From positions 1,053,540-1,117,539 of the forward strand of contig CP053449.1 in the NCBI GenBank assembly GCA_013285465.1: a DNA stretch of 64,000 nucleotides, in the 5' to 3' direction. Position numbers and translations under genes: made by a program. The first letter of the stretch is position 1. Each line of letters opens with the position of its first letter. Source of the DNA: Pseudomonadota bacterium (GTDB lineage Bacteria > Pseudomonadota > Alphaproteobacteria > Micavibrionales > CSBR16-224). Shown piece after piece: positions 1-64,000 of the stretch. Under the pieces are notes generated by a model. That model was not told the origin of the DNA. It was given only the letters and a program-made list of their open reading frames with translations, and searched no databases.

Positions 1-145
1 GAGTTGTCATGAAGGAGTAAGTGATGTGGTATTTTCCATCTTGTTCCGGTTCTAGTAGAAAATCTGGAATTGTTGTCCAGTTCCAGTAGCTTTCATTATA
101 ACTCATCACAATAGCTTCAAAGTCTTCAAATACTATGTCGCTCAT
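1..145 (-). CDS. Hypothetical protein, 3' part outside window
   Basis: An open frame runs from an ATG at 145 leftwards off the window edge, giving 48 residues that begin MSDIVFEDFEAIV and contain no stop. A GGAGAGAG ribosome binding site lies directly upstream. The fragment is acidic and rich in aromatic residues, with no signal peptide. I recognise no family. It lies just downstream of the secreted protein at 169-753 on the same strand, with a 23-base gap, so the two may be co-transcribed. The C-terminal remainder is outside the window. Confidence 0.55.
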   Translation of the reverse strand, partial: MSDIVFEDFEAIVMSYNESYWNWTTIPDFLLEPEQDGKYHITYSFMTT

Positions 146-168
146 CTCTCTCTCCATAAATTAAGCTG

Positions 169-753
169 TTAATATGGTCTTAGACAGTATTGCATCGCTT
201 TTGTCAGTGCATGCTGCTGTGCATAAAGGCTATTGGGTAGCAAAAAGGTGTCCGCGCAGTACCTCATCCGTTTATTTGAAAAAACGCTAGGCTTATTTCT
301 TTCGAAACGCACTGTTATAATTACGAAAGGATCAAGGTTGGCTACGTCCATAGTTTTTAGCCGGAGATTGACTATAATATGCACGCTATCTCGCGTGTTA
401 TTCGTACTTTGCTCTTCTGAAGAATAGATGGGAATATTAGTATGTTTACGCAAAACGCATTCAGTCAAATTGGCAACCTCATTCTTTTGAAATAAGACTG
501 TTTCGTCTAAATTACGATTCTTCTCCAACTCTACGGTGACAAAAATAGCTTTCACACTATTTAAAAGCATAGGATAAAACTCTGAAGTAAAACCAGTAGC
601 TTGATCTGCGCTTACATGAGTGCAAATATCAGAAACTAAAGTGTTAGGTTGTTCATTAACTGTTTCTGTCGCCGCGCTACTAGCATTTATTATTGTAGAA
701 TAAAAAATATTTGCTAATAATAGCATAGTAATAATAAAAACATTTTTTCTCAT
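169..753 (-). CDS. Secreted hypothetical protein
   Basis: This 194-residue protein begins with a typical signal peptide: Met-Arg-Lys, then about 17 hydrophobic residues, with a likely cleavage after INASSA near residue 27. The mature part has four cysteines, two of them near the C-terminus, so disulphides in the periplasm are possible. I see no catalytic motif and recognise no family. The start is supported by a GGGGGCG stretch upstream of the ATG. The low-GC sequence resembles other island genes here rather than the chromosome to the right. It could be cargo of the mobile element whose relaxase begins just to its right. Confidence 0.6.
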   Translation of the reverse strand: MRKNVFIITMLLLANIFYSTIINASSAATETVNEQPNTLVSDICTHVSADQATGFTSEFYPMLLNSVKAIFVTVELEKNRNLDETVLFQKNEVANLTECVLRKHTNIPIYSSEEQSTNNTRDSVHIIVNLRLKTMDVANLDPFVIITVRFERNKPSVFSNKRMRYCADTFLLPNSLYAQQHALTKAMQYCLRPY

Positions 754-936
754 AACGCCCCCACAAAAGAATCAAAATATGCCCACCATTTTAGAACTGC
801 TGACGGATAGGTAAAGGGGAAAGTATACAATCCTTAAATTACATTACATTAATGCCATGTATGGATTGAGATTGAATGACATATATCATTCATCGCAAGT
901 AAGCAATTAAAAACAATGAGATATGATTAATTTTTT

Positions 937-2859
937 CTATTTCTGCGGCGTTACTAGAGGTTGTGCCTTGATCTTGCTCAACTTCACTTTAGCTTTGACA
1001 TTAAACGCAGGAGTGCGCGTTGTCTTACTGCCGTTTAGCGGTGGTATTTTACCGCGTTTCAGCACTTCTGAAACCGTCAGAGTCGATTGTTTGAGGCCGG
1101 TCGTTGTCACATGCTTCTTCTTCGGTGGCGCTGTTTTGACGGTTCTCGCAAGACTGGTATTGCTCTCGCGTTTTAAGGTCTTTTTGTAACGCGCTTCATT
1201 GAACATCTCGCCCGGCGGAGCCGCTACTTTCAGCGGATAAAGCGGCAGACCGTTCAGATCATAGCTCATATGCTGAATACGGGCGTAAAACGCCGTATTC
1301 GCGGCTACTTGCCGTTTCTGCTCTTCCTGCTGCTGTTGCAGCCTTTCATATGATTGTATGCTTCTATATAGCTCTTGCTGCAACTGCATCAGTTTTGCGG
1401 CATCTGCTGTTTCCTGCAGTTTAATCTCTTCACGCTTTTTCTGCACCTTCTCGGCCATGATTGTTTCTTGCGCCTTCAGAATTAATGCACGGATTTTCGC
1501 TTTCATATCATCGGAGAGAAGGGCGCTGTCCAGCGAGGCTTGTAGACTGGCAATATCACCCGATAGGGACGCAATCTTGCTCTCCAGCTTGGCCAGTTGC
1601 TCTTTGATGGCCTGCTGGCTGTCTTTCGGCTTATCAGGTGCTGTTGCGGCATTGATATGCCCGGCAATCTGTTTCTTAAGCTGCCATTCTTCTTCTCTAT
1701 GCTGGTCTTTGTAGAAGTGCAGCGTTTTGTGCAGCTCGCGGCTTTCTTCCAGATGCCGCCGCACCATTACCTCCATCTCGGCACGGTCGCGTTTATGTGC
1801 AGTTTTAGCCTCTTGTGTGTTGAATGCTTTGATTGCGGCATTCTTCCCTGAAACCGCATCCCAGATGCCGGTCATACCCTTGGCAAAACGCCCGGCGCGG
1901 GCTTTGGTCTCTTCAACCCATCTTTGCCGTTGGCGCTCCAGTAGGTCTTCACGCTCTTTGCGCTGAATATTCACAAGCTGCCGCAGTTCCTGCACTACAG
2001 GCTTTTTGCGTTTCTTGAACAGCGCCCGTTTTTCAGCCAAGAGCTGCGCAGTGCTTTGCTGCATCCGGCTTTGCAGAAAATCTCGTGCCTGATCTGCCGT
2101 TGGCAGCTCTTCATAAGCACCAAGTTTTGCTTTCAGTTCTTTTTTCTTTGCGCCCAGCCAGCGTGAGAGCGAATAGACTTCCCCTTCAAAATCCACGGCC
2201 ACATAGCCGCGCTGGTCGCCTTTGGCGAGATAATACCCACGCTCTTGCAGAGCACCTGCAAAGCTTTGCTTGCTATCAGAGCCATTCCAGCATTCCTGAA
2301 AGAATGCCTTCAGCTTAACTGGGTCATTTTTTAGACGTTCGGCTTGCTGCCATTCATGGAGGGTGTAATTGGTGGGACTGCTGTCTTCTTTGCGGATAAA
2401 GCCTTTGGGCAGCTTCCATTTGTGATGCAGGAACAGCTCTTTTGCCACAGAAAACAGCTTATTCTTGAAATGCGCCATATTGATGGCTTTGAGTTTATGA
2501 CCCGCATCATAGATGCGGGACCAAACACAATGGCAATGCCTGCGGCCTTTCTTTTCATGGAAGACGATGACGCGGGGCTGGCCTTCCAGCCCCAAGCTCT
2601 TTTCAATACGCGCAATCGCGTTTTCAAAGTCTTCAATGGTTACTAATTCACCTTCCGGCGGATTGAGGCTCAGGGAGAAGAGGTATTGCTGGCACATTGT
2701 TGCCAGACTGGTCATTTCTGCTTCTTGGAGAGCGCCCAGCACGTCTTGGGCGATAAATCCTCGTATCTCATGGACGGTGACATGTTCGTTCTCGTCACCT
2801 TTGAGAAGATGCGCCGCCAGTGCAGCAGCGCCTTTGCGCTGGCTGGCTTTCAGGATCAT
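937..2859 (-). CDS. Relaxase / mobilization nuclease (MobA/VirD2-like)
   Basis: A 640-residue relaxase of the kind found on alphaproteobacterial mobile elements, which nicks one strand at an origin of transfer and leads it into the recipient. The metal-binding three-histidine motif is clear: H101 in VIVFHEKKGRR, then H108 and H110 in RRHCHCVWSR. The N-terminal 250 residues form the nuclease. The rest is a long charged, Lys/Glu/Gln-rich region, probably coiled coil around residues 390-530, with a basic tail. The first tyrosine is Y59 in QQYLFSLSLNPP; no tyrosine lies in the first 58 residues, so the nucleophile must be placed by alignment. Its start overlaps the mobC-like stop by four bases, so the two are translationally coupled. 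Confidence 0.88.
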   Translation of the reverse strand: MILKASQRKGAAALAAHLLKGDENEHVTVHEIRGFIAQDVLGALQEAEMTSLATMCQQYLFSLSLNPPEGELVTIEDFENAIARIEKSLGLEGQPRVIVFHEKKGRRHCHCVWSRIYDAGHKLKAINMAHFKNKLFSVAKELFLHHKWKLPKGFIRKEDSSPTNYTLHEWQQAERLKNDPVKLKAFFQECWNGSDSKQSFAGALQERGYYLAKGDQRGYVAVDFEGEVYSLSRWLGAKKKELKAKLGAYEELPTADQARDFLQSRMQQSTAQLLAEKRALFKKRKKPVVQELRQLVNIQRKEREDLLERQRQRWVEETKARAGRFAKGMTGIWDAVSGKNAAIKAFNTQEAKTAHKRDRAEMEVMVRRHLEESRELHKTLHFYKDQHREEEWQLKKQIAGHINAATAPDKPKDSQQAIKEQLAKLESKIASLSGDIASLQASLDSALLSDDMKAKIRALILKAQETIMAEKVQKKREEIKLQETADAAKLMQLQQELYRSIQSYERLQQQQEEQKRQVAANTAFYARIQHMSYDLNGLPLYPLKVAAPPGEMFNEARYKKTLKRESNTSLARTVKTAPPKKKHVTTTGLKQSTLTVSEVLKRGKIPPLNGSKTTRTPAFNVKAKVKLSKIKAQPLVTPQK

Positions 2860-3242
2860 TGCTCTTCTCCTGAGTTGCCCTTGGCTTTACGCCCAAGCGC
2901 CAGAGATAGCTCCTCGCGTATGTCGAGAACTGCATTGCAGGCTTCATGAAGCAGGGCATGTGTTTCTTCATCTAGCGGTAGAGCGCCGCTATTGCTGGCT
3001 TTTGCCAGTTGATTAAGGTTGCTGGAGATACGTGTATTTCCGAGACGGTGCAAGAGCCGTTCGATCAGTTCTTTATTCTCGGAGATATTGGCAGCATGAC
3101 GGCGCGGGGTAGGGAGCTCAAAGAGCATAAAGCGAATATAGGCGCTGACCGGCATACGCCCGGCGCGCGTTCTTAACTGCTGCCGTTCTTCCTTACTTAG
3201 ACGGATAGAAAACGGCGGCAAGTTTTTGCCGTCACTCTCCAT
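2856..3242 (-). CDS. mobC: MobC-like relaxosome accessory protein
   Basis: A 128-residue protein with a ribbon-helix-helix-like N-terminus (PPFSIRLSKEERQQLRTRAG, then VSAYIRFML) and a helical second half containing ISSNLNQLAKA, the asparagine-rich signature of MobC relaxosome proteins. MobC binds the origin of transfer and helps the relaxase open the strands. It is coupled to the relaxase gene by an ATGA overlap and is the first gene of the pair. The divergent gap upstream (3243-3356) is the natural place for oriT and for autoregulation. Confidence 0.8.
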   Translation of the reverse strand: MESDGKNLPPFSIRLSKEERQQLRTRAGRMPVSAYIRFMLFELPTPRRHAANISENKELIERLLHRLGNTRISSNLNQLAKASNSGALPLDEETHALLHEACNAVLDIREELSLALGRKAKGNSGEEQ

Positions 3243-3356
3243 TACCCAACACTCCCTCTTGACTCTTATATTTTAACATAAATTAGAGGTTGTGTCCAAA
3301 AAGGCTCTACACGCGTGAGGAAATTCTCTAGAATTATTTACAAGGAGAGTATTGCT
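3243..3356. other. Divergent intergenic region, candidate oriT
   Basis: A 114-base gap between mobC (leftward) and a rightward gene. It contains a 6-bp inverted repeat with a 2-base centre at 3322-3335 (AATTCT / AGAATT), and an AAGGAGAG ribosome binding site at 3342-3349 serving the ATG at 3357. In MobC/MOBP-type elements the nic site usually lies just upstream of mobC, so this is the best oriT candidate here. I cannot identify the nic site itself. Confidence 0.35.
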
Positions 3357-3722
3357 ATGAGCGATGATGAGAAATGGGTTCCGGCATCAGATAATTTTAT
3401 CGCAGCAGATGTGATCCGCTGGACAGAGCCGGTCTGGTCAGATAAGAAACGCGGTCGCGGCAAGAACGCGAAACATGTCATGCTGGCAAAACAGCACATT
3501 ATAGGGCAAATCGAAGAAATTGATGGCGATTACGTCTCAATTAAGGTTATTTCCGCTGAAATCATCGTAGAAGGCGAGAAAAAGACCTATAGGCCGCTGC
3601 TTCCGCGTGAAATAGGCAGTATTGTCAGGAAAAAGCCTGCAACACTTGCCAAAAATAGCATTGAACGGCGACTTTGGAGCGATGAAAGTGCCCGTAACAG
3701 CGTTATAGACCAAGAAGGATAA
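3357..3722 (+). CDS. Hypothetical protein upstream of GNAT
   Basis: A 121-residue soluble protein starting MSDDEKWVPASDNF. The ATG at 3357 is preferred over an upstream in-frame start because of the strong AAGGAG at 3342, nine bases away. The centre (QIEEIDGDYVSIKVISAEII) reads as beta strands and could be an SH3-like or OB-like barrel; no catalytic motif is visible. It is six bases upstream of the GNAT gene and surely co-transcribed with it. It does not resemble a DUF1778 antitoxin, so a TacA-TacT pair is unlikely. It is probably accessory cargo of the mobilizable element. Confidence 0.65.
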   Translation: MSDDEKWVPASDNFIAADVIRWTEPVWSDKKRGRGKNAKHVMLAKQHIIGQIEEIDGDYVSIKVISAEIIVEGEKKTYRPLLPREIGSIVRKKPATLAKNSIERRLWSDESARNSVIDQEG

Positions 3723-3728
3723 AAGCAA

Positions 3729-4220
3729 ATGACGTTGGTCATCAGAAAAGAGGCGGAAAGCGATTTTCAAGCCGTGCATAACCTTCAATGCGCGGCTTTT
3801 GAAGGGCCAGCGGAGGCTGATCTGGTCAATGCCTTGCGCGACAACGGTGATGCCGTGATCTCTCTCGTTGCTCTGAGTGGGGAGGGGCAAGTTCTCGGTC
3901 ATATTCTCCTGAGCCGCCTTGATGCGCCGATGCGCGCTTTGGCGCTTGCACCGGTTGCGGTTTTGCCGGAACATCAAAAGACCGGAATCGGTGGCGGCCT
4001 GATCCGTGAGGCGCTCTCTTTGGCTGAACTTGAAAACTGGCAGAGCGTTTTTGTTTTGGGTGATCCCAGCTATTACGAACGCTTTGGCTTTAGCGGTGCG
4101 GCGGCAATACAGTATGATTGCGTATATGCAGGGCAGTACTTCATGGCGCGACATTTTGATAAACAGGGCCCTGGTGCCGGACAGATCATATATCCCACAC
4201 CGTTTCAAAATTTAGTGTAA
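3729..4220 (+). CDS. GNAT family N-acetyltransferase (YhbS-like)
   Basis: A 163-residue acetyl-CoA dependent N-acetyltransferase. The GNAT core motif A is clear in the middle (LAPVAVLPEHQKTGIGGGLI), where the Q-x-x-G-I-G-G-G loop holds the pyrophosphate of acetyl-CoA. It is followed by VFVLGDPSYYERFGF, typical of the YhbS/COG3153 branch. The substrate cannot be told from sequence. The gene follows a 121-residue hypothetical with a six-base gap, and a strong hairpin terminator begins about 130 bases after its stop. Confidence 0.85.
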   Translation: MTLVIRKEAESDFQAVHNLQCAAFEGPAEADLVNALRDNGDAVISLVALSGEGQVLGHILLSRLDAPMRALALAPVAVLPEHQKTGIGGGLIREALSLAELENWQSVFVLGDPSYYERFGFSGAAAIQYDCVYAGQYFMARHFDKQGPGAGQIIYPTPFQNLV

Positions 4221-4351
4221 TATCTTTCAACTCTGTGACCTGCAAGATGTGTGCTTGTAGTACAGGATTAACCATCCTTTAACTTCTGCGCACAAATCTT
4301 GGCAAGGGAAGGAGCTCCAAAGCCGCCCTCCCGTTGCATCCCTCCTGGCTG

Positions 4352-4383
4352 AAAACAGACCCTCCAATAGAGGGGTCTGTTTT
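4352..4383 (+). terminator. Intrinsic terminator after GNAT (possibly bidirectional)
   Basis: The 13-base arm AAAACAGACCCTC and the 14-base arm GAGGGGTCTGTTTT enclose a five-base loop, with one unpaired base in the stem. The A-rich foot and T-rich foot let it act in either direction. Confidence 0.65.
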
Positions 4384-4573
4384 GCAAACATCCTTGGTGT
4401 TTGATCCCGCGTCAAAGGAGGAGAAGGCGGCTCTCCCCTTTAACAATACCCCATCGCTTCAAGGGCTCATCCTGCCCCTGAAAACCCTGACCAACCTTGT
4501 GCAGATTGGATGCGCACAATTTCATTGAGACCAAAGTGAGATTTTCAGCACTCCCTTTAGGATACCCATCGAC

Positions 4574-4596
4574 AAAAGATATTCCGGTTATCTTTT
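4574..4596 (-). terminator. Candidate terminator of capH-capP
   Basis: A perfect 8-bp inverted repeat (AAAAGATA / TATCTTTT) with a seven-base loop, about 50 bases beyond the stop codon of the metallopeptidase gene. On the minus strand it ends in TTTT. The stem is AT-rich, so it is only a moderate terminator. Confidence 0.4.
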
Positions 4597-4647
4597 GAAA
4601 CATCGAGTAAACTGATTTCGTGTTATTGGCTTTTATTATTATAAGAA

Positions 4648-5463
4648 TTAATAATCACATTCTTCCGCGACACAATCTTCATCATAAAATAATAATGTAT
4701 AAGTAAAACCATCATTAAGGATGATAGTGCTAGAGTAGATTGTTTCTAGTGTCATATTTCTAGATTGTGGGTTTATCCAGTCAGATGCATCAGTGGTGTC
4801 AAAATCCGATGGGTATGGATCATCTTGAACGTCGACTGCTAAGGATTTTTGATATTCAGAAAGGGGAGTGTGTTCTATGTAGAAACCAAAGTTTTCTGAT
4901 GCCACAAATCGTCGAAATTTGCTCTTATGGTGAATAACCATGGCGCTGGGAGTTCTTTCTAGAAAGCTAAGTCTGCGATAGGTGGCTTCTAATGATGTGC
5001 CGCATAGCTCGGATATTGATGAAATATTGCTCCAGTTTATTTCACAATTATGGTGCTTTGCAATGTGTACCCTTGGCATCAATAGACCAGACGCAAATCC
5101 ATTGGCTTCTCTTTCGACGGGGTCATTGAAAGGGTTTGAGAACTCTTTGCTTCCACACTCGAAAGACATTTTTAACTGTGGGATTATGTGCATGGAAACA
5201 TGACCAATCTCATGGGCGGCTGTAAATTTTTTTCTTCCTGGATCTGAAATGTTGGTGTTTATATAGATAAGTGCCCCTTTATCATTACCAAGAGCTTTAC
5301 CCAAGATTTTATCGGAACTGAAAGGTTGCTCTTCCATCGCGACCTTAAAACCGTCACAGTTAATGGCGCTTACTATGCTTGTTGGGCAAATGGGAAGAGT
5401 ATCAAAACCTAACGCTTCCAATAAATTCTCTGCTTCTGTTGCACCCTGCTGCTCCGCGATCAT
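4648..5463 (-). CDS. capP: ImmA/IrrE-type metallopeptidase, CapP-like CBASS regulator
   Basis: A 271-residue zinc peptidase. The HExxH motif is at residues 84-88 (AAHEIGHVSMH), and the third ligand is probably E119 in VEREANGFASGLLMP, the ImmA/IrrE signature. Residues 150-271 form a separate C-terminal domain. In described CapH-CapP pairs the peptidase is activated by DNA damage or single-stranded DNA and cleaves the HTH repressor, derepressing CBASS. The match here rests on context: its start overlaps the XRE gene by four bases (ATGA), and the pair is divergent from a CBASS operon. Other XRE-ImmA pairs control prophages or ICEs, so the assignment to CBASS is inferred from position. Confidence 0.82.
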   Translation of the reverse strand: MIAEQQGATEAENLLEALGFDTLPICPTSIVSAINCDGFKVAMEEQPFSSDKILGKALGNDKGALIYINTNISDPGRKKFTAAHEIGHVSMHIIPQLKMSFECGSKEFSNPFNDPVEREANGFASGLLMPRVHIAKHHNCEINWSNISSISELCGTSLEATYRRLSFLERTPSAMVIHHKSKFRRFVASENFGFYIEHTPLSEYQKSLAVDVQDDPYPSDFDTTDASDWINPQSRNMTLETIYSSTIILNDGFTYTLLFYDEDCVAEECDY

Positions 5464-5816
5464 TTATCTGTCATTTCCTTAAGTCGTTCTGCCATTCCTC
5501 GGAGCATTTTCTGATCATCATCTGAGAGGTCTTCTAGTATATCCCAGCGGCGATAAAACTCCCTACTCTTTTGCTCTATTCCTGATGGAGGAGGGGCATC
5601 GCCAGCTAGCTCAAATGGTTCTACGTTTAGCGCTGATGCTAATTTTCTTAACACAACAAAAGTTGGTAGTCGCTTATCTCCTTTTTCGATTTGGCTTAAT
5701 GCAGCGGGGGTAATTCCGGCTTTTGCCGCTAATGTGGATTGATTCCATCCCTTTTCGTCTCGTAAGCGTTTGATATTTTGACTTATGATGCGTGCTTGTT
5801 GCGATTTTTCTGACAT
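5460..5816 (-). CDS. capH: XRE-family repressor, CapH-like CBASS regulator
   Basis: A 118-residue protein with an XRE helix-turn-helix at about residues 13-70 (NQSTLAAKAGITPAALSQIEKG) and a C-terminal helical tail that is probably the dimerization or cleavage region. It is coupled to the downstream metallopeptidase gene. Two palindromes with GTTAA/TTAAC cores lie in the 130 bases separating it from the divergent CBASS operon. One lies just upstream of its own start and the other near the CBASS promoter. This layout predicts that it represses both itself and the CBASS operon. Confidence 0.85.
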   Translation of the reverse strand: MSEKSQQARIISQNIKRLRDEKGWNQSTLAAKAGITPAALSQIEKGDKRLPTFVVLRKLASALNVEPFELAGDAPPPSGIEQKSREFYRRWDILEDLSDDDQKMLRGMAERLKEMTDK

Positions 5817-5825
5817 ATATCAACT

Positions 5826-5851
5826 CCCGTTAAAAAAAACATTAACACGGG
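5826..5851. promoter_or_regulatory. Operator 1, imperfect palindrome
   Basis: Two inward-facing half sites, CCCGTTAA and its near mirror TTAACACGGG, lie 10 bases upstream of the capH start. The core GTTAA...TTAAC is shared with operator 2, suggesting both bind the same XRE protein. Confidence 0.55.
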
Positions 5852-5880
5852 TTGACATGCTATGCCAGCTAATTCATGAT
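5852..5880 (+). promoter_or_regulatory. Candidate CBASS operon promoter
   Basis: A perfect TTGACA at 5852-5857 is followed, after 17 bases, by CATGAT at 5875-5880 (four of six matches to the -10 consensus). It sits between the two operators and faces the 57-residue gene at 5947, so repressor binding on either side would block it. Confidence 0.5.
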
Positions 5881-5888
5881 ATTAACTA

Positions 5889-5910
5889 CTGTTAAAAAAT
5901 ATTTTAACAG
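5889..5910. promoter_or_regulatory. Operator 2, perfect palindrome
   Basis: Perfect 9-bp arms, CTGTTAAAA and TTTTAACAG, around a 4-base centre. It lies 9 bases downstream of the proposed -10, at the expected transcription start. An AGGAGGT ribosome binding site at 5931-5937 follows, serving the ATG at 5947. Confidence 0.65.
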
Positions 5911-5946
5911 AAGTGCAAATCAAAAAAGATAGGAGGTACTTATATC

Positions 5947-6120
5947 ATGGCTACAAATCCGCCCAAAGGTGATGGTAAGCGCAATGGGGCAGTTCGTGCT
6001 CGTTCCCAAACGAAAACGCCATCAGGTCATTACGTCAAGCGTGATGCGAATACAGGAAGGTTTATGGATGTAAAAACCAGCGATAAGACACCATTCAAAG
6101 GAGTGAGAAAGGAAAAATGA
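5947..6120 (+). CDS. 57-residue basic protein, first gene of CBASS operon
   Basis: A small gene supported by an AGGAGGT Shine-Dalgarno ten bases before the ATG and by protein-like composition. It starts MATNPPKGDGKRNG, has a central SGHYVKRDANTGRFMDVKT, and ends PFKGVRKEK. It is strongly basic and Gly/Lys-rich, without hydrophobic segments, and looks mostly disordered. The pattern KRD..TGRFM..K....PFKGVR looks like a conserved signature that I associate with small hypothetical proteins of mobile regions, but I cannot name it. It is the first gene after the CapH-type operators, so it should be expressed together with the CBASS genes. Confidence 0.72.
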   Translation: MATNPPKGDGKRNGAVRARSQTKTPSGHYVKRDANTGRFMDVKTSDKTPFKGVRKEK

Positions 6121-6136
6121 TACGGCTAATGGGGTT

Positions 6137-6286
6137 ATGCATATGACCGTGGGATTAATAGGGATTATTACTGGAGGCCAAAAATTAGGCTGGCTGTGCA
6201 TCGCGATTTTATCACTTTGTGCGGGGGGATATTTGGTGTTGGATGAGATAGTGCCACGTTCTCTTCCTGTGTTAGGTAAGGTGTAA
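6137..6286 (+). CDS. 49-residue small membrane protein in CBASS operon
   Basis: An open frame starting at ATG 6137 (alternative ATG 6143) encodes a short peptide with one hydrophobic stretch, LGWLCIAILSLCAGGYLVL, after a glycine-rich lead and before a short tail ending LPVLGKV. It would be a single-pass or re-entrant membrane peptide. The ribosome binding site is weak (GGGG just upstream). It fills the space between the 57-residue gene and the Cap5 gene, and its stop is 15 bases from the next start. It might instead be leader sequence, so confidence is moderate. Confidence 0.45.
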   Translation: MHMTVGLIGIITGGQKLGWLCIAILSLCAGGYLVLDEIVPRSLPVLGKV

Positions 6287-6301
6287 ACGGAGTAAGGTAA
6301 A

Positions 6302-7459
6302 GTGGTTTCTGATGTTACACGATATGTTCCCGCCCCGGCTCAACGAGAGCTGTGGGCACGCGCTGCAGGGCGTTGCCAGTTTGATGGTCACAATCGGCTT
6401 TTATATTCATCGTGTGTTACTCAGGAGGCTGTGAATGTTGCTCAAAAAGCCCATATCTATGCCTTTTCGGAAAAAGGGCCGAGAGGACGCGGCCCTTACA
6501 AGGACAATCTTGATAGACTCAATGATGTCAGCAATTTGATGCTGATGTGTTATGATTGCCATACAAAGATCGATCAGGATAAAGAGGGACTTCGTTACTC
6601 GGCTGAACTTTTAATTCAGTGGAAAGAATTACATGAACAGCGGATAGAAATTGTGACTGGCATAGCCCAGGATAAAAAATCTCATGTTGTACTTTATGGA
6701 GCAAATATTGGCTCAGAGAAAACATTGATTGAGTATCATGATTGTGTCCGAGGGATGTTTCCTCATAGGTATCCAGCTAGTGAAAGGCCAATACAGATAT
6801 CGACAAAATCTGAAATAAAGGACAATTCTTCACAATATTGGCAGGCGGAGTCGTTACATCTTTTGAATGTCTTTCAGAAAAAAATTGTACCGATCATTGA
6901 TGATGATGCTTGTAAACATTTTTCTCTATTTGCGCTTGCACCGCAGCCGCTGCTAGTCCAGTTGGGTGCGCTATTTACTGATAAAATCTCTGTGGAAGGT
7001 TATCAACCCCATAGGGAGCCAAAGGGATGGCGATGGCACGATTGTGGAGACGAATTTGATTACGTCGTGCACAGGCCGGAACGTAATCATGAGAGGGTCG
7101 CGTTAATTGTTTCCTTGAGCGACAACGTGCCTAAAGACCGTATCACGAGGGTAATTGGTGATGATGTGTCTATTTGGGAAATAACTGTAGAGAATCCTCA
7201 CAATGATCTTATTAAGGCAAAGCAACAGGTTTCTATGTTTAGGCAGCGGATGAGAAGTCTAATTGTTGAAATTAAGAAGCAACATGGTGCAAAAACACCA
7301 TTGCATATTTTCCCTGTTATGCCAGTTTCCTGCTCGATTGAGTTGGGAAGAATTCGTATGCCAAAAGTCGATATGCCATGGCTCATTTATGATCATGATG
7401 TTGTGACACAGGAATTTGTTAAAGCTTTAGAAATAAAAGGTGATTTGTATGATGATTGA
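6302..7459 (+). CDS. cap5: Cap5-type CBASS effector: HNH nuclease fused to SAVED
   Basis: A 385-residue effector. The N-terminal ~110 residues form a zinc-stabilised HNH nuclease: C25 in AAGRCQFDGH, the first histidine H51 in AQKAHIYAF, N78 in SNLMLMCYDCH, the C83-x-x-C86 pair, and H87. Residues of about 180-385 are the SAVED sensor that binds the cyclic nucleotide made by the CD-NTase encoded next. In known systems ligand binding oligomerises Cap5 and turns on DNA degradation, killing the infected cell. The start is GTG at 6302 with an upstream GGAG. The last eleven bases overlap the CD-NTase gene, showing tight coupling. Confidence 0.9.
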   Translation: MVSDVTRYVPAPAQRELWARAAGRCQFDGHNRLLYSSCVTQEAVNVAQKAHIYAFSEKGPRGRGPYKDNLDRLNDVSNLMLMCYDCHTKIDQDKEGLRYSAELLIQWKELHEQRIEIVTGIAQDKKSHVVLYGANIGSEKTLIEYHDCVRGMFPHRYPASERPIQISTKSEIKDNSSQYWQAESLHLLNVFQKKIVPIIDDDACKHFSLFALAPQPLLVQLGALFTDKISVEGYQPHREPKGWRWHDCGDEFDYVVHRPERNHERVALIVSLSDNVPKDRITRVIGDDVSIWEITVENPHNDLIKAKQQVSMFRQRMRSLIVEIKKQHGAKTPLHIFPVMPVSCSIELGRIRMPKVDMPWLIYDHDVVTQEFVKALEIKGDLYDD

Positions 7460-8639
7460 TCGAAGAAATAAAGTGTTGAAATCCATTCTTGAATTTATTG
7501 AGCTTCCTGAAAGAGCCTATGAAATTGCAGAGAAGCGATATCAAGATATTGGTGAATGGTTCCAACGCCCAGAATCTACCTGCTTTGCTTTTGATCCGCA
7601 TTTTTCTTCACAGGGCTCTTTCAGGCTAGGGACGGCTATTAAGCCAGATAAGAATGAGGAGTACGATCTCGATATAGGGTGTAACCTTCATCGAGGCTTA
7701 TCAAAAGAAAAAATCACACAAGAGCAACTCAAAGTATTGGTGGGTGATGAGCTGGAACAATATAGAGTGGCACGACAAATCCAAGAGAGCTTGAAAGAAA
7801 AAGCACGTTGTTGGCGATTGGAGTATGCGGATGATATGAGTTTTCATATGGATGTCGTGCCGTGTATCCCAGAAGGGGAGGCTTCACGAGCCACCCTAAG
7901 GAAACGAATGATAGAAACCACAGGGTTGGATGAGACGTTAGCAATGGCTGTGGCAGGGCTAGCCGTTTCAATCACTGATAATACCGATATGGAATACAAG
8001 ATTTTGACCAATAACTGGAGAATTAGTAACCCTGAAGGTTTTGCTCGCTGGTTTGAAAGCAGAATGAGAACAGCATCGGTATTTTTGACTGAGCGAGAGA
8101 GTGTCGTAAAAGCTAGTATAGACACGCTACCATATTATAGGTGGAAGACGCCTCTTCAAAGTGCCATTCAGCTTTTTAAGCGGCACCGAGATACGATGTT
8201 TAAGGGGAGTGAAGAAGCGAAACCAATTTCGGTTATCATTACAACATTAGCTGCACACGCCTATGGTGGAGAAGGAGATCTTGTTTCAGCGTTGTCGGGT
8301 ATACTGAATTCAATGGAGTTACATATTAAACAACATGCTCCTTATGTCCCTAACCCTGTAAATCCCGAAGAAGATTTCGCTGATAAGTGGCATTCACCAG
8401 AGCATGCACACTTAAAGCTTCAAGAGAATTTTTTTAGATGGTTATTACAGGCAAAAGCAGATTTTGCAGCCGTCTGCTCAAAGAATAATAGCAGGATTAT
8501 CTGTGAAGCGGCAGGCCGTGGTTTGTCGGTAAATCTAGATAAGACCGAGGTTGAGCAGGCCTTGGGCATATCTAGCGCCGTGGTTTCGCCAGTTTTGCAG
8601 ATCCAAGAATCCGATCCGCGGCCTTGGTATGATTTGTAA
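7449..8639 (+). CDS. CD-NTase (CBASS cyclic oligonucleotide synthase)
   Basis: A 396-residue cGAS/DncV-like nucleotidyltransferase that makes the cyclic signal sensed by Cap5. Catalytic elements are visible: the GS motif at residues 56-57 (SSQGSFRLGT), the D73-x-D75 pair in EEYDLDIG, and the third acid D135 in SFHMDVVP. The ATG at 7449 is chosen over a GTG at 7440 because AAGGTG lies six bases before it. Association with Cap5 and a lone E2 suggests clade G, but alignment would be needed to settle this. The C-terminus (RPWYDL) is the expected site for E2-dependent conjugation. Its stop overlaps the next start by one base (TAATG). Confidence 0.92.
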   Translation: MMIDRRNKVLKSILEFIELPERAYEIAEKRYQDIGEWFQRPESTCFAFDPHFSSQGSFRLGTAIKPDKNEEYDLDIGCNLHRGLSKEKITQEQLKVLVGDELEQYRVARQIQESLKEKARCWRLEYADDMSFHMDVVPCIPEGEASRATLRKRMIETTGLDETLAMAVAGLAVSITDNTDMEYKILTNNWRISNPEGFARWFESRMRTASVFLTERESVVKASIDTLPYYRWKTPLQSAIQLFKRHRDTMFKGSEEAKPISVIITTLAAHAYGGEGDLVSALSGILNSMELHIKQHAPYVPNPVNPEEDFADKWHSPEHAHLKLQENFFRWLLQAKADFAAVCSKNNSRIICEAAGRGLSVNLDKTEVEQALGISSAVVSPVLQIQESDPRPWYDL

Positions 8640-9298
8640 TGTTGCAATGGGCACGGTTAAAGCTTGATGAGTTTTTGGCGCTGCATCCTAGCATGCGACT
8701 CGCAGAATTGGATTCTCAACGAGTTGTTCTTGACGGTGAGTACGAATTGGATGCACAACTGAAGAACTTCGAGCCAATTCGGGAGACTTACCAGCTCAAG
8801 ATTACTTTTTTCGCGGACTATCCGAAATCATTGCCTATAGTCCAAGAGACAACAAGAAGGATTCCAAGAACGGCGGATTATCATACATACGAGGATGGTT
8901 CGTTTTGCCTTGGTTCAGACATCAATCTTAAATCGATATTGTTCGAAGATCCATCAGTTCAAGGGTTTGTAGAAAGGGTGCTCGCCCCTTTTTTATATTC
9001 TATTTCATATAAAATAAAACACGATATTTATCCGTTTGGGGATCTTGCTCACGGTGAATCTGGTTTAATTGACGACTATCAGCGCTTATTCAACGTAAAT
9101 GGAAAGTTGGCAGTATTGTCGGTATTGGCAGCTTTGGGGAAGCGTAAACGCGACGCAAACAAGCTGCCTTGTCCATGTGGATGTAGAGCCCGGTTAGGGG
9201 AGTGCGATTTTCGTTTTGAGTTAGAGAGGTGGCGAAAGCTTGGTAGACGAAGGTGGTTTAGAGAGCACTTGTCACAGTTCACGCCTATTGAGCATTAA
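8639..9298 (+). CDS. E2-like conjugation protein of short type II CBASS
   Basis: A 219-residue protein with a bacterial E2/UBC fold: strand-rich segments YELDAQL, YQLKITFFADYP and LPIVQETTRRIP lead to DGSFCLGS, where C90 is the probable thioester cysteine. Residues 176-190 add a compact cysteine cluster (CPCGC then C), likely a zinc knuckle. No E1 (Cap2-type) or JAB peptidase (Cap3) gene is present, which defines the short type II layout, where an E2-like protein alone activates the CD-NTase. It is the last CBASS gene and converges on the DUF4062 gene with a 92-base gap. Confidence 0.85.
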   Translation: MLQWARLKLDEFLALHPSMRLAELDSQRVVLDGEYELDAQLKNFEPIRETYQLKITFFADYPKSLPIVQETTRRIPRTADYHTYEDGSFCLGSDINLKSILFEDPSVQGFVERVLAPFLYSISYKIKHDIYPFGDLAHGESGLIDDYQRLFNVNGKLAVLSVLAALGKRKRDANKLPCPCGCRARLGECDFRFELERWRKLGRRRWFREHLSQFTPIEH

Positions 9299-9390
9299 CA
9301 AATAAAGTGCTTGCGCTGTTTGAGTTGGGTTGAGCAGTTTATTTTATATTCATGGTATTGAATAAATGTTTTAGCCTAGACATTGAGCAA

Positions 9391-10518
9391 TTACGCATGC
9401 CTTTTTATCTCTGCAATAATTTTAGTGCGTGCACAAGCTCTGTCTATCATTTCTTGGGCTTCACCTGACAAAGTAAGCCACTCAAAGAAAAGCTGCACAT
9501 TTTGACGTGTTGTTGCACTATCCCGGCAGCCTTCAAGAAATACCAATTGGCATTTTTGAATGTTATCTGCGACATAGACGCCGAAGCCTGATTTAATTAC
9601 CACGGCATCGGGAAACCCAAGAATAGATATTGCCTGAGTTTCTGTTACTCCTTTATGGCATGCAATAACATGAATGGGCCCGATTGAATCATTGACTTCG
9701 AGTGGTTCTGAAAAAATATGGTCATTTAACTGTGGGCGCCCCACTAACTCTTTAGCGGCTCCGACAGCCAGTGATCCTGGTATAGCGGACAATATAAAGC
9801 TTAGTTTTTTGCTTTGCCATTCGTAAATCACATGATTACTCGAAGTTAGTGTTGCGCCATTAGCGATAAAATAATCTTTCATTATGGTTTCGATGGCGGC
9901 TTTTCGGGCTGCAAAACTCAAGCGGCTCCAATTAAGTGCTTCTCCTCTATCGTAGCTATCTCTTTTAGAAGCAAACTTTCCTCGCCTAGTCAGTCTAATT
10001 ACTTGTTCTTGGATAGATTGTTCTATCCTACGAATGGCTTCTGCTTTTGTACTAACTGTGCTTCCTCGAAATAATCCCTGTGTGTGTACAAACTCTTGAA
10101 AGTGCTCATTTCTCGTTTGCTCAGCTCCCCGACATTTTTCATTTGGCTCCGGAATTTCAATCAAAACTACTTTTAAGCGCCCCATACATAGAGCTCTTTC
10201 TAATTCAGCGTGACAAATTCCGATCCCTCCTGCGGTGGCACTCCATCCCGCTTCGCCGTTGTATAGGCAAACAAATATTTCTGATTCTTCTGCCTGTCTT
10301 AAACAATGTTCCCAAGAGGCTTCATCTGCAGCTGCAGCTGCGGCATCTTCATCATTGATCCATACAGAAAACAAAGGCTTTTCATCAAATAAGCTTTTGG
10401 ATTCAATTAATGTTTTTAGTTCTCGACGAAGATCTGTTAAGGACACTTCTCCCTCTGAAAATGGAATTTTGCTATCACAGCGGCTAGAGATCATAACTTT
10501 GAGTGATTGAGCCATCAT
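9391..10518 (-). CDS. DUF4062 (TIR-like) protein, candidate defence effector
   Basis: A 375-residue protein. Residues 5-125 match the DUF4062 layout, a TIR/STIR-related Rossmann fold: SLKVMISSR at the first strand, FSVWIND at the next, ESEIFVCLYNGEAGW, and ICHAELERAL, whose E105 is placed like the catalytic glutamate of TIR NADases. Residues 195-375 form a second domain (SFAARKAAIETIMKDYF; HVIACHKGVTETQAI) that I do not recognise and that may sense a trigger. The gene is downstream of the PhoD-like gene on the same strand with a 48-base gap, and converges on CBASS. NADase activity is an inference. Confidence 0.75.
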   Translation of the reverse strand: MMAQSLKVMISSRCDSKIPFSEGEVSLTDLRRELKTLIESKSLFDEKPLFSVWINDEDAAAAAADEASWEHCLRQAEESEIFVCLYNGEAGWSATAGGIGICHAELERALCMGRLKVVLIEIPEPNEKCRGAEQTRNEHFQEFVHTQGLFRGSTVSTKAEAIRRIEQSIQEQVIRLTRRGKFASKRDSYDRGEALNWSRLSFAARKAAIETIMKDYFIANGATLTSSNHVIYEWQSKKLSFILSAIPGSLAVGAAKELVGRPQLNDHIFSEPLEVNDSIGPIHVIACHKGVTETQAISILGFPDAVVIKSGFGVYVADNIQKCQLVFLEGCRDSATTRQNVQLFFEWLTLSGEAQEMIDRACARTKIIAEIKRHA

Positions 10519-10566
10519 ATGAGCCCTTTATGTAATTGTTGTGAATTGTATTGAATTGAATGACAG

Positions 10567-12057
10567 TTATTGAATTGGATAATATGGCGCATCTTTTCCT
10601 TCGCTTTCCCAATTTACCCATAGTTTCTTATCGGTTCCCATCGATAGCGTGATGTAATTTCTGTTACGAATATATTGGTCAGAGGCAAATGGTGTCAGCA
10701 TAGAAATATGTATATTGCGATCCTCATCTAAATATTCCTCGCGATCATTGGTAACCGCCATGATCCCTATCCACTGCAATCGGCTAGGGGCAGGATGGAC
10801 AATTCCAGATGATACCACTTGATGGATTTTGCAATTCTTTGCTTGATTGTGGATAACTCCAATACAGCCAATGTGAACATCCCCAGAGAGAATTACTGTC
10901 TTGCAGTCTGGGCTATTCTGCGTTCGTCTCTGAACATTATCTAATAACCTATGAATTAATCTTGCCCGTTCTCCTTGGTGGTTTTTAGAACGCCAATGAT
11001 CTTTCAGATCGTCGGTTAATTCTTCTTCCCAGGGAGTTGCCTCCATTGTACTCTCTGCAAAAGAGAAATCACGGTAGACTACAGGCACGCCAGACATGAC
11101 TAATAGATGCCCGTCATCATCGATTGTCTTGAGATATTCGTTAATTAATGGCCATTGTGTTTTGCTCCCCATGACTTGGTCTAAAGTCCTTTCAGAACGA
11201 TTATCCAAAGCTAAAATATGGTAATTGCGGAAAGTAAGAGCAAAAGCGTAATGATCCGCTCTTTTATCCAATAATGTCGAGTTATTCTTTGAACGGATTT
11301 GAAAAAGTTCGAAATAATGTTTTGCAGTTGAATATATTTGTTGGAAGACGGGGCAAGCTTGGATATCCGCGGGGAAACTTCCCCAGCCATCAAAAATATC
11401 ATGATCATCCCACATCATTACTGAAGGCGCACTTGCTAACATCATGCTCATAGCTGCATTATTCCATCGCTCCTGATAAAGACGGTCATAGAAACGGTCA
11501 ATTTGCTCGCAAAGTGTCTTCGATACTCGGCGCGAATAAGTTTTCTCTTTATGAGACAGCTTGTTCCATTTTTGAAGTGCTGGTACAGAACTCCATATGC
11601 TATCACCATACAGCTGATCTCCCCCCATCAGCATGATGGAAATTGGGTTTTTTTCGTGATGTTTAAGCATTTTTTCCCAGAGAGCATAGGGGTTTTGGGT
11701 TTTGTGCATTAAATCTAGTGAAGAAAAACCGTTGCAGGAGGTGTACACAAAATTGGGATCTTGATGTTTGCCCGGAGAATAAAATGTCCATTCATTGCGT
11801 CCATTTTGGCACTTGGCAGGCTCTTTATTTATTATAATTTGATAAGTGCAGTGCTGTTCTTCCTCGCTGATTGGCAGCTCATATATGGCTCGCCATACAA
11901 ATGACGAGGGTGTCTCACCTATTTGAGTGCAGTCAATTACTTTTTCATTTATGTTTAATTGTACACTTTTCTCAATCGACTTACTGGTAGAGAAGCATAC
12001 CGTGTAACGGCTGTCTGATTCTACACCTAGAATCGGTCCAACTTTAATCATGTTCAT
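10567..12057 (-). CDS. PhoD-like metallophosphoesterase
   Basis: A 496-residue protein with the metal-binding blocks of the PhoD/alkaline phosphatase D family: LMGGDQLYGD (residues 143-152), MMWDDHDIFDGWGS (214-227) and ILSGDVHIG (389-397). It has an N-terminal beta-rich domain of about 100 residues (compare FVWRAIYELP). There is no signal peptide, unlike secreted PhoD enzymes, so it acts in the cytoplasm. It is the first gene of a two-gene unit with the DUF4062 gene. Cytoplasmic PhoD-like proteins are rare outside conflict or stress loci; a role hydrolysing a nucleotide or phosphodiester signal is speculation. Confidence 0.8.
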   Translation of the reverse strand: MNMIKVGPILGVESDSRYTVCFSTSKSIEKSVQLNINEKVIDCTQIGETPSSFVWRAIYELPISEEEQHCTYQIIINKEPAKCQNGRNEWTFYSPGKHQDPNFVYTSCNGFSSLDLMHKTQNPYALWEKMLKHHEKNPISIMLMGGDQLYGDSIWSSVPALQKWNKLSHKEKTYSRRVSKTLCEQIDRFYDRLYQERWNNAAMSMMLASAPSVMMWDDHDIFDGWGSFPADIQACPVFQQIYSTAKHYFELFQIRSKNNSTLLDKRADHYAFALTFRNYHILALDNRSERTLDQVMGSKTQWPLINEYLKTIDDDGHLLVMSGVPVVYRDFSFAESTMEATPWEEELTDDLKDHWRSKNHQGERARLIHRLLDNVQRRTQNSPDCKTVILSGDVHIGCIGVIHNQAKNCKIHQVVSSGIVHPAPSRLQWIGIMAVTNDREEYLDEDRNIHISMLTPFASDQYIRNRNYITLSMGTDKKLWVNWESEGKDAPYYPIQ

Positions 12058-12397
12058 ACTTGAAGCTCCTAATTAAGAACGCATTTTATAAATTTAAAGT
12101 TTTATAATTGTCATTATATACAATTAAGGATTAAATTCTTCAAGGATAAGGTAGCATTTGAAACAGAAGATACAAACCGCATGTCTACTCTAAAGAGCTG
12201 GATGAAAACATACTTGTTGGATAGATGGTCGGTGAAAAACTAGTATCATGAAGTACAGAAATTACACACTTTATTACACATGTTCAAAAAAATATAAAAT
12301 AAAACATTTTATATCAATAATATAATAGTAGACGCAACGGACTTAAAATGTGCTGCATCTAAGTGTGTTTAAAAGCTCAAGAATTTTTGGTAGGAAT
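12058..12397. other. 340-base AT-rich gap with integration-type repeat
   Basis: No gene is visible. The left half should hold the promoter of the leftward PhoD-like gene. The right half holds the repeat at 12260-12375 described separately. Base composition is strongly AT-rich. Confidence 0.5.
12260..12375 (+). repeat. Diverged repeat A with tRNA-Leu-like core (attachment-site remnant)
   Basis: This stretch resembles 18435-18530. Both start with a TTACACA..TTT.TTA arm-like motif and continue through AAAATAAAACAT and ATATCAAT. Both reach the shared 15-mer GCAACGGACTTAAAA and then TG.GCTG. Here the core is preceded by TAGAC, so TAGACGCAACGGACTTAAAA reads like the D-loop-to-anticodon-loop part of a tRNA-Leu(UAA) and stops exactly after the anticodon loop. 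Arm motif plus tRNA core about 60 bases later is what a tyrosine-integrase att site looks like. It probably marks an old element boundary. Confidence 0.5.
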
Positions 12398-12595
12398 TTA
12401 AGATAGGGTGCGCGAATGCGTAATAATTGATTGCACGTTTTCCCAGAAACTTGCGGTGTTCTGGTCGCCTGCAACGTCTGCTTTGGAAGCCCTAAAAAGC
12501 GCGATTTCTTCTGCGCGTGTTTCGTAAATGGAAAGTAGGACAGTCGCCGCCTCATCAGGCGTGGAGACTTGCCATATATTAGCATTTTCTATCAT
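12398..12595 (-). CDS. Small conserved hypothetical protein
   Basis: A 65-residue protein starting MIENANIWQVSTPDEA. The pattern IW....A..LL..Y...A...A..RA....GD......W..V...I matches a family of small alphaproteobacterial proteins of unknown function, often found near mobile or regulatory genes, that I recall but cannot name. It is acidic and helical, with no signal peptide. An upstream TTG start at 12607 is possible; the ATG at 12595 is simpler. It is divergent from luxR with a 225-base gap, so both share that regulatory space. Confidence 0.55.
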   Translation of the reverse strand: MIENANIWQVSTPDEAATVLLSIYETRAEEIALFRASKADVAGDQNTASFWENVQSIITHSRTLS

Positions 12596-12771
12596 GTTTC
12601 TGGCCAATAATTTTATTAATAGTAGTTATACCAGTGTTGAGTATTGAATATATCGTAATATATATTTTCTACAATGCCCATTCGCGTAGATTTACCGATA
12701 AGTGATACTCTATTTGATTGCTTATAGTGTTGTCAGAGGTTTTACTGTCGTTTTTATTGTTATGGAATTTG

Positions 12772-12780
12772 TGTTATAAT
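12772..12780 (+). promoter_or_regulatory. Extended -10 promoter of luxR
   Basis: TG-T-TATAAT forms a consensus extended -10 element with TATAAT at 12775-12780, about 40 bases before the luxR start. No good -35 hexamer stands 16-18 bases upstream, which fits an extended -10 promoter or one needing an activator. Confidence 0.5.
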
Positions 12781-12820
12781 ATCTGCTAGTTATTATTTTA
12801 TTTATTAAAGTTCTGAGTAA

Positions 12821-13564
12821 ATGAAAAAACTCGAACAATATATTGAGCTAATCAACAATGCAGAAACACCTGAAAAGGCGTTTGAACGCTTCTGCTCGAT
12901 TATGCAAGGTTATGGGTATGATCGTATTACTTACAGTCTGGTAACTGATCACCCTTCTTTGGGGCTTCCAAAGCAGCATGGACTGGCGACGAGTTATCCA
13001 GAAGATTGGATGAAGCATTATAACGATAAAAATTATATGGGTGTTGATCCGGTTGTAAAACAGGTGATGACGTCACGTAAACCATTTTTCTGGGATGACC
13101 TGATCAAAGGGCCAGATATTGCCAAGCCTGCAACCGTTTTTATGCATGAGGCATCGGATGCAGGTGTAGGAGATGGAATAGGTATTCCTTTATGTGGCAT
13201 ATCCGGTGAGATTGTTGGAATTGGACTCGCTAGGAGCTCTGTTCCATCTTCTCCAGAACGAAATTTTGAATTTTTGGCTGAGGCATATCTTTTAAGTGTG
13301 TATTTTCATGAAACATTTAGGGATATGCTCTCGGAGCCATACAAGGTGAATCTGACAGGCCGAGAGCATGAAGTGCTCTCATGGGCGGCTGAAGGTAAGA
13401 CAGATGAAGAAATATCAATGCTGCTCTGTATAAGCAGCCATACTGTGCGCTTCCATTGGAAGAATATTTTTAAAAAGTTACAGGCGAACGGCCGCATATA
13501 TGCCGTAACAAAAGCTATTCGTTTGCAGCTGATCGTGCCACACACAATACGCTCCTCCTACTAG
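12821..13564 (+). CDS. LuxR-family quorum-sensing regulator
   Basis: A 247-residue transcription factor with two domains. Residues 5-165 form the autoinducer-binding domain (YGYDRITYSLVTD, YPEDWMKHYNDKNY, DPVVKQ, and GIGIPLCGISGEIVGIGLA). Residues 180-240 form the LuxR HTH (LTGREHEVLSWAAEGKTDEEISMLL then SSHTVRFHWKNIFKKL). It should bind an N-acyl-homoserine lactone made by the LuxI-type enzyme encoded directly downstream. The W and D of YPEDW and NY..VDPV are the usual lactone-contact positions. It is on an island next to transfer-related genes, like TraR-TraI of conjugative elements. Confidence 0.9.
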   Translation: MKKLEQYIELINNAETPEKAFERFCSIMQGYGYDRITYSLVTDHPSLGLPKQHGLATSYPEDWMKHYNDKNYMGVDPVVKQVMTSRKPFFWDDLIKGPDIAKPATVFMHEASDAGVGDGIGIPLCGISGEIVGIGLARSSVPSSPERNFEFLAEAYLLSVYFHETFRDMLSEPYKVNLTGREHEVLSWAAEGKTDEEISMLLCISSHTVRFHWKNIFKKLQANGRIYAVTKAIRLQLIVPHTIRSSY

Positions 13565-13582
13565 ATATGGTAGTTATGCGAT

Positions 13583-13629
13583 CAATACAGTTGGTTTAGA
13601 CATGAATAATGATGTCTTAAACTGTATTG
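13583..13629. promoter_or_regulatory. Large inverted repeat between luxR and luxI
   Basis: Arms of about 20 bases (CAATACAGTT..TTTA.GACAT and its mirror ATGTCTTAAACTGTATTG) surround a centre of about 8 bases, with small mismatches near the middle. It ends 12 bases before the luxI ATG. It could be an RNA hairpin controlling luxI translation, a partial terminator, or a LuxR-type operator longer than the usual 18-20-bp lux box. It has no following U-run. Confidence 0.6.
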
Positions 13630-13641
13630 AGAGTATGTTAG

Positions 13642-14343
13642 ATGGTTGCTTGCGTAAGTATTTCAAACATTCACTGTTTCAAAGAGAATCTTTTAACGGC
13701 GCAGTATCGGCTGCGTTACCGTGAGGTCATCCGAAAAGAAAAGTGGGATGATATCTATGTGTTGAAGGATATGGAATTCGACCAATACGACAACCCCGCT
13801 ACAGAATACTATATTGCAAGAAATGAAGCTGGTGATGTTGTTGGTGTAACACGCTCATATCCAACCACTATCCCTTACATGCTATCAGATAACTTTCGTT
13901 ATTTGTTCTCAGAAGGACTGCCACAGAATCACAAAATTTTAGAAGCTAGCAGATTGGTGCTGGATCGCTCTCTTCTTACCAAGGAAGAAAGAACCCCTGT
14001 TGTGGATAGGCTTCTGGTTGCTTACATGGAGCGGGGGCTACAGCGCGGCGTTGAAGGCTATGTAGGCTTTATGCTGCCTAAGATATGGGAGAACACTTTT
14101 TTGAGAGTTGGGTGGAAAGTGAAATGGCTTGGGCCTGAGAAAGAACTTGAGAATACAGGATACAAAGTGCGTGCAGGATATATGCCGGTAAATCCGATTA
14201 TGGAGCAAATTATCCGTGAAAAAACCGGGATATATGAAAGTGTTCTTAAATTTGGTGAGAGATATGCAGAAGAGATGAATGAACCTCTGCAATCTGCATA
14301 TTATTCTCAGTCTCAAGACAGCCTAGCTCTAAAGGTCGCGTAA
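13642..14343 (+). CDS. Acyl-homoserine lactone synthase (LuxI family)
   Basis: A 233-residue autoinducer synthase. LuxI hallmarks are present in order: RLRYREVIRKEKWDD (conserved Arg and Trp), the acid cluster MEFDQYDNP, the strand IARNEAGDVVGVTRSYPTT followed by PYMLSDNFRYLF, and ILEASRLVLDRS with the conserved Glu-x-x-Arg. These residues place S-adenosylmethionine and the acyl donor. The acyl chain cannot be predicted. It follows luxR by 77 bases and is one base from the next gene, so the three probably form one quorum-sensing unit. Confidence 0.9.
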   Translation: MVACVSISNIHCFKENLLTAQYRLRYREVIRKEKWDDIYVLKDMEFDQYDNPATEYYIARNEAGDVVGVTRSYPTTIPYMLSDNFRYLFSEGLPQNHKILEASRLVLDRSLLTKEERTPVVDRLLVAYMERGLQRGVEGYVGFMLPKIWENTFLRVGWKVKWLGPEKELENTGYKVRAGYMPVNPIMEQIIREKTGIYESVLKFGERYAEEMNEPLQSAYYSQSQDSLALKVA

Positions 14344-14344
14344 A

Positions 14345-14635
14345 ATGAAAAAACAAAAAATATGCATTCACGATTCTGTTATGAGCTCTTTATGCTTTCT
14401 TTATCAGGAGGCAGCCAGAGAGAATGCGCAGGAACTGGCCAGTATATTAGAAACGGCAGTGGAAGAGGTGCAGTTGCTTGACAGTAAGGCGACATATAGT
14501 AAAGAAACTACTGGCCTGTTAAAGCAATTTATAGTGCTGCGTGGCTTTCAAAAAATGAGCCAAGAGCAGAAAGAGTTGTTTATAAGGCAGGTTGAAGGAT
14601 TTGAGCAAAACGTCATCCATTGGGATTTTGCTTGA
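14345..14635 (+). CDS. Hypothetical protein coupled to luxI
   Basis: A 96-residue, all-helical, soluble protein (YQEAARENAQELASILETAVEEVQLLDSK; GLLKQFIVLRGFQKM). It starts one base after the luxI stop, so it is almost surely co-translated with it. No known motif. Small partners next to luxRI genes sometimes act as anti-activators (TraM-type) or as transfer-linked cargo. The short helical build would suit an anti-activator, but nothing in the sequence proves it. Confidence 0.65.
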   Translation: MKKQKICIHDSVMSSLCFLYQEAARENAQELASILETAVEEVQLLDSKATYSKETTGLLKQFIVLRGFQKMSQEQKELFIRQVEGFEQNVIHWDFA

Positions 14636-14689
14636 TAAGCACATTGTGCGCAGTTGTCGGCTAGGGCACGCTTATTGTTAAGAGGCGCG

Positions 14690-14932
14690 TTATGAATCCT
14701 CATAGCCATTAAAAAAGCAATCCACTGTTACGCCGAACATGCGAGACAGCTTGTAGAGATTTACGGCAGCAATACGGCTTCGTCCAGCTTCATATTTCTG
14801 AACTTGTTGATAGGTCATATCCAGCTCGGCGGCGAGGTGACGCTGTGTTAGCTCTGCAAGCTGACGAAACTTGCGAATGTTCTTGCCGATATGCGTGTCG
14901 ATCTCGTCTGGACTTCGTGTTGTTTTCTGCAT
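14690..14932 (-). CDS. XRE-family regulator (80 residues)
   Basis: A small repressor that is little more than a helix-turn-helix: IGKNIRKFRQLAELTQRHLA, then MTYQQVQKYEAGRSRIAA and LYKLSRMFGVTVDCFF. The QQVQKYE..R.RI pattern is typical of alphaproteobacterial phage/ICE-type regulators. It faces the luxI operon tail to tail and lies downstream of a second XRE gene on the same strand, whose HTH is clearly related. Short AT-rich dyads lie upstream, around 15008-15023. Confidence 0.82.
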   Translation of the reverse strand: MQKTTRSPDEIDTHIGKNIRKFRQLAELTQRHLAAELDMTYQQVQKYEAGRSRIAAVNLYKLSRMFGVTVDCFFNGYEDS

Positions 14933-15049
14933 GGTGTTTACGCGTATTTATATGATTTTTAAAATTTATAATAGTAATATTTTGCATGGGAATATGATGC
15001 ATTTCAAGCATATATTTGTATGCTGTGTTGCCTGAGAGGGGGGGGCTTG

Positions 15050-15448
15050 TTAGGGGTCGCCAACCATTTCTTTCATAATGCTGAGAATGTTTTGCTGCAA
15101 GTTGTTATCAAGCAGCTGGTAGTACATTGCAAGCTTCATCGTACTTTTATTTGTCAGCATTTCTTCCAGGCGTTGCTGCTGGGGCGTTGCTCTTGACTTC
15201 AGAGAGTTACCTTCAAAGCCATCAACGAAAAAATCAAAAGACACACCAAGAAGTTTCGCTATCCTATAAAGGCGGGAGACACTAATGCGGTTCGTGCCCT
15301 TCTCGTATTTTTGGATTTGTTGAAAGGTGATGCCAAGCTCGTTAGCAAGATCTGTCTGGGACATACCTGCAGAAGTGCGTACTTGTCGAAGCTTGTGACC
15401 GACATAAGTATCGATTCCTTCGGGACTGCGGGGGCGTGCTTTTGCCAT
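15050..15448 (-). CDS. XRE-family regulator (132 residues)
   Basis: A regulator starting MAKARPRSPEGIDTYVGHKL with an N-terminal HTH (MSQTDLANELGITFQQIQKYEKGTNRIS) and a C-terminal helical extension ending NNLQQNILSIMKEMVGDP. The ATG at 15448 is preferred; a TTG at 15481 would add 11 residues. It is paralogous to the 80-residue XRE protein just downstream, with the same RSP..IDT..G lead-in. This form is common on alphaproteobacterial islands and may control the quorum-sensing or ArdC neighbours. Confidence 0.82.
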   Translation of the reverse strand: MAKARPRSPEGIDTYVGHKLRQVRTSAGMSQTDLANELGITFQQIQKYEKGTNRISVSRLYRIAKLLGVSFDFFVDGFEGNSLKSRATPQQQRLEEMLTNKSTMKLAMYYQLLDNNLQQNILSIMKEMVGDP

Positions 15449-15908
15449 ATGGTTCACCCATTTTCTTTCTATTATTTGCAACAGATTAGCACGAAGAGTC
15501 TCTGTTGTTAACAGGTTTCGCGACTCATGTGGCTATACGCCGTGCAATTGTGTGTGCCGAATTTTTAGACATGGGCATCGCTGCGTAATCCTTGTCGCTA
15601 GCAATTTTTTGAATTGTTGTCACTTTGTCTTCCTCCTTTCTAAAGCTTGCCTATCGTCGCTGACCGGCGCGGTCGTCTCTTTTGTGGCTAACCTGACGGC
15701 ATGCGCCCTGCGGCGCAACGCTTTGCAGTCGGTTTCTTCCCCGGCTGCGCCTTCCTCGCGGGAAACAAGAAACAGCCCGCTTTTCGCGTCCTTCACTTTG
15801 TTGCGGCTCCTTTGGAGTGCGCCTTTGGCTTGGCCTGCCGTCTATCGGTTGCCATGAGACGGCCGCGGCGGTCGCGGCCAACAAACGCCAAGCAAAAGGA
15901 AGAAGACA
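15449..15908 (+). promoter_or_regulatory. 460-base GC-rich palindromic leader before ardC
   Basis: No gene is supported here. From about 15640 the sequence becomes markedly GC-richer than its flanks and holds three clean dyads. These are GACCG-GCG-CGGTC at 15662-15674, TGCGCC-CTGC-GGCGCA at 15702-15717, and GGCCGCG-5 bases-CGCGGCC at 15861-15879, about 30 bases before the ardC start. Anti-restriction genes of conjugative plasmids are often expressed from single-stranded hairpin promoters during entry, and this layout suits such a site or a single-strand initiation site. The AGGAAG ribosome binding site for ardC is at the end. Confidence 0.5.
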
Positions 15909-16802
15909 ATGACAAAACAACATTCAGATATTTACAGCCGGGTAACGCAGAACATCATCACCGCCATCGAGAAAGGCGCAGGCGACTGGCAAATGCCCTG
16001 GCACCAAGCCGGATCAGGGCTCAACCGTCCAAACAACATCAATACCGGCAATCACTATCGCGGCATCAATATCCTGAACCTCTGGGTTTCCGCACAAGCA
16101 CAAGGCTTCAGCACCGGAACATGGGGCACATACAAGCAATGGAAAGAGAAAGACTGCCAAGTCCGCAAAGGCGAAAAATCCTCTCTCGTCATCTTCTATA
16201 AGACAGACGAGATCGAAAACACCGATGGTGAGCTTGAAACACGCTATATCGCCAGAGCCTCATATGTCTTTAACGCCGATCAGGTCGATGGCTATGAAGC
16301 ACCGCCGGCACCCGTACCGGAAAATCCGGTCGAAATCCTCGATAATGTCGAGCAGTTCATCAAACACACCAATGCAACAATCAAGCATACCGGTAACAGT
16401 GCCTTTTACCGCCCGGCAGATGACAGTATCACCATGCCCGAGCAAAGCCGCTTTCTCGGCTCCAAGACCAGCACGGCAACAGAAGCCTATTACTCCACAC
16501 TGCTGCATGAACTCAGCCACTGGACAGGTGCCAAACACCGCCTCAATCGAGAGTTCGGTAAACGCTTCGGCGATAACGCCTATGCGGTGGAAGAGCTGGT
16601 TGCGGAACTGAGCGCCGCTTTCCTCTGTGCTGATCTTGGTATCACAGTAGAACCGCGACAAGACCATGCAGCATATCTTGAGAACTGGCTGACCGTGCTG
16701 AAAGCCGACAAGAAAGCGATCTTCACGGCCGCAAGTCAGGCGGCAAAGGCAGCAGACTTCCTGAAAGCGCTGCAACCTCAAGCGCAACAGGAGGCGGCTT
16801 AG
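15909..16802 (+). CDS. ardC: ArdC-like antirestriction protein (ssDNA-binding plus zincin)
   Basis: A 297-residue protein. The N-terminal ~130 residues match the ArdC single-stranded DNA-binding domain (SRVTQNIITAIEKGAGDWQMPWH; NHYRGINILNLW; TYKQWKEKDCQVRKGEKS). The C-terminal half is a zincin-like metallopeptidase domain with HExxH in LLHELSHWTGAKHR, followed by the acid-containing YAVEELVAELSAAFLC. ArdC family proteins protect incoming plasmid DNA from host restriction. Its place after a GC-rich palindromic leader and near mobilization genes supports early expression during transfer. Full length for the family. Confidence 0.88.
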   Translation: MTKQHSDIYSRVTQNIITAIEKGAGDWQMPWHQAGSGLNRPNNINTGNHYRGINILNLWVSAQAQGFSTGTWGTYKQWKEKDCQVRKGEKSSLVIFYKTDEIENTDGELETRYIARASYVFNADQVDGYEAPPAPVPENPVEILDNVEQFIKHTNATIKHTGNSAFYRPADDSITMPEQSRFLGSKTSTATEAYYSTLLHELSHWTGAKHRLNREFGKRFGDNAYAVEELVAELSAAFLCADLGITVEPRQDHAAYLENWLTVLKADKKAIFTAASQAAKAADFLKALQPQAQQEAA

Positions 16803-16842
16803 GCCTCCTCCATAATATTGCATGAAATTTAAATGAAAAAAC

Positions 16843-16871
16843 TTGCAAATATTGAAAAATTGTCATATACT
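16843..16871 (+). promoter_or_regulatory. Promoter of abiE operon
   Basis: TTGCAA at 16843-16848, a 17-base spacer, and TATACT at 16866-16871 (five of six). A GGAGA ribosome binding site at 16880-16884 precedes the ATG at 16891. The -10 is so close to the start codon that the leader must be very short. Confidence 0.55.
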
Positions 16872-16890
16872 AAAGATATGGAGACAAAAC

Positions 16891-17460
16891 ATGACGGCGC
16901 GTGTAAAAGAGCTTGAAAATCATCTGAAAGCGGGGCGGGTCTATCGCCGCGCTGATCTTGCGCATTGGTCAAATGCCGTTGACCGGCATGTACAGCTTTT
17001 GCAGAAAAAAGGCGTTTTAAAGAAACTCTCCGGCGGTTTGTATTATGTGCCGAAGAAAACGCCATTCGGCGACGCACCTGCCGATGAAGAAAAGCTGGTC
17101 GAGGCGTTTTTGCGCGATCACCGCTTTCTGGTTACGTCACCGAATGCCTATAACGCGCTGGGGCTGGGCACGACACAGCTTTATAATGAAACGGTCATTT
17201 ACAATCACAAACGCCACGGGCATTTCAAACTGGGCGGACGGATGTTTGATTTCCGGATGCGTCCGCGCTTTCCCGCAAAGCTGACGCAGGAGTTTCTGCT
17301 GGTCGATTTGGTCAACAATCTTGACCGGCTAGCTGAAGACCCGGACGCGCTTTTGCGACGCGTTACAGAAAAAGTGCGAGAGATGGATCAAAAAGCGCTC
17401 TTTTACGCCGTGCGGGAATATGGCACGATGAAGACACGCAAATTTTTTGAAACTCTCTGA
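16891..17460 (+). CDS. abiEi: AbiEi-type antitoxin (type IV TA)
   Basis: A 189-residue protein with an N-terminal winged helix (GRVYRRADLAHWSNAVDRHVQLLQKKGVLKKLSGGLYYVPKK) and a C-terminal antitoxin domain, the usual AbiEi layout. The start at 16891 is preferred over an upstream ATG at 16843 because the latter lies inside the promoter. AbiEi represses the operon and neutralises the nucleotidyltransferase toxin encoded 19 bases downstream. It belongs to the shorter DUF6088-like branch. Confidence 0.85.
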   Translation: MTARVKELENHLKAGRVYRRADLAHWSNAVDRHVQLLQKKGVLKKLSGGLYYVPKKTPFGDAPADEEKLVEAFLRDHRFLVTSPNAYNALGLGTTQLYNETVIYNHKRHGHFKLGGRMFDFRMRPRFPAKLTQEFLLVDLVNNLDRLAEDPDALLRRVTEKVREMDQKALFYAVREYGTMKTRKFFETL

Positions 17461-17479
17461 TCCGTAAAAGACACAGCAA

Positions 17480-18427
17480 ATGCCTCCATTACCCTATCTT
17501 CATCAGCATTCCGGTTTTCAGGAACTCATCCGCATTGTCGCGGAAGAGCAGGGGATTGATCCGGTGCTGGTCGAAAAAGACTACTGGATCATGCATTGCC
17601 TTTACGGATTGCAAGGGGCGGGTTTTCAATTTGAACTCAAGGGCGGCACCTCGCTTTCCAAAGGTTACGGCATTATCGACCGGTTTTCAGAGGATATTGA
17701 TATCCGCATTGCGCCACCGGACGGTATGGAGGTCAAAACAGGACGCAACCACGATAAACCTGCACATATCGAAAGCCGGAAGCTTTTTTATGACTGGCTG
17801 GCCGATCATATAAAAATCGACGGTATTGTCTCTGTCAGCCGTGACCACGAGTTCGATGATGAGAAATACCGCAGCGGTGGTGTGAGACTGCATTACGAAA
17901 GCGCCTTTGCAGTTTTGCCGGGATTGAAAGAAGGGATATTGCTGGAGCTTGGCTTTGACGCTGTTGCGCCAAACCGGGAGGTAGATATCAGTTCATGGGT
18001 ATATGATTTTGCGGCAGGAAAAGTCGAGATTATTGATAACAGAGCAAAGCGCGTCAAATGCTATCATCCCGGCTATACGCTGGTTGAAAAGCTGCAAACG
18101 ATTTCAACAAAATTCAGAAAACAGCAGGAGGCGGAAGAATTCTCAAAGAATTTCCTGCGTCATTATTACGATGTTTACTGCCTTTTGCAGCAATCTGACG
18201 TTCAGTCCTTTATAGGCACAGAAGACTATATCGCACATAAGGTAAAGCGTTTTCCGGCAGCGGATAACCAAGTCATTTCCGAAAATGAAGCATTTCTGCT
18301 CTCTGATCCTGCAACACGGAGCCTGTATGAGACGGAATATCGCAAAACAGCCTCCCTTTATTACAAAGGGCAGGTGACGTTTGAGACAATTTTGCAGGAA
18401 ATCAGTAAGTGGAAGGGCAGGCTTTGA
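17480..18427 (+). CDS. abiEii: AbiEii-type nucleotidyltransferase toxin
   Basis: A 315-residue nucleotidyltransferase of the AbiEii family. Signature blocks are LVEKDYWIMHCLYG, the GGTSLSKGYG phosphate loop (FELKGGTSLSKG), SEDIDIRI with the two catalytic aspartates, and the basic KCYHPGYTLVEKLQTISTK block that closes the active site. Toxins of this family add nucleotides to tRNA 3' ends or otherwise block translation, causing abortive infection or stabilising mobile elements. It is the last gene before a repeat-rich attachment region. Confidence 0.9.
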   Translation: MPPLPYLHQHSGFQELIRIVAEEQGIDPVLVEKDYWIMHCLYGLQGAGFQFELKGGTSLSKGYGIIDRFSEDIDIRIAPPDGMEVKTGRNHDKPAHIESRKLFYDWLADHIKIDGIVSVSRDHEFDDEKYRSGGVRLHYESAFAVLPGLKEGILLELGFDAVAPNREVDISSWVYDFAAGKVEIIDNRAKRVKCYHPGYTLVEKLQTISTKFRKQQEAEEFSKNFLRHYYDVYCLLQQSDVQSFIGTEDYIAHKVKRFPAADNQVISENEAFLLSDPATRSLYETEYRKTASLYYKGQVTFETILQEISKWKGRL

Positions 18428-18434
18428 TACCTAA

Positions 18435-18530
18435 AATTTACACAGTTTCTTATTGTCAAATTTCAAAAATAAAACATCAATATCAATGAATTCATGGATA
18501 GTGCAACGGACTTAAAAATGCGCTGTGTCA
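18435..18530 (+). repeat. Diverged repeat B with tRNA-Leu-like core
   Basis: The second copy of the repeat seen at 12260-12375. It opens with ATTTACACAGTTTCTTA at 18436-18452, runs through AAAATAAAACAT and ATATCAAT, and reaches GCAACGGACTTAAAA followed by ATGCGCTG. Only the 15-base core is tRNA-Leu-like here; the TAGAC lead of copy A is replaced. With copy A it brackets the quorum-sensing/ArdC/AbiE block. Confidence 0.5.
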
Positions 18531-18588
18531 GGATATGCTTGAATATCCGGCATATTATGCTATAAATGAACGCAATGGACATGTGAAG

Positions 18589-18610
18589 ATTTACACAGTT
18601 TCTTACACAT
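18589..18610 (+). repeat. Arm-type direct repeat next to tRNA-Met fragment
   Basis: ATTTACACAGTTTCTTA at 18589-18605 is identical over 17 bases to 18436-18452, and with the following CACAT it matches 19 of 22 bases at 12260-12281. It lies about 80 bases before the tRNA-Met fragment, the same order of spacing as between the other arm motifs and their cores. Probably an integrase arm-binding site. Confidence 0.5.
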
Positions 18611-18669
18611 AAGTCTGTTTTGGCGTGAATAAGTGTTAAATTTTAGTGGTTTAAGGTTAAAGATACATA

Positions 18670-18715
18670 GCTCATAACCTGAAGGTCGTAGGTTCAAATC
18701 CTACCCCCGCAACCA
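18670..18715 (+). pseudogene. 3' fragment of tRNA-Met(CAT), attachment site 1
   Basis: The sequence from the anticodon loop CTCATAA through the variable region GAAGGTCG, the T-arm GTAGGTTCAAATCCTAC and the acceptor end CCCCGCAACCA is the 3' half of a CAT-anticodon tRNA. The acceptor end matches bacterial initiator tRNA. The 5' half is absent: upstream bases do not form the anticodon stem. Identity begins exactly at the anticodon loop, a classical crossover point of tyrosine integrases. It marks the right end of the leftmost island. Confidence 0.85.
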
Positions 18716-18727
18716 ATCAGAAAAAGA

Positions 18728-18754
18728 AAAAGCTCTTGTTTATCAAGGGCTTTT
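18728..18754 (+). terminator. Hairpin terminator behind tRNA fragment 1
   Basis: AAAAGCTCTTG and CAAGGGCTTTT pair over 11 positions, with one G-U-type pair and a five-base loop. The T-run of the 3' arm completes it. It was presumably acquired with the att site as the tRNA terminator. The 140 bases from here to 18896 show nothing else. Confidence 0.6.
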
Positions 18755-18896
18755 CTTGTTTCCAACTCCCGCACCGTTCATCCCCGGCTGAAACCAAAAT
18801 AACAGCTTTCATTCTAAAGCCCTGTACCGCTTCATCAAATAAAAACAACTTGCCGCGAGGCCTAAGATATTACAACAACCGTTTGTGAATTATTTG

Positions 18897-20303
18897 CTAT
18901 TGGGTGCCGCCTCCCAAAACCTTATAGAGGTTTACCAGATTGGATAGGCGAAGCCGTTCGATCTGTATCTCGTTTTGCTGATAGGTATAAAGTTCGCGCT
19001 GGGCATCAAGCACGCTAAGAAAGCTGTCGATTCCCGATTTATAACGCGCATCGGAAATATCATAGACTTTCTGCGCGGCGGCAACCAGGCGCCGCTGGGC
19101 TTTCAATTGTTCGTCTAATGTGGCGCGTGCCGCCAGTTCATCTGCAACTTCACGGAAGGCGGTTTGAATGGCCTGTTCGTAATTGACAACGGCTTTTTCT
19201 TTGCGGATTTCGGCAAGCTCCAGATTGGCTTTGTTTCGTCCGCCCTGAAAGATGGGCAGGGTGATTTGCGGCAGAAAGCTCCATACACCTGCCGCGCCGC
19301 TGCTGAACAGCCCCGATAACCCGTTGCTGGCCAGACCGTAACTGCCTGTTAAAGTAATGCGCGGGAAAAAGGCCGCCCGTGCCGCGCCGATGTCAGCATT
19401 GCGTGCTAACAGTTCATATTCCGCCTGACGGATATCGGGGCGCATCAGCAGGACCTCTGACGGCAGGCCAGCATCCAGATCATCTTTCAATTGAATATCG
19501 TCCAGCGATGTGACGGGAAGAAAATCCTCCTCCTGCGGAATGCCCATCAACAGGAAGAGGGCGTTTTGATCCTGTGCGACAAAGCGGCTGTATTGATGCT
19601 TGTTCACCTTTGCCGTTTCCACGGCGGTCGCGGCGCGTGCGACATCCTGTTCCGTAGCTAGACCTTTTTCCAGACTTTTGGAGAGGATGTCATATGTGCG
19701 CTGCTGCGCCTGCAATGTCTGCTCTGTCAGAGAGAGCAGCTTACGGTCCGCCAGCCATTGCAGATAGGCATTTGCCGTTTCGGCAATCAGGCTGTTACGC
19801 ATGACCGCGTGTGCTTCCTGTGTTGCAAGATATGTATTCAAAGCGGACTGATTGCCGCTGCGTATCTTGCCGAAGATATCAAGCTCATAGGATGCCAGTC
19901 CGATATTGGCTTCGTAGATTTCATTATTCTGACGCTGGCCGATAATGCTGACATCTTTACCGGTTCCGGTATAGGTCGCACCGCTTTGCACATTGATATT
20001 CGGCATCAGATCGGCACGCGTAATGCGGTACATGGCACGGGCTTCTTCAATATTCAGTGCGGCCTGTTTAATATCCTTATTGTTCTGTAAGGCCGTACCG
20101 ATGATGAGCCACAATTCCTGCGATTCAAAAAAGTTTTTCCAATCCATCTGCGCGGCAATTGTTTCACCGGTCGGTGCAATATAGCCGGGCACCTCACTCC
20201 ATGAAGATGCGGCGGAGAAATCCGGGTGCGTAAAATACGGGATCATCGTGCAGCCTGAAAGACTTAGACTGAGAAACAGAATGGATAAGGTTTTACGCAT
20301 CAT
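18897..20303 (-). CDS. Outer-membrane efflux lipoprotein (OprM/NodT family)
   Basis: A 468-residue outer-membrane channel. The N-terminus carries a lipobox, LSLSLSGC, with the lipidated C18. Two repeated OEP domains follow, rich in coiled coil (EARAMYRITRADLMPNINVQSGATYTG; LMRPDIRQAEYELLARNADIGAARAAFFPRI), as in OprM/CusC. It forms the trimeric exit duct for the RND pump encoded upstream. Its start overlaps the pump stop by 11 bases. It is the last gene of the operon, which ends 180 bases from the tRNA fragment. Confidence 0.92.
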   Translation of the reverse strand: MMRKTLSILFLSLSLSGCTMIPYFTHPDFSAASSWSEVPGYIAPTGETIAAQMDWKNFFESQELWLIIGTALQNNKDIKQAALNIEEARAMYRITRADLMPNINVQSGATYTGTGKDVSIIGQRQNNEIYEANIGLASYELDIFGKIRSGNQSALNTYLATQEAHAVMRNSLIAETANAYLQWLADRKLLSLTEQTLQAQQRTYDILSKSLEKGLATEQDVARAATAVETAKVNKHQYSRFVAQDQNALFLLMGIPQEEDFLPVTSLDDIQLKDDLDAGLPSEVLLMRPDIRQAEYELLARNADIGAARAAFFPRITLTGSYGLASNGLSGLFSSGAAGVWSFLPQITLPIFQGGRNKANLELAEIRKEKAVVNYEQAIQTAFREVADELAARATLDEQLKAQRRLVAAAQKVYDISDARYKSGIDSFLSVLDAQRELYTYQQNEIQIERLRLSNLVNLYKVLGGGTQ

Positions 20304-23300
20304 CGGATTTATCTTTCTTTTTGTGCGGCTTTTGATCGGCTGCTTCTATTTTGTCGCGGTGAAAAATTTTTTCAACGATGACATAAAACATCGGTACGAA
20401 GAAAATCGCCACAACAAGCGTTGCTGCCATGCCTCCCATCACGGTAATGCCGATAGCGTTCTGGCTGGCAGCACCCGCGCCTTTGGCGAAAGCCAGCGGT
20501 GCAACCCCCAGCATAAAGGCCATGGAGGTCATGACAATCGGACGAAATCTTTGCCGCGCGGCGATTGTGACGGCTTCGATCAGGCTGTAGCCTTGCTCCT
20601 TTAATGATTTCGCAAATTCCACAATCAAAATGGCGTTTTTGGATGCAAGGCCGACCGTTGTCAGCAAAGCGACCTGCAGATAGACATCATTCGGCAGTTC
20701 CTTCCAGAACGCTGCCAGCACCGCGCCAAGAATGCCCAGCGGCATCACCATCAAAACCGCCAGCGGTACGGCCCAGCTTTCATACAATGCCGCCAGACAC
20801 AGGAAGACGACCAGTACTGACAGCGCATAAAGTGCGGGAGCCTGTGCGCCGGCTGCGCGTTCCTCATAGGAAATACCCGACCATTCCAGACCGATACCCT
20901 TCGGCAGTGTCTGGACGATTTTTTCAATCTCTGCCATCGCATCTCCCGAGCTGATGCCCTCGGCGGGGGCGCCCTGAATATTGGCGGAGGCGTTGCCGTT
21001 AAATCTCTCCAGTTTTGGAGAGCCATATGTCCATTCCGCACTGGAGAAAGTATTGAACGGTACCATCTCCCCCTGATTGTTACGGACATACCAGCTGTCG
21101 AGATCTTTCGGCATCATACGGTGCGGCGCATCGGCTTGAAGATAGACGCGCTTGATGCGTCCCTGATCAATGAAGTCATTCACGTAGCTGCCGCCCCATG
21201 CAATTTGTAGCGTACGGTTGATGTCGCTTAAGGACAGGCCGAGCGCCGAGGCTTTTTCGCTGTCGATATTGATTTTAAACTGCGGCACATCACTTAATCC
21301 GTTAGGACGTACGCCGCTGAGTTTCGGGTTTTGTCCCGCTGCGCCCAACAGTTGGTTTCTTGCGGCCATCAGAGCATCATGCTTTAATCCGCCGCGGTCA
21401 ACTAGCTGGAAATCAAAACCGGAGGCGTTGCCAAGTTCTCGGATCGGAGGCGGAAAAAAAGCGAAAGCAAAAGCATCTTTAATCTGTGACAGTGCGCCCA
21501 TCGCTGCGCCGGAAATGGCAAAAACGCTTTGATCTTCCCGTGTTCTTTCCGACCAGTCTTTCAGACCGACAAAGCCGAAGGCGGCATTTTGCGCAGAGCC
21601 AGCGAAGCTGAAACCGACGACCGTAAACAGGTGTTCGACATTTTCAGTTTGCTGTGACAGGAAATAATCTTCGACTTGTTTCACGGATTCTAGGGTCCGT
21701 TCGGCTGTCGAGCTTGGCGGTGTATTGACCATCATATACATCGATCCCTGATCTTCATTCGGAAGGAATGATCCGGGAAGCTGGTTAAAAATCGCCACCA
21801 TACCCCCGGTCAGTAGTGCGTAAATCAGGAAGAAACGGAAGATGCGCCGTGCCATATAGGTCGCAGTTTTTTGGTACGCGTCACGACTTTTGTTGAAATA
21901 TTTATTAAACCAGCCGAAAAATCCGGTATCGGCACGGCGTTTGCCGTCTTTCTGATGTTTTAGAATGGTGGCGCAGAGTGAGGGGGACAGCGTCATTGCC
22001 ACCAGTACTGACAAGCTCATGGCGGCAACAATGGTAATCGAAAACTGACGGTAAATCGCACCGGCAGAGCCACCGAAAAACGCCATCGGGATAAAAACAG
22101 TGGAAAGCACAACCGCGATCCCGACCAATGCGCTTGTGATCTGATCCATAGATTTGCGGGTTGCCTCTTTCGGTGGTAGCCCTTCTTCGCTCATAATCCG
22201 TTCCACATTCTCAACCACGACAATCGCATCATCGACCAGTAGACCGATGGTCAGCACCATGGCAAACATGGTCAGCACGTTAATGCTGAAGCCAAAGGCG
22301 AGTAAAATCGCAAAAGTGCCGAGCAGCACAACCGGCACGGCAATTGTCGGGATCAGCGTTGCGCGCAGATTTTGCAAAAACAGCAGCATGACCAGAAAGA
22401 CCAGCACGACCGCTTCGATTAATGTATGCACAACCGATTCAATTGACAGTTTGATAAAAGGCGTTGTGTCTAGCGGATACAGGATTTTGATGCTATCCGG
22501 TAAAAACTCCGACAGCTCCTCGACTTTTTGTTTGACCAGTTCGGCAGTCTCAAGGGCATTTGCACCGGTTGCCAATGTAATGGCCATCCCTGCGGCGGGT
22601 TTTCTTTTATAACGGACAATACGTTCATATGATTCCGAACCCAGCTCCAGCGTTGCGACATCTTTCAAGCGGACTTGTGATCCGTCCGTATTAACACGCA
22701 GGACAATGCGTTCAAAATCCTCAACGGATTCCAGACGCGCCTGTGCCTTGATTGTGGCGTTTATCTGCTGTCCTTCTGCAGCGGGCATACCGCCAAGCTG
22801 ACCGGCGGAAATATCTGTGTTCTGAATCTGCACGGCGTTTTGCACGTCCAGCGGTGTCAGGTTGTAACTATAGAGTTTTGCCGGATCAAGCCATATCCTC
22901 ATTGCATATTGGTCACCGAAAATACGGACATTCCCGACGCCGCTGACACGCGAAATCGGTTCACGGAAAGTACTGACCAGCAGATCTCCCAGATCACCCT
23001 GACTGTAGCTGCCGTCTTCGGAATAAAGCCCGACGACCAGCAAGAAGCTGTCATTGGATTTTGTGACCGTTACGCCCAGTGCTTGCACTTCCTGCGGCAG
23101 CTGTGTGACTGCGCCCTGTACTTTGTTCTGGGTTTGCACCTGTGCGATATCGGGGTCGGCTTCCGGTTCGAATGTGAGCGTAATGCTCATCGTGCCGTCA
23201 GAACTGCTGGAGGTAAAATAGCGCAAATGGTCAATGCCGGTCAGGCGCTGTTCGATAACCTGCGTGACGGCATTTTCAACGGTTTCAGCCGATGCGCCGG

Positions 23301-23448
23301 GATAGCTTGCATTAACGGCAACCGTTGGCGGCGCGACTTTCGGATATTGCTCAATCGGCAAAGAACGGATTGAAAGAATTCCGGCGAGCATAATAATAAT
23401 CGCGATAACCCATGCAAAAACAGGGCGGTCGATGAAAAAACGGGCCAT
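20293..23448 (-). CDS. RND multidrug efflux permease (AcrB/MexB, HAE1)
   Basis: A full-length 1,051-residue HAE1 permease. It opens MARFFIDRPVFAWVIAIIIMLAG and shows LTIGLLVDDAIVVVENVER, with the paired aspartates of transmembrane helix 4 that carry protons. GLASKNAILIVEFAK carries the helix-10 lysine. Two large periplasmic loops form the porter domain. It should export hydrophobic drugs, dyes or bile-like compounds by proton antiport, in a tripartite pump with the adaptor and channel genes on either side. A basic tail (KPHKKKDKSDDA) ends the protein. Confidence 0.95.
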   Translation of the reverse strand: MARFFIDRPVFAWVIAIIIMLAGILSIRSLPIEQYPKVAPPTVAVNASYPGASAETVENAVTQVIEQRLTGIDHLRYFTSSSSDGTMSITLTFEPEADPDIAQVQTQNKVQGAVTQLPQEVQALGVTVTKSNDSFLLVVGLYSEDGSYSQGDLGDLLVSTFREPISRVSGVGNVRIFGDQYAMRIWLDPAKLYSYNLTPLDVQNAVQIQNTDISAGQLGGMPAAEGQQINATIKAQARLESVEDFERIVLRVNTDGSQVRLKDVATLELGSESYERIVRYKRKPAAGMAITLATGANALETAELVKQKVEELSEFLPDSIKILYPLDTTPFIKLSIESVVHTLIEAVVLVFLVMLLFLQNLRATLIPTIAVPVVLLGTFAILLAFGFSINVLTMFAMVLTIGLLVDDAIVVVENVERIMSEEGLPPKEATRKSMDQITSALVGIAVVLSTVFIPMAFFGGSAGAIYRQFSITIVAAMSLSVLVAMTLSPSLCATILKHQKDGKRRADTGFFGWFNKYFNKSRDAYQKTATYMARRIFRFFLIYALLTGGMVAIFNQLPGSFLPNEDQGSMYMMVNTPPSSTAERTLESVKQVEDYFLSQQTENVEHLFTVVGFSFAGSAQNAAFGFVGLKDWSERTREDQSVFAISGAAMGALSQIKDAFAFAFFPPPIRELGNASGFDFQLVDRGGLKHDALMAARNQLLGAAGQNPKLSGVRPNGLSDVPQFKINIDSEKASALGLSLSDINRTLQIAWGGSYVNDFIDQGRIKRVYLQADAPHRMMPKDLDSWYVRNNQGEMVPFNTFSSAEWTYGSPKLERFNGNASANIQGAPAEGISSGDAMAEIEKIVQTLPKGIGLEWSGISYEERAAGAQAPALYALSVLVVFLCLAALYESWAVPLAVLMVMPLGILGAVLAAFWKELPNDVYLQVALLTTVGLASKNAILIVEFAKSLKEQGYSLIEAVTIAARQRFRPIVMTSMAFMLGVAPLAFAKGAGAASQNAIGITVMGGMAATLVVAIFFVPMFYVIVEKIFHRDKIEAADQKPHKKKDKSDDA

Positions 23449-23453
23449 ATTGC

Positions 23454-24632
23454 TTATTCCTGCTCTTTCTTATCTGAGTCTTTTTCTGTATGGGCGTTTT
23501 TGATCCACGGTTCCGGGACGACAACTGTGCCGGGGCCTATTTTTTGATAGCCTTCGACAACAATTGCTTCATTCGCCGACAGCCCTCCGGTCACGATCCA
23601 GCTGTCCCGGTAGGCCTGTTCCACCTTGATCGAACGGGGCTGTGCCTGGTTGTTATCATCAATTACCCATACGGACAGGCTGCCATCGGGCGCACGTGTT
23701 GCCGCCCGCTGCGGCACCAGCAAAACGTCATCCTCTCCCAGATCAAGGCTAGCACGCACAAACAAGCCGGACAGCAACACACCGTCAGGATTGGGAATCA
23801 TTGCGCGCAGCGCAATGGCGCCCGTTGTTTCATCGACCGTGACCTCAGAGAATTTCAATGTTCCGGTAAGCGGATAGGTTTTTCCTGTTGCCTCATCCAG
23901 TGTCAGAGTTACAGGAATTCCATCCTTTCCCATCATGCGTGAACGCAGATGTATAGCCTCCGATCCTGATTGCTGCATATCAATATAAACAGGGTCGAGC
24001 TGGGTGATGGTTGCCAGATTCTGTACCTGATTGGCTGTCACCAGGGCTCCCTCCGTTACAAAAGAGCGGCTGATACGCCCCGCAATCGGGGCGTAAACTT
24101 TGGTATAGTCCAGATTAACCTGTGCAACGTCCACAGCAGCCTGTGCAACGGCAATGGCCGCATTGGCCTGATCCAGCTGCGCCTTCACATCATCATATTC
24201 CTGTTGGCTGACGGCGTTGATTTTTACCAGTTCCTTATAGCGTGCCGTGCGGGCTTCAATCGTTTTTACATTTGCCTTTGCACTTTGCAAATCCGCAACA
24301 GCGCTGTTCAAGGCCGCTTTGTAACGCGCATCATCGATTTGATAGAGCTGCTGTCCTTTTGCGACATCTGCTCCTTCTTCAAACAGGCGTTCGGTGATGA
24401 TTCCATCCACTTGCGGACGCACCTGTGATTGGCGGTAGGGTGAAATGCGTCCCGGCAGCTCATGTGTGAAAGGCATGTTTTTTGTTGCGACATGCATAAC
24501 GGAGACACCCGGCGGCGGCATGAGCATTGGGGAGGTTGCACTGTCATCAGCCGGATGTTTTGACTTGTAAAGCCAAGCCCCGCCTGCCAGCAGAAGAGAG
24601 AGAACAATAGTGACAAGGGCGGTTTTTTTCAT
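23454..24632 (-). CDS. RND periplasmic adaptor (AcrA/MexA family)
   Basis: A 392-residue membrane-fusion protein. After an N-terminal anchor (TALVTIVLSLLLAGGAWLY) without a lipobox cysteine come the lipoyl half-motif (HELPGRISPYRQSQVRPQVDG), a coiled-coil hairpin (about 100-165), the second lipoyl half (VYAPIAGRISRSFVTEGALV) and the beta-barrel and membrane-proximal domains. It links the inner-membrane pump to the outer channel. It is the first gene of the operon, five bases before the permease gene, under the divergent TetR-type regulator. Confidence 0.93.
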   Translation of the reverse strand: MKKTALVTIVLSLLLAGGAWLYKSKHPADDSATSPMLMPPPGVSVMHVATKNMPFTHELPGRISPYRQSQVRPQVDGIITERLFEEGADVAKGQQLYQIDDARYKAALNSAVADLQSAKANVKTIEARTARYKELVKINAVSQQEYDDVKAQLDQANAAIAVAQAAVDVAQVNLDYTKVYAPIAGRISRSFVTEGALVTANQVQNLATITQLDPVYIDMQQSGSEAIHLRSRMMGKDGIPVTLTLDEATGKTYPLTGTLKFSEVTVDETTGAIALRAMIPNPDGVLLSGLFVRASLDLGEDDVLLVPQRAATRAPDGSLSVWVIDDNNQAQPRSIKVEQAYRDSWIVTGGLSANEAIVVEGYQKIGPGTVVVPEPWIKNAHTEKDSDKKEQE

Positions 24633-24707
24633 GGGAGAACTTTCTGTTTTCAGTGTGCCGTTTTTTGTTTATGACTAGACAAATCAGAAATAAATTGCTA
24701 TCTTTAT

Positions 24708-24736
24708 AATATACATTCATGTTTGTATGTTGTCAA
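24708..24736 (-). promoter_or_regulatory. Efflux operon promoter with internal operator
   Basis: On the minus strand TTGACA (24736-24731), a 17-base spacer, and TATATT (24713-24708). The spacer holds the palindrome ATACA..TGTAT at 24711-24728, close to AcrR/TtgR-type operators. TGTCAA-G-TTGACA at 24731-24743 places a mirror-image -35 for the opposite direction. Repressor binding would block RNA polymerase for the pump and probably also for the regulator. Confidence 0.65.
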
Positions 24737-24752
24737 GTTGACAGGAGTGTAA

Positions 24753-25382
24753 ATGCGCAGAACAAAAGAAGATGCGGAGCATACAAAAGAAGAGATTTTA
24801 AACGCTGCCACACAGGTTTTTGTTTCCAAAGGCGTGGCTGCGGCAACGCTTGAAGAAATTGCAACCGCTGCCAATGTGACGCGCGGCGCTATTTATTGGC
24901 ATTTCAAAAACAAGACGGAAATCTTTGATGCCCTGCATGAAAGGCTTCATCGCCCTTTGATGGAAATGATTTTGGAGGATGTGCAAAAAGATCATGCGGA
25001 GCCGCTGCTGCAATTGCAGGAGTTATGCGTCAAACTGTTGCTTGATCTGGATGCCGATCCCCAAAAAAGACAGGTACTGACTCTGTTTTTGATTAAATGC
25101 GATTATGCCGGGGATCTTGCTCTGTGCAAAGAAAAACACCAAGAAAAGAAAACAGAGAAAATGAAAGCCTTTCAGCGCTATTTTGAAAAAGCGCAGAAAC
25201 AGGGAAAGCTGCCGCAGCATATGGATCCGACATTGCTGACATTGTCTATCAGCTGCTATATGAAGGGTATTTTATTTGAATATCTGGATAACCCGGCGGC
25301 GTTTCATATGAAGAAGAACGCCGCAAAACTTATCCAACTTTTCTTTGATAAAATCGGGATATTGTCATCTGAGAAGTCCTGA
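24753..25382 (+). CDS. TetR-family repressor of the efflux operon (AcrR/TtgR-like)
   Basis: A 209-residue regulator with the TetR HTH at residues 10-56 (TKEEILNAATQVFVSKGVAAATLEEIATAANVTRGAIYWHFKNK), the AcrR/TtgR subgroup form. The C-terminal ligand-binding domain matches the TetR_C_2-like layout of multidrug pump repressors. It is divergent from the adaptor gene across 120 bases that carry a palindromic operator within the pump promoter. Pump substrates probably bind it and lift repression. Confidence 0.93.
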   Translation: MRRTKEDAEHTKEEILNAATQVFVSKGVAAATLEEIATAANVTRGAIYWHFKNKTEIFDALHERLHRPLMEMILEDVQKDHAEPLLQLQELCVKLLLDLDADPQKRQVLTLFLIKCDYAGDLALCKEKHQEKKTEKMKAFQRYFEKAQKQGKLPQHMDPTLLTLSISCYMKGILFEYLDNPAAFHMKKNAAKLIQLFFDKIGILSSEKS

Positions 25383-25458
25383 GAATATCTGTAATTTCAA
25401 ATATAAAATGAGACGGGATAATGACCGGTTTCAATATAAATAATATTGATATTATTAA

Positions 25459-25515
25459 ATTATACATCATAAAAGATGTATAATAATTGATAAAAAATAT
25501 CATATATGATATAAT
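25459..25515 (+). promoter_or_regulatory. Operators and -10 of the XRE-Fic pair
   Basis: A perfect inverted repeat with 10-base arms (ATTATACATC / GATGTATAAT, six-base loop) is at 25459-25484. A perfect 16-base palindrome centred on CATATATG is at 25497-25512. TATAAT at 25510-25515 overlaps the latter. An AGGAGGTGG ribosome binding site follows before the ATG at 25540. This fits autoregulation by the HTH antitoxin. Confidence 0.6.
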
Positions 25516-25539
25516 AAAAGAAGATTTAGGAGGTGGGAC

Positions 25540-25932
25540 ATGGAAAACGTACGGGCGTATCATGGCATTATAGAGCATTTAAAACAGCAAAAAGATCATC
25601 TGGGGATGAATATTTCTGTGTTGTCTGAACGCAGTGGTGTATCGGAGCCGACCGTGCAAAGAATTTTGTCCGGCAAGCATCCGTCTGCCCATTTTGCGCA
25701 TGTTCTGGCGATTGCGCAAGCGCTTGGCGTTGATCTGAATGCAAGAATTGCTATTGATGCAGAAACAATGCGCCGTGAGCAAGCTAAGATGAAGGCCGAG
25801 ACAATCATGAGGCTCGTGCGAGGTAACTCTGCGCTGGAGGGGCAGGGGCTTAGCCCTGCTGCATATCAAAATATGCTGCATAAAACCATCAATGAGCTCC
25901 TAAGCGGTTCGAAACAGGCATTGTGGGGCTGA
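25540..25932 (+). CDS. XRE-type antitoxin partner of Fic
   Basis: A 130-residue protein with an N-terminal HTH (MNISVLSERSGVSEPTVQRILSGKHPS) and a C-terminal helix block (KMKAETIMRLVRGNSALEGQGLSPAAYQ). This block recurs in small regulators encoded just before Fic/DOC proteins (the so-called mobile mystery A/B pairs). It should bind the two palindromes upstream and neutralise or regulate the Fic protein. Its gene ends six bases before the preferred Fic start. Confidence 0.8.
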   Translation: MENVRAYHGIIEHLKQQKDHLGMNISVLSERSGVSEPTVQRILSGKHPSAHFAHVLAIAQALGVDLNARIAIDAETMRREQAKMKAETIMRLVRGNSALEGQGLSPAAYQNMLHKTINELLSGSKQALWG

Positions 25933-25937
25933 CGGAT

Positions 25938-26537
25938 ATGGTGGAAGGTTGGACATTGCGCGAAGGCGAAACGCCTTATCCTGATTTGGATGGATTCAAG
26001 CATGCGAAGAGGTATCCGCAGCCGTCACGGGATCTTGTTGACGAAATGGAGGAGGAGAATGTTCGCAAGGCAACATTGAAATATCTTGCTGCTACACCGT
26101 CAGTTAAAAAGGCACCATTCACGTTTGAGTGGCTGCTTCGCCTGCATCGTGAAATGTACGGGGATGTCTGGGATTGGGCTGGGCAAACACGCACCCAGAA
26201 TACGCAGATCGGTGTTGATAAACACCAGATTGTACCGGATCTGGCGGCGCTTGTGCATGATCTGCAAGAATGGCCAAAGTATTTTGACCCGATTGAAACC
26301 GCTGCCCGGCTACATCATAAAGCCGTACAGATTCATCCGTTCAAAAATGGGAACGGACGTTGGTCACGCTTGCTGGCAAATATCTGGCTGAAACAGCAGG
26401 GAATGCACCCGACGGAATGGCCGAGCATAACCGGTGAAAGCCCTATACGCGATGATTACTTAAAGGCCGTGCGGGCGGCGGATAGTCTTGATTATGAGCC
26501 GCTCATTGCTTTGCATCGAAAGTTTACAAAAGCATAG
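25938..26537 (+). CDS. Fic/DOC family protein (mobile mystery protein B-like)
   Basis: A 199-residue Fic protein with an intact active-site motif, HPFKNGNGRWSR, at residues 133-144: the catalytic His and the Gly-x-Gly-Arg anion hole are all present, so AMP or another phosphate-containing group could be transferred to a target hydroxyl. The upstream block FTFEWLLRLHREMYGDVWDWAG and TQIGVDKHQI is typical of the mobile mystery B branch. The ATG at 25938 is preferred to a GTG at 25923. I see no clear inhibitory S/TxxxEG/N helix, so control probably comes from the XRE partner. Confidence 0.85.
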   Translation: MVEGWTLREGETPYPDLDGFKHAKRYPQPSRDLVDEMEEENVRKATLKYLAATPSVKKAPFTFEWLLRLHREMYGDVWDWAGQTRTQNTQIGVDKHQIVPDLAALVHDLQEWPKYFDPIETAARLHHKAVQIHPFKNGNGRWSRLLANIWLKQQGMHPTEWPSITGESPIRDDYLKAVRAADSLDYEPLIALHRKFTKA

Positions 26538-26680
26538 TTCTTTATGCGGTCTGCTTTATTTATGGTTCAATGTTTCTGTGGAGTGCAGGTATGTCATTTT
26601 GTAAAGTGAGGCTTGCTGTAAATCCACGCTAAAGCTAAAATAAACTTACATGTTTTTGTTGTGTTTGCATGGCGTCTATC

Positions 26681-26703
26681 TAGCACATAAATTAGCACAT
26701 AAA
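26681..26703 (+). repeat. Tandem TAGCACATAAA repeat, possible integrase arm sites
   Basis: Two copies of an 11-base word with a 12-base period lie about 50 bases before the tRNA-Met fragment. Paired short words at this spacing are typical of arm-binding sites of tyrosine integrases. Confidence 0.45.
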
Positions 26704-26753
26704 AAATATCATCTCGTATATATAAATTAAAACAATATGATAGGCATAGTACA

Positions 26754-26806
<53 letters not shown>

Positions 26807-26813
26807 CCTTTCA

Positions 26814-26847
26814 AGGGCTTAGCGTTTTCGCTGAAGCTCTTTTTTTG
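26814..26847 (+). terminator. Terminator behind tRNA fragment 2
   Basis: AGGGCTTAGCG and CGCTGAAGCTCT pair around a TTTT loop with one bulge, followed by seven Ts. This is a normal tRNA terminator, probably that of the original chromosomal tRNA gene. Confidence 0.65.
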
Positions 26848-26873
26848 TTAATGGGCCACTAGCGGGGCACTTG

Positions 26874-27527
26874 ATGGCAACTAAGAACAAATCATGGGAG
26901 TATCAGTCCTCAATACACAATTGGGATATGACGCTTGAAATGGCGCAGCAGTTAACCGTGGTCGGAAAAGTGTCAGCTCAAGGAAGCCTTAATCTCGGTG
27001 ATGTTCTTGATGAGCGGTCAAAGGGGAATGGACTCGTGAATACAAATGGTTTGCGATTTGGACTGTTAACTGGAGGGATGTTATTATCGTACTGTGCGGT
27101 TGAGAGCTTTATAAACTCAGCTGCCGAAATGCTGACAGGTTATGAGTCCTTTCCGGATTTTGACAGAGACGGCTTTAATAAAGAAAGTGGGTTTTGGAGC
27201 AGGCTAAAAAAAGTCTATAAGCATGTCGGTATTGAGGTTGATAAAGGAAAAGAGCCTTTTCAATCGATACTTGAACTGCATGAGTGGCGTAAATCAGTGG
27301 TTCATGCCAAGCCAGTAATGGTGTCTGCTGAAAATATTGACCCTAGTGACAGGGAGGTCTTACACCGACTTCATGAAAGCCAAAGTAACAAAGACTTTCT
27401 GCGTGAGGTTAACGAGAATGCTGCAGGAAGGTTTTATGAAGCCGCTTACGATGTTATTCATATGTTTATAGATACAACTAATTTGAAGCCGATAACAAGC
27501 GCCATTTATACTCCGCAAGGTAAATAA
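26874..27527 (+). CDS. HEPN-like hypothetical protein
   Basis: A 217-residue helical protein. Near the C-terminus ELHEWRKSVVHAKPVMV contains an R-x4-H arrangement like the catalytic motif of HEPN ribonucleases, and LSYCAVESFINSAAE resembles the first HEPN helix. I call it HEPN-like only, because the N-terminal half is unfamiliar. No partner gene of the MNT-antitoxin type is adjacent. It begins 27 bases after the terminator that closes the att site, so it may be the first chromosomal gene or boundary cargo. The ATG at 26874 is preferred to the TTG at 26871. Confidence 0.6.
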   Translation: MATKNKSWEYQSSIHNWDMTLEMAQQLTVVGKVSAQGSLNLGDVLDERSKGNGLVNTNGLRFGLLTGGMLLSYCAVESFINSAAEMLTGYESFPDFDRDGFNKESGFWSRLKKVYKHVGIEVDKGKEPFQSILELHEWRKSVVHAKPVMVSAENIDPSDREVLHRLHESQSNKDFLREVNENAAGRFYEAAYDVIHMFIDTTNLKPITSAIYTPQGK

Positions 27528-27572
27528 AATGCCCTATAGAGATGTAGGTATTTTTAATCTGCTGTTGATGTT

Positions 27573-28334
27573 TTACCCTTGTAATCGAATGTACAAAGAC
27601 AGGCACTTTTTATCGCCGGCACCTTCTTCATCATATTGGAATACTCCATTACGGTGTGTGAAACAAACAGGGTCTCCTACAGCAATGATTGAACCGGTTA
27701 GAGGTTGTCCGTCATCAATGCGCCGATCAAGTTGTGCTGCCTGGATAGGTGTCAGAAAATGTGCATCCGGTTCGCTCAGGTCACCATTTAAGCTGTTTGA
27801 TAAGATAGCGTAAACGCCGTTTGCTTTCGGAGCATATTCAGAAGCTGCAGGGAATTGGCTGTCATCACCGTCATAGATCTGAAAACCTCCACCAAGCGGA
27901 GATGAGGGAAATGCAGAGCCCCATGCACGTTCGGCACTCAGTGTATTATCTACGCCTCCAATAAGTGAAGAATTGGCGAGTTGTACCCAGAATAGATGAC
28001 GTTCATCCTTAAACAGCTCTATTTTCCTCGCAGTAGAGTCGCCAATGCGCCCGTTGCCGTTTCCAGGAAGGGCGGGGCAAAGCACTGCATTGCAGTGCGG
28101 CAGGCGCACTTGTGCTCGAGACATGTCGCCTGGTATGGCGTTGAAGGTGTCCCGGAAAGTCGTGAGCGCGGCGGTGTAGCTTTTAATCTGGCGGATTGTT
28201 GCCGTAATTTTTTCTTTCTCTGCGCTGAGGTGCTCTTCTGCAACGGTTTCTGTTGCTGATGCGGACAGGGAGGATAAAAAAGCTGAAAAAAGTAGGGTTG
28301 CGAACAGTGTTTTGATAGGAATATTTTTGGTCAT
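27573..28334 (-). CDS. Secreted pseudopilin-like protein
   Basis: A 253-residue protein with a normal signal peptide (IKTLFATLLFSAFLSSLSASA) in place of a prepilin leader. After it come features typical of type II/IV pseudopilin-like proteins: YTAALTTFRDTFNAIPGDMSRA, GNGNGRIGD, and near the end LTPIQAAQLDRRIDDGQPLTG. Four cysteines may form disulphides. It looks like a pilin globular domain made as a free secreted protein. The neighbours give no pilus context. The start at 28334 fits the signal peptide. Confidence 0.7.
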   Translation of the reverse strand: MTKNIPIKTLFATLLFSAFLSSLSASATETVAEEHLSAEKEKITATIRQIKSYTAALTTFRDTFNAIPGDMSRAQVRLPHCNAVLCPALPGNGNGRIGDSTARKIELFKDERHLFWVQLANSSLIGGVDNTLSAERAWGSAFPSSPLGGGFQIYDGDDSQFPAASEYAPKANGVYAILSNSLNGDLSEPDAHFLTPIQAAQLDRRIDDGQPLTGSIIAVGDPVCFTHRNGVFQYDEEGAGDKKCLSLYIRLQG

Positions 28335-28522
28335 GAGATATATGTCCCGTACATTGAATGATGGCTGAGCCTATTGTTGCAAATTATACGTGGAAAAAGG
28401 TAAACAAAACCTTTTCGGCAATACAATAGGGACTACTAATGGAAACGAGACTTCACAGAAAATTTACCCTTTAATGCTAATTTAGCCGGAATAGGCTTAT
28501 TCTCATAATGGGCGGAATATTC

Positions 28523-31500
28523 ATGTTGAAAAAAAGCGCGGTCTTTTTTTGTACGATTGTTATCATTTTATTTTGTGGTGGTACGGCAAAAGCTGACCCT
28601 TCTCAGTGTCCTACCCCTAGCTTAAACCATATGCTGTCATCCTATGACCAGATTTTTCAGGCGGAAGTGCAGGAAGTCAAATCACGCCCGTTGCAATCAT
28701 ATATTCCGGTGTTGTTCGATGGGCCTGATTTTATAATGACGCTCAAGATCGTAGAGAGATATAAGGGTAAATCTGCTATTCCTGAGACATTCTATTATTA
28801 TGGCCGCCATGATCATTCTGATAGGCGGCATTTTGTAAAGAATCGCTCTTATGTGTTTTTCCTGCACAATAAGGATATATCGGAGCAGGTCATAAACCTC
28901 TGTACACCTGTGCGCCCGCTTCTTGCGAATAACGAAGCGACCACAAAAACTGTGGAGCGCTTAAGGGAGTACGTGCAGAAAACGCGTGCCCGGGAAGGGC
29001 TGCTTCTTTATCAGGAAAAGCTGCTTGTGAACAGATATGAGAGTGACCTGCGCGCTGTTCAAGAAATTTTGCAGTTTACTGTTGGGAAAGAGCGGAGAGC
29101 GGAAAAGCTACAGCCATATCAAAACACGGAAAAGTGTGACGGTATATATAGTGTAACAGCGGATATGCCGTATTTTCTCAAAGAGTTCCCGGACTTGCCG
29201 GAAAAAGGACTGTATTTATCAGAAAGACAGGAAGTATCAGAATACGGAACGAGCTTGTATAAGCTTGGTCGTTATCGGGAGGCATTAAGGCCGCTTTGCT
29301 TGACGAAGGATTTAGCCCCAGTGAATGCTTTTCAGCTCGCCATTGCGACATATCGTACCTATCCAAATCAGTTCTTATCTTTTGAAAAAATAGCAGCAAA
29401 AAATATTACTTTAACCGATGAAAATCTAGATGGCACCACACTGCGCATGATCGATTTAAGCAATGCAGAGATGGATACCGTCGCAATGGTGGGAGCAAAT
29501 TTTTCGGAAGCGTTGTTTACCAAGGCGCGACTGAAAAATATTAATGCTGAAAAAGCAAATTTTGAAAAAGCAAATTTTGTAGAAGCTTGGGTGTCTGGTA
29601 ATTTACGCAAGGTAAATTTTGCGCAAGCAAATTTAAGACATGCCGATTTTAGCCAAGCAGATATTTCTCATGCAAATTTTCAAGGGGCAGATATACGCGG
29701 TGTCGATTTTGGTGCTGATCCGGAGAAGATGAAAGAGATCAATCTTGATCAGGCAATTTTCGATGACACGACACTCTGGCCTGTCGGGGTTTCTCCGCAA
29801 ATGCAAAATATCGTCTATAAGGCATACAGCACAAATGACCTTACCGATCGGGAGGAAAATAAATATTCTATAAAGCACGATACCAGTGAAGAACTGTATA
29901 CAACCGATCAAAAAGAGCAATATTTTCCCGCGCAGGGAAGGCTTGTATTGGATGGAAGCGCAAATCACCGGCTTCGCAAAGCGACCCTGAATAATAATCA
30001 GTTTAATTTAATCGAGCTTCATCAGGGCGCTTTTCGAAACGGTTTGAAGAGGCATGATGTCTCTGTTGCCGGCGATGAAAATCTGGATGTGGTACGTCTT
30101 GATGGCTGTTTGGCGTGGGAAACAGCAAAACGCCAGGGGAGGTATTTCGAACACTCAAAATCTGTCACGAGCTTTTGGTATTATGTCACAAAAGAGCGAC
30201 CGCTTATTGAGTATACAACAAGTCCTGCCAGTGGAAATCCGTTAAAGGCCTATCTGCAAAAGGGCTTGAAGATATCTTTTACGGAAACATGTAAGCAAGA
30301 AGAGCCGTCAGGGTTGGACGCTCCGGTTGCGATGGATGAAGGAAAGGGCACGCAGACGCAGGAAAAATTAAGTGGTGATTTGAAGGCGTTGCAAGCTAAG
30401 ATAAGGTCTCTTGAGAAAAAATGGGCCGCAAAAAGAAGGCATACACCGGATTTTATTCCATCACCGCCTTGGCCATCCGGCACAAAAGACTGCCCACAGG
30501 GTGATTTGGTTTTTGCCGAGGCGGGGCGTTATACGCTCGATATTCCTAAGGGCTGTCGCCGTATTCTTGTCAAAGCATGGGGAGCGGGTGGCGGAGGCCG
30601 CAAGGGTGGTACTGGCGGCTTTACGATGGGAATCGTTGATATTCCTGAGAATGCCGCTGTAGACGTGATTGTCGGCGGAGCGGGAGGTGCTGCAAAGCCG
30701 AGAAAACTTGAGGCTCCCGGGGGATTTAATGGTGGCGGTGCAGGTGGAGATGGACGTCCCGGTGGCACGCAGGCCCTCATGGCAGGCGGTGGCGGTAGAA
30801 GTGAAGTATTGGTCAATGACACTGTTGCTTTGATTGCAGGCGGCGGCGGCGGTGGCGCTGAGCTCTATGGTTATCCCGGTGGCGGACGCGTACCGGCAGA
30901 ATTGAATACACATCTTGCCAGAGAATTGGATGATCAAATACCCAAAAATTCTCCTAACCGTTCCGGCGGGTTTGGTCGCGGAGGGCAGGCTGCAATAGAT
31001 GAAACGCTTCCTGAAAACTGCCTGCCTCCGGAAAATGGCGGAGAGAAGAGTGGTGGTAGCGGCGCATCCGGTGGAGATAAATGTCCCTTCTTTGCCGGAT
31101 CCGGCGGCGGTGCGGGTTACGGCGGAGGAAGCGGAGGCGCTCATATGCGTCCGGGCAGCAATCGGGCCGGTGGCGGTGGTGGAGGGCTTGCGCCGGAATA
31201 TGGTATCACTGTGTGGGGAGGGTTCCAGTTTCATGTGCCGCCGAACAGGCTTGATTTACAATATATCAGTCAAGCAGGCAGTGCCAATAATGACGGAATG
31301 ATAGCCGTTGTTTGGCCTGCGCCGGATCCGGAGAGTTTTTTGCGTTATGCAGTTTCTTCTATGCGTGTTCGAGACAACGGAACAAGGAAAAAGATTTGGC
31401 AGGTTTCTCACTCTGCCTCAGAGATAAACGGGCAGACTTCTCAGAAAATAAAAAATTATGCACCTAATGATGCGGTAAATATCGAATTTTACGAGAAATT

Positions 31501-32530
31501 CGATATTTCCCATTTCTCTGAATATAGTGCGCCTGAGCTTTCAGAGAGTCTGAAGTCTCTTATCAGCCTTATGAAGGCAGGAAAGCTGCCAACCGAGTTT
31601 CCACACTTCATTGATGCTGAGCGTTATCGCAATATTGCGCAGGACGGATTTGCGCTGGACAAGCTCGACTTGAATGGTAATAAATTTTACCCTGTGATGC
31701 ATGGGAATTTTGGTTGTTCCGTCTTTCAAAGCAAAGATCGACCTAATACCCTTTTTGCCCCCAAAGAAAATAATTTTTCCCGGCTTGACTGCTCAAGAGG
31801 TGTCACGAATATATTTTTGTTCGCGGGGATGGAAAACAGTCTGAAAAGTCAAGGTGGAACAAATTTGATTTTTATATCAAACGGCAACACAACGCTTGAG
31901 CTACCGTCTAGCCAAGACATTCTCATTTTTGACAAGGGGTTTGGCGATACGACCATCAAGAAAGCCTGTCTGCTATCTCCATTCAGAAATGCACCACTTT
32001 ATGCAACACCGCCAATCAGAATCTTTGGAGGAACTGGTATGGTGTTTCGCGCGGGTGAGAAAGGTCAGCAATACCCTGTTGTTCTGCAAGTTATAAAAGA
32101 TAAGCCTGCCGCGCATGCCGGGCTTATGGCGGGGGATGAAATTGTGGCGGTGAATGGGTTGGCGACAATAGGAAAATCAGCGCAAGAGGTGCGTAGCATG
32201 ATTGTTGGCCCACCAGGAGAGAAGGTGGAGTTTACTTTAATTCGTGAGAAGCTGGCTAGCCCTAGAGTTGTGACACTAACACGTGAGGAAATCACGCTTG
32301 CTCCGGATAGGCGTGATCTAAAAGAAATTGATTACCGTTATCCTTATGAATGGCCGGACTTTATTGTTTTCGGGAAAGGGATTTCTCCAGAAGATATGGA
32401 ATGGAGAGGGAGTGCACTCGTGCACAGAGAGGCAGGGCACAGTATCACTTTTAGTGAAGGGCCCTGCTTTAATTTTGTTTTCACTGAAGAGGGTGAGTTT
32501 GCCCTACCATCTGATGATGCGTCAGATTAA
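28523..32530 (+). CDS. Giant secreted multidomain protein (NTR-like, pentapeptide, Gly-rich, PDZ)
   Basis: A 1,335-residue secreted protein. A signal peptide (MLKKSAVFFCTIVIILFCGGTAKA) is followed by an NTR/TIMP-like segment with QIFQAEVQEVKS and IVERYKGKS (about 25-140). Pentapeptide-type A-x-F/L repeats follow (about 295-420: ANFEKANFVEA, ADFSQADISHANFQGADI). A charged linker leads to a long glycine-rich region (about 685-900) with many GG and GGG runs. A PDZ domain is near the C-terminus (about 1185-1265: DKPAAHAGLMAGDEIVAVNG). The start at 28523 follows GGCGGA. I know no family with this order. It may be an envelope adhesin or scaffold. Confidence 0.8.
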   Translation: MLKKSAVFFCTIVIILFCGGTAKADPSQCPTPSLNHMLSSYDQIFQAEVQEVKSRPLQSYIPVLFDGPDFIMTLKIVERYKGKSAIPETFYYYGRHDHSDRRHFVKNRSYVFFLHNKDISEQVINLCTPVRPLLANNEATTKTVERLREYVQKTRAREGLLLYQEKLLVNRYESDLRAVQEILQFTVGKERRAEKLQPYQNTEKCDGIYSVTADMPYFLKEFPDLPEKGLYLSERQEVSEYGTSLYKLGRYREALRPLCLTKDLAPVNAFQLAIATYRTYPNQFLSFEKIAAKNITLTDENLDGTTLRMIDLSNAEMDTVAMVGANFSEALFTKARLKNINAEKANFEKANFVEAWVSGNLRKVNFAQANLRHADFSQADISHANFQGADIRGVDFGADPEKMKEINLDQAIFDDTTLWPVGVSPQMQNIVYKAYSTNDLTDREENKYSIKHDTSEELYTTDQKEQYFPAQGRLVLDGSANHRLRKATLNNNQFNLIELHQGAFRNGLKRHDVSVAGDENLDVVRLDGCLAWETAKRQGRYFEHSKSVTSFWYYVTKERPLIEYTTSPASGNPLKAYLQKGLKISFTETCKQEEPSGLDAPVAMDEGKGTQTQEKLSGDLKALQAKIRSLEKKWAAKRRHTPDFIPSPPWPSGTKDCPQGDLVFAEAGRYTLDIPKGCRRILVKAWGAGGGGRKGGTGGFTMGIVDIPENAAVDVIVGGAGGAAKPRKLEAPGGFNGGGAGGDGRPGGTQALMAGGGGRSEVLVNDTVALIAGGGGGGAELYGYPGGGRVPAELNTHLARELDDQIPKNSPNRSGGFGRGGQAAIDETLPENCLPPENGGEKSGGSGASGGDKCPFFAGSGGGAGYGGGSGGAHMRPGSNRAGGGGGGLAPEYGITVWGGFQFHVPPNRLDLQYISQAGSANNDGMIAVVWPAPDPESFLRYAVSSMRVRDNGTRKKIWQVSHSASEINGQTSQKIKNYAPNDAVNIEFYEKFDISHFSEYSAPELSESLKSLISLMKAGKLPTEFPHFIDAERYRNIAQDGFALDKLDLNGNKFYPVMHGNFGCSVFQSKDRPNTLFAPKENNFSRLDCSRGVTNIFLFAGMENSLKSQGGTNLIFISNGNTTLELPSSQDILIFDKGFGDTTIKKACLLSPFRNAPLYATPPIRIFGGTGMVFRAGEKGQQYPVVLQVIKDKPAAHAGLMAGDEIVAVNGLATIGKSAQEVRSMIVGPPGEKVEFTLIREKLASPRVVTLTREEITLAPDRRDLKEIDYRYPYEWPDFIVFGKGISPEDMEWRGSALVHREAGHSITFSEGPCFNFVFTEEGEFALPSDDASD

Positions 32531-32833
32531 GCCGGATTGTGTGGTATGGAAATACCGGCCGACTTTTTGCGTTTTTGGTGAACAAATAAACCGCGCGTGA
32601 CCTGCCCCTTTTGTGCCCTATTTGATTAGGGGATTATATTTATAGTGCTGTTATTATCATGTAATTAATAATAAAGCATAAGTATTGTGACCTGACGCGT
32701 GTGTTAGCGTTGCCTTTTGGTTTTATGCGGGAGGGGTGTCAAAGGGTAAGCCCGGCAAACGCTGGAGTGACGAATGGTCCGGCGGCCATGAAGAGACGGA
32801 TGGCGAAGAGCACAGCCACTGATAACGCAATTG
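32531..32833. other. 303-base convergent gap
   Basis: Between the stop codons of the giant protein and the VCBS fusion. A possible hairpin at about 32533-32565 (GCCGG with an inner GGTAT/ATACC stem) is followed by T-rich sequence and may end the giant gene. The rest shows no feature beyond a 28-codon frame with poor start signals. Confidence 0.45.
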
Positions 32834-35596
32834 TTACGGCGCGTTATTGCCCGCTTGCTGAGTGATGAGATGATACGCACCCGCTTTTACGGTTACGCGT
32901 TCCGGTTTTTTATTGCCGCACCAGAATATATCGAGTGTCGCTGTTTCCGCCTGATCTGTCAGGGCGAAAGTGATGCGCGGGTCATGTTGGGACGATAGCC
33001 CGTTTGACGCATAGAGGCGTTTTTCCTGCTTATTATCAGCTTGCTGCAGCACTGCGCGCGTGCCGAAGGCATTTGTTGCGCAGGATGTGCCGTTTCCTTT
33101 CAGCAGCAGCCCGACCCAATGCGGCGGTGCTGCAAGATCATTCCTGTAAAGGGAAGGGGGCGCGGTCATATGTGTCACCACAATATCCTTATCACCATCA
33201 TTGTCGAAATCCGCCGCGGCAATGGCACGGCTGTTTTCCGCTTTGCCCCAGCCGACCGCATCGGCAACATCAATAAAGCCGCGACCGCTGTTCAGAAAAA
33301 CACGTTTGGGGTCGCGCGGATAAAGACATTCCCCGCGCATATCCGGCCAGTTATCAATATAGCCATGTGTCGCGGGCGGGGAGGCTTCGATTTGAAACAG
33401 CTTATACACGTAATTTCCGCAGGCCGCCTGTGCAGTAGGCTCTGAAGGGCTGTCGTAATCGCTATCAAGCCAGCCGGCGGTTTGCAGAATGTCCATATCT
33501 CCGTCAAGATCAATATCGACAGTTGCCGCCCCCCAGGAAAATCTGTCCGGATTGATAATATTTTTGGCAAAGGCTTTGTTTTTGAAAGCTTGCGATTTGT
33601 TTGTTGTGATGCGGCCGTCATTCATCCAGAGCAGGGAGCCTTCCGGCAGCTCCGCTTTATGCATGTTGGAGACATAGATATCAAGAAAGCCGTTTTTGTC
33701 GGCATCCAAAAAAGAGGCGTTCATGCCGCGATAGGTATCCTGCCCGATCCCGTCTTTGAAATAGCTTTGTATCTGCGTAAAGCCGCGGCCTTCTTTGTTG
33801 AGATACAGCCGATCGGGTCCGGCGGTATTGGCAAAATAAATATCGTCCCAGCCGTCATTATTCACATCTCCTACGGCGATATCCAATGTCCATCTTTTCT
33901 CATCCTGAAAGCCCCATTCCTTGTTATCCAGCAGGCGGAATTTGCCGTCCGGTGCGGCAAGATAGATCATATTACTGCCGGCGTTTCTGGCATCATACGG
34001 GTTGCGGCGCATGACATTGAAGGGGCGGCGGTCACCTTCATAAGCGGCCTTCGGCAGTTGAAAGATGTTGAAATATTCCGGCGGGCTGTAATCGCCGTCT
34101 GATACGTAAAGCGGCAATGATCCGGCAAGGATTATATCCGGCAGACCGTCGCGGTTCAAATCGGCGACATTGGCCGCCGCGCTGTTGATATATGCCGTGA
34201 ACCCTGCGGCGGCGGAGACATCTTCAAAGGATAACTCTCCGGTTTCCTGCAGATTGTTTTTCAGCAGATAGGGATGTCCCCAGAAGACGGTCAGGAACAG
34301 ATCCTGATCACCGTCATTATCGTAATCCACCCACAACCCTTGCGTGGGCGATCCGTATTTGTCCGGAGATTGACGAAGATCATCCAGCGCGGGAAGGGGG
34401 AATTTCTTAAACTGGAAATCACCTTGATTCAGATAAAGATTGGCGCGGTCCTGCGGCGCTTTCAGCGGCTGTGTCAGAAAAAGATCGGGCAGGCCATCAT
34501 GATTGACATCCGCAACGGCGGCGGCATCACCCATGGCATAAAACCATTTTGCCAAATGCGCGATACGCGGGTCCGTCTGTTGCAGTAAGGGCGATGCCTC
34601 ACCGCTGATACCGGTATGTTGTGAGGGCAACGCGGTCAGCGTAAATCCCGGATGCGGCGGCAGTGCGACGGGGCGTATATAGTCAAAACCGCGGACGCCC
34701 AGCCATAGCAAAGCGAGACAGAGCGTGATCTCGCGCCATTTGTAAAATATCCGTTGATAGACAGGCGGCGATGCCTCAACAGACCGCAAAAAATGCAGCG
34801 ATAGGAAACGCGCCGTGAAATAGCTGAACCCGGCGTAGAATAACGTGAAGGTAAAATGCAGGGAATGAAAAATAAAATCGGCAGCGATAACCCACAGCGC
34901 CATAAAGACCTGCCCCTTTGCCGTATCGGGCGAGGTTCTGGGGTCAGTCAGCATAAAGAATGTAAACAGGTAAAAGGCCGGTGATTGCAGCACTCCCATC
35001 AACAGCATTGTTAAGGGAATATCGGCATCAATCGTAAAACCGCGCAGCAGAACCTGCAGGAAATATCCCGCCAGAAAGACAGCGGTAAGAATTTGGCGTT
35101 TGATATTGAAAAGAAAAAAGCTGGCTGCCATGAACAGGATCAGAATGCAGAAGGCCACCAGCCCGCCCCATTGTGAAACAGGGGCGGCGGCGATCATGCC
35201 GTCACTAAAGAGCAGACAGAGCGTCAGACCGAACAGTCCGGGATTAAAAATATGTTTCGATTGATATGTCAGCACATATTTTGAGGAAATCGCCAAAAAG
35301 ACCGGAACAGCCCCCAGCCATATTGTGTGCGGAAAATGCGTTAAAATTGACAGGCCCGTTCCCGTGATCGCCGCGCTGATCGGCAGCAGGAGACGGCTTG
35401 TCTCTTTGGTCATGTAATGAAAACACATATCAAGCAGGCATGAAAAACCGATCATAAAGGCAATCTGCTGCGGCGATTTGTCAAAGCCCAGAAAGAAAAT
35501 ACCAATCAGCAGAAATGCCAATAAGATAGCAAGCACGCGCAGACGCGGGTCTTGCGTGATGCCGGAGAAATATTTTTTTGTGCTGTCTGTGTCCAT
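32834..35596 (-). CDS. RnfD/NqrB-like membrane domain fused to FG-GAP/VCBS repeats and UnbV domain
   Basis: A 920-residue protein. Residues 20-305 hold about ten membrane helices with RnfD/NqrB-type landmarks (SSKYVLTYQSKHIFNPGLFGL; FFMLTDPRTSPDTAKGQ). From about 345 to 830 come Ca-binding-type FG-GAP/VCBS repeats: ADVNHDGLPDLFL, VDYDNDGDQDLFL, ADLNRDGLPDIIL, VDIDLDGDMDIL, ADFDNDGDKDIVV. A C-terminal UnbV/ASPIC domain covers roughly 835-915. The repeats are presumably periplasmic or extracellular. The flavin-binding S-G-A-T signature of true RnfD is not visible, so redox activity is doubtful. The gene follows the Lnt-like gene with a one-base gap. Confidence 0.85.
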   Translation of the reverse strand: MDTDSTKKYFSGITQDPRLRVLAILLAFLLIGIFFLGFDKSPQQIAFMIGFSCLLDMCFHYMTKETSRLLLPISAAITGTGLSILTHFPHTIWLGAVPVFLAISSKYVLTYQSKHIFNPGLFGLTLCLLFSDGMIAAAPVSQWGGLVAFCILILFMAASFFLFNIKRQILTAVFLAGYFLQVLLRGFTIDADIPLTMLLMGVLQSPAFYLFTFFMLTDPRTSPDTAKGQVFMALWVIAADFIFHSLHFTFTLFYAGFSYFTARFLSLHFLRSVEASPPVYQRIFYKWREITLCLALLWLGVRGFDYIRPVALPPHPGFTLTALPSQHTGISGEASPLLQQTDPRIAHLAKWFYAMGDAAAVADVNHDGLPDLFLTQPLKAPQDRANLYLNQGDFQFKKFPLPALDDLRQSPDKYGSPTQGLWVDYDNDGDQDLFLTVFWGHPYLLKNNLQETGELSFEDVSAAAGFTAYINSAAANVADLNRDGLPDIILAGSLPLYVSDGDYSPPEYFNIFQLPKAAYEGDRRPFNVMRRNPYDARNAGSNMIYLAAPDGKFRLLDNKEWGFQDEKRWTLDIAVGDVNNDGWDDIYFANTAGPDRLYLNKEGRGFTQIQSYFKDGIGQDTYRGMNASFLDADKNGFLDIYVSNMHKAELPEGSLLWMNDGRITTNKSQAFKNKAFAKNIINPDRFSWGAATVDIDLDGDMDILQTAGWLDSDYDSPSEPTAQAACGNYVYKLFQIEASPPATHGYIDNWPDMRGECLYPRDPKRVFLNSGRGFIDVADAVGWGKAENSRAIAAADFDNDGDKDIVVTHMTAPPSLYRNDLAAPPHWVGLLLKGNGTSCATNAFGTRAVLQQADNKQEKRLYASNGLSSQHDPRITFALTDQAETATLDIFWCGNKKPERVTVKAGAYHLITQQAGNNAP

Positions 35597-35597
35597 G

Positions 35598-37133
35598 TTA
35601 ATGCAAAATATGTTGCGCGGCGTTGTTTAAACGCAGCCAGATTGTACTTTGCACGGGGCGCTGCGGTACTGAAACGTCTTGCGGCCCGGGCATATCCGCA
35701 TTTTGTTGAAACAGGAAACGGCCATATCCGTCAATGACGGCATTCATGCCTTTATTGGCGGCGCGCACAACGGGGCGCCCTGTTTCAACGGCACGTATGC
35801 GGGAAATATATAAAATCTGCTGTTCCGCCCATGTGCCGGAAATCCAGGCGTCATTGCTGATATTGAGCAGCATATCCGCCTGCGCGGCAAGATTTGCGGC
35901 ATAGGCGGGGAACAAGACTTCATAGCAGTTTAAGACGCCGATTTTTCCGGCGATCCGGCTGTCCAGAACGGTTATTTTACCGCCGGGTGTGAAATTGACG
36001 CGGCCGGGTAAATACCGTTCGTAAAATGACGGCGAATATTTTTCAAAAGGAAAATACTCGCCGTAAGGTACAAGAATGTTTTTGGCGGCGTATTGGACAT
36101 CCCCCGCCTGATTGACTAGTGCGGCCATATTGTAAATATGATCCCGGCTTTCGCCCGTATCCGCATTGCGGCGGATGTCGCGCCGCAAGCTTCCGGCCAG
36201 AATTTCCGGTAAGGCCAATGCCTGCAGATGCGATAATTGTGCGGGGCTTTCGTCAAGAAAGAACGGCACGGACATTTCGGGCCAGATTGTGAGCCTGTCT
36301 TGCGCATCATCCTCACCTCTGGAGAATGTTTCATACAGAAGAAAAGTCTCCAGCTTTCCCGCTTCGCTTCTGTTCTGTTCCACAGGAATGGCGGCTTGCA
36401 CAAGACGGAGTTTGACCGGCTCTTGTTTCTCAGGCGGTATGCGCGAGAGCCTGTAAGTGCCGAAAGAAAGGCACAGGATAATCAGACAGAGGGTAAGCAT
36501 ATGTTGTTTTCCGGTATAGGCAGCTGCGGAGAGGGAGACGCCGATGACAAGAAAGCTTAAAAGGGGAAGTCCGCCGATGGCGGCAAGCTGGATAAAATAG
36601 ATATTATTGGCCAGACTGTAGCCGCTGGCATACCACGGAAAGCCGTGACGGTAAGGCAGGCCGATGAGCATTTCCGCACCGGTAAGAATGACCGCCGCCC
36701 CCCAAGGGAAAAGAAGAGACGGCAGTTTTTGAGAGAGTTTTTTAATGCCGACAGCGCTGACGCCGTATAACAGGATGCTGGGCGCAAAAAACAAAACAGG
36801 GGCAATGGCGGCAACGCCGTAACCTTTGACCAATTCATCAGGCCATGTGCTTTCAAAATACAGCGCCGATAAACGTATGCCCCAGAAAAAACCGGTTAAA
36901 ATCACGCCGAGAAAAAACATGCTTCCCATCAAGAAATGCGTGTCTGATTTTTCTGTGTTTTTAATCAGATAGAAAAATAAGATATAAACAAATATTAACA
37001 CGGGCAGAAAAAAGAAAGGCGCAAAGCTAAGAAATGTCAGAAGTCCGAGAATAAATGAAGAAAAAACAGGGTGTTGCGAGGCTTTATGCTGTAACGTTCT
37101 GATGTAATCAAAGATAATTTTATTTACAGGCAT
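35598..37133 (-). CDS. lnt: Apolipoprotein N-acyltransferase homologue
   Basis: A 511-residue Lnt-family enzyme: about six to eight N-terminal membrane helices (1-235), then a nitrilase-like catalytic domain. The Glu-Lys-Cys triad is visible as E286 in TIWPEMSVP, K351 in AAKNILVPYGEYFPF and C403 in GVLNCYEVLFP, followed by LLNISNDAW. Lnt adds the third acyl chain to outer-membrane lipoproteins. It is coupled to a VCBS fusion gene rather than to the usual corC/ybeX genes, so it may be a second, specialised copy. Whether the host has another lnt cannot be seen here. Confidence 0.85.
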   Translation of the reverse strand: MPVNKIIFDYIRTLQHKASQHPVFSSFILGLLTFLSFAPFFFLPVLIFVYILFFYLIKNTEKSDTHFLMGSMFFLGVILTGFFWGIRLSALYFESTWPDELVKGYGVAAIAPVLFFAPSILLYGVSAVGIKKLSQKLPSLLFPWGAAVILTGAEMLIGLPYRHGFPWYASGYSLANNIYFIQLAAIGGLPLLSFLVIGVSLSAAAYTGKQHMLTLCLIILCLSFGTYRLSRIPPEKQEPVKLRLVQAAIPVEQNRSEAGKLETFLLYETFSRGEDDAQDRLTIWPEMSVPFFLDESPAQLSHLQALALPEILAGSLRRDIRRNADTGESRDHIYNMAALVNQAGDVQYAAKNILVPYGEYFPFEKYSPSFYERYLPGRVNFTPGGKITVLDSRIAGKIGVLNCYEVLFPAYAANLAAQADMLLNISNDAWISGTWAEQQILYISRIRAVETGRPVVRAANKGMNAVIDGYGRFLFQQNADMPGPQDVSVPQRPVQSTIWLRLNNAAQHILH

Positions 37134-37195
37134 AGCGTCAATCTCGTAGAGTAACGGGTAAGCTTAATGGTAATGAAGATGGTTATAAGAACATC

Positions 37196-37744
37196 ATGAA
37201 TCGCGTTTTGCAATCCTATTCTGTGCTGAGACTGACGGCTGCAATTTATATTGTGCTTGGTTTTTCAGTGGCATTCGCCATCCCCGAGCTGCGGTTGACC
37301 GGTAATGTGGATATGGATTTCGGCACGGTGGAATATGCGGCGACGGCCACGGGCAGCATCGATATGGGAACCGATGGCAATATCACCTATAACGGCATGT
37401 TCTCGGGCCCCTCAATCGGAACATCCGGGCAATTCCGTATACGGGTGGCCGGCGGCGGAAATATCTCGCTTGGCTGTGATACCACGGCAACCCTGACATC
37501 CGGCGGCAACAGCGTCTCAATGGACAGTATCGAATTTGTGATCGGTTCCGGTAACAGGACATCTTTTGGCAACGGTACGCTTTGTCAGGGAATTGGCACG
37601 CCGATACAGCCCTTCACTTTGACGGATGAAATACTTTATATGGGGGGATCGCTGAATATTTCATCGCCTGTCCCCGCAAGCGGTACCTATTCGACCGGCA
37701 ACGGGGGCGGTAATGCCATTTCTTTTAGTGTGCTGGTTCTTTAA
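37196..37744 (+). CDS. DUF4402 secreted protein
   Basis: A 182-residue protein with a signal peptide (LRLTAAIYIVLGFSVAFA) and the DUF4402 hallmark VDMDFGTVEYA. Next comes a Gly/Ser/Thr-rich beta domain with DMGTDGNITYNGMFSG and two cysteines (LGCDTTATL; TLCQGIG) that should form a disulphide. DUF4402 proteins resemble pilin or spore-coat-type subunits that are handled by PapD-like chaperones. Divergent from lnt by 62 bases; the chaperone gene ends 11 bases beyond its stop on the other strand. Confidence 0.85.
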   Translation: MNRVLQSYSVLRLTAAIYIVLGFSVAFAIPELRLTGNVDMDFGTVEYAATATGSIDMGTDGNITYNGMFSGPSIGTSGQFRIRVAGGGNISLGCDTTATLTSGGNSVSMDSIEFVIGSGNRTSFGNGTLCQGIGTPIQPFTLTDEILYMGGSLNISSPVPASGTYSTGNGGGNAISFSVLVL

Positions 37745-37755
37745 AGAATAAGCGG

Positions 37756-38601
37756 TTATTTCAGGGGAAGCCTGATTTCCTGCGTATCGGTTTCGGCATC
37801 CGTCTGCAAACGCACGACAAGCTCCCCGCCGGAGAGTTGGTGGCCTTTTATAAGGGGGAGCGCGATTTTCCTCTCGACCATATCGACCTCATGGTACAGA
37901 CGCACCAATTGTTCCGCAATAATCGTCACCGGCTCTTGCCCCGGTATCACATGGGATACGGATAATTTTCCGGCGGCTTCGGCATTGCCGGTTCTTTGCA
38001 ATTTCGTGGACAGCCATGTTCCTGCGGCTGTTTTGGCAATATCCGCCGTCTTTAAAACGAGGCGGGAGGATAAAGTACCGTTCTGTACGACAATCGGCAC
38101 ACCGATGCCGTAAATCGTGTTGATGTCAAAATGCACGGCATTTCCCTGATTTTCCGGCAGGGCTTCCTGCTCTTTTTGGGGGGAGGGAATTTCACGGAAC
38201 AACAGATGTGTGTGATAATCACCATGCGGCAGATCTTTCGGGATTTGCGCCATCACGCGGACAGCCAGACGCTCATTCGGTTTTAACGTAAAGCGTTTGG
38301 GGGTGTAACGCAGAAAAGGTTCTGCCGAATAGTTAAAGTTATCAACGCGTTTGACATCGCCGTTTTCCGTCATCATATAGTTTTCGATTTTTACATCAAA
38401 GCGGGCGGTTTTGTTGGATTTATTCGTCAAGTTAATAAGCCGGGTGACAGGGCGTTCATCCTCTGCCGGGGGAAACTCGACACGTTCCGGGGCAATAAAC
38501 AGGATGCTAGTGTCAATTTGTCCGTAGGCATGGCGGGATGCCGCCATAAAGGCGGTGCATGCGAGAACGGCAATCACGATAAAATTATATAAAGGCTTCA
38601 T
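37756..38601 (-). CDS. PapD-like periplasmic pilus chaperone
   Basis: A 281-residue (from ATG 38601; 38619 is an alternative) secreted chaperone. A signal peptide (LYNFIVIAVLACTAFMAASRHAYG) precedes an immunoglobulin-like chaperone domain: ILFIAPERVEFPPAEDERPVTRLINLTN, PKRFTLKPNERLAVRV, and PKDLPHGDYHTHLLFRE. It should bind and donate a strand to DUF4402 subunits in the periplasm. It is downstream of, and co-directional with, one DUF4402 gene (29-base gap) and convergent with the other. No outer-membrane usher gene occurs in the window. Confidence 0.85.
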   Translation of the reverse strand: MKPLYNFIVIAVLACTAFMAASRHAYGQIDTSILFIAPERVEFPPAEDERPVTRLINLTNKSNKTARFDVKIENYMMTENGDVKRVDNFNYSAEPFLRYTPKRFTLKPNERLAVRVMAQIPKDLPHGDYHTHLLFREIPSPQKEQEALPENQGNAVHFDINTIYGIGVPIVVQNGTLSSRLVLKTADIAKTAAGTWLSTKLQRTGNAEAAGKLSVSHVIPGQEPVTIIAEQLVRLYHEVDMVERKIALPLIKGHQLSGGELVVRLQTDAETDTQEIRLPLK

Positions 38602-38630
38602 ATGAATATACCCAGTCATGCAGGCGCTTG

Positions 38631-39236
38631 TTATTGATAGATGATATCAACCCGGATATCATCGCCACCGGCATTGGCTGTGCTGAAATTTCCGCCGGTA
38701 AATGATGTGGCTGTTGCACCGTCAATGCGTCCGCCAAACACGAATGTATCAAGTGTGCCGATATTTAAAACGATACTGGCAGCGACACTTCCCATGCCGT
38801 TGCAGGCATTGCCGGAGCCAAAGGAGGTTTCGCTGCCCTCTGCGACGGTTTCAATACTTGTCACATTAATAGAGGCACCTGCACCATTTGTCATTGTGGC
38901 GCTTGCATCGCAAAAAACATTGACGGTCTGGCTGTTTGTGCCCGCTGTAATATCCACTTTTCCGGCTGTGCCTGTGCCGCTGCCGCTGAAGCCGCCGGTA
39001 TAGGAAATTAAACCATTTGTACCCATATTGACGGTGTCGCCGGCGCCGGGAGTGCCGGCAACAAAAATCGTGCCGAAATCCATATCGACTTCATTTCCGA
39101 GAGTCAGGACCTGACGGAATTCAACGCGGGCATCATTGCTTGTATTCAGCGCGTGAACCGTCACAGGGAAGGCCATTGCACAGAGAGCTGTTGCAAGAAT
39201 GAATCTTTTTTTATCGCCTAATGTTCTGCGGATCAT
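38631..39236 (-). CDS. DUF4402 secreted protein
   Basis: A 201-residue paralogue of the protein at 37196-37744. It has a signal peptide (RFILATALCAMAFPVTVHA), the signature EVDMDFGTIFVAG, NMGTNGLISYTGGFSG, two cysteines (VFCDASATM; NACNGMG) and a C-terminal beta strand (DDIRVDIIYQ). It is first in a two-gene unit with the chaperone. The last strand may be the one donated between subunits. A surface fibre or coat made of these two proteins is plausible. Confidence 0.87.
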   Translation of the reverse strand: MIRRTLGDKKRFILATALCAMAFPVTVHALNTSNDARVEFRQVLTLGNEVDMDFGTIFVAGTPGAGDTVNMGTNGLISYTGGFSGSGTGTAGKVDITAGTNSQTVNVFCDASATMTNGAGASINVTSIETVAEGSETSFGSGNACNGMGSVAASIVLNIGTLDTFVFGGRIDGATATSFTGGNFSTANAGGDDIRVDIIYQ

Positions 39237-39353
39237 CGACCTTGTGCCTGAAAAGCGCGCGCGCTGTTAAAAGAAAAAAATACTCTATATCTTTTATTCT
39301 ATCATAGTTAATTTCGCTTTCGCAATGTGCGGCCCTGTCTATTTTTGGCCGCT

Positions 39354-39512
39354 TTAACTTCTGTCATCAAGCCGCATTTTTGCGGTTTGTACCGTTTCCA
39401 TTGCGCGAAAATTATCGCGGGCGAAAAGCGCCTTTTTCTTGTTCTTGAATTCGTGCAGTTCAACATTCTCGTCTTTGTAGACAACACGTACGACGTAAGT
39501 TTTTCCGGCCAT
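39354..39512 (-). CDS. Small basic protein (52 residues)
   Basis: A short gene with good signals: GGAGAAAG lies a few bases before an ATG at 39512, and the frame reads MAGKTYVVRVVYKDENVE, then LHEFKNKKKALFARD, ending KMRLDDRS. The first half reads as beta strands with alternating hydrophobics, the second half as a basic helix. A longer frame across the same bases has no protein character. I recognise no family. Its compact strand-strand-helix pattern could bind nucleic acid. It stands alone, upstream of the DUF4402-chaperone unit on the same strand. Confidence 0.6.
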   Translation of the reverse strand: MAGKTYVVRVVYKDENVELHEFKNKKKALFARDNFRAMETVQTAKMRLDDRS

Positions 39513-39724
39513 TTCTTTCTCCGTTCTGATGTTGTTGGCGGCGGGCGCTCTTGTCTTTGTAGCATGACTGCAAGCAGGACGGGGAATTTGTTTTCAACGG
39601 GCAGGAGTAATCTCATGCATTTATGCGGTATTAATATGCATGATTGCGGCTTGTATAATTTTACATAAAATAATAAAATACTCTGAGAGAAACAACGCGA
39701 AACGATGACAGAGGTGTGTAGACG

Positions 39725-40069
39725 ATGACAAAATTACTGAAACAACCCTTCAACAGCCGCGCCTATAAAGCGGCGCGTGTGATTTTTATGTCCGGTCTTG
39801 CAACAGTTGCGTTGTCGGCATGTGTGCATAACCAGCCGCAAGCGGATAGAAACCAGACCGTGCTGGAATGGAATGCGGAAGCGCATCAGTTGCAAAATGC
39901 CGACCATGAACGCCGCCTGCGCTATGCGAAAGAGGGCAAAGATCTGCAAAGAAAGTATTTGTTGCAGCAATACCGCAAATGCAAATCAGATGAAATTTCC
40001 GGGAAAAGCATGACTGCCGCATGCGGCAGTGCGATTAAAAAGGTGGAAGGTCCGGCATTCCGCTATTGA
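39725..40069 (+). CDS. Small lipoprotein, hypothetical
   Basis: A 114-residue protein with an N-terminal membrane segment and a lipobox-like ATVALSAC, so the mature lipoprotein would begin at the cysteine near residue 33. The rest is a charged helix rich in Gln/Arg/Lys with two further cysteines (YRKCKSDE; TAACGSA) that may pair. The long lead (TKLLKQPFNSRAYKAARVIFM) is unusual for a lipoprotein signal. The function is unknown. A strong terminator follows 25 bases after its stop. Confidence 0.6.
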   Translation: MTKLLKQPFNSRAYKAARVIFMSGLATVALSACVHNQPQADRNQTVLEWNAEAHQLQNADHERRLRYAKEGKDLQRKYLLQQYRKCKSDEISGKSMTAACGSAIKKVEGPAFRY

Positions 40070-40093
40070 TTAGGCTGCCTGACAGGATAGAAA

Positions 40094-40128
40094 AGGGGCG
40101 TTCCCGCAAGGTGCGCCCCTATTTTTTT
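40094..40128 (+). terminator. Intrinsic terminator
   Basis: AGGGGCG and CGCCCCT form a seven-pair GC stem with a 13-base loop, followed by ATTTTTTTAT. It ends the small lipoprotein gene. Confidence 0.8.
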
Positions 40129-40209
40129 ATGCGGCGGTCTTCCTGTCATTAAGTGCTGGACTTATAGATTTTGATCTTTAGATTCTACGGCAGGGCATGA
40201 AGCTTTCTA

Positions 40210-42562
<2,353 letters not shown>

Positions 42563-42610
42563 TTTTGTGCGGGGGTTGATACGGCTCCCGCGCAGAACGA
42601 CTGAATACAG

Positions 42611-42642
42611 AAAAGCCCCTGTTTATCAGGGGCTTTTTTTTT
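42611..42642 (+). terminator. katG terminator
   Basis: A perfect 11-pair stem (AAAAGCCCCTG / CAGGGGCTTTT) with a five-base loop, ending in nine Ts. Confidence 0.9.
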
Positions 42643-42704
42643 ATTCCGGGTAAAAGAAAATATATATGCTATATAAATGTTGTGTAATGAAAGAAGAGCG
42701 CCTG

Positions 42705-43088
42705 ATGGATACGGCTGAAAAAGAACAATCACATAAAAACCTGCACATCCTTTGGCGGGGTGTTTGCGGGCTGTGTCCGCATTGCGGCAAGGGCAAGATT
42801 TTCAAAACCTATATAACGCCCAATGCGGCATGCGCCGTCTGCCATGAAGATTTGTCTGAAATCCGTGCCGATGATGCGCCGCCCTGGCTGACGATTTTGA
42901 TTACCGGCCATATCATTGCGCCGGTTATCCTGTATTTTGCCAAGCATGAATTTCTTCCGGAGGCGCTGGAAATGACGATTATAATGGTCACGGCGCTGTT
43001 ATCCGTTCTGCTTATCCTGCCGCGGTCAAAGGGGCTGTTTATTGCCGCCATCTGGCTGACTCGTCAGAAACAAGCTGCCGATGAATAG
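42705..43088 (+). CDS. DUF983 membrane protein
   Basis: A 127-residue protein of the DUF983 family. The cysteine pairs CGLCPHCGKGKIF and NAACAVCHEDL form a zinc-ribbon-like head. Two membrane helices follow (PPWLTILITGHIIAPVILYF and MTIIMVTALLSVLLILPRSKG). Members are common in alphaproteobacteria, often near cytochrome oxidase genes, but their role is unsettled. In-frame starts at 42666 and 42687 are possible; 42705 has the best upstream purines. It converges on the ppx gene eight bases away. Confidence 0.8.
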   Translation: MDTAEKEQSHKNLHILWRGVCGLCPHCGKGKIFKTYITPNAACAVCHEDLSEIRADDAPPWLTILITGHIIAPVILYFAKHEFLPEALEMTIIMVTALLSVLLILPRSKGLFIAAIWLTRQKQAADE

Positions 43089-43096
43089 TGCCGCCG

Positions 43097-44614
43097 TTAT
43101 TGTGCGCGGGTAATCATCGGGCGGCATTTATAGAGTTTCGCCAAATCCTCCAGCGCATCCTGAATGATATGTCCCGACAGGGCGACGGCTTTTCCACTCA
43201 GAATCAGGCGCAGGGTTTTATCGGTCAGGCGCAGTTCGGCATGTTTCAGCAGCGGTAGGACACTGCCTGTCAGCAGATGCGCCATGCGGATAGCCAGACC
43301 GATCCGGATGGCGGTATCAACTTCCGATTTTGTCAGGACGGATTGTGCGGGGGCGGTCAGCTCGGCCTGTGTTTTCTCGCTGCGCGGCGCACGGCGCAGA
43401 TAGCCGTGATAACGGACATAAACCGCCAGCGCCAGCAGGGCGCGGACACGGTGGGATAAACCGTAAAGCGGAAAGCGCATGATGCGCTCATAGGCGTTAA
43501 CGGCGCGGTGTTCTTCATGTTCATACCAGCCCAGATCACTCAGCAGACAGGCACATTCTAAAATAACCGCGATATCCTCTTTTTTCGTGTCTTGAAACAG
43601 CGGGCGCAGCCATATGGCCATATCATGGAAGGCGTCAATATTGTCAAGACGGTTGGTGCGGCGGCCGATATCTTTACAAGCGGTCAGTAGCGGGTGGCGC
43701 TGCTGTTCCGATTGCGGCAGGCGGTCGAAAATTGCGCCCTCGCGCAGACCTGTACCCGAAAACATAATATTCTGCGGCTTCAGATATTTCAGCACATAGG
43801 ACATCACCAGCGCGGCGACGGGAATATCCTTGACGCGGCGGGCGGACAGACCGGCCATGCGCTCCAGCGAAGCAGGGCTTTGCCGCGACAGCAGCGTGGT
43901 AAATTCCAGTGCCGGATTAGCGCGGATGGTGTAATGGTCCAGCACGGGGATGGTGTAATCCGTCATATGCATATGCGCCTTGCCCAGCGAGCGCCATGCG
44001 CCGCCCAAGACGTAGAAATTCTGTTTCTGTGCCGATTGCAGCAGCGGCACACCGGCCAGATGTTCCTGAATATAGCTGTGGCGTTCCTGCTCACTCTTCA
44101 GCGCCAGAATACGCAAAGCTCCGAGCGGCAGGGTGACCTGATCCAGAATGCGGTTATTTTCAACGGAGATCAGCTCCAGCGACCCGCCGCCGAAATCGCC
44201 GACGACGCCGGAGACCGCACCGAAACCGGCAATTACGCCAAGGGCGGAGAGGCGGGCCTCTTCCATGCCGCTGATGACCTGAATATCGATATTGAATTTT
44301 TCGCGTACTGTGGCGATAAATTTCGGCCCGTCCTGCGCATCACGCAGCGCGGCGGTCGCCAGCGGAATGACGGTTTTGATTTTCAGTGCTTCAAGAATGC
44401 CGGAAAAACGCGCTAGCGCATCCATCGCCTGTGCTACGCCTTCGGGATCAAGGCAGCCCGTCTGCATCATGCTGCGCCCCAGCCCACAGATCAGCCGCTC
44501 GGTATGTGTGCGCAACGGGCAGCGGAACAGCCCGTCATAAATAACAAGACGGACGGCGTTGGAGCCGATATCAATCACGGCAACGGGCAGGTTTTTTTTC
44601 GGTTTGGCGGCCAT
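43097..44614 (-). CDS. ppx: Ppx/GppA phosphatase (exopolyphosphatase)
   Basis: A 505-residue member of the actin-like Ppx/GppA family. The phosphate-1 loop reads AVIDIGSNAVRLVIYDG, the catalytic-acid region has ISGMEEARLSALG, and the second phosphate loop is VVGDFGGGSLELI. The C-terminal ~190 residues form the HD-like helical domain of longer family members. It should hydrolyse polyphosphate or pppGpp, linking phosphate stores to the stringent response. It is the last of three co-directional genes (GST, SDR, ppx). Confidence 0.9.
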   Translation of the reverse strand: MAAKPKKNLPVAVIDIGSNAVRLVIYDGLFRCPLRTHTERLICGLGRSMMQTGCLDPEGVAQAMDALARFSGILEALKIKTVIPLATAALRDAQDGPKFIATVREKFNIDIQVISGMEEARLSALGVIAGFGAVSGVVGDFGGGSLELISVENNRILDQVTLPLGALRILALKSEQERHSYIQEHLAGVPLLQSAQKQNFYVLGGAWRSLGKAHMHMTDYTIPVLDHYTIRANPALEFTTLLSRQSPASLERMAGLSARRVKDIPVAALVMSYVLKYLKPQNIMFSGTGLREGAIFDRLPQSEQQRHPLLTACKDIGRRTNRLDNIDAFHDMAIWLRPLFQDTKKEDIAVILECACLLSDLGWYEHEEHRAVNAYERIMRFPLYGLSHRVRALLALAVYVRYHGYLRRAPRSEKTQAELTAPAQSVLTKSEVDTAIRIGLAIRMAHLLTGSVLPLLKHAELRLTDKTLRLILSGKAVALSGHIIQDALEDLAKLYKCRPMITRAQ

Positions 44615-44700
44615 ATCGGAATATATATTGTTGTTTTATTATTTGCGGCAGGACGAATGCGTGACAGATTGCGAAAACATGCGTTATTTGTCAAGCGGTG

Positions 44701-45630
44701 TTAGACTTCTGCGACATCTTCTTCGGCGGCGAAGCAGGCATTCAGGCCCAGCTTGTAATCAGGATAGAGAAGCTTGACCCCCAGATCGCGTTTGATTTTT
44801 TCATTTTTAATCCGCTTATTGTCCTGATAGAAACTGCGGACAATCGGGGCAAGGTAATCAACTTCGTCATAGGGGATCAGTTCCGGCACGTCCAGCCCCA
44901 GCAATTCACAGGAATATTTGATCACTTCATGACTGGGTTCCGGATCATCATCGGCAAGGTTATAGATTTCTCCGGGCTGCGGATAAATCATGGAGGCAAA
45001 CAGCGTTTGTACAATGTCGTCAATATGGATGCGGTTAAAGACGTGGCCTTCTTTGACAATACGGCGTGCCTTTCCGGCGCGGACAACATCCAGCGTACTG
45101 CGCCCGGGGCCGTAAATACCGGCCAGACGGAAAATATGCAGTGGAAAACCGCTGTTTAAAAACAGATCATACCATTGCTGCTCGGCTTTCAGGCGTAAAG
45201 AACCGCGGCGGCTGTTCGGGCCGGGCGGTGTTTCCTCATCCACCCAGCTGCCGTTGTAATTGCCGTAAACCGATGTCGCGGAAAGATAGCCGACCCATTC
45301 CAGATTGGGCAGGGCTTCCAGTTCCTGTCCGTGCATTTCATAGGCGATATCGCCGTGTTCGGTCGGCGGAATGGACAGAATTAAGTGGGTGGTGTCTTGC
45401 AGGATGCGGTCAAGGGCGGGAAGGGGCTGTGTGGAATCGAATAAATAGGCGTTGATACCGTTTTGTCGAAGATAGGTGCGTTTTTCCAGATCGGTTGTGG
45501 TGCCGCCGATGGTCCAGTTATATTGGCGCAAAGCAATGCTGAGTGCGGCGGCGCAATAGCCGAAGCCGAAACAGAAGAGGTTTTTATCCTTTGGTAATTC
45601 TGTTGGCACGAGCCCTGTATCGTAATCCAT
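44701..45630 (-). CDS. NAD(P)-dependent SDR/epimerase-like oxidoreductase
   Basis: A 309-residue Rossmann protein related to YeeZ-type extended SDRs. The nucleotide loop is FCFGFGYCAAALS (G-x-G-x-x-A form), followed by HLILSIPPTEHGD. SATSVYGNYNGSWVDE corresponds to the active-site serine/tyrosine strand, HIFRLAGIYGPGRS to the usual R-x-x-x-I-Y-G-P, and IHIDDIVQTL to the following helix. The typical YxxxK is replaced by RLKAEQQWY, so activity is uncertain. It lies between GST and ppx genes. The substrate is unknown. Confidence 0.82.
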   Translation of the reverse strand: MDYDTGLVPTELPKDKNLFCFGFGYCAAALSIALRQYNWTIGGTTTDLEKRTYLRQNGINAYLFDSTQPLPALDRILQDTTHLILSIPPTEHGDIAYEMHGQELEALPNLEWVGYLSATSVYGNYNGSWVDEETPPGPNSRRGSLRLKAEQQWYDLFLNSGFPLHIFRLAGIYGPGRSTLDVVRAGKARRIVKEGHVFNRIHIDDIVQTLFASMIYPQPGEIYNLADDDPEPSHEVIKYSCELLGLDVPELIPYDEVDYLAPIVRSFYQDNKRIKNEKIKRDLGVKLLYPDYKLGLNACFAAEEDVAEV

Positions 45631-45650
45631 TCCCGCCGTTTCAACCCCTC

Positions 45651-46319
45651 TTAAAAATGTTCGACGCTGTAATGCTGCGGCGGTGTAAAGCCGGGAATGA
45701 TATCATTCAAAAGCGGCTTGAAACTGGGACGTGACTTCAGACGCGCATACCAGTCTTTTGCAGCCGGATGCTTGTCCCACGGCACGTCACCGATATAGTC
45801 AATTGTGGAGAGATGTGCAGCCGCCGTGATATCGGCAAGGGAGAAGAAATCCCCGGCCAGCCAGCGGTGCTTTTCGGTCAGAAAGCCGATATAGTCGAGA
45901 TGGTAGTGGATATTGGCATGACCCGCGCGGATAGACGGGCCGTGCGGTTCGCCCATTTTCAGAAACTGTTTCATCATTTTCTCGCCGACAAGGTTTTCCG
46001 TGACCTCGGCGTTGAATTTTTTATCGAACCATGCAACAAGGCGGCGCGTTTCGGCCCGTGCCAATGGGTCGCGGCCCAAAAGGTCGGTCGTGTTATAAAC
46101 TTCGTCAAGATATTCGACGATGACCTGCGAATCAGTCAGGATCGTACCGTCCGGCTCAACCAGCACAGGAACATCCCCCGCCGGATTGATCGTCAGAAAC
46201 TCCGTGCGGCGCTCCCATATCTTTTCGACTTTAAGTTCGAACTCCAAGCCTTTCTCAGCAAGTGCAATCCGCACCTTTCTCGAAAAAGGATGAAGCCACA
46301 AATGGTACAACTGTCTCAT
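45651..46319 (-). CDS. Glutathione S-transferase family protein
   Basis: A 222-residue GST. The thioredoxin-like N-domain starts MRQLYHLWLHPFSRKVRIALAEKG, with the active-site Ser of PFSRKVR, and continues to the cis-proline NPAGDVPVLV and the glutathione-binding TDSQVIVEYLDE. The helical C-domain has HRWLAGDFFSLADITAAAHL. It may conjugate glutathione to electrophiles or act as a redox chaperone. The ATG at 46319 is chosen because upstream residues are not GST-like. First gene of the GST-SDR-ppx unit. Confidence 0.88.
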   Translation of the reverse strand: MRQLYHLWLHPFSRKVRIALAEKGLEFELKVEKIWERRTEFLTINPAGDVPVLVEPDGTILTDSQVIVEYLDEVYNTTDLLGRDPLARAETRRLVAWFDKKFNAEVTENLVGEKMMKQFLKMGEPHGPSIRAGHANIHYHLDYIGFLTEKHRWLAGDFFSLADITAAAHLSTIDYIGDVPWDKHPAAKDWYARLKSRPSFKPLLNDIIPGFTPPQHYSVEHF

Positions 46320-46447
46320 GCTGATAAAAGTGTAGCGCAGCTTGCAACAGTTGCAAATAAAAAACCACAAAAACAGATTATTAAATCGTTTTTTTCGCAA
46401 AAACGGTCAGAAAGATGCTGTATTATGACAGAAGATGCCGTGCGAAT

Positions 46448-47242
46448 TTATGCGGCTTTATCATTGCCGTTTTTTTTACCGCGATTCTTAAGGCGGTCGT
46501 AAAGGGATCCGATTTTCTTTTTCGCAGTTTCTCCGGCATTTTTGATGCCTTCGGCGGCTTTGTCTTTGGTGTCTTTGGGGGCGTTGTCATCCCAAGCTTT
46601 TTTCAGCTTCAATGCGCCTGAAAAAAGCTTTGAAGCCGTGCCCTGTTCAGCAGCCGGTTTGCTGTCATTCTGGGCATCGGAGGCTTTTTTCGCGGCCTTT
46701 TCGGCAGCACGTTCCTTGCGGCGCTGTTCGGCATTGGCCTTGCGCTGTGCATTCAGTTCGCGGCCTTTTTCAACGAGATGCTTTGCCAGCAGGCGTTTGC
46801 CGAGACCTTCGCCGAATTCCTTGCCGAATTCCTGTGCCTGATCCTGTACCACCATGCCGGCGGCAACGCCGAGGCTGAGACTGACTGCGCCGCCGATCAT
46901 AGCGGTCGCCGTGCCGATTACGCCGGCGAGCCCGAGGGCGATCGGCGCGATAATGCCGCCAAGTCCAAGAACCACAGCCGCTGCGGCAAGGCCAAGGATA
47001 ACTTTGGCTTTTTTCGATGCGCCGTCCGTTTTGCGGATGGCATCGGGAAGGTTTTTCAGGATGAACTGGTCAGACGGGAATGTGTCCTGTTTGGATTCAA
47101 TCTTGCCGACTTTCAGAAGATACTGCATAACGCGGTAGGTTTCTTTTTTCTTCTTTTTGCCTTTCGCAACAGCTGCGTCACCCGCAGCTGCGGCGGGGGC
47201 GGTCTGGACATCGGTGGTTTCAACAACGGTTTCTGCGCTCAT
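46448..47242 (-). CDS. Membrane protein with basic coiled tail, hypothetical
   Basis: A 264-residue protein from the ATG at 47242 (AAGGGATGAAGAG precedes it). After an Ala-rich lead with a lysine run (KGKKKKKETYRVM) and a soluble segment come two hydrophobic, glycine-rich stretches, residues about 85-150. A long Lys/Ala/Glu-rich C-terminus follows (AQRKANAEQRRKERAAEKAAKK; KKAWDDNAPKDTKDKAAEG). It has no known family. It is 40 bases downstream of a similarly built protein, suggesting a two-component membrane complex. The C-terminus could bind DNA or ribosomes electrostatically. Confidence 0.7.
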   Translation of the reverse strand: MSAETVVETTDVQTAPAAAAGDAAVAKGKKKKKETYRVMQYLLKVGKIESKQDTFPSDQFILKNLPDAIRKTDGASKKAKVILGLAAAAVVLGLGGIIAPIALGLAGVIGTATAMIGGAVSLSLGVAAGMVVQDQAQEFGKEFGEGLGKRLLAKHLVEKGRELNAQRKANAEQRRKERAAEKAAKKASDAQNDSKPAAEQGTASKLFSGALKLKKAWDDNAPKDTKDKAAEGIKNAGETAKKKIGSLYDRLKNRGKKNGNDKAA

Positions 47243-47282
47243 CTCTTCATCCCTTACAATTAGAATCGGTAATTGGTTGTAA

Positions 47283-48329
47283 CTATAACAGCTTCCAGCG
47301 TGATTTTCCAGAACTATTCTTCTGCGCAGCCGGTGCAACGGCATTTTCATTGGCCGGTTTTTTCACAACCTTCTTCGCGGGCTTTGCGTCAGGCGCGTTT
47401 TGTTCTTTATCGGCCTTCTTCCAGAACTGGGCGCTGACCCAGCCTTTTTTCAGTTTCGCGCCGCCGGATTTGAAGCCTTCCATCACGCTGTTTTTGGCGC
47501 GGGTCAGCTTGCCGGCAGGGCTGTTGGCTTTTGCTTGTTCAAGCTTTTTCAGGCGTTTGGCTTCCTCGCGGCGTTTGCCCATATCTTTGATGCCTTCATA
47601 ACCCATATACATGGCAAAGCCGAGCGAGGCGACGGTATAGGCAAGAAACGCAACGGAAAAGAAGATCGGTGCGGCGACCAGCTCAACCGCCAGCAGCATG
47701 CCGCCGAAAATCGCGACGGTCAGGGCGGAGTTCTTCACCGTTAGCGTATCCAGAAGATTATCGCTTTCATTCATAAAGCTTTTAAAGCGGTTGACGGCGC
47801 GGGACTGGTTGACGCGTTTCACCAGCTTACTGTTAACGATGGGGCGCATCGGCCATTTTTCCGTCAACATATCCTTGAAAGCCATACGCGTTTGCGACAG
47901 GGCGATCTGATCCTTGGGGACGCCGGTGATATCATCCTTGTTGCGGCCGAATTCCGCATTGATTTTTTGGCGGGCGCGGGAAAATGTGCCGACAAGGCCG
48001 CTGGCGCCAACGGCGATGCTGAAAGCCGCGCCGACAGCCAGAACGCCGCCGAGTACAACGGCGGAGGCCAGCATAATCGCGGGCAGGGACATAATAACGG
48101 GGACCAGCAGTAATCCGGTCGTGACAACACCCATACCGCCTTTCAGCAGGAACATCTGCTTCCAGAAACGGTGGTCGCTCCATAATTCTTTGGAATAGCG
48201 CCAGACGATATTTTTGCGTTTCGGCTTGGACGGGTCGTCAGTTGCGGGATGTGCGGAAACGGATGCCGATGTAACGCCATCTTGTTTCTTCATGTCCTCT
48301 ACACTCTGCCGCTTTTGCGCCCGTGCCAT
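47283..48329 (-). CDS. Membrane protein with basic tail, hypothetical partner
   Basis: A 348-residue protein from the ATG at 48329 (GGGAG nine bases before). An N-terminal soluble part with KNIVWRYSKELWSDHRFWKQM leads to a hydrophobic pair around residues 65-110, then a charged middle, a second hydrophobic pair around 205-245, and a Lys/Ala-rich tail containing KLTRAKNSVMEGFKSGGAKLKKGW. The build is like its downstream neighbour. No family recognised; four membrane segments and a basic cytoplasmic tail are the visible facts. Confidence 0.7.
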   Translation of the reverse strand: MARAQKRQSVEDMKKQDGVTSASVSAHPATDDPSKPKRKNIVWRYSKELWSDHRFWKQMFLLKGGMGVVTTGLLLVPVIMSLPAIMLASAVVLGGVLAVGAAFSIAVGASGLVGTFSRARQKINAEFGRNKDDITGVPKDQIALSQTRMAFKDMLTEKWPMRPIVNSKLVKRVNQSRAVNRFKSFMNESDNLLDTLTVKNSALTVAIFGGMLLAVELVAAPIFFSVAFLAYTVASLGFAMYMGYEGIKDMGKRREEAKRLKKLEQAKANSPAGKLTRAKNSVMEGFKSGGAKLKKGWVSAQFWKKADKEQNAPDAKPAKKVVKKPANENAVAPAAQKNSSGKSRWKLL

Positions 48330-48620
48330 TCGCATATGCTCCCGGCTTGAAATAATAAACGATATGTTGCTTGTTTATGCAGTGTCCTGAATAACATGGA
48401 AAGATAGCATGCTGAACCGCAGGGCACAAATAACAATTACAAAAAACTTTCGAAAAGAATACAAAAAATTCGGGAATATGTAAAGGGATTTTTTGTTTAT
48501 CTGTGATTTTCTTCTGTTTTCGCCTGGTTTATGCTATGAGTTTGCAGCAATATAAAAAGCATCGCAGGCGGTGCGGCGGTTAAAGTATATGTTTCAAGGG
48601 TTTGATCCGGAAAGTTGAAA

Positions 48621-49922
48621 ATGGGCGTTTATCATTATAAAAACAGCGCGCTTCATATTGAAGATGTCGCATTATCACGCATTGCGGCGGATGTCGGGAC
48701 GCCTGTTTATTGTTATTCTGTCAAGCAATTGCGCGATAATTATCATGCGCTATCCAAGGCGCTGCAAGCGGCGATGCCGGAACAGGATTTCCTGATCGCC
48801 TATGCCTGCAAGGCAGGCAGTAATATCGCCTTGATGAAAGCGCTGGGTGATGAAGGTGCGGGGGCGGATATCGTCTCGGGCGGCGAGTTGGAACGCGCCA
48901 AGGCCGCAGGTATTCCGGCGGAAAAAATCGTTTATTCCGGTGTCGGTAAAAGCCGTGCAGAGATGGCGGCGGCGCTGGAATACGGCATTTGGCAGATCAA
49001 TGTAGAATCAGTGCCGGAGCTGGAACTGTTATCGCAAACGGCCGCAGAACTGGGAAAAACCGCGCAGATTGCCCTGCGCGTGAACCCCGATATTCATGCG
49101 GGCGGGCATGACAAAATCTCCACGGGGCGCAAGCATGATAAATTCGGTATCGATATTGAAAAAGCGCCGGAAATATATGATTACGCGGCAGGATTGCCGG
49201 GGATTGAAATTACCGGTGCGGCGATGCATATCGGCTCGCAAATTGCTGAAAACAAGCCTTTCCGTGATGCTTTCACGCGCATGGCCGCTTTAATCGCAAC
49301 ATTGCGCGCAGGCGGGCACGCCATCAGCCGCATTGATATCGGCGGCGGTTTCGGCATTACCTATAAAGATGAAAAACCGATGGATCTGGATAGCTTTGCC
49401 GCGCTGGTGAAAGAGATGATTGCGCCGCTGGGCTGCCAGATTATTCTGGAGCCGGGGCGGGCGCTGGTCGGCAATGCCGGATTGCTGCTGTCGCGGGTGC
49501 TGTATATCAAAAACTGCCCGTCTGCCGGAAAAATCGGCGCGGGCGAACGCAGCTTTGTCATTATTGATGCGGCCATGAATGATTTGATCCGCCCGACGCT
49601 GTATAACGCCTATCATCCGCTGCTGCCCGTACGCGAAGCACCGGCAGGAACGCCGGAACATGCCTATGATATCGTCGGTCCGGTCTGCGAAACGGGTGAC
49701 ACTTTCATGACAGGCGAAATATTGCCGGAAATGAAGCGCGATGATCTGGCGGCTTTTATGGTCAGCGGCGCTTATGGTGCGGTGATGTCATCCTATTATA
49801 ATACCCGCGCTTTGGTACCCGAAGTGTTGGTGAAGGGGAATGATTATGCGGTGATCCGCAAACGGCATGATGTTGCGGATATTCTGGCGATGGAGCAATT
49901 GCCGGAATGGGAGAGGTCGTAA
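48621..49922 (+). CDS. lysA: Diaminopimelate decarboxylase
   Basis: A 433-residue fold-III PLP enzyme that converts meso-diaminopimelate to lysine. The PLP-binding lysine is in LIAYACKAGSN, the glycine loop in GGGFGITY, the phosphate-contact stretch in EPGRALVG, and the catalytic cysteine in GPVCETGD. Full length. The ATG at 48621 with GGAAAG upstream is preferred to the TTG at 48615. It starts a rightward run with PAP2, DksA-type and cellulose-synthase genes. Confidence 0.95.
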   Translation: MGVYHYKNSALHIEDVALSRIAADVGTPVYCYSVKQLRDNYHALSKALQAAMPEQDFLIAYACKAGSNIALMKALGDEGAGADIVSGGELERAKAAGIPAEKIVYSGVGKSRAEMAAALEYGIWQINVESVPELELLSQTAAELGKTAQIALRVNPDIHAGGHDKISTGRKHDKFGIDIEKAPEIYDYAAGLPGIEITGAAMHIGSQIAENKPFRDAFTRMAALIATLRAGGHAISRIDIGGGFGITYKDEKPMDLDSFAALVKEMIAPLGCQIILEPGRALVGNAGLLLSRVLYIKNCPSAGKIGAGERSFVIIDAAMNDLIRPTLYNAYHPLLPVREAPAGTPEHAYDIVGPVCETGDTFMTGEILPEMKRDDLAAFMVSGAYGAVMSSYYNTRALVPEVLVKGNDYAVIRKRHDVADILAMEQLPEWERS

Positions 49923-49933
49923 GGGAGGCCGTT

Positions 49934-50698
49934 ATGCCGCATGTAAACAATACCTCAAATAAGCAAAGTGAGAACGGGATGTCTTCCGCTGTCTTCCTGC
50001 GGAAGGGCGCGTTGTTGCTCGGATGCTTCTTGCTGCTCTGCAGTGCGGGTGCCGCCATATCCGGTTTGGACATGGCGCTCAGCAGGCGTATCTATGCGGC
50101 ATTCGGCGATATGTTTCCGCGCAGCAGCTGGTGGCTGCAGGCGATATTGCATGATGCTGTGCACCGCGTTTTTATCGGCATTGTTGTCCTGATGGTGATT
50201 TTGTCTGTTGTGCCGCCTTTCTTTCGGAAAGATATCGCATGGCAGCCGAAATTGCGGCTTTTTGTGGTGAGCGGGCTGCTGTTTATCGGTCTTGACCTGT
50301 TGCTGAAATCAATGACGACCTTTCCCTGTCCGTGGAGCCTTGAAGTTTTTGGCGGCATCAAACTGCAGCCGCCGCATTACAGTGATATGTTTGCGCTGGG
50401 GCAGTACGGTCACGGGCATTGTTTTCCGGCGGGGCATTCCTCATCGGGATATTTCTGGCTGGGATGGGCCTTTATTTTTGCAGGAAACCGCCCGCGCTGG
50501 CCGCTTTATGTGCTGGCATCGCTGCCGCTGGGGCTGGTGCTGAGCGTGACGCAACTTTTGCGCGGCGCGCATTTCCTTTCGCATGAGCTGGCAACGATGG
50601 GGTTGGCCTTTATTCTGTTTTCCACGCTGCCTGTGTTGCTGTTGAAACTCTGCACATATATCAGCTTTTGCAGGGCAGGCAAGAAGGTCGCGGCTTAA
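49934..50698 (+). CDS. PAP2-family membrane phosphatase
   Basis: A 254-residue integral membrane protein with about six helices and the PAP2 phosphatase signature: a first motif around LLLKSMTTFPCPW (Lys, Pro), the central CFPAGHSSSGYFW (P-A-G-H-S), and RGAHFLSHELATMG (Arg and the catalytic His). It probably dephosphorylates lipid phosphates such as lipid A phosphate or undecaprenyl pyrophosphate. The AGGGAGG before the ATG at 49934 overlaps the lysA stop region, so both are likely co-translated. Confidence 0.87.
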   Translation: MPHVNNTSNKQSENGMSSAVFLRKGALLLGCFLLLCSAGAAISGLDMALSRRIYAAFGDMFPRSSWWLQAILHDAVHRVFIGIVVLMVILSVVPPFFRKDIAWQPKLRLFVVSGLLFIGLDLLLKSMTTFPCPWSLEVFGGIKLQPPHYSDMFALGQYGHGHCFPAGHSSSGYFWLGWAFIFAGNRPRWPLYVLASLPLGLVLSVTQLLRGAHFLSHELATMGLAFILFSTLPVLLLKLCTYISFCRAGKKVAA

Positions 50699-50715
50699 GC
50701 GCCGTTTTAAATGAT

Positions 50716-51051
50716 ATGTCAGAAATTAACACGTCATATTACAAAGAAAAGCTTCTGGCCTTGAAAAAGGAACTGGAGGAAATGGACGGGGTCAGCGCGG
50801 AGTCCCGCAAACCTGTGGAGCTTGATCAAACCATGGTCGGGCGGTTGTCACGCATGGATGCGATGCAGCAGCAAGAAATGGCGCTGGCGAATGAGCGCCG
50901 CCGCAAAATGCAAATCCGCCGCATTGAACAGGCGCTGGCGCGGATTGACAGCGGTGATTACGGCTATTGCGCATCCTGTGATGAACCCATCCCTGCAAAA
51001 CGTCTTGACCTTGAGCCGGCTATCCCGACTTGTGTCGATTGCGCGGGGTAG
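50716..51051 (+). CDS. DksA/TraR-type C4 zinc-finger protein
   Basis: A 111-residue protein with an N-terminal coiled coil (YYKEKLLALKKELEEMDGVS; MQQQEMALANERRRKMQIRRIEQALARI) and a C4 zinc finger (YCASCDEPIPAKRLDLEP then TCVDCAG). The coiled-coil tip contains the DQT-type acid-rich turn (VELDQT), as in DksA-like proteins that reach into the RNA polymerase secondary channel. It may link ppGpp to transcription. It sits nine bases before the cellulose-synthase-like gene. Confidence 0.85.
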   Translation: MSEINTSYYKEKLLALKKELEEMDGVSAESRKPVELDQTMVGRLSRMDAMQQQEMALANERRRKMQIRRIEQALARIDSGDYGYCASCDEPIPAKRLDLEPAIPTCVDCAG

Positions 51052-51060
51052 AAATTTATC

Positions 51061-52971
51061 ATGCAAAACCAGCAGGGATCAGATCGTCAAAAGCCGCCGC
51101 CGTATAAAGACAGTGCGCTGCCTGCCGGACATGTCTCCGCAGACAGCCTGCTGCGTGCGCGTAAAGTGCTGATCGGGGCGTATTTTGTGATCGCCGCGGT
51201 TTATTTTTTCTGGCGGCTGACGATTTTTAATCCGTCCTATCCGCTATATTCTTTGCTGTTTTACCTGTCCGAGCTGGTGGGCTTTGTCTGGCTGGCGATT
51301 AACCTGCTTAGCCTGCTGCGCTTTGCGCCGCGTGCATCGCCGCCCGTTAAAAAAGGGCTGGCGGTGGATGTCTATATTCCCACATATAATGAGCCCGCCA
51401 GCCTTGTGCGCCGCACCGTGATCGCGGCATTACGGATCACATACCCGCATGAGACATGGCTTTTGGATGACGGCAATCGGCCGGAAATGCGTCTTTTGGC
51501 AAAAGAGCTGGGTTGCCGTTATATCGCACGCAGTGACAATAAAGGGGCAAAGGCGGGAAATTTGAACCATGCCATGGCGCAGACGCAGGGCGAATTTATT
51601 GTGGTGTTTGATGCGGATTTCATTGCCGCGCCGGAATTTCTTGACCGGACATTGGGCTATTTCACCGACCCGAAACTGGCCTTTGTGCAAACGCCGCAGG
51701 AATTTTACAATTTTGACTCCTATCAGCATCTGGGGCATGACCGCGCACATGATCTCTGGTCGGAGCATTCCCTGTTTTTCCACGCACAGCAGCGCGGGCG
51801 TGACATGCATAATGCGGCCATGTTCTGCGGCAGCTGTGCCGTGTTACGCCGTGCGGCGCTGGATGATGTCGGCGGTTTTGCCTCCTCGACGGTGACGGAG
51901 GATATGCACACCTCGACCTTGCTGCATGCAAACGGCTGGGCATCGGTTTATCATCCGGAAACATTATCCGCAGGGCTTGCACCGCATGATGCCATCAGCT
52001 TTCAGCGTCAAAGGATACGCTGGGCGGAAGGTGCGATGCAGATTGCCCGTCAGGAGGGTCTGTTTGCCGGACGCATGAATCTGACTTTTCAGCAGCGCAT
52101 GGCGTATCTGCTGCATGTGGGGAACTATATTGAAGGGCCGCGCCACGTCTTTCTGTATATCGCCTCTGCTGTGACGCTTGTTTTCTATATCTCGCCGATA
52201 AAAGTGAGCTTTGCCGAATGGGCGGTTTTTTTCCTGCCTTTCCTGCTGGTCGGATTGCTGGCCTATAAAGAGCTTTCGCGGGGTTATACCAAGGTTATCA
52301 AGAATGAAATATTCAATATGGCGCGCTGCCCCGCATTGGTGCGCGCTTTTCCGGCGCTATTCAGCAAGAAGCATATCGATTTTAAAATCACGCCGAAAAT
52401 ACGTGAGAAACCGTCTCCTTTTCTTTTTCCGTGGTTCATGCTGGTGATTAATCTGATTGCTCTTGGCAAGGCGGGCTATGATGAATTTTTCGGCACGCCG
52501 CGCATTGACGGCTGGCCGATTATGATCATTGTCATGTGGTGCTGTCTGGGGGCATGGCTGGCCTGGAATGTGTGCAAGCTGACGCACCGCTGTAACCGTA
52601 ACCGCCGTTCTTTCAGCCGCTTTCCCGTAGAGATCGCGGTATCGCTGCAAAACGGGCAGGCATCTGTGCAGGCAGTTGTGACGGAGCTGTCCGATGCGGG
52701 GTTGAGTTTCAAGCCGCAAAATGCGCTAGAAGCGCTGCCGGAGGGGCTATGTCAGGGTGTTTTGTCGCTATGCGGTCACGATATTCCTTTTCAGGTCACT
52801 TTACGCCCTGTCAAAGCCGGGCAGAAATCCGGCGGTATTTTGTCATGGGATACGCAAAGAGCCCGTGATGATTACACATATTTTATGATGATGGACCGTA
52901 TCCGCAGGCTGGAAGAGATGAAATTCCCCGATAACCGGACCTGTATTGCGCCCTTGGCACGGTGTTTCTAA
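51061..52971 (+). CDS. bcsA: Cellulose synthase-like glycosyltransferase (GT2) with PilZ domain
   Basis: A 636-residue membrane glycosyltransferase. Family-2 motifs are intact: DDG at 136-138 (TWLLDDGNRP), DAD at 184-186 (VVFDADF), TED at 279-281, and QRIRW at 317-321 (the Q-x-x-R-W that binds the acceptor). Membrane helices frame them at 36-90 and from about 360 to 500. The C-terminus holds a PilZ domain (RRSFSRFPVEIAVSLQNG; ELSDAGLSF), so c-di-GMP should activate it. It probably makes a beta-glucan such as cellulose. A BcsS-type protein gene converges on it, overlapping by four bases. Confidence 0.87.
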   Translation: MQNQQGSDRQKPPPYKDSALPAGHVSADSLLRARKVLIGAYFVIAAVYFFWRLTIFNPSYPLYSLLFYLSELVGFVWLAINLLSLLRFAPRASPPVKKGLAVDVYIPTYNEPASLVRRTVIAALRITYPHETWLLDDGNRPEMRLLAKELGCRYIARSDNKGAKAGNLNHAMAQTQGEFIVVFDADFIAAPEFLDRTLGYFTDPKLAFVQTPQEFYNFDSYQHLGHDRAHDLWSEHSLFFHAQQRGRDMHNAAMFCGSCAVLRRAALDDVGGFASSTVTEDMHTSTLLHANGWASVYHPETLSAGLAPHDAISFQRQRIRWAEGAMQIARQEGLFAGRMNLTFQQRMAYLLHVGNYIEGPRHVFLYIASAVTLVFYISPIKVSFAEWAVFFLPFLLVGLLAYKELSRGYTKVIKNEIFNMARCPALVRAFPALFSKKHIDFKITPKIREKPSPFLFPWFMLVINLIALGKAGYDEFFGTPRIDGWPIMIIVMWCCLGAWLAWNVCKLTHRCNRNRRSFSRFPVEIAVSLQNGQASVQAVVTELSDAGLSFKPQNALEALPEGLCQGVLSLCGHDIPFQVTLRPVKAGQKSGGILSWDTQRARDDYTYFMMMDRIRRLEEMKFPDNRTCIAPLARCF

Positions 52972-53984
52972 AAACTGTGATCAAGCCCGAAGCCGGCATA
53001 GCCGCTGCCGCTGTCGTTTTGATCGCGGCTGTAACCCGCATAGGTAAAGGCATTGGCAAAGCCCAGATTGATGTCTGATACGGAGAGGCCGAGACGTCTT
53101 TGCTGGTAGTTTTTACCGCCTGCAATACCGGCTGTGGGGCCGATTGTGACAGCGCCGATGGGGCTGGATCTGAATGTATAACCTGCGGCAAAATGCGACC
53201 AATAGCTCTGGTTCGCAGAAGCATATGAGCCCATGCCCATCAAGGTGATATTGTCGGTCGGTCTTATCTGTGCGTCCATATTGGCGGCAAAGCCCGCATG
53301 CGTGCCGTTCACGCTGTTCCCCGCATCATTGGCGGACAGGTTGTGATTTTCGATACTGCCGCCCAGATAAAGGGTCACGCCGCCATTGTCAAAAGCGTGC
53401 TTGTATCCGAGCATTAAATCAGCCGCTCTGACACTGCCGCTGACTTCGGTATTGGGAAAACCGATTTTATTATATTTATACTGGCCATAGCCCAGAGAGG
53501 TTCTGAGCAAAAAGCCGCTGTCGCTGTAGATATTCTGTCCTGAAAGCGCGTAAACGCTGCCGAGATAGCTGTAAAATGATTTGGATGTAAAATCGGCACC
53601 GCCCCAGATAATGGCGTTGCCCTTGGTGCTGTCGGCAGGCGGCGGCTGTTCGGGCGCGGGAAGGGGCTGTTTCACAACAAAACATGCACCGCCTTGTTTT
53701 TGCAAATCATCGCAGCGCATTTTGGCTTCATCCCGCGTTGCAAACCGCCCGGCGCGCAGACGGAACAGGGTTTCCCCTTTATCATTGCCGGTTTCCTGAT
53801 ATTCAGCAGTCAGGCCGTCCAGTAGGGCGGCGTGTTTTGCGTTTAATTTTTGCCATGTTTGCGTCGCGAGGGCTTGGCTGTGGAAGGCGCCTAATTGGAT
53901 GAGCCAGTCATCCGTTGCGGCGGCATAGGCTTTCTTATGCAGCATTGTTGCGCTACAAACCATAAAAACAAAAATGTATATCAT
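52968..53984 (-). CDS. SPOR domain fused to BcsS-type outer-membrane barrel
   Basis: A 338-residue secreted protein (ATG at 53984, with GAGGG before it). A signal peptide ending AYAA is followed by a SPOR-type domain (DWLIQLGAFHSQALATQTWQKL; FRLRAGRFATRDEAKMRCDDL), a proline linker, and a C-terminal barrel with the BcsS pattern (SDSGFLLRTSLGYGQYKY; DLMLGYKHAF; DAQIRPTDNITLMGMGSYASA; ending FGLDHSF). SPOR domains bind denuded peptidoglycan, so the barrel would be tethered to septal or cell-wall glycan. It pairs with the convergent cellulose synthase gene. Confidence 0.82.
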   Translation of the reverse strand: MIYIFVFMVCSATMLHKKAYAAATDDWLIQLGAFHSQALATQTWQKLNAKHAALLDGLTAEYQETGNDKGETLFRLRAGRFATRDEAKMRCDDLQKQGGACFVVKQPLPAPEQPPPADSTKGNAIIWGGADFTSKSFYSYLGSVYALSGQNIYSDSGFLLRTSLGYGQYKYNKIGFPNTEVSGSVRAADLMLGYKHAFDNGGVTLYLGGSIENHNLSANDAGNSVNGTHAGFAANMDAQIRPTDNITLMGMGSYASANQSYWSHFAAGYTFRSSPIGAVTIGPTAGIAGGKNYQQRRLGLSVSDINLGFANAFTYAGYSRDQNDSGSGYAGFGLDHSF

Positions 53985-54192
53985 ATGGTTAGCCCTCATA
54001 GTTAATGTTATATATTAATCATATTAAGAAGCCGTTAATAAAACATGGCGTGGTTGACGGCGGCATATAAGTTATGGTAATGATTTTTATGAGCGGTCAC
54101 ATCCGGCATCTATTGCTGCGGATCACAGGGGCTCTCCAAATTTCGGTACAACGCAGCGCGTGGCGGCTGCACGAAAGATAAGGAGTCCTGCA

Positions 54193-54696
54193 ATGCAAAA
54201 CAAACAAGCAAAACCTTCCCTGACGGCGAAGCTGAAAAACAAAATGGGTCATGCGCGTGAGGCGTGGAAAAATTTCCGCCTGCACGACCATGAGCTGGCT
54301 GGCGGTATTCTGGGGGTGCTGATTATCGGCGCCGCCATTCTTGCCATGGCCGGGGCGATGGTGCCGCTTTACGGTTTTGCACCGGTGCTTTATTCCGCGA
54401 TATTATCTGTCGGCTTCGCGGGGCTGGTCATTCCTTTGGCACATCAGACCGACAGCAAGGATAAAAAAGACGAGGTCAAATGGACAAACAGTTCCGGGCA
54501 GGAAGTGCGCTCCAGCACATATGCCAAGCTGCGCCTTGCCGATGCCGAAAAGAAAATTACGGCGCTGGGGAATTCAAGGAAGTCACCGCAAAAGATCAGC
54601 GCCGCTTTCAACGAGATCGTCGAAACCTATGACAGTTTTGCCAAAACCGCAAAAGTCACGGGAGGGCGCTACCGTTTTCCTGCGCCGCGCCGTTAG
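54193..54696 (+). CDS. Hypothetical membrane protein
   Basis: A 167-residue protein starting MQNKQAKPSLTAKLKN, with AAGGAG before the ATG at 54193. Two adjacent hydrophobic helices (AGGILGVLIIGAAILAMAGAM; APVLYSAILSVGFAGLVIPL) are flanked by a basic N-terminus and a charged C-terminus (RLADAEKKITALGNSRKSPQK). It loosely resembles the two hypothetical membrane proteins at 46.4-48.3 kb (basic lead, glycine-rich helix pair). No family recognised. Confidence 0.65.
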   Translation: MQNKQAKPSLTAKLKNKMGHAREAWKNFRLHDHELAGGILGVLIIGAAILAMAGAMVPLYGFAPVLYSAILSVGFAGLVIPLAHQTDSKDKKDEVKWTNSSGQEVRSSTYAKLRLADAEKKITALGNSRKSPQKISAAFNEIVETYDSFAKTAKVTGGRYRFPAPRR

Positions 54697-54777
54697 TTGC
54701 GGTATTTCTCCCTTGCGCAATTGCGGGCAGGGCGTTAGGGTGCGGGCGAAAATCATTTAAAAAAGAGGAGAATTTCC

Positions 54778-55248
54778 GTGACGAATGCCCTGAAAAAGAA
54801 AGTGCTGACCCTGTGTTTGCTATGCCAGCCGCCGCGTATTCTGCTGGGCATGAAAAAGCGCGGTTTCGGTGCAGGGCGCTGGAACGGTTTTGGCGGTAAA
54901 CTCGAACAGGGCGAGAGTATCGAAGAGGCGGCAAAGCGCGAGTTTCTGGAAGAGGCGGGGATTACCGTCGGCGAAATTGATAAACGCGGCGTGCTGGAAT
55001 TCTTTTTTGAGGGCAGTCCCGAAATGCTGGAAGTTCATGTCTTTAAAGCCGAGGATTATGAAGGTGAGCCGGTGGAAAGCGATGAAATGAAACCGCAATG
55101 GTTTGACATTCCCGCCATTCCCTATGATGAAATGTGGGCGGATGATGAATTCTGGTTCCCGATTTTTCTGAAGGGCAAAAAATTCACCGGAAAATTCTAT
55201 TTTGATGCCGATGAAAATCTGCTCTCGCATGATGTAAAAGCGCTCTGA
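54778..55248 (+). CDS. Nudix hydrolase (MTH1/MutT-like)
   Basis: A 156-residue Nudix enzyme. The Nudix box is complete across residues 40-62 (GGKLEQGESIEEAAKRE then FLEEAGI), and the preceding AGRWNGFGGK is as in MTH1/NUDT1-type 8-oxo-dGTPases. It probably sanitises oxidised nucleotides. The start is GTG at 54778, ten bases after GAGGAG. It is a single gene between a membrane protein and a secreted HEAT protein. Confidence 0.9.
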   Translation: MTNALKKKVLTLCLLCQPPRILLGMKKRGFGAGRWNGFGGKLEQGESIEEAAKREFLEEAGITVGEIDKRGVLEFFFEGSPEMLEVHVFKAEDYEGEPVESDEMKPQWFDIPAIPYDEMWADDEFWFPIFLKGKKFTGKFYFDADENLLSHDVKAL

Positions 55249-55332
55249 TTTAAAAAAAATGCGTTTTCCGTCAAAGGAGTCGCTCTTTCTTACCGTCTAA
55301 AATAAAATAGACGTTTAAATTCAAGGAGAGCG

Positions 55333-56712
55333 ATGATGCGTTTTTTAGCGGCTGCGGCGGTTTTTACCTTTCTGTCTTTGATGCCTGTCATTGCACAGGC
55401 TTGTTCCTGCGCAGGGCCGGGTAGTCCTGCTGCGGCGATGGAACGGGCGCGTGCGGTTTTTACCGGTCATGTCCGTGTTGTGAAGAACACCGCCGATAAC
55501 ACTGATCGTGTCATGATAGATGTGGATAAAATCTGGAAAGGCGATCCCGGAAAAGAATTTATTCTTGGCTTGCCGCGCCATGGCTGCGCTTATTGGAATT
55601 TTGAAGATCAAAAAGATTATCTGATCTATGCCGATAAATCATGGGATAAGGATAATCCCGACGGATACAGCGTGACGATGTGCAGCCGTACCAAAGTGCT
55701 GGAAAAAGCGCGGATTGAAATCCGCTATCTGGACGCGGCGGTTGCGGGCAGGGACACGACGGAACTGGATGCGGGGCTGGCAGCTATTTTGCTGAGCGAG
55801 CAGCCGGATAATATCCGTACGGAAGCCGCCATTATGCTGGGAGGATTGATACGCGACAGCACGGACACTGTTCCGGAAGAGGCGGTCAAGGCTCTGGTTG
55901 AGGCATCGCAATATGGCGGTACGGAACTGAAAACCGCGATTGCGGGCAATCTTGCCAATCATCACCTGATGGGCAGGCAGGATGTAAAAACAGCCCTGAC
56001 CGCCTTGTTGGATGACAGGGTTTTTAGCGTACGCAGTGCGGCGGCGGGGGCATTGTCAATTATTGCGCGCAATAACAGCACGGTGTTTGCAGCGATTATG
56101 GCGGCGCTGGAAAAGACCCGTCAGGAAGCGGGCGGTGATATCCAAACACATCAGGCGATTTTCACCTCTATGGGGCGGTCGCTGGCGGCGACGGCCGCAA
56201 CGGAGGAGGAAAAGGCGCAGGTGGTCGATACGCTGCTGGGGATGCTGGATGATATTCCCGAACCGTATAACAAGGTCACGCTTATTCAGCATATGGGCTT
56301 TCAGCAGGCGCGTGCAGGCAAAGCCGTACCAAAATTGCTGGAAATTCTGAAAACCGCTGAAAATTACCATCTGAAACAATATCTGCTGCTGGCTTTGGGC
56401 GATATCGGTGCGGTGGAGACGCGCAATCATATCCGCCCCTATTTGAAAGATGAAAACTGCTATGTTGTCGGTAGTGCGGTCACGGCTTTGTATAAAATTG
56501 ACACGGCAGCATTTCCGCAATTATTCGCGCAGGAGATCACGCCTGTGATCAAGGCACGTTTTGATAAATGCAGCTATGAACTGACCAATGCTTTGCAGAC
56601 AATAGGCAGCGAGGCAAAAAGCCTGAAGCCGTTTCTGGCGGAAAAATATCAAAAGATGCCGGAGAGCGACTGGAAGAAGAAACAGCTGGGCAATGTGCTG
56701 GAAAAACTCTGA
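55333..56712 (+). CDS. Secreted NTR-like and HEAT-repeat protein
   Basis: A 459-residue protein with a signal peptide (FLAAAAVFTFLSLMPVIAQA). Its mature N-terminus starts ACSCAGPGS, the free Cys-x-Cys of TIMP/NTR folds. This is followed by ARAVFTGHVRVVKN and VDKIWKGDPGKEF, and cysteines that can pair (HGCAYWN; MCSRTKV). From about 150 onwards it is a HEAT-type solenoid (VPEEAVKALVEASQYGG; FSVRSAAAGALSIIARN; YLLLALGDIGAVETR). It would fold in the periplasm as a binding platform. Related NTR-like segments occur in the giant protein at 28.5 kb. Confidence 0.82.
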   Translation: MMRFLAAAAVFTFLSLMPVIAQACSCAGPGSPAAAMERARAVFTGHVRVVKNTADNTDRVMIDVDKIWKGDPGKEFILGLPRHGCAYWNFEDQKDYLIYADKSWDKDNPDGYSVTMCSRTKVLEKARIEIRYLDAAVAGRDTTELDAGLAAILLSEQPDNIRTEAAIMLGGLIRDSTDTVPEEAVKALVEASQYGGTELKTAIAGNLANHHLMGRQDVKTALTALLDDRVFSVRSAAAGALSIIARNNSTVFAAIMAALEKTRQEAGGDIQTHQAIFTSMGRSLAATAATEEEKAQVVDTLLGMLDDIPEPYNKVTLIQHMGFQQARAGKAVPKLLEILKTAENYHLKQYLLLALGDIGAVETRNHIRPYLKDENCYVVGSAVTALYKIDTAAFPQLFAQEITPVIKARFDKCSYELTNALQTIGSEAKSLKPFLAEKYQKMPESDWKKKQLGNVLEKL

Positions 56713-56717
56713 CAGTG

Positions 56718-58556
56718 TTACTCTTCCGTATAGACGGCGCCATCGCTTTTCTCGAACAGGATCACCAGCTCGTCTTCTTTCGGTCTGATATGCGAGGCGG
56801 GATCCTGTGAATAAAAACTGACCAGACCGTTTTTGGCGATAATGCCGATGGTCAGCCGCGTGTCGCTATCTTCGGGGATCAGCAGGGCACCGTCTTTTTC
56901 AGGTTTGCCGACACGGGTGGTGCGGAAACGCCAGCCTTCGCGGAACTGCTCTTTGATATTGTGCAGCGTCAGCTCGGCCTGTGTCAAAACCCGCCCTTGC
57001 AGAATATTGGCGATTTTCCGGCGCTCTGAACGTTCGGTATCGCCCGGATTGATGCGGAAGACCCGTTCTGTGCCGTATTCATAACCAAACGTCTCACAAA
57101 GCAGTGCGTTATAGGCCGGGCTGTAGGTTGCGGCGATCAGGGTATTGTATTTATTGAATTCCAATGCGAATTCGGTTTCCTCCGATAACAGTTCACCGTA
57201 ATAGACGGGAATATCCGCCAGCCGCGCCTTGCCGAGCGAATGCCAGCTGTTATCGACGACCATGACAGGTACATTGCGCGCTTTCAGGACTTCCGCGAAC
57301 TGGATCGACCATTGATGTGCGCCAACAAATATCACGCCGTTAATTTCCTCGGAACGCAGATTCAGACGCCGCGCCAGCGGTTTGATCATCAGACTGTGCA
57401 GCACAACGCTGACGACAACAACGGCAAAGGCGATCGGCAGAACTTTTTCACCATCTGCAAATCCGGCCTGGGTCAGCAACGGCCCGATAACACCGGCCAT
57501 GGCGGCGCAGACAATCCCGCGCGGCGCAATCAGACCGGCCAGCAGGATTTCACTCCGCGTCATTTGCGTGCCGATGGAACACAGGAAAAAGGTCACAGGG
57601 CGGATCAGGAACAGCAGGCAGATAATAAACAAAACACTGCGCCAGTTTAGTTTCAGCAAAACGGCAAGGTCAAGATCGGCGGTCAGCAGAATAAAAACGC
57701 CGGAAACCAGCATCAGCGTGATGGTTTCTTTAAAGCGTTTAATCTCCTCCAATCCGGCGGTGTTGATATTGGCAAGGGTCAGGCCAAGAACGGTGACGGC
57801 AATCAGGCCGGATTCATGCAGAAAAACATCGCAGCCGAAAAAGACGGAGAGCACGACCGTCAGCAAAAACGGCGTTTTCAGATATTCGGGCATATAGCCG
57901 CGCTCGAAAGAGCGTTTGACCAGATGGGCGAGCATGAAACTGCCGACCGCAACCACGGCCAGCGTGATACCGTTTTCAAAGAAAAACGAACTGCCGGCAT
58001 GCCCTTGGCCACGTTCGGAGGCAACAAAATATTCATAAGCCAGAATGGCAAAAATGACACCGATGGGGTCATTGACGATCCCTTCCCATTTCAGGATGGA
58101 GCCGACGCGCGGGTTCAGCCGCGCCTGCCGCAGCATCGGCATGATAACGGTCGGGCCTGTGACAATCAGCATGCCGCCAAGCGTGACGGCAACAGCCCAT
58201 TCCAGTCCGGCGACGTAATGTGCGGCGGCGCTGATGACGACCCAGCTTACGGGCGCACCAAGAAAGATGATATGCCGCACAGCCATCCTTGTTTCGCGCA
58301 ATTCCTTGAAATGCAGCTGTAGGCTGCCCTCAAACAGAATGATGGCAACGGCGGCGGCAATGGCAGGCTGCAGAAGATCGCCCATCAGGACATCGGGTTT
58401 GATAACCCCTGATATCGGGCCGAGAATAAAACCGAAGCCGAGCAGGAAAATAATCGCAGGCACGTGCAGCCGCCATGCTGTCCATTGCGCCAATATACCG
58501 GCGATGGCAATTACGACAATCTGGACGGCAAGAAACTCTGTCACAGCGGCCTCCAT
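56718..58556 (-). CDS. Cation:proton antiporter with TrkA-like regulatory domain
   Basis: A 612-residue CPA-family transporter. Twelve or so membrane helices run from residue 8 to 390, with GPISGVIKPD near helix 3 and LKWEGIVNDPIGVIFAILAYE carrying the acid pair N-D needed for ion exchange. The C-terminal ~200 residues form a Rossmann RCK/TrkA-N-like domain (NGVIFVGAHQWSIQFAEVLKARNVPVMVVDNS) and a TrkA-C-like tail. It likely exchanges sodium or potassium for protons under nucleotide control. The ATG at 58556 follows GGGGAG. Confidence 0.88.
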   Translation of the reverse strand: MEAAVTEFLAVQIVVIAIAGILAQWTAWRLHVPAIIFLLGFGFILGPISGVIKPDVLMGDLLQPAIAAAVAIILFEGSLQLHFKELRETRMAVRHIIFLGAPVSWVVISAAAHYVAGLEWAVAVTLGGMLIVTGPTVIMPMLRQARLNPRVGSILKWEGIVNDPIGVIFAILAYEYFVASERGQGHAGSSFFFENGITLAVVAVGSFMLAHLVKRSFERGYMPEYLKTPFLLTVVLSVFFGCDVFLHESGLIAVTVLGLTLANINTAGLEEIKRFKETITLMLVSGVFILLTADLDLAVLLKLNWRSVLFIICLLFLIRPVTFFLCSIGTQMTRSEILLAGLIAPRGIVCAAMAGVIGPLLTQAGFADGEKVLPIAFAVVVVSVVLHSLMIKPLARRLNLRSEEINGVIFVGAHQWSIQFAEVLKARNVPVMVVDNSWHSLGKARLADIPVYYGELLSEETEFALEFNKYNTLIAATYSPAYNALLCETFGYEYGTERVFRINPGDTERSERRKIANILQGRVLTQAELTLHNIKEQFREGWRFRTTRVGKPEKDGALLIPEDSDTRLTIGIIAKNGLVSFYSQDPASHIRPKEDELVILFEKSDGAVYTEE

Positions 58557-58741
58557 TATCTCCCCTAATCGTTTCTTATGGTTATATTTTTTTAAGGCAT
58601 CACCATAAAGGCTTGCGGCGCATATGGCAATCATTTTTTGCAGCGCAGCATGAAGGCGCGGTGCGCTGTTGCTTGACTTGGTGCAGGCAGAGGATTAGTT
58701 TTGAAAATATAACATGAAAAACAAAAAAAGAAGGCTGGCAG

Positions 58742-59599
58742 ATGATGGACGTAAAATCCTTTTTTGATCCCGATACCTCGACCGTGACGCATCTGGTGAT
58801 TGACCCCAAGACCAAAAGCTGTGCGGTGATTGATCCTGTCATGGAATATGACGCGGTGACAGGGGCGCTGAAAACAGGAGCAGCGGATAAGCTTGTGCAA
58901 TATATTCAGGATAACGGGTTGAAACTGGAATGGCTGTTGGAAACGCATATTCATGCCGATCATTTGACGGCCTCTGCCTATATCCGCGACCAGATCGGCG
59001 GCAAAATCGCCATCGGCGAAAAAATTACGGATGTGCTGAATTATTGGGTGCCGTTTTTCAATACCGATGCCGATACGCCGCCCGATGGCAGCCAGTTCGA
59101 CAAGCTTTTGAAAGACGGTGAAAAGATCAAACTCGGTGATTTGGAAATCGGCGTGATCCATACGCCCGGCCATACGCCGGCCTGCGTCAGCTATCATATC
59201 GAAGATGCGGTTTTTGTCGGTGATACGGTGTTTATGCCGAATTTGGGAACGGCACGTGCCGATTTTCCCGGCGGCGATGCGGGGGAGCTGTATGACAGCA
59301 TCCAGAAAATTTTTGCCCTGCCGGATGAAACGCGGGTCTTCATCTGCCATGATTACCCCGCCAATGGCGGTGCGCCGTCATGGCAGACGACAATCGGCGA
59401 GCAGAAAAAGGATAACGCCTTTGTCGGCGGCGGCGTAACAAAAGAGGATTTTGTCAGCAAGCGCGAGGCGCGGGATAAAACCCTGCGCGTGCCGCAATTG
59501 CTGCTGCCCTCGATTCAGTTCAACCTGCGCGCAGGCAAATTGCCCGATGCCGAAAAGAACGGCACACATTACCTGAAAATTCCGATTAATAAACTGTAA
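58742..59599 (+). CDS. Metallo-beta-lactamase-fold hydrolase (persulfide dioxygenase/Blh-like)
   Basis: A 285-residue MBL-fold protein. The metal site reads LLETHIHADHLTASAY (H-x-H-x-D-H), IHTPGHTPACVSYH, FVGDTVFMPNLGTARADFPGGDA and CHDYPANG. The GTAR.DFPGGDA and HDYP motifs are those of ETHE1/persulfide dioxygenase and Blh-type proteins, so it may oxidise glutathione persulfide. The full-length domain has a short C-terminal tail. No rhodanese or sulfide quinone reductase gene is next to it in this window, so the sulphur role is by family only. Confidence 0.88.
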   Translation: MMDVKSFFDPDTSTVTHLVIDPKTKSCAVIDPVMEYDAVTGALKTGAADKLVQYIQDNGLKLEWLLETHIHADHLTASAYIRDQIGGKIAIGEKITDVLNYWVPFFNTDADTPPDGSQFDKLLKDGEKIKLGDLEIGVIHTPGHTPACVSYHIEDAVFVGDTVFMPNLGTARADFPGGDAGELYDSIQKIFALPDETRVFICHDYPANGGAPSWQTTIGEQKKDNAFVGGGVTKEDFVSKREARDKTLRVPQLLLPSIQFNLRAGKLPDAEKNGTHYLKIPINKL

Positions 59600-59683
59600 T
59601 ACTTGTTTTATGCAGCCTTTACACCCTTTTAAGACCCCCATGCTATACTGGTAAAGCGAGGGTCGGGGGGAGAGTGTGCGGGC

Positions 59684-60400
59684 ATGTGGCAACTTGTTCC
59701 AAAAACATCGTTAAAGATTGTGCTGCTAACGGTTTTTGCCGTTTCTGTGCAGCTGCATGATATGCGACCCGCATTTGCTGATCCCGTATGTGCGCAAATG
59801 GATACCATTGTCAAGAAAACGATGAACCGGTATGCGGATGATAAAGAGATTTATCTAAAGCAGATTGACCAGTCATTCATGGCACTGACCAAAGGCGCAG
59901 ATTCTATCGACCGTGAAACGCTACAGGAAAGGTTGCGGGAGAACATTCTTGCTGAAGCAGCGAGGCGGCAATGGGGGGATATGCTTTTTTATGATGAAAA
60001 CTATGATGGTCAAGTGACTCTTGCAGAGGTCAAAAAGCTTGTCAATTATGGTTTTATATCTGTTTATTCATCGGCGCGACAAATGCACTTTTCTTATAAC
60101 GCTGATGGAAAAGAACGCATTGAAAAAAGGATTAGGCAGGTTATGGAAGCAGACCGTGACGGGGATGGCACCATCACACAAGAGGAGATGGCCGTGCTTG
60201 ATGAAAAAACAATCGAAAAGGTACTCGCGGGGGATAATAATAAAAAATATATGCAGAGATATCTGCGTTGGGTGTCGGGTGAGAGCGTGTTGACACGAGG
60301 AATGTTTTTGCAACGCGCAGCATATTTTTTTGATGAGCTGGATGAAGACCGAAACGGTCAATTGTCAGAACAGGAACTGATTTGTGCTAGGCGGAGATGA
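59684..60400 (+). CDS. Secreted EF-hand protein 1
   Basis: A 238-residue protein with a signal sequence (LKIVLLTVFAVSVQ then a cleavable region before ADPVCAQ). Three EF-hand loops are visible: YDENYDGQVTLAEV (about 105), ADRDGDGTITQEEM (about 160) and LDEDRNGQLSEQEL (about 220). It should bind calcium in the periplasm or outside the cell. Its stop overlaps the next EF-hand gene by four bases (ATGA), so the two are translationally coupled. Confidence 0.82.
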   Translation: MWQLVPKTSLKIVLLTVFAVSVQLHDMRPAFADPVCAQMDTIVKKTMNRYADDKEIYLKQIDQSFMALTKGADSIDRETLQERLRENILAEAARRQWGDMLFYDENYDGQVTLAEVKKLVNYGFISVYSSARQMHFSYNADGKERIEKRIRQVMEADRDGDGTITQEEMAVLDEKTIEKVLAGDNNKKYMQRYLRWVSGESVLTRGMFLQRAAYFFDELDEDRNGQLSEQELICARRR

Positions 60401-61179
60401 AAAAGAAAATTATTCTTAGTTTGATTATTTTATCTTTGGCGATGGCTATAATGTGGGGCTTATCGCAGTTTTTTGCTGTGCCGGAAAAAGCTGCGTTACC
60501 CACAGTTTCTTGTGAAGGAGGGGAGCCAAATTCTTTCCCGTCAGCATTTGTATGGGCGGCGCATAGTCACAGCAAAGCTCATCAAGATGTTAAGAGACAA
60601 GATTATGTGCGTAAGCTACAAGAAGGCTTCAAAGGTTTCAGTCTGGGGCAAGAATTTATCAATCAAGCCATATTTAAAGAGGCCGTTGAACGTGATCTTC
60701 AAGGAGGGATACGCAAGCAGCGTGCAGTCTTGCTGGGAAGATTTGATGTGAATGGAGATTCTCAGCTTACATCGGCGGAAGTTAGGAACGGTATGGAGGA
60801 TTTGTACTGGACTGAACTTAAGCGTGCTGAAAAAGAATATAACAAGGTCATGCGGCTAGATACAAATCATGACGGTACTCTTGAAACAAAGGAAATTATT
60901 CAGCTTTATCCCGAAGAAAAAGAACGCATTATAAAAGCAACAGCCACGTGGTATAAGCCGTATGCCGCGCTTTTGTCTGATAAGAAAATTGACGTTGACC
61001 ATCTTGGTACGAATGTGCCCAGACTCTTTTCGCGCAGGGGCAAATTAACAGTCGGGCAATTTATCCAACAGGGCAAGCGCGTATTTGATGGGTTTGATTA
61101 CGATGAGGACGGCGTGTTGACGAAACCGGAGTTAAGCTGTGCCTATAATGTTCGACATATGTGGGGAGGATGTTTTTGA
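60397..61179 (+). CDS. Secreted or anchored EF-hand protein 2
   Basis: A 260-residue protein with an N-terminal membrane segment (IILSLIILSLAMAIMWGLSQ), possibly an uncleaved anchor. It has EF-hand loops at FDVNGDSQLTSAEV, LDTNHDGTLETKEI and FDYDEDGVLTKPEL. The layout is like its upstream neighbour, and the two probably arose by duplication and act together as calcium sensors or binders. A C-terminal MWGGCF with one cysteine ends the protein. Confidence 0.8.
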   Translation: MKKKIILSLIILSLAMAIMWGLSQFFAVPEKAALPTVSCEGGEPNSFPSAFVWAAHSHSKAHQDVKRQDYVRKLQEGFKGFSLGQEFINQAIFKEAVERDLQGGIRKQRAVLLGRFDVNGDSQLTSAEVRNGMEDLYWTELKRAEKEYNKVMRLDTNHDGTLETKEIIQLYPEEKERIIKATATWYKPYAALLSDKKIDVDHLGTNVPRLFSRRGKLTVGQFIQQGKRVFDGFDYDEDGVLTKPELSCAYNVRHMWGGCF

Positions 61180-61184
61180 TGCAC

Positions 61185-61655
61185 TCAACCGCCCCAATCT
61201 TCCTGCCACAAGGAGGGTTGTTCGGTGCGGAATTGTGCGGCGAGGGTAATGCAATTTTGCGCGGCAAGGCTGTCTGCTTTGTTCAGCACAATGACCTCAA
61301 CACCTTTTGCTTGTAGGAAACGGACGGTTTCATCACTGCCCGCATTTTCGCAATCGCCGATGACAACGCGGGGAATGCCGAATTGTGCAATTGTGCCTGC
61401 GCACATAAAGCAGGGCTGTAGCGTGGTGTAAAGCGTCGTGTTATGGCGGTTTGTCATGCGTCCGGCAGCGCGCAGTGCCGCCATTTCGCCATGCAGAATC
61501 GGATTGCCTTCCTGCACCAGCATATTATGACCTTGCCCCAGAACCGCACCATTCGCGTTATCAACCAGCACGGCGCCGATCGGACAGCCGCCTTCATCAT
61601 AGCTTTTCCGCGCCAGCCCGTAGGCGGTTCTCATATGGGTTTCATGGTCATGCAT
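61185..61655 (-). CDS. Zinc-dependent nucleoside/cytosine deaminase
   Basis: A 156-residue deaminase. Zinc ligands and the catalytic glutamate are in ILHGEMAALRAAG (His and Glu) and QPCFMCAGTIAQF (two Cys). The short ILHGE-type motif and the lack of tRNA-binding basic residues point to free-base or nucleoside deaminases of the yeast Fcy1/guanine deaminase type rather than TadA. It starts four bases after the end of the histidine kinase gene on the same strand, so it is probably co-transcribed with it. Confidence 0.87.
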   Translation of the reverse strand: MHDHETHMRTAYGLARKSYDEGGCPIGAVLVDNANGAVLGQGHNMLVQEGNPILHGEMAALRAAGRMTNRHNTTLYTTLQPCFMCAGTIAQFGIPRVVIGDCENAGSDETVRFLQAKGVEVIVLNKADSLAAQNCITLAAQFRTEQPSLWQEDWGG

Positions 61656-61659
61656 CGTT

Positions 61660-64000
61660 TTAAAGAGAGCTTTCTTTCAGGACGTCTTTCACATCCTTAT
61701 ACGCCGTCTGGATTTCCTTGAAAAGCGTTTTACGTTCATCTGCGCTGGCCGTCAGCATATTCTGCGCCTTTTCGCAGAGCGCGCGCAGATTGCGGGCACC
61801 CATCATGGCCGATCCGCCTTTCAGCTTGTGCGCGGCTTCGGACCATGCCTTGCATTTGCCATCCTTGCAGTTTTTTTGCAGTGTCTTGACGATTTTATCC
61901 GATTGGGTGATGAAAAGCGTAATGTAATTCTGCAATTCGTCCTCGTCATCCATAAAGGCTTTCAGATCGGTCAGATCCGCTGCGGGCAGATTTTCTTCAT
62001 CTTCGGGGCGCAGTGCTACAGGTTTTTTCTTCTCCGGCAATGTAAACCAGCGGCTGAAAACCAGATCAAGCTCATCGGGATTGACGGGTTTGGTCACATA
62101 ATCATCCATACCGGAATCAAGGCATCTTTCACGGGCACCGACCATGGCATCCGCCGTCATGGCAATGATCGGCATGCGCGGCTTACCGGAGGATTTTTCA
62201 AGGTCACGAATTGATTTTGTCAGTTCAAAGCCGCTCATTTCCGGCATGTGGCAATCCGTGATGATCAGGTCATAATCTTTCTTTTTATATGCTTTCAATG
62301 CTTCGGCACCGTTATTTACAATGTCGAAATCCCGGATATGCTTCCGTGTGAACAGCTTTTTCATCAGGGACTGGTTCAGCAGATGATCTTCTGCCAACAG
62401 CAGGGAAATTTCCCGCAGGTTTTTACGCTCTCCCTCCGGCAGGAAATCTGTTTCTTCGCGGTGGAATGCCTGTTTTTTCAAGACGGGGCGGATCTCCGAG
62501 GTTTTAAACGGAATATGCAGCGTGAAGACCGAGCCGTGGTCAACGACGCTTTCGACATTAATGCGGCCATCCATGGCCTCGACAAGTTGTTTGGTGATAC
62601 TGAGCCCCAGCCCCGTGCCGCCGAAGCGCCGTGTGGTTGAACTATCGGCCTGCGAGAATTTCTCGAAAATAAGCTCAAGCTTATCTTCGGGAATGCCGAT
62701 ACCTGTATCGGCGACGCTGATTTTGAGCTCGACCTCATCCCCGTCTTCATCCTGTTCCTGACAATCAATCGTCAGGGAAACGGAGCCTTCATCTGTGAAT
62801 TTTACGGCATTACTAATCAGATTCATGATCACGCGGCCGGTGCGGACAGGGTCACCCATCAGGTAAGGCATCTGCGGCTTGTTATAGGTGCAGGAAAGGC
62901 TGATACCTTTTGCACTGCTGGGAATCATCATATTTTCAACAATATTGTTGATGACTTCCTGCAGGGAGAAGGAGACTGATTCCAGTTTCAATTCACCGGC
63001 TTCAATTTTGGAGAGATCAAGCAGATCGTTCAAAATCTCGAGCAAATTATCGGCTGAACGGTAAACGACGCCGACCATCTCCTTATTTTCTCCGGATAGA
63101 TTGTCATCTTCGTATAAAAGATGGGTCATGCCCAGAATACTGTTCATCGGGGTGCGCAGTTCATGCGAAACATTGGCCAGAAATTCCGATTTGGCGGCAT
63201 TGGCAAGTTCGGCCAGATCCTTGGCTTCCTGCAATTCGACGGCAGCCTGCCTTTGTTTCCGATCGACAGCATCGAGAATGACGGCAACCCACCAAACCAA
63301 AGCCGTGAACAGAATGACAATCACCAGAACGAAGGAGGCGAAAGCGGCTATTTCTCCTATGGTGCCTTGTTGCAGAGCCAGACGGAACAGCCATCCCCCC
63401 AGTACCGGAATGACAACCACCAGCGGTAAAAGACGGCGCGTTATGACGCCGCCGGGGCCGGTGCTGCTGAAAACCTGCATGAGCCCATGCGTGGGGCGTG
63501 CAAAAAATATGGCGGTATTGAGCAGTAAAAAACAAAAGGCTGTGTTCAAAGCCATGGGAATGAATGCATCAACGCCCGTCAGATCGACGGAGTTATACAG
63601 ATAGCCGATAAAAGTCAAAAAACCGAATTGGAATCCCAGAATGGCGAAAATTTGCGCAACCCAGACACGGCCGATCCGCCAGTCGAGAAAGAAAAGCGCC
63701 AATCCGGATAAAATGAAAGCAGCAGCAGTATTCGGTGCCATGCGGTTGGCATAGCCGAGAGCCAGTGCCTCTTTATCCAGTTTTTCACGGAACAGCATTT
63801 GGTCGAAACCCGTATCCGTGCCGGTAAACTGGTTCAGGAAATAAGTCACGGCAATTAGAAGAGCGCCACCGGCACAGAGTTTTCCGGCGATGAGCAGCCT
63901 GCGGCTCTCTTTGACGGTATGCAACCACAGGGAGACAACGGATAGTAAAAAGGCGAGGGCGGTTCCGCCGGGATTCATTGCCGTCATACCCGGAAAAACA
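61660..64000 (-). CDS. Hybrid histidine kinase with receiver and Hpt domains (5' end outside window)
   Basis: At least 779 residues; the frame continues past the window edge (VFPG precedes the first internal Met at 63987), so the N-terminus is missing. Visible parts: seven or more membrane helices to about residue 240, HisKA with H275 (numbered from that Met) in NVSHELRTPMNS, a HATPase domain with FEKFSQADSSTTRRFGGTGLGL, a receiver domain with the phospho-aspartate in LIITDCHMPEMSG, and a C-terminal Hpt with WSEAAHKLKGGSAMMGA. This is a complete phosphorelay in one protein. Its signal is unknown, and no separate response regulator is nearby. Confidence 0.93.
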   Translation of the reverse strand, partial: VFPGMTAMNPGGTALAFLLSVVSLWLHTVKESRRLLIAGKLCAGGALLIAVTYFLNQFTGTDTGFDQMLFREKLDKEALALGYANRMAPNTAAAFILSGLALFFLDWRIGRVWVAQIFAILGFQFGFLTFIGYLYNSVDLTGVDAFIPMALNTAFCFLLLNTAIFFARPTHGLMQVFSSTGPGGVITRRLLPLVVVIPVLGGWLFRLALQQGTIGEIAAFASFVLVIVILFTALVWWVAVILDAVDRKQRQAAVELQEAKDLAELANAAKSEFLANVSHELRTPMNSILGMTHLLYEDDNLSGENKEMVGVVYRSADNLLEILNDLLDLSKIEAGELKLESVSFSLQEVINNIVENMMIPSSAKGISLSCTYNKPQMPYLMGDPVRTGRVIMNLISNAVKFTDEGSVSLTIDCQEQDEDGDEVELKISVADTGIGIPEDKLELIFEKFSQADSSTTRRFGGTGLGLSITKQLVEAMDGRINVESVVDHGSVFTLHIPFKTSEIRPVLKKQAFHREETDFLPEGERKNLREISLLLAEDHLLNQSLMKKLFTRKHIRDFDIVNNGAEALKAYKKKDYDLIITDCHMPEMSGFELTKSIRDLEKSSGKPRMPIIAMTADAMVGARERCLDSGMDDYVTKPVNPDELDLVFSRWFTLPEKKKPVALRPEDEENLPAADLTDLKAFMDDEDELQNYITLFITQSDKIVKTLQKNCKDGKCKAWSEAAHKLKGGSAMMGARNLRALCEKAQNMLTASADERKTLFKEIQTAYKDVKDVLKESSL

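Follow-up and report, generated by a model that had tools for sequence, protein, structure and literature searches.

A gene on the forward strand of contig CP053449.1, at positions 28523-32530 of the 64,000-nucleotide stretch analysed here (the window), encodes a 1,335-aa exported protein in which known domains are combined into a new architecture, one that is conserved yet rare. Its parts are ordinary and their order is unusual; the surprising part is a predicted glycine-rich head of the kind seen in ALK and in phage tips. The gene is one intact open reading frame, with its ATG at 28523 and its stop at 32530, and it joins at least eight modules in a single chain: signal peptide, NTR, TPR-like segment, pentapeptides, D1, coiled coil, glycine-rich domain, RTX-like module with an inserted PDZ, and tail. 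A first-pass annotation had described an NTR-like segment, pentapeptide-type repeats, a glycine-rich region and a PDZ domain in one secreted chain of unfamiliar order. All four are present (by Pfam and the NTR fold model), the signal peptide agrees with export, and no named NCBIfam or Pfam family with the same domain order was matched, although 'giant' is a generous label for 1,335 residues. The TPR-like segment (residues 150-285), D1 (466-590), the coiled coil (619-635) and the RTX-like segment and tail, which the PDZ splits, had been missed. The features are as follows.

28523..28594 (+): Sec signal peptide, residues 1-24 (MLKKSAVFFCTIVIILFCGGTAKA, then DP), the lone hydrophobic stretch, with AKA at its end; cleavage site placed by eye
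28595..28942 (+): NTR (netrin/TIMP-like) domain, residues 25-140, by fold match of an AlphaFold model
28970..29377 (+): TPR-like helical segment, residues ~150-285, aligned in five relatives; boundaries approximate
29411..29767 (+): pentapeptide-repeat beta-helix, residues ~297-415 (PF00805, 1.7e-19; pentapeptide PDB chains)
29918..30292 (+): D1, an unnamed domain with a D-x-V-x-LDGCLxW motif, residues 466-590, from a seven-member alignment
30377..30427 (+): short coiled coil, residues 619-635, by inspection of the heptad pattern; also in the ortholog
30485..31327 (+): putative ALK/LTK-type glycine-rich domain (TNF-like sandwich plus glycine lattice), residues 655-935, from PF12810 in the ortholog and structural matches
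31775..31969 (+): degenerate RTX-like segment, residues 1085-1149, aligned with RTX-bearing relatives
32024..32293 (+): PDZ inserted into the RTX-like module, residues 1168-1257 (PF17820; carboxylate loop GGTGMVF)
32330..32497 (+): C-terminal tail FIVFGKGISPEDMEW...SITF...CFN, residues 1270-1325, conserved across eight proteins, some having a PDZ and others not

No transmembrane segment follows the signal peptide. Because all 14 cysteines of the mature chain are conserved in the ortholog described below, the protein probably resides in an oxidising compartment, outside the cytoplasm. Plausible disulfide pairs are C29-C127 (NTR), C205-C259 (TPR), C529-C590 (D1), C657-C678 and C833-C854 (both in the glycine-rich domain), and C1065-C1090 and C1149-C1315, which lie on either side of the PDZ.

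Conservation and recombination of the modules

We searched 142 genomes from the order and a sample of 385 from the class, and found one other carrier of the full chain: G122, an alphaproteobacterial MAG (bin FW300_bin.31; contig SCTB01000009.1) from a different family of the order. The ortholog is collinear from end to end, with 33% identity over 1,267 aligned positions and every mature-chain cysteine matched, so the architecture is far beyond chance; fusion of two genes by a sequencing error is ruled out on the same grounds. Identity differs by module, from 52% in the glycine-rich domain to 22% in the NTR and 19% in the RTX-like segment. The search for the domain order in other genomes that had been proposed with the first-pass annotation thus places it in just 2 of the 142 genomes; others carry recombined parts. 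A first contig scan for relatives found nothing, and a second, which used pentapeptide motifs as search patterns and is not exhaustive for domain order, reached the G122 ortholog, its remaining matches sharing mainly pentapeptides. In phage and plasmid records, pentapeptides were matched among the hits listed, and PHROGs gave weak matches (best, 1.3e-5), one of them to a minor tail protein. Micavibrio aeruginosavorus, a surface-attaching predator, belongs to the order of the window's host, which is from another family. Neither the Micavibrio genomes nor the two from the host's own genus yielded the gene, so it is not a general factor for predation.

The recombined parts are varied. NTR-TPR occurs alone as a 289-aa protein in the window's own genome. 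Five genomes of the order encode it with pentapeptides behind it, in proteins 450-1,443 aa long, and the NTR is joined to several kinds of solenoid in the order and the window. Proteins with a transmembrane helix, coiled coil, D1, RTX and PDZ are encoded in G063, G060, G127 and G124; G122 has an ankyrin protein with a glycine-rich domain and also, on the ortholog's strand, a transmembrane helix-coiled coil-D1 gene whose end is just a few bases ahead of the ortholog. A phylum-wide sample of 398 genomes gave nothing further with profiles of NTR-TPR and D1 at the thresholds used. By inspection, recombinase-like genes lie beside the ortholog (L046, 13778-14893 and 16921-18189) and beside an NTR-TPR-pentapeptide relative (L162, 2278-3642), which suggests island cargo.

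The window holds other genes of note. A mobile-element-like stretch with a relaxase (940-18424) includes a LuxR/LuxI quorum-sensing pair (12821-14340); a DncV-like CD-NTase gene (7437-8636) is followed by an unnamed gene, an arrangement like that of a CBASS-type locus. Just upstream of our gene, where the GC content is low, a helix-turn-helix gene overlaps a Fic-domain gene (25540-26537, +). Further along are an unusual chimera of an RnfD/NqrB-like membrane domain with FG-GAP and ASPIC/UnbV repeats (32834-35596, -), a PapD-like chaperone flanked by two DUF4402-type genes (37196-39236) and an exported protein with several EF hands (59633-60397, +). The last is only a weak match to the EF-hand gene that adjoins the ortholog, and it lies about 30 kb away.

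The N-terminal half and the C-terminal module

The NTR has no NTR/TIMP match in Pfam and was recognized by its predicted fold. An AlphaFold model of residues 25-152, built from a two-row alignment (pLDDT 66, pTM 0.63), matches the NTR of PCOLCE1 (4e-6), TIMP-2, TIMP-1, agrin NtA and the C345C of complement C3/C5; all listed matches are NTR domains or NTR-containing proteins, and comparison with solved NTR domains gives Z scores up to 11.9 over 116 residues. In contrast to TIMP, PCOLCE1 and C345C, this NTR has one predicted disulfide (C29-C127), has no C-x-C start and is joined to TPR and pentapeptides. Its profile also matches (hhalign 83%) that of another NTR protein encoded in the window and likewise secreted (55333-56709, +), in which a canonical CSC-type NTR domain precedes HEAT repeats. 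Relatives of the TPR-like segment match TPR models, and the pentapeptides score 69.4 bits against a PF00805 cut-off of 20.2. D1 has no PDB match and a single, insignificant Pfam match.

Relatives of the RTX-like segment match HemolysinCabind/RTX, whereas the C-terminal module of the window protein contains no GGxGxDxU repeats; one GxGNDxL calcium motif is kept in the ortholog and lost in the window copy. The tail (residues 1270-1325) presumably resembles haemolysin-type C-terminal segments. RTX proteins of M. aeruginosavorus, from the same order, are reported to carry type I signals and GGXGXD repeats (PMC3189940); the relatives of the window protein share an RTX-like C-terminal module with them, whereas the window protein itself has a signal peptide and has lost the repeats. 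The PDZ lies within this module (PDZ_6 at residues 1186-1241, 1.2e-10; PF17820, 41.4 bits against a cut-off of 27) and has GGTGMVF as its GxGphi loop. Because the modules of G039, G096 and G124 are otherwise collinear and have no PDZ, it is probably an insertion into an RTX-like unit, or was lost in these relatives. Its nearest PDB relatives are the PDZ domains of C-terminal processing proteases (S41); in the window protein the PDZ alone is matched, with no S41 protease domain in Pfam or NCBIfam searches of the chain.

The glycine-rich head

The glycine-rich region, previously put at ~200 residues, is indeed present and is longer, at ~280 residues (655-935), 75 of 281 being glycine. The ortholog matches ALK_LTK_GRD (PF12810) at 37.0 bits against a cut-off of 24.5 (E, 4.9e-9). 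For the window copy, Pfam gives only a sub-threshold match to PF21722 (Gly_rich_2) at residues 667-888 (20.6-22.1 bits against a cut-off of 24.3). The window model has low confidence (pLDDT 46, pTM 0.51), its N-terminal beta strands being fairly confident and its glycine runs not. With this model, the best 20 Foldseek matches are all ALK/LTK, and a second aligner (VIA) places ALK/LTK, the cyanophage Pam3 fibre and the Bxb1 tail tip at Z scores of 7.7-8.6, the next chain reaching 3.0. Relative to two other copies of the domain, the window glycines are kept at 84-87% and other residues at 25-36% (87% against 36%), and insertions and deletions sit between the glycine runs. From the weak window model and the family match in the ortholog, the region appears to be an ALK/LTK-type TNF-like plus glycine-lattice domain.

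An earlier guess of a polyglycine bundle fits this grouping with ALK/LTK and phage-tip glycine lattices, although the lattice itself is modelled without confidence. Silk-like or ice-binding low complexity, also raised before, is supported by no match, and the N-terminal beta-sandwich of the model and the position-specific glycines speak against it. PDB sequence matches to the glycine-rich profile (AMFR, KIF3C and RecA) were discarded as composition-type, and the domain found no match in phage records.

The likeness to the ALK/LTK glycine-rich (TG) domain (PDB 7lir and 7nx1) consists of predicted TNF-like strands and glycine runs, with a family match in the ortholog and a fold match in the weak window model; the window protein differs in being bacterial, in scoring under the Pfam cut-off and in having no kinase, EGF or MAM parts. 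In Pam3 gp24 (7ypx), a helical trimer stem, a TNF-like domain and a glycine lattice form the receptor-binding tip that recognizes the host, with conserved glycines and variable ends (PMC9608196). A comparable order is predicted here: a coiled coil (heptad residues L620, L623, I627, L630 and W634) stands on the N-terminal side of the glycine-rich domain in both orthologs, and the kept glycines with changes of length between runs fit the conserved stem and variable tip of gp24. Unlike Pam3 gp24 and the Bxb1 tail tip (9d93), the window protein is cell-encoded, has a Sec signal peptide and carries its predicted head mid-chain between other modules.

Candidate functions

We lean, somewhat short of even confidence, towards an exposed, disulfide-rich binding protein, the glycine-rich head of which binds a surface ligand while the PDZ tethers the C terminus of a partner. 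Going by its signal peptide, the protein would be exported by Sec. Docking and spacing would then fall to the NTR-TPR-pentapeptide half and to the RTX-like tail that the PDZ splits. A head like a fibre tip, as in Pam3 gp24 and ALK/LTK, would be made up of coiled coil, TNF-like sandwich and glycine lattice, and its variable loops may bind a ligand on another surface, be it a prey cell, a neighbouring cell or the cell's own envelope. The PDZ, in a C-terminal module stapled by the predicted C1149-C1315 disulfide, may grip the free C terminus of a partner protein. Exposure is suggested by the signal peptide with no other transmembrane segment and the conserved cysteines; binding is suggested by the ALK/LTK and phage-tip matches, the coiled coil ahead of them, the glycine pattern and a PDZ that stands without a protease domain, in an order that includes a surface-attaching predator. 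Against it count the lost RTX motif and the GspD matches under the cut-off, which give no sign of passage across the outer membrane, as well as the low-confidence head model, the window copy's sub-threshold Pfam scores and the gene not being found in Micavibrio.

The main rival, which we consider possible though doubtful, is a periplasmic scaffold, with NTR, TPR, pentapeptides and PDZ gathering envelope proteins and the head binding a periplasmic partner. It is favoured by the D1-RTX-PDZ relatives, which a transmembrane helix and coiled coil anchor at the N terminus, by the membrane-helix gene that adjoins the ortholog and by the nearness of the PDZ to those of periplasmic CTP proteases, but the glycine-rich fold is so far known from extracellular recognition parts. 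The NTR's resemblance to TIMPs could instead point to a secreted inhibitor or sequestrant of foreign proteases or toxins, acting through NTR and PDZ. This seems improbable, as only the RTX-like segment is less conserved among the folded parts than the NTR, which also matches C345C and PCOLCE1 and is paired with several solenoids in these genomes. Least probable of all would be that recent shuffling produced an accessory gene which serves no selected function as one unit and whose parts are the cargo of mobile islands. The gene's rarity, the low-GC stretch and the recombinase-like genes beside two relatives agree with this; against it, the copies in the two families are fully collinear and share every mature-chain cysteine at 33% identity.

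The exposed-binder reading extends to a broader picture, which we rate as rather unlikely in full: bacteria of the Micavibrio order may assemble exported adhesins from shuffled modules (NTR, TPR, pentapeptide, D1, RTX and PDZ), this one with a cell-encoded, phage-fibre-like head of ALK type that would recognize other cells and a PDZ that would clip it to an envelope partner. An exported bacterial protein of many domains would thus employ a recognition fold of phage tips and animal receptors, in an order that includes surface-attaching predators and the recognition proteins of which are poorly known. The set of shuffled modules, of which the unnamed D1 is one, is directly testable, and the relatives without a PDZ in their RTX-like module provide natural controls.
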